NCBI GenBank assembly: GCA_947646735.1
Contig: CANTFK010000343.1
Span: forward strand, 1 to 64,000
Direction of reading: 5' to 3'
Length of the DNA stretch: 64,000 nucleotides
Origin: Peronospora farinosa
Lineage: Eukaryota; Oomycota; Peronosporomycetes; Peronosporales; Peronosporaceae
The position numbers were made by a program, and so were the translations under genes. The notes below the pieces were generated by a model. It was not told where the DNA came from. It saw only the letters and a program-made list of their open reading frames with translations, and did not search any database. Below, one piece after another: positions 1-64,000 of this stretch; the stretch's first letter is position 1, and each line of letters starts with the position of its first letter.

Positions 1-400
1 GAATTCAAGCACGTATATGTTTCGACGTAAAAACATTGCTGCAAGTCCGATAATGTCATTTCCACCCCATGTGTTCTCTGCAATGACCGCGTCTCGTTTC
101 GAAGGACTGGATGCGTAGTCCTCCAAAAACCATTTGAGCTGACTCAGTGACTCTCGCCGCGTCATGGCAGGCCAAGCTCGATTAACATTTTTTTTAATGT
201 TTACCCGGATATCATGCGGGATGCGGTCTTCTAAATTAAGAAGCCCGACCTCCTTAACCCCTAGTTTAAGGGTTGCCGTCAGCTGTTCTAGCTTGGAAGT
301 TGGTTCGGCTAGGTCTGCCCCTGTTGCACCTTGCACTACTGCCATGGCCAGACAATTACCGGACGCCGGTGTCACTACATCTCGCAGCCCCAGGCTTTTC
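1..400 (-). other. OTU-like cysteine protease segment in the LINE ORF
   Basis: The minus-strand translation runs from about 400 to base 1. It holds a GNCL motif (Cys codon 352-354), where OTU proteases have DGNCLF with the catalytic Cys. About 95 residues later comes a TWGG motif (Trp codon 67-69) followed by a hydrophobic IIGLAAMF helix and an IYVLEF strand. That is the OTU order of W-G-x-x-E-L-x-A-L-A and a beta strand, just before the catalytic His. The Asp before GNC is replaced by Ser, and the His is outside the window. OTU enzymes cleave ubiquitin or act as viral and transposon polyprotein proteases. Here processing of the element's own polyprotein is a guess. Confidence 0.5.
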
Positions 401-2846
401 ATTGTTGCTGCAAAAGTCTGAGGCACTGCCGTTAGCATGGGACCAGGTAAACCCACCTCCGAAGGACCCCCGCAACTGGCCTGCACCATCGTCGAAAATG
501 TTTCCCGATATTTCGTCTGACGACTAAGCAGCAAATGCTTTTGTATTTGTGGAAACTGTCCTCTCGCCATACCTTCTTTACGAAGTAGCTCTTCAGATGG
601 AGATAGGATCGGTTGCGCCGAAGTGACCGTAACTTCGGCCACTTCATCAGGAACGCCCGTACTACTCGGCCCGGCGGGTGTTTGGGGAGTCGGTTGTGGG
701 TTTTCGCTGATTTCCACAAAAATATTTTCTCGATTAGTGCCCTTGTCGCTACTTGTCTTTGATTTCGCTGCACGTCCCGTAGAAACTCGTCCCTTTTGAG
801 TTCTGTGGGTAATCCACGGCTGTGGTTCCTTGGGTTCTGGTTGAAGCTCTACGTCCGCAGGTAAAGTTCCCTCTTCTCTATCCACCGGTTTTAGGTTTCG
901 CTGCGGCTCTCGATTGAAGTCAGACTGCCCTGCGTGGGTCGGAGGTGCAGTCGTCTGAGTTCCCGGCGTTCTGTGAGTCTCCTGAGCCAGGCGGTTTTCG
1001 GCAATACGTGCGCGAACGGTGTCCCTAAGCTCTTTGAGACTAGCAAAAGGCCGTGTGGTGTCGCTTAGATCGGCTATGTCCTGCTCGGCAGCCACGATGG
1101 CGCCAGGACCCCGAAGTTGGGCGTCAGAGAAACTGCAACGCGCAAGTGGGTGACCAATGTTACCACACTGTAGACATTGTAAACGTCGCCCAACGTTTGG
1201 ATGAGATACGATAAGAATGGCGCCAAACCATATGATTCTTACTACCCCTTGTAGAAAAATCGGGCAACCCGCCAGCTGGAAAGTGAGCTTCCACATCGTC
1301 GACGTTCGGGTATCCGGCGTGCACGTATCCATATCTTCTACTTCAAATGGGGTATGAATTTTGCTTCTAAGAAAAGCCATAAGCTTTCCGATGTCGTGAA
1401 ATCGGGTCAGATTCCGTATACAGACCGTATACTCTGCCTGCCGCCGCATTTGGTCACCATTTGGACCACGCTGTCGGTCCCATACTGTTCCATGGTGTGG
1501 CCCATGTGGGTTAGCTAGTGAATAGCTACCACCCCGAAACGGAATAGTCACACTCTGATGCTTGCGTGCCGTATCCCTTGTAAAGAAAAAAAGTGAATTG
1601 ACTTGGTCACCTTGTCGTATATAATCTTCTTAGTCTGGCTTATCAGCGCGTGAAGCGCTGATAAGTTGACCCGTACCAACTCAGCCGACTCCAGTATCGC
1701 AGTGATGATGCTGTGAGTGCTTTGCCTACTGACACGAATATGATGATGGCGTTGTAACGTCATAATCAGCTCTCCCTCCACCTGTGCTTCGATCGTATTA
1801 AACAGCCGGATGCGTTCGGTACTATCCATTATACTCTGTACGAAGGAAGGGAGTTGGCGGCACGCGATGGATCCTTCTGCCAGGCCGTCGATAACCCTCC
1901 ACTCCTCTGCGGTTCCATCTCGGTACTTCTGCCCAAAAGCCCCTTTGTAAGAAGATTCGCATACTCTTGTAAGCTTTACTATCTCGTCCGGCTTGTACTT
2001 GGCCGGATTGAACATGTACGGCGAGTATGTTTGACGCGATGAAGCAGAAGAACATCCGGTAGCTGCTGACGTGCCTTGTTTAACTTTGGCCGACCACTGA
2101 CTTAAAACCGGTGCTTGCTTCCACTTGAGCCGACTGACGTGTTTGCGAACTATTTCCACAAAAGCCCATTTCGTTACGTAAAGGTCCTTAATTACTGGTA
2201 GGAGCGTTCGGTTCCATGCTTCCTCCCCTTGTACTCCAACGATACAAGCTTGTTCAAATAAGGTGAGTAATGCTACTCGCTCTGCCTTGGTCAAGCGAGG
2301 ATAACGTTGCCGCTCGACGGGTAATTTATCCTTGTTGACCGCGAAATGGTCCGATGCCCTAGTATACATTGCTTAAATGGAGTGAAGCCAGGGATCGAGC
2401 GGACCCTCGTCGGGGTGGGCCTTCATCTCATCTACTAAGGCTGCATGGATACCACTTTCCTCGTCAGCCATAGGAGCTTCGGGGCGCTCCGTAGTGCTCC
2501 CTCCGCTCTTCGAGAAATCGTGAACCCCTGGATTCGGTTGATCGCCCCGTACTAATCTTTCCGCGCCCGGTTTAATACCAGTGGTGGTACCCGGTTGGGC
2601 TGCGCTTGTTGGCCAGCCAGATCTGGCGGAGACATTCGTGAAGGAGTGACTGGAAATAATTCGGTCCCCGTCCATTTTCAATATTTCATCGGATCGGTGC
2701 GGGTCTGATGCCATCCAGTCGTTTTCCCTGGCCTTCTGCGAAGACTTAGGGGATACTTGAGGCGGAAGTGGCGCTGGAGGTGGCACTGGCCGTCCTGAGA
2801 CTTCACCATTGTCTTCCGTCCCGTTGTCAGGAGGAGGGTCGGCCAT
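1..2846 (-). pseudogene. LINE-type retrotransposon ORF: CCHC knuckle plus OTU-like domain, broken and cut by window edge
   Basis: Read on the minus strand from ATG 2846. The first 157 codons are Pro/Ser-rich and low complexity. A TAA at 2373-2375 interrupts, and the same frame continues to 1548. Around 1586, in a homopolymer (A-run on plus), the reading must change frame. The new frame is then open without a stop to base 1, giving roughly 945 codons in all. A CX2CX4HX4C zinc knuckle (CLQCGNIGHPLARC) lies at about 1135-1177, as in nucleic-acid-binding ORF1 or gag-like proteins of non-LTR elements. It is followed by a Pro/Thr/Glu-rich linker and an OTU-like segment. The endonuclease and reverse transcriptase expected of a LINE would lie beyond base 1, so the LINE assignment is inferred from ORF architecture and the lack of an LTR nearby. 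One stop and one indel mean this copy is probably dead. Confidence 0.6.
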
Positions 2847-2941
2847 GGGATGAACTCACGGGGCGTTGCTGAACAAAGTCTGCTGTGACAGTCTGTCTCT
2901 TTTATACTCACCGCTCGTGCTGCGCAGATTGGAGAGTGAAT

Positions 2942-2958
2942 GGGGGGGGGGTGGGGGG
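2942..2958. other. G-run next to a short A-run
   Basis: Ten G, one T and six G, followed at once by a run of A, lie between the LINE ORF start (2846, minus) and the S33 pseudogene start (3135, plus). Such a tract can form a G-quadruplex and is prone to length error in sequencing. The remaining 2847-3134 is CT-rich near 3090-3125 and is the probable promoter of the rightward gene. Confidence 0.6.
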
Positions 2959-3134
2959 AAAAAAAGCAGACATTCCACGAGATTCCTTGTGGCTGTGAGC
3001 TTCGACGTAAACTGCATGCATTGCCGAACGAAGGCTCAATCAATCACTTTTGCAATTGACCAACAAGTTGCACACTTGCTTCTGCTCACTCCTCGCCTCG
3101 CCTCACCTCGTTGCATTCTCACCCGCATTACAAT

Positions 3135-5058
3135 ATGAAGCTTTACCACTTCATCTCACTGGTAGCGATGATCACTCAAGCCTCAGCTGCTTGAAGATCT
3201 TCTTCTCACAGTCGCTTGAAAGGATGGTTTGCCTGCTCAGACGACACCTTCACAGCAAGCGGAGACTCCGCTGTCGAAAAAGCTGAATGCGCTTTCCACA
3301 AAGCGCCGCCTTGTTATCCTGAAATTTGTGAGGCACCAGAGCATGTGCATTCGACAGTCAATGTTTTCGTGAAGCGGATACTAGCTGTAAGGAACCCAGA
3401 AGCTGCATCTAATTTTTGGCTATTGCAAGAAAACTCGGATGTCTCTGCTAGTTGTAAGGCGCACGTTGATTTAGTTGATGTAGTCCCTGTATGCTACTAA
3501 CTTTCTTTGAAATATTTTTTGATAGCGATACACGCAGGATTGAATGGATTGGTGAATGTTTATACGATGGACCAACGTGGATCTGGTCATAGTACTCGCC
3601 TGGATTGCGTCACAATGCCGATTAATATCACCGGGTCTCCGCAGGGCAATTCTTTTGAAATATCGCAAGTCCCAGCATGTGCTCACGAATTGGAAAAGAA
3701 ATACGGAGACCTTGCTTCATTTTCAATCACAAGCGCTGCGACAGATGTGGCAACTTTCATTTCTGGCTTTACGAATGGTTTGAACACGATCGTGTGTGGT
3801 TTGAACTTTGGTACTTTGATTGTGGAACGTTTAATTCATCTGAGTCCCCCTGAAGTGACGGGGTATGTTCTGGATGGTTTTGCCGGGATATCGGGTGCAT
3901 CGCGAGACAAAACCCTGTTTTATTCATCTTCTGACTCCACTTTTGGAGAGGTGGGTGATGCCTTCATGGCATTATGCGCGGAAAATAAGCGAGTGCAACG
4001 AGCGATTTGAGTCTGAAAAGTCTGCCAGCCACGCTTCAAGATGTGATCACACATATCGACGAAAATCCAAAATCGACGTGTGCTGCTCTTGTGAGCGATT
4101 CGAATCGCGGCTGGAGTAGTGAACCAGCTTCATACATTTTGCGTCGGGCTCTGTCAGCCATTCTTCCGGACGCTAGCATTGCGCACAATAATCCCTCCTA
4201 TTGTCTACAGACTGAATCGTTGTGAGCCCAAAGATATTAGCGTGCTGAAGCATTTCTTCAAGGTTTCGAAAGCAGTTCAATCTAAACGAGGCGACGACAG
4301 TGCGCCTGTATCGCCTCTGCTTGAATATCTCGTCAACTATTCTGAAATGTGGGAAAAACCGACGCCATCGATCGCAGAAATGACCTCACGTGTCACGGAC
4401 GCGTCAATATCGCCTGCACTAGTGTATTCAGACGTCCCGATCTACTGTGCTTTCTCGAAAGAAGAATCGGCTGTATGCGACAAACTTAGTCTAGGAGACT
4501 ACCGCGGCAACGGCATTATTTACGAAGTCGACAAATACTGGAACAAGAGTGCTAAGATTCCTCCTCAGGCTAGTGTTCTTTTGCTGAGCGGTAAATTGGA
4601 CCCGGTGACGCCGCACAAATATGCTAAAAGTTTGATGGAAGCACTTATCGGCGAGAGGAAGGAGTTGGTTACTTTTGAGTACGCCGCTATAAGCGCCTTA
4701 TTGCCATATCCAATAAACGAAGACAAGGACAGTTGCGGCATGAAGCTACTGGTATCATACGTGACCAATGACGGCGATTTGACGCTTCTTGATAAGTCTT
4801 GCGTCGAAGAGATGCCCGCGTTCAATATGAGTCCAACGGATGCCAGTTTGTACTTCTGTTTGGGTACGAACGATCCATATGACGGAATGCACATTAAAGG
4901 TCTACTACCAAGTATCCTCGCTTCAATCAAGAGCTGAAGTCCTGTCGAATACCAAAGCTAACTGCTTCGTTCATGACTCAGAGTGTGAAGTTGATAAGAA
5001 CGACGACTGCAATGCGGAAGCAACGAAGAAAGCAAGTATCTTTGTTAGGAACCCCTAA
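3135..5058 (+). pseudogene. Decayed secreted S33-type serine protease (alpha/beta hydrolase)
   Basis: ATG 3135 opens a 19-residue hydrophobic signal-like peptide that ends at a TGA (3192-3194). The same frame then continues into recognisable protein. Parts read in frame 3216-3500, 3507-4010, then another frame about 4007-4225, then 4119-4937, with a last frame change near 4930 into a tail ending at 5058. Family landmarks are NVYTMDQRGSG, the strand DVATFISGFTNG before the nucleophile elbow, and GKLDPVTPHKY carrying the usual Asp. The elbow reads GLNFG, so the catalytic Ser of GxSxG is Asn. The GGPG oxyanion motif expected after NFWLLQ is missing, and no clear catalytic His follows. Together with one stop and at least three frame changes this is a pseudogene. 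Intact relatives are secreted tripeptidyl-aminopeptidase-like S33 enzymes of oomycetes. Confidence 0.75.
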
Positions 5059-5435
5059 TGCTGTGCGATTAAATCAATCTTGATAATTTGCAACAGGACA
5101 CTAGCATATCCACTTAATTGAGTTGCAGTCGGATATTCACTTCTTACAGATACCAGGCGCATACACGTAGTATTGCTGCAATTCAATTTCATAAGGTATA
5201 AAACTCCAACTTTTACATCAATTGGTCCGCGTAGAAATCCACTCGGATGCATCCTCTACGACGAAATAGTGTAGTCGAGCAAAATTAGTGGAGTACTAAA
5301 GTAGGAGTTGCGAGAAGCGCGTTCGAGGCCAATATCGCCAAAGCTAGATCAAGTTTGCGTTAAAAAATGGAAAGCATGAACTTTTACGACTAGGAACGAG
5401 CCGCTACTACAAACTCTAACGCTCGTCCTGGCAAA
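5059..5435. other. No gene recognised
   Basis: AT-rich spacer downstream of the S33 pseudogene. No long ORF, tRNA or repeat was seen on either strand. Confidence 0.5.
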
Positions 5436-5750
5436 ATGGGGGGAAACAAAAGTCGATTATCTTGTATGCTTCATCACGATTTACGTGCTGGTGTTAGTGC
5501 GTCAAGTATTGAAATTACAGTTGGAGAAGTGAAAACTACCATTTACGGCAACAAGCCGAGAGGCGTTACCGCTAACGATGGAAGCAAATGGACACGAATG
5601 ATACGCTTTGAAAGAGACAAGGCACAATCAGAAGTCACTGCTTTACGTAAAAGGTTTAGTATGGATGCTAAGGAAAAGGTCATGTTGGAGAGAAAGAAAC
5701 CCTCAATTTTTAAAAAGAGAGGCCCCCTTTTTAAAAACCCCCTTGAGTAG
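5436..5750 (+). CDS. Hypothetical basic ORF, weak
   Basis: A 104-codon ATG ORF not recognised as any family. It is Lys/Arg-rich. Its C-terminal half (RFERDKAQSEVTALRKRF) could form an amphipathic or coiled helix. It ends in a Pro/Phe/Lys stretch encoded by a locally self-complementary run of T and A around 5708-5740. Further short ORFs at 5768-6086 in other frames might be downstream exons, but no clear GT-AG junction links them. It may be a chance ORF or a gene relic. Confidence 0.15.
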   Translation: MGGNKSRLSCMLHHDLRAGVSASSIEITVGEVKTTIYGNKPRGVTANDGSKWTRMIRFERDKAQSEVTALRKRFSMDAKEKVMLERKKPSIFKKRGPLFKNPLE

Positions 5751-6944
5751 TATCGTGGTAAGGTTTTTTGTGGGCATATCGCCAGGTATTCCATAGACAG
5801 GTAACGAAACACGCGACAAGAAAATCTGCATATTCAGCTCCACTTACATTTCCGTGTGCAGCCTGTGCGATTTGCTGGATGCAGTATTTTATCAGGTTGG
5901 CCAAAAGTCACAAGACGGCAAGTCTTTCAGGGAGGAAAAGCATGCGCAGCTGATGGCAAGATCGTGCACAAATTGCTGGCGCGGCAATATGCTTCCATTT
6001 TCGCGGAAAAATATGAGCAAGCTCATGTGGCACTCGAAAGAGTAAACTTGCACTGCTGCTCAGCCAACAGCTTCGAGTTTATATAGAATGTCACCTTGCG
6101 TGAAGCGTATCCAGGTATGACCGTGTGACTGTGCTACCAATTTTGACGGACTGACGGCAGCCTGACGTTACTGCTTTAACGTAGTGGGTCCGACTTCTTC
6201 TTTGAACATATGGCTTCATCATGTGATGCATGTGGACGCTGAAGCACACACTGGCAGGTCCGAGCACTAAAATGTTTTTGACATGCGCGAGCATGGCACC
6301 GAATCAAACGATAACGATAGTGAACGCGCGCTTACTTCCAGCAACTTTTTCGGCCGCGAGTACGCGATCATCGAGTAGAAGACAGGACCAAAAAAACGCA
6401 GACATGGACGCTCTGCGTATAAATGGTAGATGGCGTGAAAGACAGCATTGCTTTAGGGGCGTCTTTTTATAAGAGAGACAAGAGCAAACGCAGAAACCTG
6501 ACAATCTCGTCGTTCTTATATCTGCTTTTTGCTGCACCTGTACAGCGCAATTGCAGCTCTTACCTGTCTCCTGTATTCCCTGCAACAATGCAAACAATCA
6601 AGGGCTGACACGGCGACAACCAAAAAGTTGGACACAAAGGATCTTTCAGGACTAAAATACGACCATAGCTTTGATTTTAAGGCACTACCGAACTTGAGGA
6701 CTCAACTGCAGCTCTCCATCCACATTAGCAGATAGGCCTACCACCACGCAAGTCCTCTCAGTATCAATTTACCTGTCACTGAAGCTTTGATCATCGTAGA
6801 TTGTGACAATATCATCGAGAACCATTCATTACTTGCCAATAGTTGTCACCATCATTGCAGTTTCAACCCCTAGCCAGTCAAAAAGTTCCAAGCACTGTCG
6901 ACGTCTACAGACCACCGCGACAAGAGAAGCCAGTACAACAGCAC
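5751..6944. other. No gene recognised
   Basis: Several overlapping ORFs under 100 codons occur on both strands (for example 6304-6597 minus), none with recognisable motifs. The stretch 6742-6944 is the 3' flank of the eL42 gene. Confidence 0.4.
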
Positions 6945-7259
6945 TTAGTACTGGTGACCAGCCGATTTCTTCTTTTCACCAAGTTCAAAATGTTTCGTCC
7001 GTTTCATGGGCAGCTGCTTCTTGGTCTTGCACTCCTTGCACTCCATACGCAGCGTAATTTTCTTGGTAGTCTTTGCCTTCTTGTGGAAAACAGGCTTAGT
7101 CTGTCCACCAAAACCCTTTTGCTTGTCGTTATAACGACGCGCACCCTGGGCATACTTGGATGCCTTACCGGCCTTGTACTGGGTAATTTTGTGGACCGTG
7201 TGCTTTTGGCACTTCTTGTCCTTGCAGTAAGTGCGACGTTCTTTTGGCATGTTCACCAT
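6945..7259 (-). CDS. RPL44: 60S ribosomal protein eL42 (L44/L36a)
   Basis: A structural protein of the large ribosomal subunit, at the tRNA exit site. The 104-residue length is the family norm. The N-terminus [17 protein letters not shown] matches the family start with its first zinc-binding Cys pair. [18 protein letters not shown] carries the signature GGQTKP, at whose Lys/Pro cycloheximide and related inhibitors act in other eukaryotes (here Pro, the sensitive type in yeast). CKECKTKK gives the second Cys pair, and KRTKHFELG is the conserved end. The ATG sits in a good context (ACCATGG). It is a single uninterrupted exon. This is the most secure host gene in the window, and a telo-box lies about 160 bp upstream. 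Confidence 0.97.
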
Positions 7260-7414
7260 GGTTGCTAAGGTCTATAACATTCAGGTACAAAAAGGCAAAA
7301 GAGTGTCAACTAGAGACATTCAAACGTACAACAAGAATCAAGTCTACCTGTCTTTTAGTCCGATTTCAGAAATTACGTGCTCAGTCGAATGAAATCCACA
7401 GGTGAAAGCCCCAT

Positions 7415-7427
7415 CCCTAAACCCTAA
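7415..7427 (-). promoter_or_regulatory. Telo-box-like motif upstream of eL42
   Basis: CCCTAAACCCTAA on the plus strand, containing AAACCCTAA, about 155 bp upstream of the eL42 ATG. Telo-boxes of this sequence are a known promoter element of ribosomal protein genes in plants. The same heptamer (TTTAGGG) is a telomere unit. Its role here is inferred from position only. Confidence 0.4.
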
Positions 7428-8529
7428 GGACCAACCACTGGTTGGGACCGTATCGTAAAAAGACCAGCACTTCTTATAGCGTAATTACGTCTGTACCGGT
7501 ACATGGCGGTATCTGAGGAATGATACCCTCACATCGTTTTTTGTAATTTTGTCAGATTTAATGGTTAGGTGAAACACATTTCCTTGAGAGATGATTGTGT
7601 GTAGAACGTCATTTAAGTGCTTCTGACTATACGATATCAAAATGCTTTTACCAGAACTTCATCAGTCTTCTCCTCGTTGGCTCAGTCTGCTGGCCCGAGA
7701 CTTTAGGTTGTAACATAGACACTTCGTAAAAGACACGCGGAATTATTCGATTAAATTTGAGCACATGCAGGGGGCAGGTGGCGCCTTGAAGTGAGGCAGG
7801 GTACCAAAAATGGGCTGCAAGGCGTTAGAAGCTGTCATTTTACTACATATGACCTGCTACGTAATGTAATTGCGACTTCAAAATATATAGAAAGCGGTTG
7901 AGTAAAGTACTCGTTAAATTGATTACTCTTTTTTGCTCATTGTAAAGCAACGCTCGGTGCTATCGGTCGGTCCGTCCATTCAAATCGCAGTGCGACCTCT
8001 TTCGATACGTCGTATATCGTGATAACAAAGTTCAGTATCAATAGATGCACATGGCGTTCAAGACCATTAACACAGACAAAAAACCCAATGGTTTCTACTT
8101 GAAAATGCTCAACGTCAGTTGCCAATTAGACATTACTGCCCCTTTCTGAATCTTATCTCAACTTGCAGTCAGACAAGAAGTCAATAAGGACAGGCTACAC
8201 AACTGGCAATCCAAGGTCAAGTCAGTACCAATCTACTATAAACCTAGTTATCATTTGCTCAAATTCTGTGCAAAACGATACATGATTCGTCAAAAACGCG
8301 CTTAGAACCCCAACCCCTCGACTAAATTACAACATCAAGACGCAAAACTGCATACCTGCACGAGTGACGGACGTCTGTTCTCTTTAACAGCTTGTGGCGT
8401 CCTCGCAGACGTCTTTAGTTTCTCCACATACATTCATCTTCTTCTACTTCGTCTCCTCTATCTTTCTATTCGTCTATTGCTGATTAAATCGCTCTCTAAG
8501 GACCAGTATCAAGCTTATATCGACTACAA
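7428..8529. other. Intergenic region between divergent eL42 and alpha/beta hydrolase
   Basis: No gene recognised. The segment 8400-8525 is strongly pyrimidine-rich on the plus strand, as in oomycete promoters and 5' leaders, and probably serves the hydrolase starting at 8530. Confidence 0.5.
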
Positions 8530-9864
8530 ATGGGCAATTCCGAGTCTCGTGATATTTCCTTTTCTGGGTCCGATATTTCATCTTTTACGAGACGCTCAAT
8601 GCCATCACAGTCAAATGTAGATCCTTTTGATGTCGATATGATATCTATACGTAACAAAACACGTTCTGCGTCCACCGTAATTGAACGAAAAGTCGTAGCT
8701 ACGAAAAATCGATGTTACGTCCCACGGCCACGACCTTCTCGACGATATTCCAGTATTTCCAGCTCTAGTAGTGATGAAGAAATGCAGAGAGAGAGAGGTG
8801 GTATTGAAAAAGGTCAGGAGGTAATAGAGGAAACGTCATCGCAGCTTAGCTATTGGTACTTGATCAAGCACGGATACACGGAACTGGTGCATCTGATCAT
8901 TCGACCGCCACGCACAGACTACGATTTGGAGGATCTAGGACCTACGGAATTCTCGTTTGCTGGACAGGTCTTTATTCGCGAAGATTTTGTTGTAGTCAAT
9001 GACCGCAGACAGAAGCTTGTGTGCTCGCATTGGCGACCAGCGACACCGTCGATGACGCAAATGATGCCGTGTGTAGTCTATTTACACGGCAATTCATCTT
9101 GTCGATTGGAGGCGTTGGGAGTTTTACGAACGTGCTTGGCTGCTGGACTTACGGTTGCTGCTTTTGATACAGCAGGATGTGGAAAATCCGATGGGGAGTA
9201 TATTTCACTGGGGTATTACGAACGCGACGATTTGAGCGACGTAGTGACGCATCTTCGAACCAAGATGAATATTGGCGCAGTAGCTCTATGGGGCAGAAGT
9301 ATGGGAGCAGCAACAGCGCTCTTGCATGCCGATAGAGACCCGTCAATTGCGGGAATTGTTGTGGATAGCGCATTTGCTAGCCTTGGGCAGCTTGTGGAGG
9401 AGGTTGTGGACCGTGGACGTCAGGAAGGATTGACACTACCGGGTTTTCTGGTAAAAATTGTACTCAAGTTCATTCGCTCGTCGGTAAAAAAGCGTGCGCA
9501 TTTTGACTTGCGGCGTATTTCCCCAATCGATCATGCTGCCATGTCTTTTGTACCGGTGCTGTTTGTGGCTGCAGAGCACGATTCGTTTATAGCACCGCAT
9601 CATAGCGACCAGATCTTTGCGGCGTACGGTGGAGATAAGAATTTGGTTAAGGTAGATGGAGACCACAACAGTTCGCGGCCACAGTTCTTACTTGATTCGG
9701 CAGCAATTTTCTTGCAGACGGCATTGCAGGTGGATACGGCAGCAACTGCGCATATGAGTAATTTTGCTGATGGCATTACTGGTGGTGGTGGACGTGTTCC
9801 ATGGGAAAGCGTCATCGACCGGACATCGTCCCTGTCAATGTGCTCATCGCCTGCTTCATCCTAA
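8530..9864 (+). CDS. Alpha/beta hydrolase, S09/BEM46-like, possibly N-myristoylated
   Basis: A 444-residue intact ORF. Residues 1-100 are Ser/Arg-rich and probably disordered. The start MGNSES fits an N-myristoylation signal (Gly2, Ser6), suggesting attachment to the inner face of a membrane. The hydrolase core covers about 145-400. It has the oxyanion strand VVYLHGNSS (about 183-190), DTAGCGKSDG after the next strand, and the nucleophile elbow GRSMG with Ser257. VLFVAAEHDSFI carries Asp351 and GDHNSSRP carries His379, so the triad is complete. Oomycete genomes carry many such proteins annotated as S09X serine proteases, and the nearest plant and animal relatives are BEM46/ABHD-type hydrolases. 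The substrate is unknown. The Ser-rich tail (405-444) is low complexity. Confidence 0.85.
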   Translation: MGNSESRDISFSGSDISSFTRRSMPSQSNVDPFDVDMISIRNKTRSASTVIERKVVATKNRCYVPRPRPSRRYSSISSSSSDEEMQRERGGIEKGQEVIEETSSQLSYWYLIKHGYTELVHLIIRPPRTDYDLEDLGPTEFSFAGQVFIREDFVVVNDRRQKLVCSHWRPATPSMTQMMPCVVYLHGNSSCRLEALGVLRTCLAAGLTVAAFDTAGCGKSDGEYISLGYYERDDLSDVVTHLRTKMNIGAVALWGRSMGAATALLHADRDPSIAGIVVDSAFASLGQLVEEVVDRGRQEGLTLPGFLVKIVLKFIRSSVKKRAHFDLRRISPIDHAAMSFVPVLFVAAEHDSFIAPHHSDQIFAAYGGDKNLVKVDGDHNSSRPQFLLDSAAIFLQTALQVDTAATAHMSNFADGITGGGGRVPWESVIDRTSSLSMCSSPASS

Positions 9865-10584
9865 CGTATGACCGCGGATTTGATGTTAAATTTTTGGGCA
9901 AGAAATCTATTCTGGTACCAACAGAGCCGTGGTCCTTTCCGTCTTGTGCTTTTGTCAACTGCACGCTGTCAATGCATGTACGACATTCTACATCGAGGTG
10001 TGGTTAAAGGTTGTGTTATTGATGTGTCGTTTTGCTGTGCTCTTAGTGCGAAACGTGTAAGAATATCTATCTTCCTGATGAGAGGGAGGATGATCAAGAT
10101 GTATAGCTGATAAGGCGCGAAGACGTGCTTTACTACTGGAGGAGTGCGGCCTACACCCGTCCCAGCACAGACTCGAGGAGCTCCTCGACGACAAACTTGG
10201 AAGACAATACTATCGCGGCTTCTATCATACGTGTCATCAACTTCAGCACAAATGACCAGCTACATCCTAGCGATGTGTAAGCGACAGCGGCATTCATGTC
10301 TTTTCATCGCCGTCGGCCATGGAGAAAGGTTAGTTTTTGTAGTTGTTCGCGTTTTTGAGTTATACGCCACTACTATCAAAGCGATGGCAGAAAGCAAAAG
10401 TTTGGTGAGAAGAAGTATGTATCAATGTTCGCTAACGTCAATATCATACTGAAGAGGCTTAAAGGACTCCTGGTGTGGAATTGTTATGATACGGAAAAAG
10501 AAACGAGGAAGATAAAATAGTAGTGTGATGATAAACTAGAAAGTAGGAGCTAACATGGTGAACGATGACGTATAGAGCCAATGG
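9865..10584. other. Intergenic, convergent 3' flanks
   Basis: The spacer between the hydrolase (plus) and the elicitin-like gene (minus) has only short unconvincing ORFs. Confidence 0.5.
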
Positions 10585-11691
10585 TCACTTTCTTCGCATC
10601 AAAAGAAAAAAGCTGCCGTTAAATAGGATCCAGGCGCCAATGACGTAAGCATATGATGGCGTGAGCTCTGTAGTTGTGACGGTCGAAGAAGCGTGCGGAC
10701 CGTCGGCACTATTTGTGAAGCCGGCAGCATCGCTCGAATTAATGTCACTGCCGGACGAAATTTTTTCGACACTGCTTGAGTTGCTGGCGGTAGTAGAGCT
10801 ACTGAGATTGGCAGAGCCGCTGGGTGTAATTGAGCCGCTGCTGGGAGTGCTAAATGTGCCAGAGGTACTAGTGCCGCTGTACTTTTTTGGAGGCTCCACT
10901 ACAGCGGTGGACTGCAAGTCGTCCTTTGATCCCGCCGACCTGGCGTCTTCTATTGCTGTCATCTGTCTAGCAACGTGCGGAATCGGTGACTCTTTTTCAT
11001 TCAACAAGCCCTCCTTCTTTGCACTAAGCAAATTGGCGAGCTGGTTCAGCTCATAAAATTCACGAAATAAGCTCGCGTTCGGAGCCACAACTACTCCTTC
11101 CACAAATGTATCCACCAAGTTCCCTCGGATCCGAAGCAACGTCTCTGCCAATGAGCGAAAAGTTGTCTGTGATTGTCGATATTTGCACTCAGGCAGCCAC
11201 TGCGCTTCTACAGCCATCTTCAACCAAGCAACACATGCCTCTGATCTGCACAACCTCGATGTTTGCTCCTCGGACGGCACTCGTAGCTCCTGTGAAGGAT
11301 GTAAAAGATCCATAACGTCATAATCAGCTGTCTCCTGTCTGCAAGAGCTCAACATCTCATCCTCAAGAAGCTCACTGTCTACACGGGCATTAACGCCTTC
11401 TGAACACCATTGAACGCCTCCAAGCTGTGCCACCGCGTGCTCGACGTCACCACGTTCACCCCACCACATTCGTAACTGTGAGCCAGCAATATATGAGCTC
11501 ATTGGGGTTGGTTGTGTTTGATGAACAATAGGTTCTACAGCAATTAAGCTGGTCAATAGAATGGCAAAAAACGTCGCAACCAGAAAGAATTGGACTGTAC
11601 AACCTCCACGGCGTCTTTTACTGCTGCTTAAACTTATACGTCGACAAAAATGAGGCCATCTGACGACGCTTCGATGCCATAAACATGTCAT
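10585..11691 (-). CDS. Elicitin-like membrane protein, tentative
   Basis: ATG 11691 is chosen; the frame stays open upstream without an ATG. The protein has 368 residues. A basic N-terminus is followed by a hydrophobic segment (VQFFLVATFFAILLTSLIAV), either signal anchor or long signal peptide. The middle holds five Cys with elicitin-like spacing: C-20-C-30-C-4-C-15-C. The LCRSEAC and LPEC motifs match elicitin Cys 3-5, and PSEEQ precedes them as in elicitins. The sixth Cys is absent. A long Ser/Thr-rich stalk follows (about 265-340), then a C-terminal hydrophobic segment with MRRK, either a membrane anchor or GPI signal. Ser/Thr-rich stalks with surface anchoring are typical of elicitin-like (ELL) proteins, which bind sterols or lipids. 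With one Cys missing and an extended Cys2-Cys3 loop, the assignment is not secure. Confidence 0.6.
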   Translation of the reverse strand: MTCLWHRSVVRWPHFCRRISLSSSKRRRGGCTVQFFLVATFFAILLTSLIAVEPIVHQTQPTPMSSYIAGSQLRMWWGERGDVEHAVAQLGGVQWCSEGVNARVDSELLEDEMLSSCRQETADYDVMDLLHPSQELRVPSEEQTSRLCRSEACVAWLKMAVEAQWLPECKYRQSQTTFRSLAETLLRIRGNLVDTFVEGVVVAPNASLFREFYELNQLANLLSAKKEGLLNEKESPIPHVARQMTAIEDARSAGSKDDLQSTAVVEPPKKYSGTSTSGTFSTPSSGSITPSGSANLSSSTTASNSSSVEKISSGSDINSSDAAGFTNSADGPHASSTVTTTELTPSYAYVIGAWILFNGSFFLLMRRK

Positions 11692-13412
11692 TCTTTCAGT
11701 ACGTGACCGCTGCACGGGACTCGCTGCTTTTACCACGATAATTCAGTCAATATGAAAAATAAATACACCAACGAAAAATCAAAATAACAAGAAGGCACGT
11801 GTCGTTGATGAAATATATGCTAGAATGTCTTGCGTTTAGCTGGTCGTCCCAACACAAGGCCGTAGAGAGCGAAGAGATTGGGTGACACCCTACGTTCGTT
11901 TGATTGTCCTTTTCGCACTCGTACTTATTCGAAAATATGGGCTTTTTTAATGTGGGTGAATCAGTGGGTTATTTCAAGTAAAAAAAAAAGTCGCCTTCTA
12001 CGCACGGCTTTTACACACTACATTTACAATATTTTCGTCCCTGTATTCTTTATGTCATCGCTACCTTCTTGCAACTTTTTTCCCGTCTCAATCAAACATT
12101 CGTCTTTTACCAAGCCGTTAGATTGAAATGACAGAAGTAAAGAAAGCGTACATTTTGCCTCCACGTAATGAATGCGCTACTGCTCATAGCAGTGCCTGTT
12201 CTGTCATGGTAAAGCTGGCGATGTTATACAAATAGAACACCATCTCATAGACCAACTTTGCCCTTTCTAACGAAAAGCCATTGATGGCAAACATGAACAC
12301 GTACAATTAAAAATTGCAAACATTCTTCCCTAACAATCACTTTTCCTATGGCCTCATTCATACCTGTTGCTAAGGTCCAAAATAGCAAACATGAAGCGTG
12401 ATACTTTTCGTTCATGTAAATTTGTGGTAACTCCTTCAAGAACCTACAAAGGCGTCATTTCGCGGTTTCGGCTGTGTAGCTGTCACAATTCCACTCGAAA
12501 GTGTCAGTACTCATTGTTATAGGGCAAGCAGATAGATCGCTTTGGTAGTTGCGGGGGTCTTTCGTAAAGAATATGCGTCACTACGCCATGACTGCATGTA
12601 CGCACTCATTCCAACAGTGTGGCCATTTACGGGGTGATACATAAATCTGCGTTTCTCCAAATGTTTTTCATACTCAAGACGTACTCTTAGATCTCTCCAA
12701 AGCTTGCAAGGGGGTATGTACGTTCAAGCAGCCCATTCGTTTCATAGCAATGCCGGATCTTTTTAGCGTGAGGGGCTTTTTCAGAAGTTCCAGTTGGCAG
12801 CAGTCTATCGTTGTATCGAACGAACGGAACGGTGGTGGTTTTCCGTCTTCCTTTCGAATTCGACTAGTTTCTTACATTAATCAACATGTGTCGTTTAATC
12901 GCTTCACTCGAGTCTGCGTTTCACGCTAGCATCTAAAAATTAGTGGCGAAGGATCAACGTCAATGAAAACGGCACGGTGAAGCATTGTAATGTACCGTAA
13001 TTGATCGTCTAGGTTGAGCGCTGACATAGCTCCGCAAAAACTGCAGAACGGCAACCAATTTCTTGGCTTCGCACTGGTGTCGCCATCGGTCCATGACCGC
13101 CAGAACCTTGATGTTGCCGCACATCGTGCTATGTATGTTTGATGGGGCCCAAGCGTATGGAGTGGATGCAGCAAGAGTCAATCCTCATCATGCAATAGAG
13201 TTTGTCATCGAGCACGATTGAAATTTATCTGTGCCCTCAAGCAATTGGTACCAGCCGCCATCATTGGCGATAGACTAACAGGCTAAAGACGACTTTAGTA
13301 TATGCAAAGAATTCGAAAGCAAAAGATTTTACAGGTCCATGCCGTCTTGGAAAGTCTTCCACCCTGCTTAGTACTACCACTATTAGCCGGATAACGCGTC
13401 ATGGGTTTAAAC
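11692..13412. other. No gene recognised
   Basis: A 1.7-kb AT-rich spacer. The part near 11740-11830 is the likely promoter of the minus-strand elicitin-like gene. No repeat or RNA gene was seen. Confidence 0.45.
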
Positions 13413-14402
13413 TTATTGTCCGTAGTGCGCCGAAACAATATTCTCTTGAATCTTGTTGTCGATAGCGGCGTTCGGGTTGCCCTTCACGATACAACCTTCA
13501 AAGAAATTGCCAATAGCCCCGTTGCTATTGTCACCACCAATGCCGAGAACAATAGCGCCCTTCTTGTTCATTATAGTATACTTTGGTGGCCGAGGGCCAT
13601 CGTAGATGGTTTTAAGATGTCCAGATTGAGCATTACCCTGCTTAAGAGCAAAAGTTCCCCCGGAGCGGCCCTTGAGCATGGCAACCAAGAACGGGTACTC
13701 CACTGTGGGAAGGTACGGGCAATATTTTTCGGCACACCCAAATAGACCATCCTCGAGATCCGCCATAATCCACGGACCAGTTCCACTGCCTTGGCCCCAA
13801 TATTTATTCTTACCGAAGTATACGGCTTCCATCGTCCCAGCCCCTTCATCGTTATTAGTAGTTTCGGCGTTGCCGTAGTCGAAGCAGCAGCCATCATTGG
13901 AGCGCGTGCCGTCCACAATCATGTAAATGGCTTGAGCTTCGTCCTTGATGGCGATACCATCGGTATTGTCGTTGCGGTAACCAATGCCTTCTTCGACCCA
14001 CACGCCGTAGGCTTTGTGCTTATTAATCTTTACCGGAAGACGATTAGCGACAGCAGGGTGATCGGCTTTCTTCTTGGCTCCACCGGCTGGGGCTGCGGTC
14101 AAGTGGTTCGATTTGCCGGACTGGTCGTAGATAATGGATATGTGGCAGACAGTGTCGTCACAAAATTCGTCATGTAGAGAAACGTCGGCGATGCCTCCGG
14201 AGGTCTTGGGAAGAATGTCAAGCGTTTTTTGGTCGGATTCACGTTTAACCTGGTACAGACCTTGCTTGTAGTCGTCCAGTAAAGCTCGAACGGTGCTGTG
14301 GGCAGCCACGCATGGCGTCCCAGCCTCTTCGTAAATATCACATGGACCTGCGCGGGCAACTGCGATGAGAACGGCAGTAAACAGAGGAAGACCAGACAAC
14401 AT
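13413..14402 (-). CDS. Secreted GH54 alpha-L-arabinofuranosidase
   Basis: A 329-residue intact ORF with a signal peptide (MLSGLPLFTAVLIAVARA). GH54 enzymes release arabinose side chains from arabinan and arabinoxylan of plant cell walls. Family landmarks are GPCDIYEEAGTPCVAAHST at the mature start, and a vicinal Cys172-Cys173 pair in NDGCCFDYGN, a known GH54 feature. WIMADLEDGLFG holds Asp215 and Glu217, where the Aspergillus enzyme has its nucleophile Glu. GIGGDNSNGAIGNF holds Asp291, the acid/base position. The ORF ends just after the NIVSA motif closing the catalytic domain, so the arabinose-binding CBM42 domain of fungal GH54 enzymes is absent. Family and secretion are clear. Activity is inferred from conserved residues. 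Confidence 0.92.
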   Translation of the reverse strand: MLSGLPLFTAVLIAVARAGPCDIYEEAGTPCVAAHSTVRALLDDYKQGLYQVKRESDQKTLDILPKTSGGIADVSLHDEFCDDTVCHISIIYDQSGKSNHLTAAPAGGAKKKADHPAVANRLPVKINKHKAYGVWVEEGIGYRNDNTDGIAIKDEAQAIYMIVDGTRSNDGCCFDYGNAETTNNDEGAGTMEAVYFGKNKYWGQGSGTGPWIMADLEDGLFGCAEKYCPYLPTVEYPFLVAMLKGRSGGTFALKQGNAQSGHLKTIYDGPRPPKYTIMNKKGAIVLGIGGDNSNGAIGNFFEGCIVKGNPNAAIDNKIQENIVSAHYGQ

Positions 14403-14451
14403 TGTGAAATGTCGACCACTACGGTGAGAAAGAGAGACTTGGACTTGAGAT

Positions 14452-14468
14452 TGTCAAATGAAAAATGG
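14452..14468 (-). promoter_or_regulatory. Oomycete Inr + FPR core promoter of the GH54 gene
   Basis: On the minus strand the stretch reads CCATTTTTCATTTGACA, about 50 bp upstream of the GH54 ATG. It closely matches the oomycete initiator plus flanking promoter region consensus (YCAWTYY-N-CAWTTTNYY). This places the transcription start there and supports an oomycete host. Confidence 0.7.
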
Positions 14469-16201
14469 TCTGTGGAGTGAGCCCGACATTTACTGCCTCT
14501 CGTCGCCACCAACAAAATAAGTGTCTCTTCAATTCTCCTGCACGAAGAAAGCGATGGGAGCTTTGCGTTGCTGGCGCATGCTCGATCAGAGGGATGGTAA
14601 GTCCTTGATAAACTATGTTGCATCACCAAAAATACTCACGATTTATTATGAATGGCCATGTAAGTTTGGCTCTTGGTACAGAATAACGCGTATCATAATA
14701 TGAACAAACGTTTCTACCGATAGTTGTAAATTGCAAACATTTTCTCTTCATAACAACATTCACTTCTCAACGAGTAAGAAAGAAAGCCAGTCCGAAAACT
14801 CATACATTCGGACATGATTTATGCATGCAGCGGCAGTGTAGCCAGAATTAGTGATCAAAGAAGGATCCGAGCTCTTTGAGTGCGACTCGTGTTAAGAGAT
14901 TTACACGTCAAGCAGCGGCTACATCAACCAGCTGCATCACCTAGTAACAAAGTATCCACTTATTTGTAGATAGCTCAAGCTGCGTTTCGCATAATTAACA
15001 GACTCGGGTTTTTGTTACCCGACAAATGAACATAATGGAAAGTGCAGTATCGGCTTCAGAGCTTCAACCTCTGCTAGAATGTTCTCGGGGCTTCTAGATG
15101 CTTCTTTGGATGTAATAAAATGCTCGGGTGTTTCGTACTTGGAATTTGACAAAGCCATAAACGAGAGGCCGAAACGCGTCTGGCATGCGTTAATATACGA
15201 GTCATTTATGTTAACTTTATTCTGGCTTCCTAACACATCGTGTGTCACGGAGCGCATTCTCATACGTTTTTCGCGATTCGTCTTCCCTTCGCATCAAATT
15301 TCAAGATGGAGTCATTGTGGCTGTTACACTGTTCAAGTGTAAAGCTTTCTGATCAGCTCGGCATTGGACTATACAGCTTGATGTCACTTTGTCGTGATGT
15401 AGGCGTTTACAATTATGTTGCGTTGACAATGACCTGATGTCATCCCGGGGTAGCAAAGTTTTGTTATTAGAAAGCACAGCAATAAAGTATGTCATGTTAA
15501 TAAATTAACGTTCGTGTAAACTGATTGAGTCCACACAATCATGTCCTCTACATACAACATATAGAACGACGATATCGTCAATGACATTGATACGATGTAC
15601 GTAGTCAGCGGATAAAATGTCAATAAAAGACAAAAAAATACGACATTAAAATAACTTATTTTGGTCAGGCAGACGGAGGAAATCATAGTCCTACTGTATT
15701 GCGTTTCAAATCTGTCTACTCATAATATCATTTTAAAACTTTTACAGAACCCCAGTCATTCTAAGCGAAAACGGACTATTATTTTAGTTAGAAAATATCT
15801 TTTTTGACAGGTCGGCAAGCTTTTGATTATACAGTGCAACACCTGTCACAGGTAAGATGCGACCTTACCTGATGGGCTAATGATGTGACAACTTAACAGA
15901 TGGGACGAGGCGACGGGATCGGGATCGGCACGAGGAATCATCAGATATCTTGACAGACGGGACCAGACGACGAGACCGTCTCATGGGACCATCGGGTGGT
16001 GATGGGCGGAATAGACGGGCGCTATAGGAAACAAGACGTGGTCTAGTTATAGTGCCGGTGAAGTGCATGTTGTAGTGTGTACAGAGAAAGCTAACTCCAA
16101 TATATTCACTATTACTTCTACCTCCTTTACAACAAGTGCAATATATTTACTACTTTTTATAGTTTTTTATCTACAGCCAGCCCAATTTCCACATCAAGGG
16201 C
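14469..16201. other. No gene recognised upstream of Gypsy A
   Basis: AT-rich flank with only short ORFs. An imperfect direct repeat of about 70 bp (around 15895-15985, GGGACnAGnCGACGnG core) is the only structure seen. Confidence 0.4.
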
Positions 16202-16206
16202 ACTTC
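16202..16206. repeat. TSD of Gypsy A, left copy (ACTTC)
   Basis: Identical to 32598-32602 on the far side of the element, which proves that the two LTRs belong to one insertion. Confidence 0.95.
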
Positions 16207-16804
16207 TGTAACATGGCATCTAGTTACACGTAAACATTAAGTAATATACTTAATGTTTGGTCTAAAAGTATCCATGATTACTTTTGACCTGTCACTTGGG
16301 TGCGATACACAAATGTGATTCACCCTCGTGAATGTGATATCCATATATGGATTCAACAGGGAAGGGATGACGCCAGTTGAAGCTTGGCATCGCGACGTCC
16401 CAGAAGGACGTCATTCGCAAGCTTAAATATAGATTTAAGATCATGCGATAGGATACGCTTCTAAAGAGTCGCGTATCCGATCTATATATATATAGCCAAT
16501 CAGTAGTTAAGCATATATTTAATTATAATTCATTAAATATAGCTCAGTCTTGAATTTGCTAAATCGAAAGCACCGCGCACGAGAAGCTCTAAAAGCTTCT
16601 GCGTGACGCCGGTGACTTCTTGCTTTAGAAGTTCGTTACACTCTCGCTTAAGCGAGAGGCAACTGGTGGTACGACTGCTTAAGCAGTCGACCAACCTCCC
16701 AACCACCCTCGCACGCGAAGGTAAGACGGTATAACCGCTTCCTCGCTTGTGCATAAGGTGTGTGCTAAGTAGCACGAGGCAAATTCGTAGAAGTGCCGTC
16801 TATA
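16207..16804 (+). repeat. 5' LTR of Gypsy A
   Basis: It starts TGTAACATGGCATC and pairs with 31994-32597. It contains perfect palindromes at 16641-16658 and 16672-16689 and several hairpins (for example around GACGTC near 16396-16412). The end is TCTATA where the 3' LTR has TCTACA, a C-to-T change in the terminal CA. Confidence 0.95.
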
Positions 16805-16806
16805 AT

Positions 16807-16814
16807 TGGTAGCA
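16807..16814 (+). other. Primer binding site of Gypsy A
   Basis: TGGTAGCA lies two bases after the LTR and is complementary to the 3' end of eukaryotic initiator tRNA-Met. Only eight bases match well. Confidence 0.6.
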
Positions 16815-16863
16815 CTAGTAGTCCTTCCCACGACCCGTCTCTCTGAGCGTGCGTGAGGTTAAG

Positions 16864-17911
16864 ATGGTCCTTAATATGGACTGGAGTGACTTCCCTCACC
16901 TCTCCCAACATCATAGGGAGTTGGCAGAGCATATGTGGACTTGGTGAACAAGCCCTGGTCAGCCTCTTGCATTGTCCTCCTGAGAAACATGTTGCTCAGC
17001 TGGAGCAATTTGAGGCGTTTGTGCTCGGACAGCGTAGAAACGCGTCCGAGGTAAACAGCCAAGCCACCGCTGAGTCCATCACTAAGACTCAGGATGATAT
17101 TTTGCGTGAGCAGGCACGTAATGAGGCGCTCAACAGGACTGTTGAGACGCTCTCTGCCCGGCCTGCTCAACCGAGGCCCATTCGGATGGACCCTCCAAGG
17201 TTCGATGGAACTAGCCCTCACACGATTGTTCACTGGCTATTAGCAGTGGAGAAATGTGGAGTGGCGCAGCTCATCGAAGACGACACCAGAATGGTGTCGT
17301 ATGCCATGTCCAACTTGCGTGGCAAAGCGTCAGAGTGGGCATACTCTGCGCTGATGGCTAATGCTGATGCATTTCCATCATGGGCGATCTTTAAGGCAAA
17401 GATTCGCGCCATGTATCAGCCGCCTTACAACGAGGTGTTGCTTATGGCGCGCTTCTTTGGAGCACGACAGGCGAAACGCTCTCTGCAAGAGTTTGTGCAG
17501 GAGATGCGTTCGCTGTCGGCTTCCATTAATGGGGAACCGATACCGGAACGTATCAAGGTGGCCACGTTCATGAATGGTCTATGGCACGGCCCATCGCGTC
17601 AGGCCCTTGTTAGAAAGGTGCCAATGACGATGGAAGAGGCAATTGACATTGCCTTAGTTGAGGAGCAATCTTACAACAGCGCCTCGGCGACAGCCTATTA
17701 CATGCCGTCGACCGAAAGGTCTGATGCCACTCCTATGGAGTTAGGCAATGCAGATGTGATCTGCTACAAGTGCGGCAAGCGAGGCCATATGATGGCTCGC
17801 TGCTACGCCAAGGTAGATGATGGTGCTAAGGCACCCAGCAAAAGGTCTCCCAACCCGAAGGGAGGTGCGACAAACCAGCGTGCACGACGCACGGGTTCAG
17901 AACCTGCTTAA
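16864..17911 (+). pseudogene. Gypsy A gag (capsid and CCHC nucleocapsid)
   Basis: The natural start is probably ATG 16864, whose frame stops after about 27 codons. The rest reads in the next frame to 17911, so an early frameshift breaks it. The capsid-like region contains PPRFDGTSPHTIVHWL and the LRGKASEWAY segment typical of retrotransposon gag. The zinc knuckle CYKCGKRGHMMARC lies at about 17761-17802. The product would form the virus-like particle and bind element RNA. Confidence 0.85.
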
Positions 17912-18050
17912 CATTGATCGGGAAATGTAGGAACTTAGTGGGGGCGGGATGCCCTACTGTTGCGGACTCTGAAGCTACCCTTAAGTTCAGAGTGGTCGAA
18001 CAAATGGGTAGCATAGTCCCTGAGGTTCCGAAAGGTCGGACCTCAACCCT

Positions 18051-19088
18051 TTGGTCTATAACGCTCGAGTACGAGGCTATGACCAAGTGATGACCCTTCT
18101 CGTTGATTCGGGTGCATCACAAAACTTTGTGAAACTCGCGGCTCTGAAAACGAGACCGGCGAGTTATGAGTCACTTTGCCAGGATGGCAAGCGAGAAGAG
18201 GCGGTCGTTCGTTTAGCGAACGGCGCGCTCGTCAAATCGGAGGGAGTTCAAGTTGAACTCGCCTTCAATTTTAGTGACTTCTCTTGTAAAGAGATTCTCA
18301 CAGTGCTCGGTATGGAGAGTCCGTATGACCTCATCCTAGGCATGCCTTGGTTGGCTAAACACCAACCATGGATAGACTGGCGTACATGCACAGTCGCTAA
18401 TCTATGCAGGACACCGGAAAGTATGTGCTCTTGCGAAATTTTTATGCGATTGATTTTGTGTCCAATACAGACGAGGGTGCGATGACGGTATGTCAATCGT
18501 CACCAGGTACTACCCAGCTCGAAAGGGGTGGTGCAGTTGGAAGTGCCCTGGCAGAAAGGCAGGTGACACATACTTCTACCCAGGTCGAACAGACTGGTGT
18601 AGTGAATGGGGCGATGACAGGTAGTCATGCGTCCAATGGTCCTGCACAGAGCCGAGAGCATGTGGAAGCTGATAGTGGTCTGACAAGAAGTCAAGTGCCA
18701 CTAGAACCGGCGCAGAGCCATGAGCCTGGTGCGGTTGGAAGAGCTGCTATAGAAACGACACCATCTTCCAGGTCAAAGGTCGTGGTGACTCGAACAACGA
18801 GCACAAGACGTACTAAGACGATCAAGGGCACGTCGAAACGAGTGACCCTTGTAACGTGTCTCGGTACAAGAGGACGGAACTACGAACGAGTTGTTCGAGG
18901 CCGTCGAAGACAAGATGCCGGAGGCATCCTCAGTTGATGTGCTCCAACTTGTCTTGGAATCTGCCGAGGAGATAGTAAATCTCTCGGAGATGAAGTGGGA
19001 TCTGTTCCTGTCCGAACTAAAGGAAGGAAAGATTCACGAGATAGTCGCACAAGTTCCAGAAGAGAACGTGGTGGACTGTTGCTCTTAG
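18051..19088 (+). pseudogene. Gypsy A aspartic protease and linker
   Basis: LLVDSGASQNFV carries the catalytic DSG triad. LILGMPWLAKHQPWIDW is the second half of the pepsin-like fold, with the W-L-x-x-x-x-P-x-I-D-W tail usual in oomycete Gypsy elements. It would cleave the Gag-Pol polyprotein. After 18485 the reading moves to other frames (18404-18937 and 18891-19088) through a Ser/Thr/Gly-rich linker that precedes RT. Confidence 0.8.
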
Positions 19089-20590
19089 TCCACAATGGAT
19101 GAGAGAGTCTTGGAGACCAACAAAAAGAAACGGTTCGCTTCTCAAGGCTGGGATGCCTTGAAGGACAGCCCGTTCTATGATGTTCTGTGGAAACACCGTA
19201 ATGTGTTTCCAGCAGAAGTGCCGAGCCGCCTACCGGCCGATAGGGGCATCAGGCGCCAGACTGACCTGTAACCTGGCACCTAGTATTGTGTGACCAGGAA
19301 GTGGCTGTTGCCGAAGGAACAAGTCGATTATATCGATGAGCTCTCGACAAGAGAGCCAAGGTAGGACATGTACGTGAGAGCAAGTCGCCTCACTGCAGCC
19401 CAACCTTCTGTGTGCGTAAAGCAACAGGTGGAGGGCGAGTTGTTCGTGCTTATAATAAACTGAACACGGCCACCATTTCGGCTCAAACGCCCATCCCGCG
19501 GAATGATGTTTTGTTGAATTCCATGGGAAAGTCAACTATCTTTTCCGCGTTAGATCTGAAGGATGGCTACTATCAAGTTCTCATGAGAGATACTGATGTA
19601 GCCAAAACGGCAGTAAGCACCCCATGAGGTATGCTGTGGGAGTGGCTTGTGATGCCACAAGGGTTGACTAATGCTCCAGCAACATTCAACCGAGTGGTGG
19701 CTTACGTGATGCGTCAGCACCGTGCCTACGCGCCCTATTACGTTGACGATATATTCGTGCATAGTAGGGCAGAGGACGGTCTGAGCGCAATAGAGTCGCA
19801 CAAGCGTCATTTGGACGCTGTGTTGCAGACTCTGGGTGACGCCCAATTATACGTGAACTTGCAAAAGTGCGTAATAGGGGTCCCCGAGATACCGGTACTG
19901 GGCTGCATCGTAGGTGCACATGGTTTACGAGCAGACCCAGAAAAGGTAAAGGCTGTAAAGGAATGGCCAGTCCCACGACATGTGAAGGATCTGCGCCAAT
20001 TCCTTGGGCTCGCTAATTACTTGCATAAGTACAGCAAGAATTATGCGGAGGGGACTAAGCCATTGTCTGATCATTTGAAAAAGGATACAGAATGGACTTG
20101 GTAAAAGGCGCAAGAAGATGCGTTCACATCAGTGAAGCAATCTCTTAAAGAGGCACCGGTATTGGCATTGCCAGATGCGGATAAGTCCTTTAGCGTCGTC
20201 TGCCATGCAAGCAATTTTGCAATAGGCAGCGCGCTCATGCAAAAGGATGACAACGGTGTTGACCGTGTCATTTCGTATCAGTCTCGGCTTCTTAAAATCG
20301 GCAGAGCTGAACTACCCTGTGCATGACAAGGAGCTACTTTCAATTAAGTATGCCCTTGTGAAGTTTCGGGTGCACCTCTTGGGCACCGAACCTTTTGTGG
20401 TTTATACGGATCACGCATCACTGCGGGCCGCTATAAATTCACCGCACCTCTCGCCGAGAATGGCGAGATGGCTCACATTCTTCTCTGAATTCAATTTTAA
20501 AGTTGAATATAAGCCGGGTAAGTCGAATGTCTTGGCTTACGCGTTATCGCGCAGACCAGACTTCGAGGCAAGACACCAGGAAATTGTGTC
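19089..20590 (+). pseudogene. Gypsy A reverse transcriptase and RNase H
   Basis: RT motifs in order are RKATGGGRVVRAYNKLN, ALDLKDGYYQV, the GMLWEWLVMPQGLTNAPATF palm entry, and the catalytic YVDD box (19739-19750). A TGA at 19625-19627 and a TAA at 20102-20104 interrupt the frame. A frameshift near 20300 leads into RNase H (YPVHDKELLSIKYAL, VYTDHASL, MARWLTFFSEFNFKVEYKPG). In VVCHASNFAIG the first RNase H Asp is His, another inactivating change. Confidence 0.85.
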
Positions 20591-21720
20591 TCGTGCTAAA
20601 GAACAAGATGAGTCGTCAACATTGGCAGCCATGAAGGCCTACCATGTGACGAGCTCAATGGCCTCGGATAGAAAGGAGTACTACAGTCAGGCGGAACATT
20701 GTCGCCTGCTGTTGGATCATTTTGGTGGACGAAAGGTTACCCTTCCGTCGCACTTGAAAGCGAAGTTAAATCGCTTTAGTTACAGTGATGGCCTGTTATG
20801 GCATCAACTGTCACCCTGTGATCCCTTGAGAATCTATGTCCCTCATGACACAGATCTCAAGCTGATGATACTTCACGAGTGCCATGATGCGCCATCTAAT
20901 GGGCATTGGGCCGCAAAAAGACATTCTTACGAGTGTCAGAGGAATTTTGGTGGCCCCACCTATATCGGTGGGTGGCCAACTATATTCGCTCTTGTGAAGA
21001 GTGTCAGCGCATAAAGCCTGCACCTTCAAACAGTGCGCCACTGAAGCCACTGACAATTCCAACTGAATGTTGGAAGTCGGTCGGTTTGGACTTCATGTTT
21101 GGCTTACCGCCTGACCATAAAGGCAGGACGGGGCTCGTCGTCTTTGTAGACAGACTGAGCAAGATGGTGCATTTGGCACCATGTAGCACCAAGATCTCAG
21201 GAAAAGAGGCTGCCCTCTTGTTCCTGGATCACGTGTATCGACTACACAGGATTCCCGAGTCCATAGTATCGGACCGGGATCCGCGTTTTACGTCGGGTTT
21301 TTGGCGACATGTGTTCGAGCAGCTGGGTAGCAAGCTCCACATGTCAACCGCTGATCATCCCCAGACCGATGGCCAAACAGAACAGGCCAATCGAGTCGTG
21401 GTGGATGTGATGCGTACAGTAGCGACTCCCAAAGAATGGAGCAAGCAATTGCCGTTCGTGGAGTTAGCTACTATTAATAACAGTGTTCACGCCAGTATGG
21501 GTGAAACACCGTTTTACATTAACGGACTGCGTCATCCTCGAACGCCAGTCTCGTTTGTACGCAGCTCGAGTCTTAGTGGGGGAGGGCCCCTCACTTCGCT
21601 CGGTGCAACTGCCAAAGAGGGCCAAGGTTGCCCTAGTGACACTGCTAATTTAGCAGTGTCACGACACCTATAGGTGTCACAGAGGAGGCACGGCAAGAAA
21701 TGCCAGTGCTCCTTGATGAT
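20591..21720 (+). pseudogene. Gypsy A integrase core
   Basis: The HHCC zinc domain (HECHDAPSNGH with CEECQRIK) spans a frame change near 20910-21000. The catalytic core has GLDFMFGLP, VSDRDPRF and GQTEQANR, giving D-D-35-E intact. After about 21590 the frame runs into inverted repeats (21636-21662 and 21663-21678) and ends at 21673. Confidence 0.85.
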
Positions 21721-21783
21721 GACACTATAGTGTTATAAACAGCGTCGACCCATGAACGACCTCTTGGAGGCGTCATCGGCGAG

Positions 21784-22359
21784 CTGGATGCTAAAATCGT
21801 GAGCGAAGCTCAGCGCTTTGTGGATGAGCGATTAGCCATCACACGTAAAGTCCGTGACGCGATGGCAAGCGCACAGGACAAGCAAAAACAATATGCAGAC
21901 CAGCATGGTCGCAAAAACAATGAACACTTTAGTATGGGGGACAAAGTGCTATTAAGTACTGCTACCATACCTAAACATGCAATTCCTGTACTACCTGGTG
22001 GTACTACTAAGCTATTGTCCCATTTCATTGGGCCCTTTACAGTGGTTGAAGAAGTTGGAGACCTAAATTATAGGCTCACTCTACCACCGTATATGAAGAC
22101 GCACCCCGTATTTTACGTGGGTCGTCTGAAACGGAATGTTGATCCAGAAGAGATCACATATCCGCATCGGTCTAACGAGACCGATGGTGACGCCGACTGT
22201 GAGTCGAGCGTCGCGACCGATCAGGCGACGAGGAAGCCGAGAGGCTCCCCGTGTATGAACGAGGCGATAGAGGACTCGGTGATCGAGGAGGACTCCGCGC
22301 TTGACGCGGGTCTCTCATCACCAGTCGCTCTAAGATGTCCAAGCGGGTCATACCCCTGA
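21784..22359 (+). pseudogene. Gypsy A integrase C-terminal region (GPY/F-like)
   Basis: SEAQRFVDERL, then GDKVLLSTATIPKHA, then FIGPFTVVEEVGDLNYRL and HPVFYVGRL form the SH3-like integrase tail that binds DNA. No chromodomain follows. The end is acidic and Ser-rich, and its last ~139 bases overlap the antisense ORF on the other strand. Confidence 0.8.
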
Positions 22360-23615
22360 CGGTCCCTCGTCCTCACATCGCGCAGATCCAAAGTCAGTCG
22401 CGAGACTTGACTCTCGAGATCTGTCACCTGTCTCTTCAGCGCAGCAGACTCAGCCTGCGACTAAACAGCAGTAGGGTAGGCAGCCGCGATTAGGTGGGCG
22501 TAATCGCCACTCCTATCGGGCGCCACCTGTGCTGGTGAACACGGAAGGGAACACGCGCTTCCTTGTTGGAAGGCTGTTGGCCCACCGGTTTGTGAAGAGA
22601 AAGCTCCAAATTCTTGTCCATTAGAAGGGTTACCCAACGAGCATTGACTCATGGGAGCCTGTTGACGCTTTGCGCGTCGACGTGCCTGGGCTGGTGGCTG
22701 CTCACTAGCAGAATCTCCAGCTACGCTCGCTCTGCTAGGTCCGGATGGACTAGCAGAAGAAGCGTAGCGAGAAATCAATTGGGGGTCGCTTACCACCCAA
22801 GATTTCATGCGCACGCTTCATGGCGAAGGGTGATTCGCTGCGACCGTTGTTTAGCTGCATCTATATGCAAGGTAATACGGCGCCGAAGTTCAGCTTCATA
22901 TTCGTCGGCTGTTTCGTTAGAACGCAGCACGACTGGAATTGGGAAAGCACGACCAAGTGCTTTGCCCTTCTTTTTCCACAAGGGGAAAGACGCTATAGAA
23001 TTTATGAGCGTCTATAGTGGCACGCTGCAAAAGCGCTGCGCTAGACCCATCCGAGTTCATCCACTCAGATGGAGGTGGCATTGGTGGCAAACCACCACTC
23101 ACGTAGCCGCCCTCGTGACTGCGGGCTAGTGAGGCCGAAGGTGTACTTGTTGGAGCTTTAAGCTCATACTCACCTGAGCCTGACTCTTCATTATGGATTG
23201 TCAAGGCATCAGCCTGAGGAGTCACATCTGATTGAGTCGCAACTGCTTCTTTCGAAGTAGCGCGCTCAGTATTAGTCGCTGCGCTCGTAGGCGCAGGCGA
23301 CGAGGCCTTACCTTCGCTTTCAGGAAGCATAGATGCTCCCTCGAGGACGGGTGCCTCAAATGATGGGTACATATGTCCCATCAATGCGCTTCGCTCATCT
23401 CCACTTTGGGGTGATGACAATGGCATGCTCTCATTGTAGTCTACAATGAGAGATGGATCTTCATCCACATTATAGTAAGATGTAAGATTTGTCTCAATGC
23501 CTGAGGCACTTTGCGACGACTGCGAATATTCGCGGCGCGTGCGCTTAGTGCTGGACTGCATGGGTGCTTTTGCAGGCGACTCATCAGCCTTACCATGTTT
23601 CGGTGGCATAGGCAT
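22221..23615 (-). pseudogene. Antisense ORF of Gypsy A (unknown protein)
   Basis: It starts at ATG 23615 (MPMPPKHGKADES), opposite to gag-pol and just inside the 3' end of the element. It is open to 22919 and its frame resumes for 22814-22461 and 22427-22221. About 90 nt between read in another frame (RSNETADEYEAELRRR), so two indels and a TAG (22458-22460) break it. Features are a basic KRTRR patch, an acidic/Ser-rich segment with DPSLIVDYNES, FPIPV, and a predicted coiled coil near the end (SAALKRQVTDLESQVSRLTL). No signal peptide or membrane segment was seen, so it is not Env-like. Relic E carries a recognisable homologue, which argues for a true gene. Function unknown. Confidence 0.65.
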
Positions 23616-23701
23616 CAAGTAAACTAAGTGGTGCGTTTTATAACGGCTCGCAAGTCTCTCTGTCTCCTAGGCGATGTTTTACAAAATGTAAAAATCGTTC
23701 T

Positions 23702-23715
23702 AAAACGGGGAATGG
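23702..23715 (+). other. Polypurine tract end of Gypsy A
   Basis: AAAACGGGGAATGG is purine-rich, ending where B is inserted. In the empty site it would abut the A 3' LTR now at 31994. It includes the left copy of B's TSD. Confidence 0.7.
23711..23715. repeat. TSD of Gypsy B, left copy (AATGG)
   Basis: It matches 31989-31993 (GATGG) with one transition. Confidence 0.8.
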
Positions 23716-24175
23716 TGTAACGGGGCGAGCCCGTTACATAATATTGACACTTATATGAAGTGTCGATAAAAATATTATTATATCTAATAATATTTGACAA
23801 TATTACCTTTTCTTATAATATTGTTCCTAGATCTCCTTGAAGTTGGAGATGCCCTCTCATTGGTTGATATGGGCCATCATATCAACCAACGCGCTGACCA
23901 TGACCGATGGACACGCGCAATGAGTGGAGGGCAAGTTGTCAACATACATAGTTGTAGTTTAATATAGTTAACATAGGTTATAACAGATTAGTTTTATTAA
24001 GATAGTTAACTATATTAAATAGAGTTTTCCTTTTTCCCTACTTCTAAGCGTTTGTTTAGAAGTAAAGCTTCCTCTGCCTCTTGTGTAAGAGAGGTAATTG
24101 AGGCACCTGCTTTCACTGTAATCAGTGAAAGTAGGCTATACTGTAATCAGTATAGTCGGAGGGTGCCCCGTTACA
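23716..24175 (+). repeat. 5' LTR of Gypsy B
   Basis: TGTAACGGGGCGAGCCCG at the start and CCCCGTTACA at the end; the first 23 bases form a TGTAACGGG/CCCGTTACA hairpin. Two further hairpins with the same GTAATC loop (stems CTTTCACT and CTATACT) lie near 24112-24156. Confidence 0.95.
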
Positions 24176-24177
24176 CC

Positions 24178-24185
24178 TGGTAGCA
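24178..24185 (+). other. Primer binding site of Gypsy B
   Basis: TGGTAGCA two bases after the LTR, complementary to the initiator tRNA-Met 3' end as in element A. Confidence 0.6.
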
Positions 24186-24189
24186 CTTC

Positions 24190-25397
24190 GTGGTCCGTTC
24201 AGCGACCACCGCACCACCCGCTATGGAATCAGCGGGTGATGAATGTCATCACGCAACGCGTGATGATTTCCGCCATTTGAGTGACCTCGAATGGAATGCG
24301 GTTCAGCGTATGGCTGAAACCATCGGCAACCCTGCCGTTGGTGCCATGTTGCTCTCTCTTAGCGGAGACGACCAACATGCAACCATCGCCAAGTTCATAC
24401 AACATGAACTTGACGAAGTCGTAAAGAAACTCACCTTGCTAGAGGAGCAAGGTTCTCAACAGGTTGAACTGTTGAGAGAAAAAGGCGCTCAACAAGCTGA
24501 CTTGTTGATGCAGCAGGGTGCTCAACAGTCTGAACTGTTGAGACAACAGCAGGCTAGTGCTGTTGCTGCCGGGTCGACGTATGCACGTCGACCTGAGTCC
24601 TTGAAGATTGATGTCTCCAAGTACAAGGCAGTCGAAAGTGACTCCTTGTTGAGATGGTTCGTCGAGCTCGACGATGCCATTGAGGCTCGTCGCATCGATG
24701 AAGATGCGATGAAGGTCAAGTTCGCCATGTCAACCTTGGCAGGACGTGGGTCTTAGGGCTCAAACTGCACGACCCATACGTTTTCCCAACGTATGACGTC
24801 TTCAAGGCGCGGCTCAAACACACGTTTGAACCGCCTCGCGCCGAATTCAGGGCTCGGGCTGAGCTCCTGGATTTGAAACAGGGTAAGCGTGATATACACG
24901 CTTACGCCCAACACGTACGATACCTCGTTAGCTGTATCGTTCTGAACCCAATCGATGAACACACGCAGGTTACTGTGTTCATCAAGGGTCTGACAGATGG
25001 TCCTGTCAAGACCCACCTGTTCCGCTTGGAGCTAGAATCGCTGGATCAAGCGATCTCTGCAGCGGAACAGGAGGACTTTAGCCTGCAACAGGCTCACGTC
25101 CACTCGGGGTCCTATCGTCCACCGAGACGACAGGAGGGCGGAGGTCCAGAAACAATGGACCTCTCCTATGTAGAAAGCGAGCGACCTCGCTCTCCAGGGT
25201 ACAAGCGATTGCAAAAGTGCAATCGCTGTCAGAAGTTGGGCCACTACGCTTATGAGTGTAGTGCCCCACGCCAAGTGTCTCGAAACACTGGGAGTGACGA
25301 TCGACCGTCTGCCAAGAAGGGCCAGAGACGTGGGTCCCACGTTGCTGCGAAATCGCAACAACGTGGTGGACCATCAAAAAACGGTCGGGGTCAGTAG
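24190..25397 (+). pseudogene. Gypsy B gag
   Basis: Opens at 24190, where the encoded start lies five bases after the primer site. A helical repeat region has four copies of a QGAQQxELL-like unit (about 24445-24545) that should form a coiled coil. One frameshift near 24750 separates it from the second half (LGLKLHDPYVFP, then FRARAELLDLKQG) ending at 25397. The zinc knuckle CNRCQKLGHYAYEC lies at about 25219-25260. One indel breaks an otherwise open gag. The helical repeats correspond exactly to tandem DNA hairpins. Confidence 0.85.
24433..24593. repeat. Six consecutive perfect hairpins in gag
   Basis: Stem/loop lengths are 8/5 at 24433-24453, 9/6 at 24454-24477, 8/4 at 24489-24508, 8/6 at 24521-24542, 7/8 at 24544-24565 and 9/4 at 24572-24593. 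The first two abut. All stems are perfect. Confidence 0.9.
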
Positions 25398-25539
25398 GGG
25401 CGGAGCGACCTACTGATCCAGCAACGTCAAGAGAGTTCGCGGGACTCTTGACGAAGGTTGCTCCCAACACACAGTCACTGTGTGTTGCCGCTCCCAGTGA
25501 TGAGGTATCCCTCATCACATTGAAGATCGAAGTGACAAA

Positions 25540-25919
25540 GAACATGTCACTTCGCGCCCTAGTTGATTGTGGGGCTTCGAACAATTTGTTCGACGCCAAT
25601 CGCTAGATGATCGTAGGCTCAAATATGTTGAGCGCGAGACCCCTCCAACGAGGATGACGGTGCGCCTTGCAACTGGCGCATCCGTAACAGTAAAGAAACG
25701 TGTAGTGGGAATTCACTACACGCTTGAAGGCAAACAGTACGATGATGATTTCATCGTACTTGATCTGGATGACAAATTTGATGTCATCCTAGGATTACCA
25801 TGGCTCAGAAGGTACGAGCCATGGGTCAGCTGACAGCATCGAACCGTGAAGATGCCTGCCGCTTGTTCATCAGATGGCCATCTGATGAATGTCTTGGAGC
25901 GTTCACAAGCGTAAGAATG
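25540..25919 (+). pseudogene. Gypsy B aspartic protease, DCG-type active site
   Basis: LVDCGASNN at about 25560-25586 puts Cys where aspartic proteases have Ser or Thr (D-S/T-G). A frame change follows almost at once. Then come RMTVRLATGASV and FDVILGLPWLRRYEPWVS, the second half of the fold, with a TGA at 25831-25833 before the expected Trp. The DCG form is either a natural variant of this lineage or a mutation. A and C keep DSG. Confidence 0.75.
25699..25889. repeat. Consecutive hairpins in protease
   Basis: Perfect stems: 9 bp at 25699-25722, 9 bp at 25737-25759, 8 bp at 25767-25789, 8 bp at 25798-25824, and a 24-bp perfect palindrome at 25866-25889. Confidence 0.9.
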
Positions 25920-26196
25920 TACTACGAGTGAGTGTGATGGCCTCACTTGTGGTTCGGTCGTTAGTACGACTGCACAAGAACTCAGCGTGACAGACAGTCA
26001 CGCTGTGGAGCAAGCTGCCGGCGGCTGTGCACAAGCACAGGCAGCGCCGAAGGTCCACCGCTCGAATAAGTCGAGTGGACCGGGACATGAATGCTCGCCT
26101 AGAGGGCAGCATTCATCAAAGAGTAAACCGGTTGCCCAGAAGTGGCAACACGGTAATCCTAGATCAACTGGAGAGTAGATCGTAGAGGATCTCGCT

Positions 26197-27328
26197 GTGG
26201 TTGCGCCACCACAGCTAGAGGAAGTCGATGGAACAGGTTCCATCGAGCCTGCGGGAATAAGTCCCCAGGAAATAATCACTGAGGGAATAAGTCCCCAGGA
26301 GGAAACCGAGACGTTGAACGTCTTGGTTAATGACGGATCAAGCGTAGGCGCTTATACACTTGATCTGATCGCGCCTCCGAAGTTAACTTCGGAGATAACT
26401 CAGTTGCCTACGCTAGAACCTAAAAGGTTCTTGCGTGATCTGCGTAGTGGCAAAGTCAAGCAGATCTGTGTGCTCGTCGCAGAGGACGAGTACATGACTG
26501 ACATTCGGTCAGCATCAGTTTTTGCTGAGAACAAACGGGTTCTCAGCAGCTCATCAATGGACGAGAGTGTCCTTGATGAGAAGACTCGGATTGAGCGATA
26601 TACATCGCAATCCTGGAAGTCACTGAAGTCAAATCCTTTTATTTTGGTCTAATTCAAGGATGTATCCCCTGAATCCGTACCGTGCGAGCTGCCTAAGGAT
26701 AAAGGTACTCGACACGAGATCGACCTTGTTCCTGGCACAAAATATTGTGTCATGAAGCAGTGGCCACTGCCTCGGGAACAGGTCGAGGCGATCGACAAGT
26801 TCTTTGCCGATCGCCTAGCAGCGGGCCATGTGAGGGAGTCAACTTCACCTCACAGCTCTCCGACCTTCTGTGTGCGCAAGGCCACAGGAGGGTGGCGGAT
26901 AGTGCACGCGTTCAATAAGTTGAACGCTGCAACGATACCGGCGCAAACGCCGATACCGAGAAAGGACGTAATCATAGATGGTATGTCTAAGAGTACCATC
27001 TTTTCGTCCATGGATCTGATGGATGGTTTCTATCAGATCCTAATGCGTGAACGGGACATCCCGTACACAGCAGTGAGCACTCCTAGTGGTATGCTCTGGG
27101 AATGGTTGGTGATGCCGCAAGGGCTTAGTAATGCACCAGCCACATTCAATAGATGTGTTTCACATCTATTGAGACCGGTGCGCGAATTCGCACCGAGTTA
27201 CTTCGATGATGTGTTCGTCCATAGTCGGGCTATGGACGGGAAAACAGACGTGGAAGTCCATAGACTCCACGTCCGTAAGGTTCTTACACTTTTGCAAGAG
27301 CATAAGTTGTACGCCAACCTCAAGAAGT
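26197..27328 (+). pseudogene. Gypsy B linker and reverse transcriptase, first part
   Basis: Linker 26197-26652 ends at TAA, and the same frame continues through DLVPGTKYC and the RT entry KQWPLPREQVEAID. Motifs are RKATGGWRIVHAFNKLN, SMDLMDGFYQI, GMLWEWLVMPQGLSNAPATF and the catalytic FDD in SYFDDVFVHSR. The RT thumb is cut at LYANLKK by a foreign 131-bp insertion. In one hairpin here (27146-27172, 12-bp stem, 3-nt loop) the encoded CVSHLL replaces the more usual residues of relatives. Confidence 0.85.
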
Positions 27329-27457
27329 ATCGATTAGTCGCAGTCAGTTCTCTACGTTCTTTTTCAAACATACTCCTCACTGCTCCTCCTTTGCACGCCG
27401 TAGCATGTTTCGTTGCCGCTGCACGCGACCTTGCCGTCACGAGAGGCAGCTCAAAAT
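27327..27457. mobile_element. 131-bp insertion in the Gypsy B RT, unknown origin
   Basis: It splits the RT thumb between NLKK and CIFAASEIPLLGCIVG. It is flanked by near-identical direct repeats CTCAAGAA (27319-27326) and CTCAAAAT (27450-27457). No hairpin tiling is seen inside, unlike the surrounding element. It is pyrimidine-rich on the plus strand at 27345-27390. It may be a MITE or SINE fragment; no terminal repeats were seen. Confidence 0.55.
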
Positions 27458-29244
27458 CTGCTGTATATTCGCAGCTAGCGAAATACCACTTCTTGGGTGC
27501 ATCGTCGGAAAGAACGGCGTACGCCCTGATCCAGAAAAGATCAAGGCGATCACCGACTGGCCAGTGCCAGTCGATGTCAAGGGACTAAGGAAGTTCCTTG
27601 GGCTAGCGGCGTACTTGCACAAGTGCTCGCGCAATTACGCCGAAATGACAGTACATCTTTCTTGTTTACTCAAGAAAAATGTAAAGTGGAACTGGAACGC
27701 TGATTGTCAGCGTTCCTTTGAACGTATCAAGCAAAGCTTGATGCAATCGCCAGTATTGGCGATTGCCGATCAAGACAGACCATTTCATGTGGTCTGTGAC
27801 GCCAGTGATTTTGCAATCGGCTGTGCACTGATGCAATATGATACCGACGGCGCCGAGCGTGTCGTCTGTTATCAATCGCGTCATCTGCAACCGGCTGAGC
27901 GCAATTACCCGGTGCATGACAAGGAACTCCTTGCCATGAAGTATGCACTGGCTAAGTTTCGCGTCTATCTCTTAGGAGATAGACCGTTCATTGTATATAC
28001 AGACCATGCGTCACTACGCACGGCTGTAAATAGTCCACACCTCTCGCAACGAATGGCGAGATGGTTGTCATTCTTCGCGGAGTACAACTTCTCCGTGGAG
28101 TATAAGCCGGGACGACTTAACGTCGTCGCCGATGCCCTCTCACGTCGGCCTGACCTAGAGCCGACTGTGCAATCCGACAGTGATGTGAACACCACTGTCG
28201 CCAAGCTAAGTACCAGCGTCTTGTCGTCGAGTTTAATCGACGACATTAGAAGGGCATGCGCACAAGATAATGATCTTGTACGCCTGATGGAGTACCTCAA
28301 GGACCCATCTACGCAAGCTAAGAAGCGCTTGCCTGCCATGTATCGATCTTCTCTCGATCGATATACCCAGCGGGACGGCTTAATGTACTACACAGCCGTC
28401 AACAACGACACGCCTCGTGTCGTTGTACCGCCACAACATGATCTCAGGTTACGGATCATGTTTGAATGTCACGATGCACCAATAATTGGGCATCGCGGCC
28501 GTGAGAAAACTTACCTCACGGTCAGTCGCGACTTTTACTGGCCACGCCAGTATAAGTTTGTGCGCAAGTACGTGCGTGCTTGCGAGGTGTGTCAACGAGT
28601 GAAGCCTAGTACTTCACTCCGTGCACCATTGCAGCCTCTACCTGTTCCGGCAGAGTGCTGGGAGTCCGTATCAATGGACTTCGTCTTTGGGTTTCCCAAA
28701 GACGCTCACGGGAATAATGGTATTCTCGTGTTTGTAGACAGGTTCAGCAAGATGGTACATCTTGTTGCTGTACCTGAGTCGATCGCAGCAGAGGGCTGTG
28801 CTCGAGTGTTTATCGATACAATCTTTCGATTGCACGGTTGCCTCCGTGAACTTGTGTCCGATAGGGACCCCCGGTTCACGGCTGAGTTTTGGCGTTCCGT
28901 GTTCCAAACACTTGGAACACGGCTCACAATGTCTACTTCTGACCATCCAGAAACCGATGGTCAGACTGAACGCGCCAATCGCGTCCTCGAAGAGATTTAT
29001 TCGAGGGTACGTCCACTCGTTTACGAGTTGGAGTGAGTTCTCGTCGATGGTCGAATTCGCCATCAACAACTCCGTGCATGCTTCCACGACGCATACACCG
29101 TTCTACGTGAATGGCCTTCGCCATCCACGTGTCCCCACCTTAGTAGAGGGTGACTTTTATATAAGGGGGGGAGGACTCGCTCGAGCGAGAACCAATCTGG
29201 ATCTTGCTCATCACGCGACGACGTTATGGTCGACGCGAAAGTAA
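27458..29244 (+). pseudogene. Gypsy B RT end, RNase H and integrase
   Basis: One frame is open from about 27458 to 29036. The RT connection is KFLGLAAYLHKCSRNY. RNase H has VVCDASDFAIGCALMQ with its Asp kept, NYPVHDKELLAMKYAL and VYTDHASL. The integrase zinc domain is FECHDAPIIGHRG with CEVCQRVK. The core has SMDFVFGFP, VSDRDPRF and GQTERANR with D-35-E intact. A frameshift near 29000 moves reading to the frame of FSSMVEFAINNSVHAS and TPFYVNGLRHPR, ending 29244. RNase H and core catalytic residues are all present, so the element was recently competent apart from these indels. Confidence 0.88.
27694..27797. repeat. Consecutive hairpins in RNase H
   Basis: Perfect stems: 10 bp/3-nt loop at 27694-27716, 7/3 at 27726-27742, 10/4 at 27743-27766, 8/7 at 27775-27797. 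The second and third abut. Confidence 0.9.
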
Positions 29245-29816
29245 CCGAAGTCGTACCATTCGACTTCGGTGAAGAGGAAGAAAGTAAGAGCGATGACGCT
29301 CTTACTGACAACGATGCTGAAGATATCAGCATCGTTCGAGGTATCACAAGTGAGAACAGTAATGTTCTTACTGAATTAGTAACCGATATATCTGCAGTGC
29401 ATTTACAATGCACTGCAGCCAAAAGCAACGAGTCAGCTGAGTATTTCCTGCTGACTCGTGAAGCGGTAGTCCGTTTCGTGCAAGATTCCATCGCGGAAGC
29501 GGTGGATAAGCAAAAACGAAACGCAGACAATAATGGAAGGGCAAATGGTCAGACATTTATTGAAGGAGACTTAGTTTTACTGTCAACAGTAAACCTACCT
29601 AAACATGTAGTGACTAACGTGGGCAGCAATAAATTGTTGCCCAAGTACATCGGCCCATTTCGTGTATTGCGCCGCCTAGGCAACGCATACACGATCGAGT
29701 TGCCACGCAGGATGCGTACGCATCCTACGTTTTACGTGGGACGTCTTCATCCGTACGTTCAGTACGCGGCTTCTTCGAACGACGAAGATAGCCGTTATTC
29801 TCAAAAATCCCCTTGA
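29226..29816 (+). pseudogene. Gypsy B integrase C-terminal region
   Basis: An acidic linker is followed by a helix (VRFVQDSIAEAVDKQKRNAD), GDLVLLSTVNLPKH and YIGPFRVLRRLGNAYTIEL with HPTFYVGRLHPY. This is the GPY/F-type DNA-binding tail. It stops at TGA 29814-29816 and a frame change leads to the chromodomain. Confidence 0.8.
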
Positions 29817-30021
29817 GATTCTTGTTGTCACGAACCAGATTCGATACCTGGTCGTGTAGAGATGAGATCGTCCCATGATACTGGACGATCTCCTGACGAG
29901 CTGTCGCCAGCTCGTTACTTAGAGAATGAAGCCGCCGTTCATTCTCCAATAGTGCGACAGCATTGTTTGCCCGAGACTTCTCGTACTCAAGCCCAATATG
30001 TAGCATATTGTCCTTTAAGCG

Positions 30022-30384
30022 GTGACACTTATACCGCTCGTGAATCAACATCACAACGTAGCTCACGAGTTACACAAGCAAACCCGTCTAACTCAGCAGA
30101 CAAGTCCGATGGAAGAATCGGACAGGGTTTTCCCTCCACCACCGCATCCGCTGGTGGACTCCCATGGTGGGAAGCGCTTCCTCGTGAACCGCTTGCTAAA
30201 GCACCGCGAGGTGAAGGGACGTCGGACGAGTTATCTCGTCCGGTGGCGTGGCTATCCGCCTTCGGCGGATAGCTGGGAACATCAGGCCCAACTGATGGGC
30301 GACGTTCCCGGCCTTTCGACAGTACGACAAGGGGCACCCGATGGTGAAGGACCATCGGAAAACGAGCGCCCAGCGCGTTCGTAA
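30022..30384 (+). pseudogene. Gypsy B chromodomain
   Basis: KRFLVNRLLKHREVKGRRTS with YLVRWRGYPPSADSWE is a clear chromodomain: the aromatic positions of the methyl-lysine cage, then the W-R-G-Y and S-W-E motifs. Chromodomains on Gypsy integrases steer insertion to heterochromatin marked by methylated H3, which would favour the element-into-element nesting seen here. Confidence 0.85.
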
Positions 30385-30939
30385 AGGGATTGCAAAGTAG
30401 CAATTCCTTCACGCATCTCGGAAGAGATGCTAGCCCTCCACCAGGTCTCAGTAAGGAGGTACGCCTCCTTAGGCGCTCTTGACGAGGTGCTCAGGCACCC
30501 CGGGCATGGGTCGCCCCAAGAGAGGCATAACAGGCCTGACTCTCTAGATAACCGGTGCAAACGATAGCATGCACCGGAAGTACTTCGTTTCTCAAACTTA
30601 TTGCGGATAGCATAAAGTCTTTGAAACCAAGCCTCTTTCCCAACGTTTAAAACGTTGGTGATAAACGCGTTCCAAGATTGGAGGAACGCGTCGGCCTCAC
30701 GCTTCTTGTGTGGGCCATACCATCGATGTTCAAGGAACACATCGATGTAATAATCGTTCTCAGTGCGAAAGTTCTTCGCACTGGCGTCAAGGCCATGAAG
30801 CTTTGACGCATGAAACAACGGTATGGGGAACCGTTCGTTGGTCTTTTCAGACCAACGATCAAGCAGATGCTTAGGTAGCATCCATGGCTTGCGATCAGGA
30901 GCAAGACGCAATACGTTGCGGTCTAAAGCCTCCTGCGTG

Positions 30940-31038
30940 GTGTCAACAGAAGTACCGACACCACGAGCATTAGTGTCAACAGAAGTACCGACACTATGAG
31001 CATTGATGTCAGTAGAAGCACTGACATCACCATTACGG
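30940..31038 (-). repeat. Three 33-bp tandem repeats in the B antisense ORF
   Basis: Units begin at 30940, 30973 and 31006. Each unit is itself a hairpin (GTGTC...GACAC type stems), and on the minus strand each encodes an 11-residue repeat. Confidence 0.8.
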
Positions 31039-31513
31039 TCCCCACCCGAGTCACAATCCTTCGACTCGTTTGGCGAGTCGTCTGATTCATCAGACGACCC
31101 GAACATTTCACGGTACATTGATTCACTCAATGTACCACGATCTCTCTTCGTAGCATTAGACGACGAGGTATCACCCCGGGGAGAGCCCGGGAGTGACACA
31201 GGTGGCTTTGAGTCGGATGCGTCATCCGACTCACCAGAGTAGTCAACGACTAACTCTGGGTCAACATCTTCACGTACGTGAACCTGCAACAGGCGTTGCA
31301 GGCTGATGTTGATTTGCAGCAGACACATTAGTGTATGCTGGCTGAGGCTGTGAATCCTAAGTAGCGGCTGCACACAGGCGTGCAGCCGAGCTCTCGGCTG
31401 CCTTAGCAGCCACGCGCATTGACTTTGTCATAGCGTAATTGTTGAATGAAAGGAAATTCAACAAGTTCTCCTTTCCCATAGTCACTAAACAGTCACTAAT
31501 GTGACTGTTGGTT

Positions 31514-31526
31514 GAGAGGGGGGTGA
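31514..31526 (+). other. Polypurine tract of Gypsy B
   Basis: GAGAGGGGGGTGA lies directly before the 3' LTR, the primer for plus-strand synthesis. Confidence 0.8.
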
Positions 31527-31988
31527 TGTAACGGGGCGAGCCCGTTACATAATATTGACACTTATATGAAGTGTCAATAAAAATATTATTATAACTAATA
31601 ATATTTTGACAACATTACCTTCTCTTATAATATTGTTCCTAGATCTCCTTGAAGTTGGAGATGCCCTCTCATTGGTTGATATGGGCCATCATATCAACCA
31701 ACGCGCTGACCAATGACCGATGGACGCGCGCAATGAGTGGAGGGCAAGTTGTCAACATACATAGTTGTAGTTTAATATAGTTAACATAGGTTATAACAGA
31801 TTAGTTTTATTAAGATAGTTAACTATATTAAATAGAGTTTTCCTTTTTCCCTACTTCTAAGCGTTTGTTTAGAAGTAAAGCTTCCTCTGCCTCTTGTGTA
31901 AGAGAGGTAATTGAGGCACCTGCTTTCACTGTAATCAGTGAAAGTAGGCTATACTGTAATCAGTATAGTCGGAGGGTGCCCCGTTACA
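31527..31988 (+). repeat. 3' LTR of Gypsy B
   Basis: A near-identical copy of 23716-24175 with intact TG...CA ends. Confidence 0.95.
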
Positions 31989-31993
31989 GATGG
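31989..31993. repeat. TSD of Gypsy B, right copy (GATGG)
   Basis: It lies between the B 3' LTR and the first base of the A 3' LTR. Confidence 0.8.
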
Positions 31994-32597
31994 TGTAACA
32001 GGGCATCTAGTTACACGTAAACATTAAGTAATATACTTAATGTTTGGTCTAAAGTATCCATGATTACTTTTGACCTGTCACTTGGGTGCGATACATAAAC
32101 GTGATTCACCCTCGTGAATGTGATACCCATATATGGATTCAACAGGGAAGGGATGACGCCAGTTGAAGCTTGGCATCGCGACGTCTCAGAAAGACGTCAT
32201 TCGCAAGCTTAGATATAGATTTAAGATCATGCGACAGGATACGCTTCTAAAGAGTCGCGTATCCGATCTATATATATATATATATAGCCAATCAGTAGTT
32301 AAGCATATATTTAATTATAATTCATTAAATATAGCTCAGTCTTGAATTTGCTAAATCGAAAGCACCGCGCACGAGAAGCTCTAAAAGCTTCTGCGTGACG
32401 CTGGTGACTTCTTGCTTTAGAAGTTCGTTACACTCTCGCTTAAGCGAGAGGCAACTGGTGGTACGACTGCTTAAGCAGTCGACCAACCTCCCAACCACCC
32501 TCGCACGCAAAGGTAAGACGGTCTAACCGCTTCCTCGCTTGTGCATAAGGTGTGTGCTTAGTAGCACAAGGCAACTTCGTAGAAGTGCTCGTCTACA
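31994..32597 (+). repeat. 3' LTR of Gypsy A
   Basis: Starts TGTAACAGGGCATC and ends TCTACA. It pairs with 16207-16804. A TA dinucleotide run near 32272-32286 is longer here than in the 5' LTR. Confidence 0.95.
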
Positions 32598-32602
32598 ACT
32601 TC
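32598..32602. repeat. TSD of Gypsy A, right copy (ACTTC)
   Basis: Perfect match to 16202-16206. Confidence 0.95.
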
Positions 32603-32700
32603 ACTTTATGTCTTTATTCTATGGAAATCGCTATGCCACAGACACTAATACTAGAGTCACAGACAATAATTCTAGCCAGTCATAGCATAAAAACTAATTG

Positions 32701-32977
32701 TGTAGACGGGCGCTTGGAAAGAAGCTGCCACGTGCCACGATCACACACTTTCGAGCAAGCAATTAGACCGTATTACCTCCGCGTGCGGTGGTGGTGGTGT
32801 TAGTCGCCGCTTGAAGCGCAGTACCAACCGTTGCCGGTTGCTTAAAGCGATTCGCACAACGAACTTTTACGAACAAGTGCTATGATGTTACACGAAGAAG
32901 CTTGCTCAGCTTTTCGTGTGCAGCGGACGGTAATTAGTCAATTTAATACTGACTTATATTTAATAAAAAAAAATTAA
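32701..32977 (-). repeat. 3' LTR of Gypsy relic E, left half
   Basis: A degenerate minus-strand copy of the A-family LTR, starting with the reverse complement of its end (TGTAGACGGGCGCTT). It breaks off at the ATTAA target where solo LTR S entered and resumes at 56102. The two halves together are about 595 bp, the length of A's LTR. The 98 bp at 32603-32700 are unique flank. Confidence 0.8.
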
Positions 32978-33042
32978 TGTAACGGGGTGAGTCCGTTACA
33001 CGATATTGACACTTACATGGAGTGTCAATATAAATATTATTA
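32978..33042 (+). repeat. Solo LTR S (B family), left part
   Basis: TGTAACGGGGTGAGTCCG at the start matches the B LTR. It is interrupted at TA by pogo element P and continues at 55703-56101. The summed length of about 464 bp equals a full B LTR. TSD ATTAA at 32973-32977 and 56102-56106. Confidence 0.85.
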
Positions 33043-33059
33043 TAGGGCTCCCTCCGTTA

Positions 33060-33378
33060 TGTAACGGGCTAAGGACCCGTTACCGTCTTACACTAAAAGG
33101 GCGTTGAGGAAGCGCTCTTAATTAACTCGTAAATATAACTCTGTTTTATTTTTGTTTTAGTTTTAATTCGCAGTAAGTGCGAATATGTTCCCTAGCTCAT
33201 GGGAACCACTCAATATGGAAGTCAATTTATTATTGGCTAATTATTGGGTCTGGCACCCCAATAATAAACCAATAATAAAATGACGCGCGATATCCGCTAA
33301 TTGGATACTGCCCTATGCCTACTTATGTAATTATGTATTAATCCTATAACTACTCATGTAATAGGTTGCTTCATTACA
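33060..33378 (-). repeat. 3' LTR of Gypsy C
   Basis: It pairs with 53116-53435 and differs at roughly nine sites by eye. On the minus strand an A/G-rich tract just before it (33379-33392) is the polypurine tract. Confidence 0.95.
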
Positions 33379-33679
33379 AAACCCCCTCTTTAAGTTGTGC
33401 TTACTAGAACGTAAGCACATAACTTGAAAAATGATTCATTTCACCAAAGATTCAGCGACACAACCTCGAACCTGCTCAATGACACGCAACTGAGCAGCAT
33501 GACCCTGGCCGCGCGCGCAAGGATATATCTGACGACAACAACCACACGATCTGCATGGAGCAGACACCGCGAGTCACGGACGCACACTTGATCCCGTGGA
33601 CGCTATACAGTTATATCGGCGCCAATCATCCAGAATTGCGAGAAGTCATAACGAAACTCTTCATTCGCTATCATTCCGT

Positions 33680-33743
33680 TGGTGCAGTGGTTACCTCTGA
33701 GTTCTTGATCGTGATGTCACTGGTTCGATCCCCACGTCCGCCA
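33680..33743 (+). ncRNA. tRNA-like sequence, probable SINE or tRNA relic
   Basis: A-box-like TTGGTGCAGTGG at about 33679-33690 and a good B-box GGTTCGATCC at 33722-33731, with normal tRNA spacing, ending in GTCCGCCA. The T-arm and acceptor stem do not pair properly, so it is not a working tRNA. It is fused to the end of the C pol frame, which reads GIEPVTSRSRTQR through it. Confidence 0.35.
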
Positions 33744-34524
33744 TATTCGATTCGCTATGGCAACCCATATAGTTGCAAATGCCATCCAAGTTTTCTCGAG
33801 CCTCATAATAGATCTCGGAATCGCTCGGTGACTCGATGTCAAAGTTCTGTTGCTCGCGAGCATCACGGCTCGCGAGATTGGGGATGGAATCGGCAGCATC
33901 ACTCGCAATAGCCGTCTTCCTACGCGACTCATTATCCTCGACCACGTCTGGTACATCTTGGAACAGCGTACTCGATGGCTCCCATGTATCGTCCTCCGGG
34001 GAATATCCCAACCAGCGAACCCTGTAATGTTTCTCGACACGCTTCTTCATGGGCGCCGAGTTATTACTCGGCGCATAGAACTTATGATCCTCGTGATCGA
34101 CAATTCGGTCGACAATCCAGCGTCGCGAACCCGATGCATCAACTAAAGGAGGAGGAGCATCACGACGGAAGACTTCTGGCGATGGGCGCCGATTCTCGTA
34201 ATCGGGCGCCTGTGCAGTCGAATGATGAGCTGCGTCTACTTCACGCTGAAGTCGAGGAATCGAAGAATGCCCTACTTGATGCTCGCGAGATGGCTGAGAG
34301 AGCTCAAAATCGTGCGGATGCTGCGACTGAGGCTGCTGAGCGGACTCGACGTGAGCAGCTGGTACTGGTTGAAAAAGGTGCAAACGCATAGATGTAGGTA
34401 TAACTAGCGTGTAAGCTTCACCATGCACTTTAACAACCCTAAATGGGCCAATATATCTTGGCGCTAACTTATTAGCGCCCAAATTCGTCACTGAGGTGTT
34501 TGGTAATCCGCTTGTTGATAACAA
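33691..34524 (-). pseudogene. Gypsy C integrase tail and chromodomain
   Basis: NKLAPRYIGPFRVVKVHGEA is the GPY/F-like region. A His/Pro/Gln-rich linker follows, then PPPLVDASGSRRWIVDRIVD and HYRVRWLGYSPEDDTWEP, a clear chromodomain. The usual HPTFYVGRL box is degenerate (RLHLFQPVPA). The frame ends in the tRNA-like relic. Confidence 0.85.
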
Positions 34525-34539
34525 TACTTTGTCACGTTC

Positions 34540-36470
34540 TTAAAATGTCAACATATTCTTTTGACCTCTTCTGTCTGCATTCTCCTTTTGCTTGTCTACT
34601 GCCTCTTGTAATGCATCACGCACAAAACGCGTGATTCCTTGTCGTAATAGTAGAAATTCGGTTACTGCAGCCGAACTTACAGGCGACGTATGTTCTTTTG
34701 GAGAAAAATTGGCAACGGAAGACGCGATGGAAAGCATCGCGTCAGGAGTCGATATGCCGTTGGCCACAAAACTACCAGTAGTAGGTGCATCGGCAGCAAC
34801 CCTATGCGCATCGTAATCACTCATCAATAGTTTCGGCGCAATTCCATCGGCAGATAATCCCCATTAGGCTTTGAGACAGGGTGCCCCGAAGCTGAGAGAG
34901 AAAGTAGCGCCGGAAGGCGAAGATGCCTCGCGTTGTTAACGAAAAAGGGCGTCAACCTGTTTGACGCATGGACAGCATTGTTAATTGCAAACTCTGCAAG
35001 TGAAAGAAATGAACTCCATGACGCGAACGATGTTGCATAACTGCGCAAGACATCTTCGAGCACTCTGTTCACACGCTCCGTTTGCCCATCCGTCTCTGGA
35101 TGGGCCGCCGTAGACATAAGCAACCGCGTGCCTAAGAGCGGAAATAATTCGGCTCAGAAAGCCGAAGTGAAACGCGGGTCACGGTCCGATACAATAGATT
35201 CTGGCAAGCCGTGATGCCTGAAGATAAGATCAATGAAGATCTTCGCTGTAGTCTCCGCCGTAATGTGGGCGGAGACCGGAGCAAAATGCACCATTTTGCT
35301 GAATCGATCCACTAGAACCAATACGCCCGTGCGTTTCTGTTCATCCGGTGGAAGGCCAAAGATAAAATCCATGCTGACCGAGCGCCAGGCTTCCGTAGCA
35401 ATCGGAAGCGGACGCAATGGGGCTTGTGAAGACGGCGCAGGCTTCACACGCTGACAGATTTCACAGGAGCGCACCCATTTCTGGATGTATTTATACATTC
35501 GCGGCCAGAAAAATACGCGAGAAATAGCTGCAAACGTCTTTTCGCGACCCAGGTGTCCGCCAGCTGGGCTGTCGTGAAATTCATAAACCAATCGGGCTCG
35601 AAGGTCGTCATCAGCAGAGATGACGACACGCGGGGAATCAAAGACATCCATCGTGTACGTCAGCAACGGACCGTCAAGCGCGTAACGCTTGATGTTGTCG
35701 CGTGTTGGTTTCGTCAACTTCGCGAGTAATTTTTCGCTCGGGTCACTGAGATAGTTGATGATTCCTGCATAGAAGGAATCATTCGCGTAGGATTCAGCGA
35801 TCTGAGTTCGGATCGAAAGCACGGGGGTCGAAATCATCACATTAAGTCCCAAGTCAATACAACACACACATATATCTTCTTTGTCATCAACATACTCCGT
35901 TTGATGACCCATATCACGCCGAGGATCGTAATCAGGACGACGAGAAAGCGCGTCAGCGAGAATGTTATTCTTGCCAGGCTTGTAATGCACCACAAAATTA
36001 TACTCGGCAAAAAATGACAACCACCGTGCCATACGCTAGGACAAGTAAGGACTCTTGACGGCGGTACGCAATGATGCGTGATCTGTGTAGATAGAAAACA
36101 TCTTTTCGCCGAGAAAATATACTCTAAACTTGATTAGCGCGTAACGCATAGCCAAAAGCTCCTTGTCGGGTACCGGATAATTTTTTTCCGCAGGTTTCAT
36201 CTGTCATGATTAAAACCCCACGACGCGCTCTTGACTCTCGTCATCAAATTGCATGAGGGCACATCCTATAGCAAAATTGCTCGCGTCACATACGACGTAG
36301 AATGGCTTGGAGTCATCAGTCAGCATCAGCACTGGTGCCTCGGACAAGCTCTTCTTCACGGAGTCGAAGGCAGATTGATGTTCTGCCGTCCATAACCATA
36401 CTGCATCTTTCTTGAGCAAAGTCGATAATGGCTGAATTCGCTCAGCATAGTTCTTTGTATACGTATGCAA
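34540..36470 (-). pseudogene. Gypsy C RNase H and integrase
   Basis: RNase H begins near 36330 (VVCDASNFAIGCALMQ, Asp kept), a stop follows, and reading resumes at 36032 (MARWLSFFAEYNFVVHYKPG). Zinc domain: HDSPAGGHLGREK with CEICQRVK. Core: SMDFIFGLP, VSDRDPRF, then a break at 35154, then AAHPETDGQTERVNR, so D-D-E can be traced. Hairpins occur here too, for example stem 9/loop 8 at 35251-35276 and stem 9/loop 3 at 35280-35300. The frame breaks again near 34824. Confidence 0.85.
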
Positions 36471-36640
36471 GTGATTCGCCAGACCGATCCATTGACGTAC
36501 TTCAGTTTGGTTCCTGGGCGTTGGCCAAAAACAGATCGATGAGATCTTCTCAGGATCAGCGCGGACACCTTCCTTGCTGACGTAGCAGCCGAGTACTGTA
36601 ATCTCGGGAGCGCAAAAGACACATTCTTTACAATGGCATA

Positions 36641-37230
36641 CTATTTATTCTCGCGTATTACTTGATACACCTGCTTCAAGTGTTGAAGGTGAACATCCGT
36701 AGATCTATGCTTTTGCTCAGCGCGGCTGTGAACAAAAATGTCGTCAAAGTAGCTCGGTGCAAAGTCGCGAAGTGCACGAAATACTTGTGTCACCATCCGA
36801 TCAAAAGTTGCTAAAGCGTTCTTAAGACCTTGTGGCATGACTAACCACTACCAAAGCATCCCGCTTAGGGTGCCGGTCGCAGTGAACGGAATGTCATTGT
36901 CCCTTATGAGGATCAGATAGAAACCTTCTGCGCTGTAGATCTCGCTCCCGGACATGGTATTCAATACCATTTCTTTTCAAGGGATAGACGTTTGAGCCGG
37001 GATCGTGTCGTCATTCAGCTTGTTGAAGGCGTGCACAATGCGCCAACCGCCAATGTGTTTCTTCACACAGAAAGTCGGGCTCGAATGTGGCGAGATACTC
37101 TCGCGGACATGGCCAGCCTTGTGGCGACCCTCGCAGATTTCATCTATAGCGATGACTTAATCACGTGATAACGGCCACTGCCGCGTCACGCAATATTTCG
37201 ATCCTGGCACGAGATCTATCTCGTGTCGCA
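36641..37230 (-). pseudogene. Gypsy C reverse transcriptase
   Basis: Fragments on minus are KKHIGGWRIVHAFNKLN, then SAEGFYLI, a stop just before WLVMPQGLKNALATF, then the catalytic SYFDDIFVHSRAE box. The stops and frame shifts are dense here. Confidence 0.8.
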
Positions 37231-37399
37231 CTCCTCGATCCGCCGGAAGCTCAGCAGAAATTGTTTTTGGAATAATACCGGCGTACTCACGGGCGATATC
37301 GTAGAAAAGTTGCTCGAAGCACGAAGAGCATCTCAAGACTGTGCCGCGAAGCGTTCTCCGCGCGCTGATTTAGGCTCGGCACTCTTCGAGCGAGCCTCC

Positions 37400-38169
37400 A
37401 GAACTTCTTCACTGGCTGCTTCGGTGGCTGAAACGATGCACACTTGCTCGATGTCGCCGACCTTGAGGTCGTGAAGGAAATCTTTCCATGAAAGGTCTGG
37501 CAGAGATATGATATCCTTAGCAGTGCACGGCGGACTCGCTACCTCAATGTAGCGGCCACGATGTGGGTTCCCTCCACATATTCAAGCGCGCATACGGATT
37601 CCGTCACTACGGAATTATCTGCATCAGCATGTTGACGTGAATTTCGTCGTCTCGGTGATCGGCGTGCTCCTTTCTTGCGTTTTCTCTTGCTTCTCGAGCC
37701 CCTACTCGAGACTGGCACGTCGCTATCACAAGAGGATGATGTACCCCCTTCTAGACGTGGAGCTTTGTCTCCACCACGTCGTTCTCATGTGGATCCATAG
37801 TCCGCCCATTCTCGTCAATTAAAGGCGGGAGCTCGTCTTCTACCGCCTCACTTGTTTGCGGGATCCCTGCTCGGCCGCCTCGATATTAATCGGGAGCCTC
37901 TGCTCGTCCGATGTACTTGTACGCGAAAGCTCCTGCTCGACCGCCTCGAAATTGATCGGAAGACGCTGCTCGTCCGATGTGATTGTATGCGGGAGCCCTA
38001 TTCGACCTCCTCGTTGTGAAGCGGGAAACGCTGTTCGACCGCCTCGTTGTGTGGCTCCATCAGTGTAACGGAACATACTGCGCACAGAGGGCCATCGCTC
38101 TCTCTGTGTTGCTGCTAGTCGCGGCGAGTTCGTTCATGACCCTGACGTGAGGCCAATCGGATGACGCTA
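37400..38169 (-). other. Gypsy C linker between protease and RT
   Basis: Low-complexity acidic/Ser-rich linker in broken frames. A duplicated unit at 37880-38010 encodes TSDEQRLPINFEAVEQ twice with small changes. No domain was recognised. Confidence 0.6.
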
Positions 38170-38660
38170 CTAATAATTGAGTAAGCACTTCACTGACGTC
38201 ATAACCGCTTCATCGTTTGACGGACGAGATAGCCAATCTATATTCGGCTGATACCGTGACAGCCACGGTATCCCAAGTATGCAATCAAATGCATAGTTCA
38301 TCTCGTACACCAAAAATTCGTCGTGGCTCTGGAAACCGTCGAAAGTGTACGGTAAAACCACTGTTTTACGCGGGACACGTTTTGGTTGTCCATCGGCAAG
38401 TTTGACAACGATGTCACCAGGACCTTCTCGAACCGTGACAGTCGACGGGAGAAGGGACAAACAGGATGCACGAAAGAAGTTGTGGAAGCGCCAGAATCCA
38501 ACAATGCTCGAAGTGGTCGCTTCACTCCAGCTACGATGAGACTGATAATAATCAGTCTTGAATCATCGCGCATGGTGGTGGCATTGAAGTGGGTATAAAT
38601 CACTTTGAGGCTAGGAGCCCGAGCTGCCACCTGAGTACTCGGGGCTCCATTTCTGCCAGT
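38170..38660 (-). pseudogene. Gypsy C aspartic protease
   Basis: ALLDSGASTTSFV has the standard DSG triad. After a frame change, DIVVKLADGQPKRVPRKTV and FDCILGIPWLSRYQPNIDW complete the fold. Confidence 0.8.
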
Positions 38661-38748
38661 AGGGCGCCCCACGCCTACTGGAACCGCTCGTTTTTTGGCG
38701 GGACCACCGACGACACAGCGTCTCCTCGTGAGACAGCTGTGTTCATCG

Positions 38749-39613
38749 TCACCGGCGCAGGTGCACGACAGACAGCCGCACGATGGTCTGTTTTTTACCA
38801 CAGCGAAAACACTTCATCATGTTAGGATTGCGAATGTCGCGGCCTAATGATTTGCCGCGACCACAAGAGGACTCAATTGCATCAATATCTATTGGCTCTG
38901 GGCCAGACATCCGGGAATGTTGTGACGCTGCGTGCAGGTAAGACGACGCGACAGTGTAATCCTCACGAAGCGCGAGGGCAAATGCCTCTTTGAGGGACTT
39001 TGGCTCAGCACGTGTGAGGCAGTAACGCGTCATGCCCTCTTGCATACCAAAAATAAAGACATGGACTTATGAAGCCATGTCAATTGGCCGCGTGGTAATG
39101 CACGAAGCAAGATGACGTGTCTTCTGCACATAGTCACGCATCGACAGCTTGCCCTGTCGGAGTGAGAAGAAACCTGCACGCAAGCGAGATTCATCTTAAG
39201 GAGGCTCGAAAGCCAGTCGTAAGTCACGCTGTATATCGTCCAGCGTAGGAAACGCCGACTCATCTACGACGAGCTTTCCGAGAGCCCATTCCTTGGCTTT
39301 TCCGGCAAAACGAGACAACAGGAAATTGACCTTGGCCGTCGGAGCGTCAATAATCTTGACGCTATTGCAATATCCACCTCGCGAAACCAGCGATTGAGGG
39401 GGAGACGATCCGGACCATCACCGGAGTACGTTGACGTCTCCATCTTAATAGCATCATGGTGCGAAGTGCGCGAGGGAGTCAATACTCGCCGATTCGCTTC
39501 GGCGAGCTCGCGCACCATAAAGTCTTGGATAACGGCACGTTGATCATCAGGGTCGCTGTGCTCAGCAGCGACGTCACAATAGTTTCACCAGACACCGCCG
39601 CGAGGCGATGTAG
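38749..39613 (-). pseudogene. Gypsy C gag, main part
   Basis: Continues leftward from the D insertion at 39614-39617. [19 protein letters not shown] is the capsid entry and AEPKSLKEAFALALREDY is a typical gag helix. CFRCGKK is the start of the zinc knuckle, whose rest is lost through a frame change. The first 34 codons lie at 52987-53089 beyond D. Confidence 0.8.
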
Positions 39614-39617
39614 TGCC

Positions 39618-40948
39618 TGTGGCGAAGTGAAGGAGTGAATTTCGCCAAGTGTGATCGCATTTTTTCGGTTAAGTCCGAAATGGCCAATATTAATGAGTCG
39701 CGATCTCGTGGCCAATATTGATGAGTCGCGATCTCGCAGAAAGGTTTCAAGACGATGTCAAATAGGATGGAAAACAGTGAATGGAGTAGTTTGCACTTCT
39801 ATGTGGGGTCAAATATGGCCTAGAAACTACGCTATTGCGATCTCCAGTATTTCCGATGGCGATCCGCGTGAACGCGGTCGCTAAGGAGGAAGATGGGTAC
39901 ATCCAAGCATGTGGAGGACGGTCTGGTGTGGATCACGTCGCTATGGAGGACTGGAAAGGTGGATATGACATGTCACATAGATGAACTATCTCACATGACC
40001 TGAGAAACGGTGAAGAGGACAAGTCATGATCCGGCGGATCGCGATCCGATGCTAATTATTAGTATCGCGATCCGATATTAATTATTAGTACCGCGATCCG
40101 ATATTAATTATTTAGTATCGCGATCTGGTATTAATTATTTAGTACCGCGATCTGGTATTAATTATTTAGTACCGCGATCTAGTATTAATTATTTAGTAAC
40201 GCGATCCGATACTAATTATTTAGTACCGCGATCTGGTACTAAAATGGTATTATATCCGAGCGAGGTAGCGATCCAGATCGCGGCGATATTGGAGTGGACC
40301 ACATTACAAGATCTGATTTTTCCGAAAGGGCGATACGTGGCAACAGATCCTGAGCTACAGATAGCCAAGATCATAGGTTTTGGTATTTGATTGGTCAACA
40401 TTAACAGAGTTCAATTTGCTTCTAAGTACACGTGTCGACTTCTCTTCCGGGCTGGATTCTTTGGCCTCCCGACGTCTCAAGGAAGTCTACCTACTACGCA
40501 AGTCATATCCCTGGATTGTTTGGCCAGGGATTGCAAGAATTCTCAACAAAACAAATCAAGCTGCGATTGGACGCAGAGGACTAAGAAGTCCAGATACAAG
40601 ATCGCGAGACGGCTCAAGTGGTCAGAAGGCAAGCGGATCAAGTATCTACATTTTTGGACAAGGCGATCTCAAGGGAGATCAGGGCGACTCAAATAGAGCA
40701 CCCCAATAACAACTGCGATCTTGTGAGGAATTCCACGCGATCGCCCCCCCCCACCTATCCCTAACACAATCAAGTTCAACATCGACTCAAGTCTACCGAG
40801 AAGAGAGCAACCCGCCCTACCGACGGGTACACAAGGTGAGGAAGGCTATACACACGGAATCGGGGTACCCCCTCCGTTAGTCGGTCGTCCGGGCGCCAGT
40901 GGAGAGTTGGGATCGCATCAGCAATTTTGCGAATCCCACTCCACCACA
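39618..40948 (+). repeat. 5' LTR of Gypsy D
   Basis: Starts TGTGGCGAAG and ends CACCACA. Contains a tandem array (about 40047-40240) of a 27-28-bp unit around CGCGATCCGATATTAATTAT, some seven copies, and many GATC sites. Confidence 0.95.
40047..40240. repeat. Tandem array in D 5' LTR
   Basis: Unit: GCGATCYGRTAYTAATTAT(T)TAGTACC-like, with single-base variation. The matching array in the 3' LTR is 52083-52275. It may act as enhancer or be a replication-slippage product. Confidence 0.85.
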
Positions 40949-43144
40949 ATGGTGCGCGTGCCCGGATCTTCTGGTGACTCGGGATTTCACCGTGAGTCCC
41001 TGAGAGAAGATGTCAAGATCAAGAATGAACCTGGGATTGAAGCGTCAGCGGCAAAGGGATCACCGCAGACGTGTGAAGAAAAAAGATCCCCGGATCATCA
41101 GCGTTTTGGGAGGGGCGCAGATGAAAAGAAAACCAAGGAGGAAGATCGAGAGATTGATCTGGAAGAAAAACCTCTACCCCCTCCCCAGGTCCTTTCGAGG
41201 ACCCCTGCGGATCGCGTTGCAAAACGCGATCCGCTGGATAAAAATCCTACGGTTAAAACCGAAGGAAATTTATCCAAAACCACTCCGAATTCGAAGAAGA
41301 AGAAGAATGCGAAGCCATCTCGAGTGAAGATGAAGGCGCCTGAATCGGATCATGATAATGCCGACATGAAGCTGGTGCATGAGGAAGACAAGGCGAAAGG
41401 ATGGCAACTGGATCAGCTGGAATGGTGTTTTCATTGGAAGGCTCTTAAAGATCTGTTGTCAAGCGATCCCGTTCTAACGATTTTGAAACCGAAGTTAATT
41501 GGATCGCTGCGAGGACCAATTTCACCTCCCATTTTGACACCGAACCAGTTGGAAGTGATCCGTCGGCTTATGGAGTTGCTCCAAAACGCTGGATTCGCCG
41601 CTGGAGCTTTTGACGCGCAGGTGCTGCTGGAATGCGATCATGATCGGGTGATCCAAGCAGGGCGATCCCTTTTTTCGAAGCTAGTTCCTCTAACTGGAGA
41701 GCGCGATCCAGTGGATCAGAAGATTTAGCCGATTGCAGATATACCAAAAGGATATCATACTGGATCGTTGCAGTATATGTCAGCGGAATCCGAAGGGGAG
41801 TCGGACGACTCGATTAATATGCAGCGAATGTCACTTAGACCGGCTGGTGCAGCGCATATTCGCGAGCGACTGGCACCGATTACGGCCAGAGAACAATCGA
41901 CGACGGTACTCACAGCTGAAGACATGAACGTGAATGGATCAGGTCAATTGCAATCTTATTTTGAAGCTGCCATGAGAAAGTACGAGCAGGATCAAGCTCG
42001 CATGATCGCCAGTCGATCCGCGGTCCCCACAAACACCCCAAAAGTTTGCATTTCGGATGTGGACATGGAATCGGCCGGATCGCGTCAATCGAGATCCAAT
42101 AATTACGATCAAGACGATTTGGGTTGGAGGATCTAAGACGGCCACAAGTCTCAAGTGCAGGCGCTGTACCTAATGGTGGACTTGTCACGCAGCGCATTCG
42201 AATGTCTGCGATCGCAGATCTAAAAGATTTACAGGACGGGACAAAGATGAAGATCGAGCGAGAAGTTGGGTCAACAAGGCCAAGTCGGCGTTCTTACGCG
42301 ACCAAGCCCGGATGATGAAAAATGTCTAGTATTTGGTGATTTACTTACGGGGCCGGCACGAAATTGGTATAGCCAGTTAAGTCGATCCAATCGGAATTCA
42401 CGGAAGTCGTTGTTGGAAACCTTCATGATCCAGTATTGTGGATATAGTATGTCTGTCGGGAGACAATACTATCATGCGAAGAAGAGATCCGATGAAACGC
42501 CATTGGATTATTTGTATCGGCTGAATGTGGCCGCGATCCGAGCGAAAATTCACATAAGGGAGGGATCGCCCTCAATTCGCCGAGAACATGTGACGCATTT
42601 CATTGGTACACTTGATGATCGCGATCTGGCTAAGCAGTTGACGTTGCTACGCCTTGGAGACGCCGTCGATATGGAAGAGACTCTGCGAACATATCAACGC
42701 ATGGAAGGAAGACAGTACTTGAGTTCAAGGGGGTCAAGCAAATTTCGTCAGCGATCTGCGTCGGCTTCCACTCCAGCACCCTCGAAACCAACTCGTGCCG
42801 TGAGAGCAATCCGCCTGGAAGGCAGTAGCAGTGAGTCAGACTCGGATATTAGTGGATCAGACGCCGAAACAGATCGACGCAACCTATGTGTGACCACAGT
42901 ACCAGATCGCGTGAAGAAATATAGTGATCAACGCGCGGGATCAGACCATTTGGATCAAGATCGCGGTCCAGATCGCGTGGTGAATCAGAAGGCTTGTACC
43001 CATTGTGGGTCGAAGAAACACGATGATCGTGGATGCTGGAAGAGACTAACGTGTCAGAAGTGTGGTCGTAAGGGACATCCGTCGACAAGTGTTTTTACAC
43101 CTGTGCTGCCTGCGGAGATATTCATGAGCATGGAAAATGTCTAA
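40949..43144 (+). pseudogene. Gypsy D gag
   Basis: ATG 40949 overlaps the primer site; a later in-frame start is possible. Open to TAG 41726-41728, and the same frame continues to 42136. The middle (about 42124-42315) reads in another frame, then 42266-43144. Lys/Glu/Pro-rich N-terminus, then LEVIRRLMELLQNAGFAAGAF. Capsid-like core: GDLLTGPARNWYSQL, ETPLDYLYRLNVAAIRAK and HVTHFIGTLDDRDLAKQL. Zinc knuckles: CTHCGSKKHDDRGC and CQKCGRKGHP (second one cut by a frame change). The two-knuckle, long gag is unlike A-C. Confidence 0.8.
40950..40967 (+). other. Primer binding site of Gypsy D
   Basis: TGGTGCGCGTGCCCGGAT starts one base after the LTR. It begins with TGG as expected for a tRNA 3' CCA end, and differs from the TGGTAGCA sites of A and B, so another tRNA is used. 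The tRNA was not identified. Relic G has the same site with changes (TGGTGTGCGTGCCCGAAT). Confidence 0.6.
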
Positions 43145-43543
43145 TGGAAGAATTCTACAACATGATACGCAAGTGGTATGTCCCAACCAAGCATGCTGGA
43201 ATGCTTCCGCCGAAGGCTGAAAAAATGTTAAACTAGGACGCTCGCCAGGTTGGAATCTGGTACGAGCCGAGCGTTCTAGGCTCTGCATTTATGCATTTGT
43301 GGAAAGAAGATCGACAGATCAGGGCTTTAACACTCAGATCGACACGAATAATACATGTGAAGATTCAAAATTTCTGCGTTCAATATCAAGCGTCGTAAGA
43401 GTTGATGAATATGCCCGATCGCTTGCGAAAATGAAGCTCGACTTAGCACCAGTTGAATCACGCGGATATTGGAAATATCATACCCCAGGAAAATGGTTCA
43501 AGCAAGCCAAGGCAACGGGCAAGATCAACAATGAAAGGCGAAT
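43145..43543 (+). other. Gypsy D gag-protease junction
   Basis: Broken coding remnant. A knuckle-like region continues after 43144, and 43299-43604 encodes a basic segment with SRGYWKYHTPGKWFK leading to the protease. Frame changes prevent a single reading. Confidence 0.5.
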
Positions 43544-44788
43544 ATGTTGTTTGATTCTGGAGCCGAAGTCTCAATCGTCGACACCACCTTTGCTCGTAAG
43601 GTAGGATGTGTCATTGACGAGAGTCAGAGGCAAGAATGTGTTGGGATTGGTGAGAACACATACATGACGGACGGTCGTACAAGAATCAAGATCACGCTGA
43701 ATGGATCGCTAGTCTATTATTTTGATGCTTGGGTAGGAGATCAAGTAGGTCAAGACGCGATCCTAGGAATGGATTTCATGGTCCCAGCTGGAATACGCCT
43801 GGATTTAGCAGATGGAACACTTTGTTTGCCTGATGAGGTCAGGATACTTCTGAATGGACGAAGACCCCCTTACCGGGCGACCATACAAGCGATCACAAAT
43901 CCAGATCAATATGTGGTGATTCCCGTGGGCAAATCGACCGAAGTGAAGATCGGAGTTAGTCCTCCTAAAGCCAAGATCTGGGTGAGGCGCGATCCGAAGT
44001 GGGTACCTACAGTAACTACGGGACCAGGTCAGATCAAGTATCTACAGCTGACCAATATCGGCGATCAAGAAGTGACTTTAAGTCATGGATCACCATTAGG
44101 TTGGTGGATGGTCGCTGATATGATACCTCGGTCCCCAGGATATGTCTCGGTGGGATCGCGTCGGTATAACGAATGGCAGACATTAGCGTTCGAAGCGACA
44201 ACGGATCGAGAAGAAGAACTACTGGAGGAATATACCGGACCGCTAGTGGACCATCCTTCGTACACTACGCCGAAGTGGATCTTAACACGCTCAAAAGAAG
44301 AAGCAGAAGAAAGGACTACGGAATCGGTGAAACCCACGACACGATCCAATGATGAATGCGATGCGATAAGAGGAATCGGTGGCAACAATGTAGAAGATCG
44401 GGTGATCGAAGATGAAAGCGAGCAAGTAGCGCAATCTCCATGGGTAATCAATGCGATCAGAGGGATGTCAAATGTCGATCACGTGAAAGGGCCGTGGGGT
44501 GAAGATAATCACACTCACAATAACTATACACCGAAATGTATGGAGCGCGATCCGACAATTAATGACCGCGATCTGGCTGATCTGGATCGCGATGACCCCG
44601 ATCCGACAATTGAGGACTGCGATCTGGCCAATCCGGTAGTTAATGACCGCGATCTGGCTGATCTAGCAATCAATGACGCGATCTGGCCGATCCGGATCGC
44701 GATGACTGCGATCTGGTCGATCTGGATCGCGATCTGCGAGAACAGGAGCAAGCTAGTGATACTACTATCAACGACGAATGTATTCTAG
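43544..44788 (+). CDS. Gypsy D aspartic protease and long acidic linker
   Basis: MLFDSGAEVSIVDTTFARKV carries the DSG active site, and AILGMDFMVPAGIRLDL is the ILG second half of the fold. Then come a beta-rich stretch (YRATIQAITNPDQYVVIPVG) and an acidic linker with repeated DRDLADL units (44540-44740). Open over 414 codons, the longest intact gag-pol segment before RT. A frame change of the element is needed to enter RT at about 44800, either ancestral or by mutation. Confidence 0.75.
   Translation: MLFDSGAEVSIVDTTFARKVGCVIDESQRQECVGIGENTYMTDGRTRIKITLNGSLVYYFDAWVGDQVGQDAILGMDFMVPAGIRLDLADGTLCLPDEVRILLNGRRPPYRATIQAITNPDQYVVIPVGKSTEVKIGVSPPKAKIWVRRDPKWVPTVTTGPGQIKYLQLTNIGDQEVTLSHGSPLGWWMVADMIPRSPGYVSVGSRRYNEWQTLAFEATTDREEELLEEYTGPLVDHPSYTTPKWILTRSKEEAEERTTESVKPTTRSNDECDAIRGIGGNNVEDRVIEDESEQVAQSPWVINAIRGMSNVDHVKGPWGEDNHTHNNYTPKCMERDPTINDRDLADLDRDDPDPTIEDCDLANPVVNDRDLADLAINDAIWPIRIAMTAIWSIWIAICENRSKLVILLSTTNVF
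44540..44740 (+). repeat. GATC-rich tandem units in the D linker
   Basis: Degenerate copies of AATGACCGCGATCTGGCTGA-like units encode repeated NDRDLADL in the protease-RT linker. Confidence 0.7.
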
Positions 44789-44805
44789 CCGGAGGAAGTG
44801 TAAAG

Positions 44806-46392
44806 ATGAAGCCTGAAGACTCGATGTATTGTCACGAGAGTGGTGAATTGTATGCCGAAGATGTGGATCAGCATATGGCTGTCTTGCCTGAGATTGTGTC
44901 ATCCACCGAAGAAGTTACGATTGATGATATCCAAGTGGGCGATCCGGGAGTTCCTTTAACCAAGGACCAAGAAGGTCTACGGCAATTAATTTGGGCGAAC
45001 CGACACTTACTCATTGGCAAAGGAAACGCGCTTCCTCCTGCAGCTCGAGGAGCAGTATGTGATATCGATGTTGGTGGAGCACACCCGATCGCACAACGAG
45101 TACGACCGGTCGCTCCCAAATTTCGCGAGAAGTTAGCTGACCTAATCAAAGGATTACTATCAGCCAGGATTATCCAGCCGTCGGCATCACCATGGGCTTC
45201 GCCGATTGTGGTAATCATAAAAAAGAATGGTGTCGACATCCGGTTATGTATTGACTATCGGCGGGTGAATCAACTCACGAGATTGATGGTGTATCCTATG
45301 CCGCTGATTAGCGAGTTGTTGCAAGATATGGATAAAGCTATGTGGTATTGTTCGTTGGATATGGCCAGTGGAATTTGGGTCGTGGAAATGACCGAGCGAG
45401 CAAGGATGATTTCTGCTTTTATCACGCCGTCAGGCCTGTTCGAGTATTTACGAATGCCGTTTGGGCTAAAAAACGCTCCGCAGATTTACCAACGTCTAAT
45501 TGATAATGCACTGTATGGATACCTCAAGATCGGTACGGATCCAAACGCAATTGCCACAGGATCACTCGACTCCGCTGATACGGTAACGGGATCGCCAAAG
45601 CTGGTTGATGTATTCACAGAAGGCGAACCGGATACTAGCCAGAAGCCATATGTGCTTGGCCGAAGGTCATATATTGATGACATACTAATTCCAGCAACAT
45701 CGTGGGCCTCCTTATATGATAAGGTAAAGCGATTGCTAGAAGTATGCAACGAATGGAATTTGTCGATCAGTCTCGCTAAAAGTTTTTGGGGACGACGTAA
45801 GGTGGACTACCTGGGTCATCAAGTATCACTTGCAGGAATCGAAGCTAATCCAAAGGATTTGGGATCGCTGGTGAATATTCCGTTCCCAAAAACGTTGCGA
45901 TCGATGCAATCGTTTCTGGGAAGCTTGAATTACTATAGTCGATTTGTCGAAGAATTTGCGATTTATGCGTCAGTACTATATGAATTACGGGAAGCAGATT
46001 TCCACGAAATTCGCTGTTTTGATAAGATGAATGCATTGGATTCAACTGTCGCAACCAGGAATGATTCAGATCAAAAGTTCGATATTGGGGACGATCCAGA
46101 TCCAGAAGGATGGACTCGATGGGAAAAAGCGATGATCGCATTTACCATGTTGAAAGCCAAGATCGCTAATACCCCGATCCTCAGACACTTCGATCCAGAT
46201 CGGCCTCCGATAATTGTCGTATATGCGAGTAAATGGGCAGTTTCAGCAGCTTTATTGCAGGAGTATGATGGTATATATTGGCCAGTGACTTTTAAAAGCC
46301 GAACGCTGAAGCCTAATGAAATCAATTACGGAATGGTCGAGAAGGAGATACTAGCATTACTTCGATTTTGGATATATGTTATTGCATGCTAG
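44806..46392 (+). CDS. Gypsy D reverse transcriptase and first (degenerate) RNase H
   Basis: Open over 528 codons. RT: ARIIQPSASPWASPIVVI, DIRLCIDYRRVNQLT, SLDMASGIWVVEM, MPFGLKNAPQIYQRLID and the catalytic YIDD box (45671-45682). Between QRLIDNALYGYLKI and YIDD lies an insertion of about 45 residues (GTDPNAIATGSLDSAD...) absent from A-C. Thumb: KVDYLGHQVSLAGIEANPK, FLGSLNYYSRFV. The first RNase H has VVYASKWAVSAALLQ, where Tyr replaces the first catalytic Asp, and NYGMVEKEILALL. It is likely inactive, serving as a tether. Confidence 0.88.
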   Translation: MKPEDSMYCHESGELYAEDVDQHMAVLPEIVSSTEEVTIDDIQVGDPGVPLTKDQEGLRQLIWANRHLLIGKGNALPPAARGAVCDIDVGGAHPIAQRVRPVAPKFREKLADLIKGLLSARIIQPSASPWASPIVVIIKKNGVDIRLCIDYRRVNQLTRLMVYPMPLISELLQDMDKAMWYCSLDMASGIWVVEMTERARMISAFITPSGLFEYLRMPFGLKNAPQIYQRLIDNALYGYLKIGTDPNAIATGSLDSADTVTGSPKLVDVFTEGEPDTSQKPYVLGRRSYIDDILIPATSWASLYDKVKRLLEVCNEWNLSISLAKSFWGRRKVDYLGHQVSLAGIEANPKDLGSLVNIPFPKTLRSMQSFLGSLNYYSRFVEEFAIYASVLYELREADFHEIRCFDKMNALDSTVATRNDSDQKFDIGDDPDPEGWTRWEKAMIAFTMLKAKIANTPILRHFDPDRPPIIVVYASKWAVSAALLQEYDGIYWPVTFKSRTLKPNEINYGMVEKEILALLRFWIYVIAC

Positions 46393-46659
46393 TCTCGCGA
46401 GAGATTAAAGTTTTTACGCGGTTCTCGACGATGGCCTGGTTGGTGCAATCCTCCGGTCTCAATGGCAGGCTAGGTAGGTGGGCCGCATTATTATCGACCT
46501 GGACTTTGGAGATCAAGAAATGTGAAAAGGGCGAAGATGAAATACTTGGTGCCCTGGCTGCAAGTGTGACTCCCCGTGAAGAAGTCGATGAAGTGTTGAT
46601 TGCGATCGCTCCCCGGAAACAGCCAAGGCAAACTCTAAGTATGCCACCGCCTACGGTGG

Positions 46660-47100
46660 AAGAAGATGAAAGTCTCCTGGTCGTCAGTTTCGATGGATCG
46701 GCACGAACCAAGCGAAAGGGTGGAGCATACAGTGCGATAATATGGAAACTTCCTGAGTGAACTATCGTGGCTGCTGCATCGGAATATGCAACGGACTTAA
46801 CAGTGAACGAAGCCGAATATCGGGGTTTACTATTAGGCTTTGATCTGTTGGAGAATCAGACTAGGGGACGCGCTATCATTTGTGGCGACTCAACCTAGTG
46901 ATTCGACAGATGCGGGGTGAAATCGATTGCAAGGCTCCTGGACTGCAGTTGTTGCGACAGAAAGCAATAGAGAAGCTTCGATCATGGCCGATCCATGAGT
47001 TCTTACACATGAAATGCGACTGGAACCAAAGTGCAGATCGACTGGCGAGTACTGCTTTACAGAAGGAACAAGGTGTGGTCATCACTTCGGAAGGAGATCG
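46660..47100 (+). pseudogene. Gypsy D second RNase H (RNase HI type)
   Basis: All catalytic landmarks of an RNase HI are present: LVVSFDGSARTKRKGGAYSA (first Asp near 46693), LTVNEAEYRGLLLGFDLL (Glu), IICGDS with LVIRQMRGEIDCKAPG (second Asp) and HMKCDWNQSADRLAS (His and final Asp). A stop at 46758-46760 (TGA, at a Trp position) and a frameshift at about 46890 break it. A second RNase H after a weakened first one is known from plant Tat-lineage Gypsy elements. Confidence 0.8.
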
Positions 47101-48260
47101 CCAAGATCTCATTACTCTTAATAGACTGGATGAGTTGTTGAAGTCGAAGCAGACCGAATCGGTGGTTAAAGCGACTGCGATTACCAGAGAAACCCGGAGA
47201 AGACGTCAACCACCCGAGATCTTGCAAGAAGAATTTGTGCAGCAAATGCGAAGTGAACGTATACGACAAGCTCAAGATGAGGAATGTTGGATCGCTAACC
47301 TAAAGATTTTTCTGATTGGTGATATAACGAATCTCAGTATGGAAGAAGCGAAGTCATGCGCCAAGATTGCAAGCGATTATGAGGTGGATGAAAGCGATAT
47401 TCTATATTTTTGCCCGGGAGCTGTGAAAATTTCGGACTGATCTCGATGGAATTGCTCGTTTGGTGGTGCCAGAAACTCTTCAGCAAGATTTTCTACATCA
47501 CTACCATACCAGTTTGGAAGGAGGGCACCAGGGAATCGGTAGGACGTATCAACGGATCCGATCTCGTTTTCATTGGAGAGGCCTGTATCGCAGTGTACAA
47601 TGATATGTGAGCGAATGCACTGACTGCGAGACTGGAAAAGGACGTCCGGTTATTAATGAAGAGTCTCCGGGAAATTTACAAGCTACTTATCCGTTCCAGA
47701 TTATTGCCATGGATCATATTCCGTCGCTGCCTAGATCTTTCAAAGGCAACACTGAATTGTTGATCTGGGTCGATCTCTTTTCGGGCTATGTGGTTGCCAA
47801 GGCGAGCAAATCTAGAACAGCTCAGACGATCGCCGAAAATTACGAGGAGTGTATCTTTCGACGATTCGGTGCGAGTGAAGCGATACGGCACGATCGAGAG
47901 CCCGGGTTTATGTCGGATTTTTTTCGTGCGTTCAATCGACTTATTGGGCAAAGGCAAAGGGCAACGATGGCATATCGCCCTCAAGCGAATGGAACTGCGG
48001 AACGTATGGTGCAAACTCTGACTCGTGCATTAAAGATGTATGTCTCTGACGTTAATCAACAAGACTGGGATGAGTATGCCGAACGTCTAACTTTCGCAAT
48101 CAATACCGCTCAAGATCGGGTGCGCGGCGAAACGCCATTTTTCTTGATTCATGGTTGGGACCCGAGATCTACGTTGGAAGCTACGTTACCGTTAGGAAGT
48201 ACTAGGCGTCGAGATCGCGATCCACGTAGGTGGCGATATCATATTCAGCGGCATTATTAG
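47101..48260 (+). pseudogene. Gypsy D integrase
   Basis: Linker to 47440. The zinc domain FLHHYHTSLEGGHQGIGRTY with CTDCETGKG (HHCC) includes a TGA at about 47602. Core (47607-48260): AMDHIPSLP, IRHDREPGF and ANGTAERMV give D-D-E. TAG 48258-48260 interrupts, but the same frame continues to the chromodomain. Confidence 0.85.
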
Positions 48261-48827
48261 CGGGCGAGAGAAGCAGTAAATGAGAGACTCAGGACTGCGA
48301 TCCAAACACGTGCTGATCGCCACAACGAAGATCTCAAGCCTCACGAAATTGAGTCAGGGGCGCAAGTCTGGTTATATTTGGATCGTGTGAAAGAAGGGTA
48401 CGCTCGAAAGCTAGCACATATGTGGCATGGACCTTTTCGAGTAAAAGAAATGTGTGGAGATCACGCTGTCCGACTGGAGATTGCTGGTACGCCATATCGA
48501 TTATTTCCCGTCGTACATATATCCAAGTTGAAGAAAGTGAAGACGTTCCCTGATCGTCCAAAACATTTGCTGACGATCGAAGAAGAATATCGATTCGATT
48601 TTGATGAAGCGCTTTTGCCAAAAGACAGTTTTGAAGGTAATCTGGGAGACGATGAATTCCAAGTGGAAAAGATTGTGGATGTACGATCTGATAGAAAGAC
48701 ACGTTTTGGACGAGTACATAGACAGTTTAAAGTCTACTGGAAAGGTCATGCTAACCCATCCTGGGTGGACGAAGCCGACTTAAATTGTGGTGCCCTATTG
48801 CGAGATTTTGAACGTGGCAAAAATTAG
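48261..48827 (+). CDS. Gypsy D integrase tail and chromodomain
   Basis: Continues the integrase frame after a TAG. REAVNERLRTAIQTRADRHN helix, GAQVWLYLDRVKEG, HMWHGPFRVKEMCGDHAVRL (GPY/F type) and PVVHISKLKKVKTFPDRP. It ends in a chromodomain: FQVEKIVDVRSDRKTRFGRV with QFKVYWKGHANPSWVDEADL. The chromodomain likely reads histone H3 methylation. Confidence 0.8.
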   Translation, partial: RAREAVNERLRTAIQTRADRHNEDLKPHEIESGAQVWLYLDRVKEGYARKLAHMWHGPFRVKEMCGDHAVRLEIAGTPYRLFPVVHISKLKKVKTFPDRPKHLLTIEEEYRFDFDEALLPKDSFEGNLGDDEFQVEKIVDVRSDRKTRFGRVHRQFKVYWKGHANPSWVDEADLNCGALLRDFERGKN

Positions 48828-49401
48828 CCGGAATCGTTTTGAAGTGATGCAATCACATGAAGAGGGATCTGGTGGCTAACGAAGATCGAGTTTTGGGGAT
48901 GGTATAATATGCAAGAAGGTTGCATAGGATGGTGGAAAGGAAATTTGTGTGTAATGAGTATGGCGATCGAAGGTCTGGAAGACGAGATCGCGGCTAAAGA
49001 AGCCCAACAAAAGAAGACAATTTTAACGGAAAGGAGGAACAAAATGGAATTGTATTGAACGATCAAGAAGTGTTATCGGATCCCGACTGCTGTTTGGGAA
49101 AGAATTTACTGGATAAACGGGCGAGGGATGAACCGGGGTGATCTGCGATTGAGGACCGATATTGGTTCCGTCAAGGCTCCGCAGAATCCAATAACGACAG
49201 TGCAGTAATCAGGTTGGGAATGTTTTTCTGCTTGCAATCCAAACCAGGATACCATGGTCGCACTTCTGCGTACACTGGAAAGTGGAGGAAGTATGGATCG
49301 AACAAAATATCCAGATCACAGTGTCCTTCGATCATCCCTTGGAGAATAACGCGAAGAATAGTCTTCCAGCGGGGTCCAGATCTCGACCGACGCTGCTTGC
49401 G
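48828..49401. other. Spacer between D pol and antisense ORF ends
   Basis: Convergent 3' ends of pol (plus) and the antisense ORF (minus). No ORF or motif recognised. Confidence 0.5.
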
Positions 49402-51569
49402 TTACTGACAAAATTGCGCCAGCTCTGGATACTCCTTCCGAAGTTCGCGGGAGATATACAGGAAGTGGGTTGCCTCCCACAAGGCTTGCCTATGGCGATC
49501 TTCATATTCCAGGTAAATGTCCGCCAGATCTTTGAACCAACCGGTCAGAGGGAAAGCGATGGGAGCAATCGGCCGACGAGTGACGTTCCACGGTTTCTGA
49601 TCGTAAAGCGCAGTAACTTGTGCCGGGGTGATCAGTCGGGGAATCCACTCAGAATCAAGAAGAGATTTGGGATTGGCTTCAGGGGTGAAGATATACCCTC
49701 TCGGTCGGGACAAGTGTCGATAGAAGAACTCCACTCCCAATTCGGCAACACTGGTCAGACTGACCCGTCGGGCGGACCATGGAGCGACCTGAGTCGACGA
49801 TCGGGGCTTTCGCTCACGATATCCTGGGATCCACGCATCACGTGATTTTTGGAGATCAGGCATGTCGGCGTATTGAGCGGGAGTGAGCAACTTGTTTATA
49901 TCTTCACGGATGTCACTGGAAACGCTAATCTTCCCGTCCGAGTCGCTAGAAGGTTCGCCAAAAAGGTCGACCTTAGAAATCTTGGTCGTAAGGCTAGGGG
50001 GCGTAGCAGGACTCGAGACTGGGGATTTTTGGAGGGTGGGCTACCATTGTGAATTATGATAGGGGACTGAGACGGTGTTGCCAGAGAGTTTCGTCGTAAT
50101 GTTGCGACGCCTCGCGGTTGAACGCGATCCGGATAGAGCAGCAAGTGTAGCGTCCTCGGGATCGGAAGACCAGCCGTCATACTCAGAGTCAGGCGAAGGC
50201 GAGGGACACGTTTTGCGTTTCTTTTTAGCTTTCGACGAAACATTGGGTCGCGTTGTAATAACGGATCGCACCGACTTGGCAGACCGTTCTGAGGTACCAG
50301 ATCGCGTTAAATTACCAGATCGCGGCGGAGTACCAGATCGCGTTAAATTACCAGATCGCGGCGGAGTACCAGATCGCGTTAGAGTACCAGATCGCGCTGA
50401 AGTATCAGATCGCGCCGGAGTACCAGATCGCGGGGAATTCCAGATCGCGCTGAAGTGCCAGATCGTACCAAAGTATTAGACTGTGCCGAAGTACCGGATT
50501 GTGCCGGAATTTCAGATCGCGTCGAAGTCCCAGATCGCGCTGGAATGCCAGATCCCTCCGAGGTCGCAGATTGAGCAGAAGTACCGGAAGCGCTGCGGGG
50601 ACGTTTACAGGGGACGTCCAGAGTCGGTGAAGATGACGCACGTTTGCGATTGGGTGACGAGGGATTGGAAAGCGCGAGAAGGCTAGTCGGAGAAGGAAGT
50701 AAGCCCGTAGCCAATTCTGCCAGATGCGAACGAAGTAAATCTCGATCCTGGATGGCCAGATCGCGCTCTGCCTCTCGATCTGCAACTTCGGTACGAAGTC
50801 GATCCAAAGCTGCGTCGCTCCGAATACTCGTACTCAGGAGGCGATCATGATCAAGCTCGAGCGCGCTCAGTGTCTCTTGCAGTTGTTTCGCGGCTCGCTG
50901 GGCCTGAGAACGAGCTTTCTTGTACTTGGATGCCTTGCTTTTCATGCGTCGAAAGTCAGCGGCCAAAGCACTGTCTGCTGTATTACGCTGTTGCGAGATG
51001 GAGTCCAGTTGCTGTTGGAGGGACGCGATCTGCTGCCGGAATTTTCCTTCCAGAGTTCGCTGAAGATTGGCCGCCTCACGGCGGAATTTATCCTGCAGTC
51101 GATGTTTCTCTGCATTGGCTCGAAACAAGGCATTCTTCAAATCGGTGATCTCCTGATACTGATCCGTTAGCTGGTTCAGTTCTTCGTCGAGACCTTCGGC
51201 CATGTGGAATGCGGCATCAAGTTGTTGACGCAACTCTTCATCTCGACGCAAGACGAATGTGCACAGTCGAGGCACCAACTCGTGATACGAGTTGAGTTCC
51301 GTCTCCAGCTGATTTCCACGAAATTCCTGCTCCTGCAAGGCATTTTCCATGGAGTGATAGCTTTCCACGATGGTATCCTGGGCTTCCAGGCGGTCATACA
51401 ATGAAGAAACCAACGAGATCGCGTTCCGACGATCTGCAACGGGAGGAAGGATTATCCGGGTAGACGGGAGGAGGATACGCGATCCGGTAGAGGAATCCAT
51501 CGTTGGATCGCGCGTAACGAGCACACCAGTTTGGGGGTGGCGATCGTTTTCGGGTGTAGATCTGGCCAT
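49402..51569 (-). pseudogene. Antisense ORF of Gypsy D (about 722 codons, unknown protein)
   Basis: ATG 51569 (MARSTPENDRHPQTG) opens a frame that also extends, without ATG, into the 3' LTR. A long coiled coil (about 51400-50750: ALQEQEFRGNQLETELNSYH, then repeated KARSQAQRAAKQLQETLS) is followed by NRKRASSS and a repeat of (S/P)ARSGT hexapeptides (50279-50580). Then come a basic KAKKKRK patch, acidic DSEYDGWSSDPED, and a possible globular end: VDLFGEPSSDSDG, WNVTRRPIAPIAFPLTGWF, DIYLEYEDRHRQALWEATHF. Only one frameshift (about 50440, inside the repeat) and one TAG (50041-50043) break it, about as few per kb as pol. Nuclear, DNA- or chromatin-related function is conceivable but unproven. Confidence 0.65.
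50279..50580 (-). repeat. 18-bp minisatellite in the D antisense ORF
   Basis: About 16 copies of ACCAGATCGCGNNGNAGT-like units, each coding six residues (T/I-S/P-A-R/Q-S-G) on the minus strand. The unit length keeps frame; one unit has lost a base and shifts it. Confidence 0.85.
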
Positions 51570-51654
51570 AAGGGAAGAAGTGACGAGAAGAGTGAAGCGA
51601 GACAGTGCACAGTTAGGCCAACACTGTATGTGGGCTATCGGTGCAGGGGACGAT

Positions 51655-52986
51655 TGTGGCGAAGTGAAGGAGTGAATTTCGCCAAGTGTGATCGCATATT
51701 TTCGGTTAAGTCCGAAATGGCCAATATTAATGAGTCGCGATCTCGTGGCCAATATTGATGAGTCGCGATCTCGCAGAAAGTTTTCAAGACGATGTCAAAT
51801 AGGATGGAAAACAGTGAATGGAGTAGTTTGCACTTCTATGTGGGGTCAAATATGGCCTAGAAACTACGCTATTGCGATCTCCAGTATTTCCGATGGCGAT
51901 CCGCGTGAACGCGGTCGCTAAGGAGGAAGATGGGTACATCCAAGCATGTGGAGGACGGTCTGGTGTGGATCACGTCGCTATGGAGGACTGGAAAGGTGGA
52001 TATGACATGTCACATAGATGAACTATCTCACATGACCTGAGAAACGGTGAAGAGGACAAGTCATGATCCGGCGGATCGCGATCCGATGCTAATTATTAGT
52101 ATCGCGATCCGATATTAGTTATTAGTACCGCGATCCGATATTAATTATTTAGTATCGCGATCCGATATTAATTATTAGTACCGCGATCTGGTATTAATTA
52201 TTTAGTACCGCGATCTAGTATTAATTATTTAGTACCGCGATCCGATACTAATTATTTAGTACCGCGATCTGGTACTAAAATGGTATTATATCCGAGCGAG
52301 GTAGCGATCCAGATCGCGGCGATATTGGAGTGGACCACATTACAAGATCTGATTTTTCCGAAAGGGCGATACGTGGCAACAGATCCTGAGCTACAGATAG
52401 CCAAGATCATAGGTTTTGGTATTTGATTGGTCAACATTAACAGAGTTCAATTTGCTTCTAAGTACACGTGTCGACTTCTCTTCCGGGCTGGATTCTTTGG
52501 CCTCCCGACGTCTCAAGGAAGTCTACCTACTACGCAAGTCATATCCCTGGATTGTTTGGCCAGGGATTGCAAGAATTCTCAACAAAACAAATCAAGCTGC
52601 GATTGGACGCAGAGGACTAAGAAGCCCAGATACAAGATCGCAAGACGGCTCAAGTGGTCAGAAGGCAAGCGGATCAAGTATCTACATTTTTGGACAAGGC
52701 GATCTCAAGGGAGATCAGGGCGACTCAAATAGAGCACCCCAATAACAACTGCGATCTTGTGAGGAATTCCACGCGATCGCCCCCCCCCCCACCTATCCCT
52801 AACACAATCAAGTTCAACATCGACTCAAGTCTACCGAGAAGAGAGCAACCCGCCCTACCGACGGGTACACAAGGTGAGGAAGGCTATACACACGGAATCG
52901 GGGTACCCCCTCCGTTAGTCGGTCGTCCGGGCGCCAGTGGAGAGTTGGGATCGCATCAGCAATTTTGCGAATCCCACTCCACCACA
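51655..52986 (+). repeat. 3' LTR of Gypsy D
   Basis: A near-identical copy of 39618-40948, with the tandem array at 52083-52275. Confidence 0.95.
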
Positions 52987-53089
52987 TGCCTGCCACTCCA
53001 CCGAGGTGAGATGTATAAAAAACAGAATGCTCCAGCGAGACCGCTGGAGCCACCGAAGACTCGCCCATGTTCATCTCGAATCTGATCAT
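52987..53089 (-). pseudogene. Gypsy C gag N-terminus
   Basis: ATG 53089 (MIRFEMNMGESSVAPAV) reads 34 codons to the D insertion point. The remainder lies at 39613 and below. Confidence 0.7.
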
Positions 53090-53105
53090 TGGAAGGACTA
53101 CGAAG

Positions 53106-53113
53106 TGTTACCA
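53106..53113 (-). other. Primer binding site of Gypsy C
   Basis: TGGTAACA on the minus strand, two bases inside the 5' LTR; one base different from the TGGTAGCA of A and B. Confidence 0.5.
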
Positions 53114-53115
53114 GG

Positions 53116-53435
53116 TGTAACGGGCTAAGGACCCGTTACCGTCTTACACTAAAAGGGCGTTGAGGAAGCGCTCTTAATTAACTCGTAAATATAACTCTGT
53201 TTTATTTTTGTTTTAGTTTTAATTCGCAGTAAGTGCGAATATGTTCCCTAGCTCATGGGAACCACTTAATGTGGAAGTCAATTTATTATTGGCTAATTAT
53301 TGGGTCTGGCACCCCAATAATAAACCAATAATAAAAATGACGCGCAGTATCAGCTAATCGGATACTGCCCTATGCCTACTTATGTAATTATGTATTAATC
53401 CTATAACTACTCATGTAATAGGTTGCCCCATTACA
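53116..53435 (-). repeat. 5' LTR of Gypsy C
   Basis: Pairs with 33060-33378. Followed by TSD CGTTA at 53436-53440. Confidence 0.95.
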
Positions 53436-53768
53436 CGTTAAGTAATAAATACGGTGGTCGACGATCCCTAACTTAACAGAGAACATAACTTATCAGATTT
53501 TGTGTATTGTACATAAGACAATTTGAATAATATAAAGCGGACCTGGGGAACTAGACCATCCCCACTTACCCCTCCAACCAACAAGAATCTAGCCCTATAA
53601 TTTAAACTGATGACAGAACTTAAGTCCCAGACTCCTTAATAATTTTGACCCGTGCCTAGAGGTGTGAGACATGTCGTCAGCTTGTTTTTTCTATGCTAAT
53701 AGTAAAGATATATGTTATTTACAGTGTTTAACAGTCTCTTACCTGTTAATGTACCTATACAGTTTAAG

Positions 53769-55430
53769 ATGTCGCAAAGCCGACTTACCAATAAGCAGCG
53801 TCTTCAAATTGCAAGTACAAGGATGAGAAGGATTATCTCAGTCGGCACTGGCTAAATGGGTAACAAAGGAGTTCGGCCTAGCCAGAACGCTATCACAGGC
53901 ACCGATCAGCAAGATAATTTAAAAGCGGGCTAATCTGGAGACGATGGATCCAAGCAGTCTAAACGCGAAGCTCCAGTGACTGGTGCAACATCCTTTATTG
54001 AAAGAAGCTTTGGTTCTTTGGATCCTGCAGTGTAAACACGCAAGGTGATTATTACTAAGGAACTCATTTGCGCGAAGGCCTAGCGACTTGCCCAATCGCT
54101 TGGAAAACTAAACGACGCCATTACTTACTCGCACGGATGGCTACAAAATATTCTAACAACGTCACAAGCTTCGCGCTATTCACATCCACGGTAATTGCGG
54201 CTCGTTGGACTTAGAGGCTCTTAATGAAGCTATGCCTGATCTTAAGAAGGTCATTACCAAGTACGCTCTGTGTGATATTTACAACATGGATGAAACCGGT
54301 AGTTTTTCATGTATTATTATTACTTGTAATGGAGTCTATTTTATCAATTTATAATGTTAAGACTGTCTTACAGCATGACACCTGACATGACTATGGCTCA
54401 GCAAGAGTTTGAAGAACACAAGAAAACAAAGTAAGTAAATTTTTATATGGCCAACTGTAATTTACTTACACAGTGTATGCTCTGTCATCATCTGCAGACG
54501 CGAATCTCTATTGCGCTCACTGCAAATGCAGATGGATCTGACAAGCTGCAGCCTGTCTTTACCGGAAAAGCAAAGAAGCCCCGGTGCTTTAAGAAGAAGT
54601 CAGGACAATCACTTGATTTTCTTACCGAAACAACAAAAAGACTTGAATGAAGGGCGTGATCCTTCAGGAATGGCTTGCAAATGTGAACAAAACAATGAAG
54701 GTGCGTGGTTAGATAAAATTAATGACTTCTACTCTCTATTGATTCTAATATTATATTCTTGATAGAGCAAAAACTATTAAAATATCCTTTAGCTTGACAA
54801 CGCCCCGTCGCATATCACGGATGGCCTGGAATTAACAAATGTCAAGATACAGCTGCTACCTCCAAATATGACATCCAAGACCCAGTCGATGGATGCCGAC
54901 ATCATCGCAGCATTTAAGCGGCGGTATCGCCGCTACCATCTGCAAAACGTGATCGACTGTGACGATCATGGGGAGGCCGAAAACATACAAAGTCGACCAA
55001 AATACTGCCATGCGCTGGTCGGTGGTTGCCTGTAACGAGATCTCGGCTATTACCATTAACAACTGCTTATATTACACGGGGCTGTTTTTCAGATCTTCCC
55101 GTAATTTCAACTGCTGTAGATGTGAGATAAATAGTGATGGCGCGACGGAGGTTGAAAAGACAAAACTTGAGCTGGAGCAGGAGCTGAGAGACCAGCTAGA
55201 GCAACTGCGTGCCGGGGTCCCATGACGATTTTGGAGCTTCTCAATCCCATCGATGAGAATGAGACTGCTTAGCCGGAGCCGAACGAGGACGAGATTTTGG
55301 AAGAGGTAAAGGAGGCTGAGGAGGAGGGTGCAGACAGTGATGACGTGGCCATTGTCGCAGAAAAATTCACCCGAACCGAAAAGATTAGCTTCCTTCGTGA
55401 TACGTAGGCCCTTCTAGATGCATCATAAAA
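53769..55430 (+). pseudogene. pogo/Tigger-like (DDE_1, CENP-B-related) transposase
   Basis: ATG 53769: RLTNKQRLQIASTRMRR is the N-terminal HTH. After several stops come SIHGNCGSLDLEALNEAMPD, DIYNMDETGSF (first catalytic Asp), DMTMAQQEFEEHKKTK, RISIALTANADGSDKL with KAKKPRCFKKK, VILQEWLANVNKTMK, LDNAPSH (second Asp), IQLLPPNMTSKTQSMDADII (third) and AAFKRRYRRYHLQNV. A GT-AG intron with clean phase sits at 54701-54792, and another candidate at 54431-54497 begins GTAAGT. The tail is acidic (ILEEVKEAEEEGADSDD). It would cut and paste element P at TA sites. Stops and indels mean it is dead. Confidence 0.8.
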
Positions 55431-55677
55431 GAGTCCTCAAGCCGCTTAGAGTCCTCCGTGACCTTCAACTTGACAATTCGAGACGCAACCACCGCCCAAA
55501 CTACCCTCGACATGTGACTCAAGTAGGTTTTCTCGTCCAAAATACAAAAATTGCTCATTTTATAACGTTAAATTGCCCTGCCTGATTATAAATTATAACA
55601 TATAACTTAGCGACTATAGAACGAGCTCGGCGGACACGAAATTTGAACACCTACCGAGGGTCTTAACTTATCGGAGG

Positions 55678-55700
55678 ATAACTTATTGGAAAGAATTCTG
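55678..55700 (-). repeat. Right terminal inverted repeat of pogo P
   Basis: Reverse complement begins CAGAATTCTTTCCAATA and aligns with the left end at 33043-33059 (continuing at 53441). About 14 of 23 positions match and most mismatches are transitions. Confidence 0.6.
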
Positions 55701-55702
55701 TA

Positions 55703-56101
55703 TAACTAACAATATATTGACAATATTATTTATACTTATAATATTGTTTCTAGATCTCCATGAAGTTGGAGATGCCCTATCATTGGTTGATATGGGCCAT
55801 CAGATCAACCACCGCGCTGATCAATGACCGATGGACGCGCGCAACGAGTGGAGGGCAAGTTGTCACCTTACATAGTTGTACTGTAGTTTAATATAGCTAA
55901 CATAGGTTATAACAGATTAGTTTTATAATACAGTTAACTATATATAATACAGTTTTCTTTTCCTTCTCAACTAAGCGTTTTTTTAGTTGATTCCCTTCCT
56001 CTGCTCACGTGTACGTGAGGTAATTGAGGCACCTGCTTTCACTGTAATCAGTGAAAGTAGTCTATACTGTGATCAGTATAGTCGGAGGGTGCCCCTTTAT
56101 A
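55703..56101 (+). repeat. Solo LTR S (B family), right part
   Basis: Matches the B LTR from its AT-rich middle to the end. Its end is TTATA where B has TTACA. TSD ATTAA follows. Confidence 0.85.
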
Positions 56102-56421
56102 ATTAAATATAATCTAACTACTGATTGGTTTATTATGCAGAGATCGGATACGCGTCTTTTTTGAAAGCGTATCTCTACGTGCGAGCTTAAAATATAGTGA
56201 AGCTCGCTGATGACGTCTGTTTGAAGCGTCACCATGACACCCAGTCCCAACTGGCGTCATTCTCGTTACTGTGAATCCTGCCATTGATATCACACTCGCG
56301 AGGGTTGATTACATTGATGTGCTTCACCCGAGTGGGTGGTTTAAGGTACCCCATACCCTTTTGGACCTCCCCATTAAGTGTCACATACTTAACGAACTCG
56401 TGTTACCATTAGCCCGTTACA
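56102..56421 (-). repeat. 3' LTR of Gypsy relic E, right half
   Basis: Completes 32701-32977. It ends with CCCGTTACA, and on the minus strand the adjacent AAGAGGAGGATGG (56422-56434) is a polypurine tract like that of A. Confidence 0.8.
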
Positions 56422-56477
56422 CCATCCTCCTCTTTAAGAAAATTTTTAGATTTTGTATTGCATCGAATAAAGAGACA

Positions 56478-57775
56478 ATGCCACCGATGCGTGGTAAGGC
56501 TGATGGGTCGCCTCTAAAGGCGCCCATGCAGACCACAACAAAGCGCACGCGCCGGGATAACTCGCAGCCGTTCGTTAGTGTCTCTGTTACAACGCCAGTA
56601 TCTAATGTCAGCTTGTCAGCAAGAGAACACTTGTCCGTCCAACTATGGTGCGGATAATGACCTGTCTTTAATTGTTGAATACAATAAGAGCACACCATTG
56701 CCATCACCCCAAAATGCCGATAAGCACAGTGCTCTGATGGGACATATGTCCCCATCACTAGAGGCACCCAATCTTCAGGAATCTTCCATGCTTCCTGACA
56801 GTAAGGGTCATGCCTCGTCGTTTGCACCAATGAGCACAGCGAGCATTTTTTACTGAGCGCGCTGCTTCGAAAGAAAGAGCCGCGACTCAATAGCAGGTCG
56901 GCGATTCGAAATTGCTCGCCTCTGTCAACCTTACGTCAAAGGTTTTGGAAATCCGTAATGGAGAGTCAGACTCAGGCAATGGTGAGATAAAAGCTCCTTA
57001 GACTTTACAGTCGGCCTCACTAGCACGCTGTTGCGAGGGCGGCCACGTGAGTGGTGGCTTTACAACAATGTCACCGCCATCCTAGTGGTCACACTCTAAC
57101 GGTAATAGTGTAACGCTCCTAAAGCGTGCCGCTATTCACGCTAATAAATTTTAAGCATCTTTCCATCATGCTAGGTCAAACTTTCCTATTCCCGTCGTCT
57201 GCGGTTTAAAGAAACAACCGACGAATATGAAGGATAGCTCCTGCGTCGAGTTAAACCGCATGTAGATGCAGTGAAACAGCGGTCGCATCGGATTAGCTTC
57301 GCTATGACCCGTGCGAGAGAAATTTTGGGTGGTAAGTTGACCCCAAATTCGTCTCGCTACGCTACTATTCCATCAGGATCTAGCAGAGCGAGTGAAGCTG
57401 GTGCTTCTGCCCGTAAGCAGACACCAACCCAGGCACGTCGACGCGCAGTGCGTCATCCGGTTCTCAATAGTCAAAATGTTTCGATTATTCTTTTTACTGG
57501 ACAAGGATCTGAAGCTTCTGCTTCACATGGCGGTGGTCAAGCAGCCTACCAACAAGGAAGCGTGTATTTCCACCCGCATCCACCAGCACAGGTGGTGCCC
57601 GATAGGAGCGACGATTACGTCCAGCTACTCGCGGCTGCTTATTTGCCGCCGTTCAGACGCATGCACAGAATTCTGCTGTGGACCGACGGGTATTAAATAT
57701 CGAGCGTCAAGTCTCGCAAGTGAACTCGTAACTTTAAGATGCGAAGACGAGGGCCCTATAATGGTATGACCGCCT
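56478..57775 (+). pseudogene. Antisense ORF relic of Gypsy E (homologue of A's)
   Basis: MPPMRGKADGSPLKAPMQ and KRTRRDN parallel A's MPMPPKHGKADESPAKAPMQ and KRTRRE. NDLSLIVEYNKSTPLPSP and ALMGHMSPSLEAP follow in another frame, then TDEYE, VKPHVDAVKQRSHRI, SSRASEAGASARK and, near the end, NIERQVSQVN, each matching A in order. Many frame changes. It runs opposite to E's pol remnants (minus), as in A. Confidence 0.75.
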
Positions 57776-57846
57776 GAAGCTTCGCTTGGACATTTTGAAG
57801 CGAATGGTGATTAACTACCCGCGTCGAGCGCGGATTCTTCCTCGAT

Positions 57847-58104
57847 TTACGAGTACTCTACTGAGCCCTCGCTCATATACGGGAAGTTGTTCACCATCCT
57901 TGTCGCCCCCTCGGCACCGACGTTTGACTCACAGTCGACGTCTCCATCGGTCTCGTTAGACCGATGTGAATATGTGATTTCTTCTGGATCAACAAATCGT
58001 TCCAGACGACCCACGTAAAACACGGGGTGCGTCTTCATATACGGTGAAAGAGTGAGCCTATAGTTTAGGTCTCCAACCTCCTCGACAACTGTAAAGGGCC
58101 CCAT
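57847..58104 (-). pseudogene. Gypsy E integrase tail relic
   Basis: GPFTVVEEVGDLNYRLTLSP and HPVFYVGRLERFVDPEEI are nearly identical to A's tail at 22030-22160, confirming E as an A-family element on the minus strand. Confidence 0.85.
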
Positions 58105-58282
58105 GAATCAAGGCAATAGCTTAGTAGTACCACCAGGTAGTACAGAAATTGCATGTTTAGGTAGGGCAGCAGTACATTATAGCACTTTGTACCCAACACT
58201 AAAGTGTTCATTGTTTTTGCGACCATGTTGTGTGCGCTTGCCATCGCGTCAAGGACTTTAAGTGTGATCTTTAAACGATTAA

Positions 58283-58698
58283 ATGATTGGTCTGCTTCTT
58301 ATAATTCTTGCTGTATCTATGAAAGTAATTATCTATTTCACTAAATTGGCGCAGAACCTTCACGTGTCGTGGGACTGGCCATTCCTTATAGCATTTACCT
58401 TTTCCGGGTACCAAGTGCACTCACCATACAGCCTAGTACAGGTATCTCGTGGACCCCTATTATTCACTTTTGCAAGTTAACGTATAATTTTGCGTCACCC
58501 AGGGTCTGCAACACAGCGACTAAATGACGCTTGTACGACTCTGTTGCACTCAGACCTTCCTCCGCGCTACTATGCACGATACATCGTCAAAATACTGAGG
58601 CGCGTAGGCACGGTGCTGATGCATCACGTGATCCATCACTCAATTAAATGTCGCTGGTGCGTGTTTCACCCTTGTGACATTACAAGCTACTCCCATAG
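58283..58698 (-). pseudogene. Gypsy E reverse transcriptase relic
   Basis: Minus-strand similarity to A's RT region at about 19700-20060. Between it and the integrase tail about 1.8 kb of pol found in A is missing, a large internal deletion. The relic ends at the F LTR. Confidence 0.65.
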
Positions 58699-59841
58699 TG
58701 TGGTGTAGTGGATTCTCAAACTACGTAGGAGATCTACAAACACACACAGCTCCGGAATTCCGACTTACGGGGGGGGGCACCCCGATACCGTGCCGCGCTA
58801 ACCTTTGGTCTCACCTTGTGTAAGTGTCGGTTGGGCGGGTTGCTCTCTTCTAGGCGGATTGAGTCGATGTTGAACTTTATTGTGTTAAGAATAGGTTGGG
58901 GGCGATCGAGTGGAATTCCTCACACGATCGCGGTAGTTCTTGGGGTGCTCTATTTGAGTCGCCCTGGTATCCCTTTGAGATCGCCTTGTGCAATTGGTCG
59001 ATTATTGATCCTCTTGCCTTCTGACCACTTGCTCGCGATCTTGTATCTGTACTTTTGCAGTCCTCTGAGTCCAATCGCAGCTTGGGGTGTCTTGAAAGTC
59101 CTTGATGTACCTGGACAAACAATCCAGGGCGTACACTTGCGAGCGGGGGGGGGGGGGCGAGGCTCTCGAGACGTCGGGTGGCCAAAGAATCTAACCCGGA
59201 GGAGAAACTGACACGTGTTTCTTTTGAGGTAAATTGAACTTTGTTTAATGTTAACCAATTAAATGTCAAAACCTATGATATTGCCTATCTGTAGTCCAGG
59301 ATCTATTGCCACGTATCACCCTTTCGGGGAATTTAGATCTTGTCATGTGGTCCACTCCAATATCTCCGCGATCTGGATCGCTACCATGATCGGATCTAAT
59401 ACGAGATTAGTATCGGATCGCGGTACTAATAGTTAGTATCGGATCTCGGCCCGCCGGATCATGGCTTGTCACTGTCATCTTCCCAGTTCACCGGTTCATG
59501 TGAAATGTTCCATCTATATGATATACCATGTCCACCTCAGTCCAGTTTTCCAGAGTGATGTAGTTTACACCAGGCCGTGTTCCACATACTTAAGCTTACT
59601 AATTCTCCATCATAGCGATCGCTCACGCGGATCGCCATTCGAAAAATCGTAGTTGCGTGGTTCTAGGCCGTAGTTGATTCAACAAAGAACTGCAAGAACC
59701 ATCATTTAATAATGTACATCCCATTTGTAACGTCTCGAGAACTTCTTCTGCTGGATCGCGGTTCATCAATATTGACCATTTCGGACTTAGCAGAAAATGC
59801 GCGATCACACTTTGCAAAATTTATTCTTTCGCTTCGCCACA
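58699..59841 (-). repeat. LTR of D-family relic F
   Basis: Starts TGTGGTGTAGTGG (reverse of the D LTR end) and ends with CGCCACA (reverse of its start). It shares the GATCGCGG-type tracts and several hundred bp of diverged D LTR. No TSD found. Shorter than D's LTR (fewer tandem units). Confidence 0.8.
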
Positions 59842-61181
59842 GGTGTGCAAAGGTCCCTCTTAAAGGGCCGACCTCAGAATAGTGGAAAATATGGGTCACG
59901 AGAGGTGAAACATGGGTAATTACATGGTAAAAGAAATAGGAAGTCGAAATACTTAAAAATAAGTAAAGTCAGCCGAGAATTGCGGCATGCTTGGTCGGGT
60001 TATACCATTGACAAACAAATTGTATAACTCCTCCATCTGGCACTTCTTTAAGTTATTAGTCTCTAAGCAGGAAGGGATCAGGCGGGTGACCTTTCTTTTC
60101 ACAGCGGTCGCAGGTTAATCGCTTCCAACAGTTCAATTCTACATGTCTTTCGGGCCCAAAATAAGCACATCTCGTATTTAAGACCGCTGACGAAGAACGG
60201 AGTCCCTGGTCTACTGCATGTCGATGTTGGTCGACCTTTCTGGCCGGTAGTTTTTTCGAGATCCTCACGCCTTGGGTCTCCCCCAGCTTCCTTCTCTATA
60301 AGGCAGACTCGCATTAGGTCCCCTTCGTTCTTCGAAAGTTCTCGGCAGGAAATTTCAGAGATCGAGTCGTCTAGGGACGCCCATACTGCATGTATAGAGC
60401 GGCAATTTATATTCTTTGGTCTTTCCGGGGGAGAATGTTGTTTCTGACCAAACTTGTTTGATCCAAACAACATCTTGCCTCGTCGTGATTTCTTCCGTTG
60501 ACATGATTTCAATACTTCCTACACTTCTTCCACATCCGCCAAACGCAACATAGTCAGCTTTCACACTAACTTCGGGTCGTCTACCGTCAAAATATAGTGG
60601 TTGACATGATTCTTTTGAAGCTTTGGAGACCCATCTTTAATTCCCATCTTCGCTCTGAGTTGGATCACATTCAGGCGGTACAGATAATACAGTGGGGTCT
60701 CTTCCGACTTTTCTTCGCATGGTAATAATGTCTTGCAAAAGGTACCCCCATACCACATGAGCGTATTATGAATTCTTGTACTAGGTCTTTCTAGCTTCCT
60801 AGAGCCGAGCGACCCAATTGATGGTACCAGTTCTGTGATGGTCCAGTCAGCAGTCCTTCATAAGCCAGACACTTTCTTCATATGGCGCTTGGTATCTTAT
60901 AAACGCCGTCTTGACCGTCGAGACTCAGCTGCGCGCTCGGTATTCATCTTGCTCTCTCCCATAAATTCTTTGAGATCCGAGGTCGCTGAGTGTCGGAGGC
61001 GAGGAACCATGTTTGGTTTTTGTCCCAGCACGGCCTTCGCCATCATCAACAGAGGTCTTCTAAAATCCATGTTGTCAGTGTTGTACTCGCAAAATCCGAA
61101 ATATTCCAATCTAATGTCGGTCATCGTATGAACTCTTGGTATTTGTATGTCTGGGCACTCGTTGTGCTGAGCGTTCGTCAC
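59842..61181 (-). pseudogene. gag relic of D-family element F
   Basis: On minus: LRHSATSDLKEFMGESKMNT (compare D's SAIADLKDLQDGTKMKIE), EETPLYYLYRLNVIQLRAKM and NHVNHYILTVDDPKL (D: ETPLDYLYRLNVAAIRAK, HVTHFIGTLDDRDL). Zinc knuckles: CAYFGPERHVELNCWKRL (first, second Cys lost) and CDRCEKKGHP. Protease through chromodomain is missing, so F has a large internal deletion between gag and the LTR at 58699. Confidence 0.75.
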
Positions 61182-62526
61182 TTGCGCCCTTGGTCTTTAT
61201 CCTGCCACACTTTCGTGAGGGTGTGCCTGCGGTAATTAACGCTCTTGCAAAAATCTTGCCAGTGCCGCGTAAAAGAGGGTATGTAAAGTACCTACCTGGT
61301 TAGTAGACTCTCTCTCCCAGCATATTCGCCACGAGACAGAGCTAAATCTACTTATTGTCCTTGCTGATTTTCCATTGGCTAAAATTGAAAAAGTTTTTTA
61401 TATCTTGCCACGGGTCACCGTTTCAAGTGCTTGCGGTTCCTCCTCCGCGTTGCACGCTCGGCTTGAAGCAGCTCCGCGTCTGTCGGTCCTAATAGCACTT
61501 TTTTTACTGATCCAGTCGACGATGGTGTTTGTGACCACTGCTCCGCTGCTATTTGGTATCTCGGCGGCAGGTTGTGGTGGACTTGCTTTGCCCGTGGGTA
61601 TCCAATGTCCACATACATATGGGGTGGACTGCGATGTCTTGGAGCGTCATCTGGCTGTCTCTGGACGGTAATTGCATGTGAGTAGGACTAGGTGAGTTCA
61701 AATTTACTGGTGTGTTCCATCTCTTGAAAAGAGATAGGAGATATAAACTCAGCTACAACAGGGATGAGAAACACGGCCGATAAGGTCAGTATTGTGTACT
61801 TTTTAAAGGCAGTCTTCGAGAAGCCAATGGCCATCGAAGCCGCTGACTACTAAGGGCAAACCACAGACGACGGCTCGGGCACCACTTCTTACGTTAAGCG
61901 TGAATCGGATTATGTGTATGGCCAATAAATGCACGATAGACTGAAATTTCAACGAGCGCGTTCCCAGCGAGCGTCTTTAACAATTATGACTCGAAAAATA
62001 AATAATTACGCAGAATGTACGCGGTTTTCTTGCAAATCGCGACCAGTATGGATGGTATCATGGCGTAATGCGCCACTAAAAACGCGACTGGATATATGGT
62101 ATATTGAAAAAATATACGTCGCCAATTAGAAGGAAGTAAAAGACTTAGATCATGAATGGAGAATAATTTGGGGACAATTTACAGATGATCCACCGTCACC
62201 TCTTTCTAATTGAGGCCTGGGGACGCGCCAAGCGGGTGGAATCGCTTTTCTTTAACAACGGAGATGGCTTGGTCGGCACAGACATGGCCGGGCCTCCTGA
62301 CCATTTCTCGGCAAAAATACGTCCATAACAACTTTCTGCTCGTTTACATTAACGCAACTAACGAACGTGCAGAACGGTAAATATTTTTCGAGGGTTTTAA
62401 AGGGTTTCAGCAGTCATCCGCCCAAGGTAAGCGGTGGAAAAAGGGACCTAGGGAGTAAGCGATCGTTGGCGGAGAATGATTTAAAAGACCAGCAGCGAAG
62501 AGAGCATGAGCCAAGTTATAACAAAA
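61182..62526. other. No gene recognised
   Basis: Possibly the upstream gag and leader of F on minus and the LTR of G on plus. Short ORFs at 61375-61671 (plus) and 61415-61618 (minus) overlap and show no known motif. Confidence 0.4.
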
Positions 62527-62700
62527 GGGTACCGAAGGATCTCGACCCGGTTCATTTTTGGAAGACCCGGCCTCGTAACGGTAGACTCCGGTACCTCGTT
62601 GGTAGACCTGGTTCCCCATCAGTAGATTCCGGTTCCTCAGTGGTATAACCGGTCCCTCTTCGGTAGACCCGGTTCCTCTTCGGTTGATCTAGGTACCTCG
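62527..62700. repeat. 20-bp minisatellite
   Basis: About eight degenerate copies of GGTAGACCCGGTTCCTCTTC, probably inside the LTR of relic G, in the place where D carries its own unrelated tandem array. Confidence 0.75.
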
Positions 62701-63213
62701 AGGTTCAGCCACTCCTGACCATTCAACACAAGGATCAGACCAGTCGACTTGAAGAATCTCTTTTTGATGCAAAGATAGAGTAAAGGAGTTTAAAGGATAA
62801 GACTATGTTTAATACTACTCAATTTGCGATCTACGTGGCACGACTTCGTCGTCCTTAAGAAATCTGCTCTAGCTATTCACCTGTTCCGGTGAGGATATAT
62901 TATCTTCCGTTGAAAACAGTCGTGTAGCTAAGTCCAAGTGCGAATAGAGCTCCAGAATATATTTGGTCTGTGAGCTCGTTTGAGTAGCAACCCCCCAATA
63001 CCCGTTATCGAAAGCGGTCTCCCTCACCTCACAATACGGGATCTAAGTAAAGGCCAGGTGATTAATATCCCTGAAACAACAAGGAAAAAGCCAGGGATGA
63101 CAAGCTCCCTGTAAAATTTGGCTCTAAGCCTACTCTCGACAAGGTCGATCGAGTAGCCACCTACCGGCCCACCGAGTGAAGCATATCCACTCGAGGCCCC
63201 CCAGGTTCCTCCC

Positions 63214-64000
63214 TTAAGGTATTCGTCTACAACGTCTTTTTAAGAGTGCAACCCGCCAGCAGACGGGTACAAACGGTGAAAAGAAGGTCCATACGCGGCA
63301 TCGGGGACCCCCTCCGACAGTCGGCAGTCCGGCAAAGTGAATGATTTGGAGTTTATTCAAAAAATTAAAAAAAATCATTCTCCACAATGGTGTGCGTGCC
63401 CGAATCTTCGGAAGACGCGGGAATTCACCGCGAGTACCAAAAAGAGATTTAATGTTTAAGTGAATAATGAGCACATGACCGAAGAGCCACCCGGACCTTG
63501 GGAGGGGCCCGGTCAACATTGTCGCGGTTGAGCTTATTGAAGATAAACCTAAATACCCTCCATATGTCCTCGTAGAGGAAACCTTGGGTCATGTTAACTA
63601 TCATCTACTAGAGAAACCCCAGCCCGACGGCTTAATGCCGAGAGGCTAAGGTCCCCGGAACGCACATTCCAAAACGACAAAGTTACGGATAAAGGCGCCA
63701 GGAAACACGAAGTCAATAGGCCCCGCTAAGTCAGGACTGGCATCATGGTCGGATGCCGGCGTCACAAAGGACTATAGCCAACGCAAGCTGGACGCATTCT
63801 TAAAAAGCGAACCCGTCGCGGAGACCCTTGAGATCCGGCTGCTTGTACAGATCACTGGACTGCTTTAACCCTACCACTGCTGCAGACGGTAACAGATGCG
63901 ATCACCGCGCTGGTCACCCTCCTTCGGGAAGCAAACATGATCGCAGGATGATTTGATCCGGTCGACCTGCTTTCCCTAAGGTCTATCAGAATTACAACGA
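63214..64000 (+). mobile_element. LTR end and gag start of D-family relic G
   Basis: 63240-63386 matches the last 150 bp of the D LTR (CAACCCGCC, ACGGGTACA, CCCCCTCCG blocks), with an extra hairpin (GAATGATTT/AAATCATTC) at about 63340-63381. The primer site follows. A degenerate gag then ends near 63890-63960, reading AITALVTLLREANMIAG as in D's VIRRLMELLQNAGFAAG. It continues past the window. Confidence 0.7.

Follow-up and report, generated by a model that had tools for sequence, protein, structure and literature searches.

In some RNA viruses, ordered RNA structure exists on a genome scale and runs throughout the coding sequence. Template-switch mutations have been reported to create and repair hairpins in RNA genes (Monttinen and Loytynoja 2022, PMC8794818), and the portion of that work drawn on here describes complete loop inversions under DNA replication as very rare. 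In chloroplast DNA, microinversions leave a stem-flanked loop in both orientations and are recurrent (as cited in PMC3123225); the avian hotspots presented by that paper itself are, in the part considered here, without a stem-loop link.

Gypsy B and its hairpin array

The element studied here, Gypsy B, lies at positions 23716-31988 of a 64-kb stretch of Peronospora farinosa DNA (the window) and is, judging by its domains and ends, a Ty3/Gypsy chromodomain LTR retrotransposon (Table 1). Its domain set and order, with a gag zinc knuckle followed by RT, RNase H and integrase, are the same as in the oomycete Ty3/Gypsy chromodomain elements of Peronospora and Phytophthora, and the best protein match among those listed, from Peronospora effusa, was 95% identical. 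When viral contigs were scanned for six peptide patterns, no relative emerged. The LTR pair was 98.9% identical, the bordering 5-mers, read directly from the element ends, were AATGG and GATGG (4/5 match), and the zinc knuckle scored just under Pfam's cut-off. A preliminary description had taken the RT, RNase H and integrase motifs to be intact; the domains indeed match Pfam, but the RT of this copy is interrupted by an insertion of about 133 bp. The insertion was absent from 19 of 20 copies, the 20th (L023) not being alignable there, and from all four copies of a second comparison. An open stretch of 404 codons on the minus strand was present in 8 of 24 other copies.

Table 1. Features of Gypsy B and hairpins discussed in the text (window positions)
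Feature	Positions	Strand	Evidence
5' LTR	23716..24176	+	TG...CA ends, self-alignment
LTR hairpin, two versions, both perfectly paired, three pairs different	24039..24064
gag region, two overlapping frames: Retrotrans_gag and zinc knuckle	24184..25394	+	PF03732, E 1.2e-9
Hairpin, loop region in both orientations, three versions (ATAC/GTAT, ATGC/GCAT, a 12-nt one)	24572..24593		loop scan
Inverted copy of adjoining sequence in L030: 29-bp perfect stem, loop 5	25536..25571
Reverse transcriptase, first part	26653..27328	+	PF00078, E 2.3e-24
Insertion of ~133 bp within RT, particular to the Gypsy B copy in this window	27329..27461
RNase H and integrase frame	27468..29033	+	PF17917, PF17919, PF17921, PF00665
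11-bp hairpin in integrase frame; loop inverted in L015 (1 vs. 21 copies)	28402..28426		loop scan
Tf2-1-like SH3 domain frame, 3' of integrase	29154..29813	+	PF24626, E 1.1e-15
10-bp hairpin; loop inverted in L031 (1 vs. 18)	29283..29306		loop scan
Chromodomain frame, behind integrase	30019..30381	+	PF00385, E 6e-11
Antisense open frame, 381 aa	30285..31427	-	without Pfam match
8-bp hairpin; 5-nt loop inverted in L028 (1 vs. 16)	30338..30358		pairwise and loop scans
Hairpin; stretch of L050 is the exact reverse complement, including two flanking bases per side	31281..31304		pairwise and loop scans
9-bp hairpin; 6-nt loop inverted in L025	31365..31388		pairwise and loop scans
3' LTR	31527..31988	+	TG...CA ends, self-alignment
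Hairpin array	23716..31526		116 non-overlapping perfect hairpins, one LTR counted

Counted over positions 23716-31988 with both LTRs, Gypsy B contained about 60 times more short perfect stems than expected by chance. The dozens of stems announced by the preliminary description were there: stems of at least 8 bp with loops of up to 8 nt numbered 79, as compared with a mean of 0.63 (maximum 5) in 30 dinucleotide shuffles. With loops of up to 15 nt there were 99 stems (shuffles 1.6, maximum 5), stems of at least 10 bp numbered 34 (0.13), and those of at least 12 bp numbered 6 (0). Codon-preserving shuffles (200 each) stayed below the observed number in all six reading-frame segments, of which segment 26179-27328 is not open throughout; the RNase H-integrase segment held 14 stems (shuffle mean 0.6, maximum 3) and the antisense frame 16 stems of at least 8 bp (0.58, maximum 5). 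The excess survived both kinds of shuffle, by which chance and base composition were rejected as its cause. Clearly, it is real and extends throughout the protein-coding genes: coding regions carried 8.9-13.2 stems per kb (gag region, 13.2 of at least 8 bp; first part of RT, 10.4; RNase H-integrase frame, 8.9), as compared with 15.2 in the 5' LTR (7 stems of at least 8 bp in 461 bp).

With one LTR counted, 116 non-overlapping hairpins (stems of at least 7 bp) covered 2,697 of 7,811 bases, with a mean centre spacing of 68 bp and gaps of up to 280 bp, so that the earlier impression of a stem in nearly every 25-40 bp was overstated. At each of the 14 places listed earlier, arms of 7-12 bp paired perfectly around a loop of 0-9 nt, and the pattern noted at 31070-31100 was present as a stem of 10 bp enclosing 2 nt; stems were said to reach 13 bp, but the longest short-loop stem is 12 bp. 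Across the array, stems measured 7-12 bp and loops 0-15 nt, most commonly 4. When loops of up to 60 nt were allowed, a 15-bp stem with a loop of 32 nt appeared in each LTR. No orientation bias was found among the stem pairs of Gypsy B. A search of the open-access literature found no earlier description of such a hairpin array.

The hairpins are many and scattered, as would be expected of inserted small palindromic elements, but this origin is extremely improbable and was rejected. Hairpin sequences differ from one another, only some of the single-copy events described below are insertions, and the arms of 31 stems in pol fall within codons aligned to the related family G, which contradicts insertion for pol. 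Amino-acid identity between B and G was 0.52 in 225 all-stem codons and 0.53 in 844 non-stem codons (p 0.82), and 0.49 and 0.45 in 136 partly overlapping codons.

The excess was common to the copies of the Gypsy B family, and the stems were common to young and old copies. The number of stems per kb was about 12 in B, 3.7 in H and I, 3.4 in E, 2.0 in A, 0.9-1.5 in G, 0.7 in J and 0.3 in F. Host genes (0.38) and gypsy C (0.19) in the same window were without clear excess.

Loops in both orientations and inverted copies

Among 25 copies of the family, loops occurred in both orientations at 10 hairpins, giving 12 loop pairs, of which 9 differed at three or more bases. Aligning 51 copies over the 3' region gave 6 such hairpins, 2 of them the same as in the 25-copy set; taken together, the two alignments contain 14 hairpins with loops in both orientations. 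Controls for plain reversal yielded 0 (25 copies) and 1 (51 copies), and those for plain complement 2 and 1, the latter cases being the loops ATTA and AA, where complement and reverse complement coincide. A pairwise scan for exact reverse complements with three or more changed bases gave counts of 10 vs. 0 vs. 1 in one comparison and of 9 vs. 0 vs. 2 in the other; some of these lay outside hairpin loops. The pairwise and loop scans replaced a first inversion scan whose windows were required to be free of other differences, and which gave 2 cases vs. 5 for plain reversal (3' set, 0 vs. 1). At one of the hairpins with an inverted loop (31365..31388), one other copy had a 5' arm altered such that a longer part of the 3' side was matched.

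Single copies also carried inverted copies of neighbouring sequence, up to 29 bp long. In L030 these measured 29 bp (one arm present in 19 other copies) and 16 bp (arm in 14 others), in L040 22 bp (one arm in 15 others), in L035 13 bp (one arm in 42 others), in L032 20 bp (arm in no other copy) and in L033 10 bp. Private multi-base clusters matched a nearby reverse complement in 3 of 97 cases vs. 6 of 97 for plain reversal, and in the 3' set in 0 vs. 3 of 24, thus showing no excess; this test missed the 29-bp copy of L030 because clusters had to match whole.

The age of the carriers bears on another explanation, in which inserted copies are altered by replication of the host DNA or by inversion through cruciforms, and the array belongs to old chromosomal DNA instead of to the element's cycle. 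In its favour, chloroplast DNA is known to undergo microinversions at hairpins (PMC3123225), and long inverted copies, where they occur in full-length copies of the element, are mostly found in the older ones (L030, L032, L033). Yet loop inversions were present in copies with near-identical LTRs: in L015, L019, L024, L027 and L028, the last of which carries three, the LTR pairs were 99.1-99.8% identical. The sharing of stems by young and old copies and the lack of a clear excess in host genes and gypsy C also stand against this explanation, as does the absence of any loop in both orientations among 48 LTR rows with 61 loop classes, where few were expected. We therefore regard it as improbable.

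A balance drawn from 3-5 long inverted copies in dated copies would maintain about 0.1-0.2 stems per kb, as compared with the observed 12, making the present-day event rate some 60-100 times too low for the stem density of Gypsy B. This estimate is crude: 22 copies were dated, short events were uncounted, and of the five events, that of L033 lies outside the 22 dated copies and that of L014 is explicable as two substitutions. At its pace in today's copies, template switching is too infrequent to produce the array.

Folding, variation and selection

The windowed RNA folding suggested earlier agreed with the stem counts: in 150-nt windows the mean z-score was -5.0 in Gypsy B (28 windows), and near zero in host genes 1-15900 (+0.24, 53 windows) and in gypsy C (-0.20, 32 windows). 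Such negative values across the element are what selection on the sense RNA, as a genome-scale ordered structure serving packaging, stability or escape from silencing, would produce, and private one-mismatch stems leaned to G-U (10 vs. 5 A-C). In pooled tests, on the other hand, no sense preference for G-U over A-C was found, whether at outer stem ends (25 vs. 24), inner ends (10 vs. 16), in the interior (12 vs. 13), in the interior shared by copies (5 vs. 11) or among single changes in stems (110 vs. 138). Both strands folded equally (p 0.48, 109 windows), 2 of 22 tetraloops (GGAA, TACG) fit GNRA or UNCG, and few stems occupy the same place in related families. As the sole cause, sense-RNA selection was rejected because G-U did not exceed A-C and the strands fold equally, and we consider it very improbable. 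Copies L023 and L026, which hold much unrelated sequence, were left out of the folding and mismatch, shared-variation, pair-sharing and cluster tests, and were masked in the pair-compensation and private-change tests.

A different form of selection would act on the DNA, for example through folding of single-stranded cDNA, or as a folding demand indifferent to position, with template switching merely supplying some of the hairpins. It would account for a stem density far above the rate estimate, and for the narrow range of stem length (7-12 bp) with a loop mode of 4. It would also fit the positional sharing with H and I, since stem centres were shared in 4 of 15 cases between B and H and in 3 of 14 between B and I, with about 6% expected by chance. 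Pairs of B stems remained complementary in family I more often than in the control (p 0.004), and paired double changes between B and I numbered 21 (control 14, p 0.03). Identity between H and I was higher inside H stems (0.774) than outside (0.716); yet paired double changes between these two families were 4 and 2, with controls of 2.6 and 1.7, and few aligned stems were fully paired in the other family (2 of 15 H stems in I, 3 of 14 I stems in H). None of three B stems sought was shared with G, and none of three with J. Arm asymmetry relative to related families tended toward one-sided change in B stems (p 0.045-0.23) and was strongly opposite in H stems.

Variation within the family also bears on selection, whether on the sense RNA or at the DNA level. 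Private changes were as frequent in stems (0.135 per site) as outside them (0.133); that is, in private changes the stems are under no constraint. A threefold lower change rate in stems defined on B was dropped as a choice effect, because family-common stems show no deficit in private changes. Shared variation was lower in stems than in loops (46/2088 vs. 26/599, p 0.006), although these stems had been chosen as common, and not lower than outside (p 0.15). At 18 stem places variation was common to at least 2 copies, much of it breaking pairs and some of it in loops only, and one-mismatch stems (39; shuffles 2.6) were at least as numerous as the roughly 26 that neutral wear predicts. The co-variation of arms proposed earlier was not seen in the close family, where none of 375 changed pair-cells was compensated; one LTR hairpin (24039..24064) did show three compensated pairs relative to a diverged LTR, as DNA-level selection would predict, and in one of the LTRs of L026 only the 5' arm of this hairpin is of the second version. 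On balance, we find selection at the DNA level, or selection indifferent to position, rather unlikely.

Possible template switching and comparison with known systems

The preliminary description had offered two causes, selection for structure or local template switching; flipped loops and inverted copies favour the second, while selection on the sense RNA was not supported. We put at about even the chance that short-range template switching, probably in reverse transcription, writes the arms, that selection on the proteins filters them, and that the lineage has been repeatedly rewritten. A polymerase would briefly copy a nearby complementary or nascent strand and then return, which would turn weak chance stems perfect, invert loops and sometimes add an inverted copy. 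Reverse transcription of the element itself is the most likely step at which the switching would occur, given how strongly the element families of one genome differ in their excess and that host genes show none. Events that damage the proteins would be purged by purifying selection, so that arms would survive where codons tolerate them; point mutation would afterwards wear the stems down unopposed. The minority loop orientation would be the derived one, and the whole array may have been built by events of this kind if they were far more frequent in the past.

Several observations count against template switching. These are the low rate, the negative cluster test and the lack of flipped LTR loops; the centres shared between B and H or I, the pairs kept in I and the conservation of H stems between H and I; the bounding of stems at 7-12 bp, the inverted copies seen being mostly longer; the private one-mismatch lean to G-U together with the lower shared variation in stems than in loops; and the absence of an orientation bias among stem pairs.

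Tentatively, the reverse transcriptase of one oomycete Gypsy clade, or the conditions of its reverse transcription, may be so prone to foldback switching that a coding genome became a dense hairpin array. If so, loops would still flip, and the mutational signature could identify the enzyme lineage from sequence alone. If template switching is right, a way of mutating that is familiar from DNA replication would shape entire coding sequences of a mobile element, polymerase behaviour would be readable from genomes, and neither dense perfect stems nor even paired changes in coding RNA would necessarily imply selected structure. If selection is responsible instead, Gypsy B would strongly exemplify structure at the DNA level superimposed on a protein code. 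The question is testable because families within one genome contrast.

With the genome-scale ordered RNA structure of viruses, Gypsy B shares structure throughout the coding sequence; unlike it, the stems are short and perfect, with no sense-strand wobble preference. Its density of about 12 perfect hairpins per kb stands against 0.3-3.7 in six related elements sampled in the same genome and 0.19 in gypsy C. In comparison with the chloroplast microinversions, as cited in PMC3123225, loops in both orientations concern 14 hairpins of one mobile-element family and come with a hairpin excess. The system of PMC8794818, as far as the portion considered here describes it, has in common with Gypsy B the inverted copies of adjacent sequence, the perfect stems arising in one step and the inversion of whole loops; in Gypsy B, by contrast, these occur in the coding frames of a retrotransposon, at very high density and probably through reverse transcription.

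Hairpins in Gypsy B and its relatives

Gypsy B (B), a Ty3/Gypsy chromodomain LTR retrotransposon with gag, RT, RNase H, integrase and chromodomain, has LTRs that are 98.9% identical; the best protein among the matches listed for its RNase H–integrase frame is from Peronospora effusa (95% identical). All 14 stems cited in the preliminary description were found in the sequence, and the excess over chance is real: perfect inverted repeats with stems of at least 8 bp and loops of up to 15 nt number 99 in B, as compared with 1.6 in dinucleotide-preserving shuffles. Codon-preserving shuffles did not reproduce the excess in any of the six frame segments, and the mean RNA-folding z-score was −5.0 in B and near 0 in host genes and Gypsy C. 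However, a stem nearly every 25–40 bp was too strong a statement, since hairpin centres lie on average 68 bp apart. The hairpins of B, perfect by definition of the count, have stems of 7–12 bp and most commonly a loop of 4 nt; their excess is roughly uniform at stems of 5–9 bp and declines beyond 10 bp.

The hairpin excess is common to the B family. In the source oomycete assembly (46.85 Mb), 40 of 258 candidate loci were scored, and all 40, the window included, match a 1.5-kb piece at 92–100%. The first 20 other copies fetched hold 57–117 such stems each, counted with short flanks and, at L023 and L026, with unrelated sequence as well; pooled over 21 copies there are 133 stem places, of which 109 occur in at least 11 copies. 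In a small sample of other Gypsy elements (H, I and J as 3-kb pieces), stems per kb reached 3.7 in H and I, whose RT is 72–73% identical to that of B, 3.4 in E and 2.0 in A; the values were 0.9 and 1.5 in two copies of G, 0.7 in J, 0.3 in F, 0.19 in C and 0.38 in host genes. For J, F, C, the host genes and one G copy, the density falls inside the respective shuffle range.

Features of the window and, in the last row, of a family G locus
Feature	Position	Strand	Observation
Elicitin-like frame	10585–11736	minus	Weak match, 24 bits vs curated cut-off of 25
Gypsy A	16207–23706 plus 31994–32598		B nested within it; repeated ends 96% identical
Gypsy B	23716–31988
Insertion within RT of B	27329–27461		About 133 bp; window copy only among copies aligned there
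Antisense open frame	30285–31427	minus	381 aa, without Pfam match; a 404-codon open stretch on the minus strand in 8 of 24 other B copies
Tandem repeat	30934–31031		Inside the antisense frame; hairpins in its units differ in arms
Inverted hairpin	31281–31304
Gypsy C	39618–52986		Repeated ends 99.2% identical; without hairpin excess, a natural control
Tandem repeat, L029	2269–2755		Internal to family G; step of 87 bp

Inverted loops and inverted copies

Among 25 copies, both loop orientations were found at 10 hairpins (12 loop pairs, three at one hairpin), and aligning the 3' region of 51 copies gave six such hairpins, two already among the 10; the respective controls gave 0 and 1 for plain reversal, and 2 and 1 for plain complement. 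The inverted hairpin of the table is present in one copy as its exact reverse complement, flanking bases included. L028, a copy with LTRs 99.6% identical, holds three loops in the minority orientation, which suggests that loop inversion happens during the element's cycle; the minority orientation is assumed to be the derived form. No LTR loop was found in both orientations among 48 LTR rows, to which 22 elements contributed both of their LTRs. Additionally, single copies carry inverted copies of neighbouring sequence, of 29 and 16 bp in L030 and of 22, 20, 13 and 10 bp in L040, L032, L035 and L033, respectively. For the 14-bp stem of L014, two substitutions can account for it.

Template switching writes such hairpins in the B family, and may have built and still sustain the array. 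For the mechanism overall, we consider the case evenly balanced because of the evidence against it. If gain balanced wear, long inverted copies at the observed rate would yield about 0.1–0.2 stems per kb, a crude estimate that omits short events and takes one of its five events from a copy that is not among the 22 dated. Private clusters, tested in general for templating, gave a negative result, the arm asymmetry comparison gave mixed results, and the inverted copies are mostly longer than B-family stems. Variation shared by copies was higher in loops than in stems (p 0.006), the stems having been picked as common.

Pairing, coding and turnover of the stems

The alternative, that the hairpins are a selected sense-RNA structure, is not supported as far as tested. 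An excess of G-U over A-C was absent from four of five counts of mismatches beside or within B stems (25 vs 24 at outer positions, 10 vs 16 at inner ones, 12 vs 13 in the interior and 5 vs 11 among shared mismatches), the exception being private mismatches (10 vs 5), those confined to a single copy. Sense and antisense strands fold equally, and private changes per site showed no stem deficit (0.135 in stems, 0.133 outside). As for co-variation of the arms, no compensated double change occurred among 375 changed pair-cells (40 cells with gaps left out) in B-defined stems of 20 copies. One LTR hairpin exists in two versions, each perfectly paired, with three pairs different. Compared with family G, amino-acid conservation was 0.52 in all-stem codons, 0.53 outside, and 0.49 and 0.45 in partly overlapping codons; stem codons are as conserved as others, and therefore no clear protein cost is visible.

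H and I are 72% identical over the aligned part (0.774 within H stems, 0.716 elsewhere). Full pairing was seen in I for 2 of the 15 aligned H stems, and in H for 3 of the 14 aligned I stems; the numbers of paired double changes were 4 and 2 (controls 2.6 and 1.7). B shares stem centres with H (4/15) and I (3/14), the expectation being 6%, and none with G (0/3) or J (0/3). Between B and I, paired double changes (21, control 14; p 0.03) and pairs overall (p 0.004) exceeded the control. A few stem positions thus persist between families; the majority do not.

Relation to known systems

Among the papers listed from an open-access library (preprints and subscription papers lie outside), judged by title and abstract start and with 15 of 16 and 10 of 118 entries covered in two of the lists, no description of hairpin-tiled retrotransposon coding sequence was found. 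In PMC3123225, chloroplast microinversions are cited as linked to hairpins, and the paper's own avian hotspots show no stem-loop link. According to Monttinen and Loytynoja (PMC8794818), complete loop inversions are very rare under template switching, and template switching makes and mends perfect stems.
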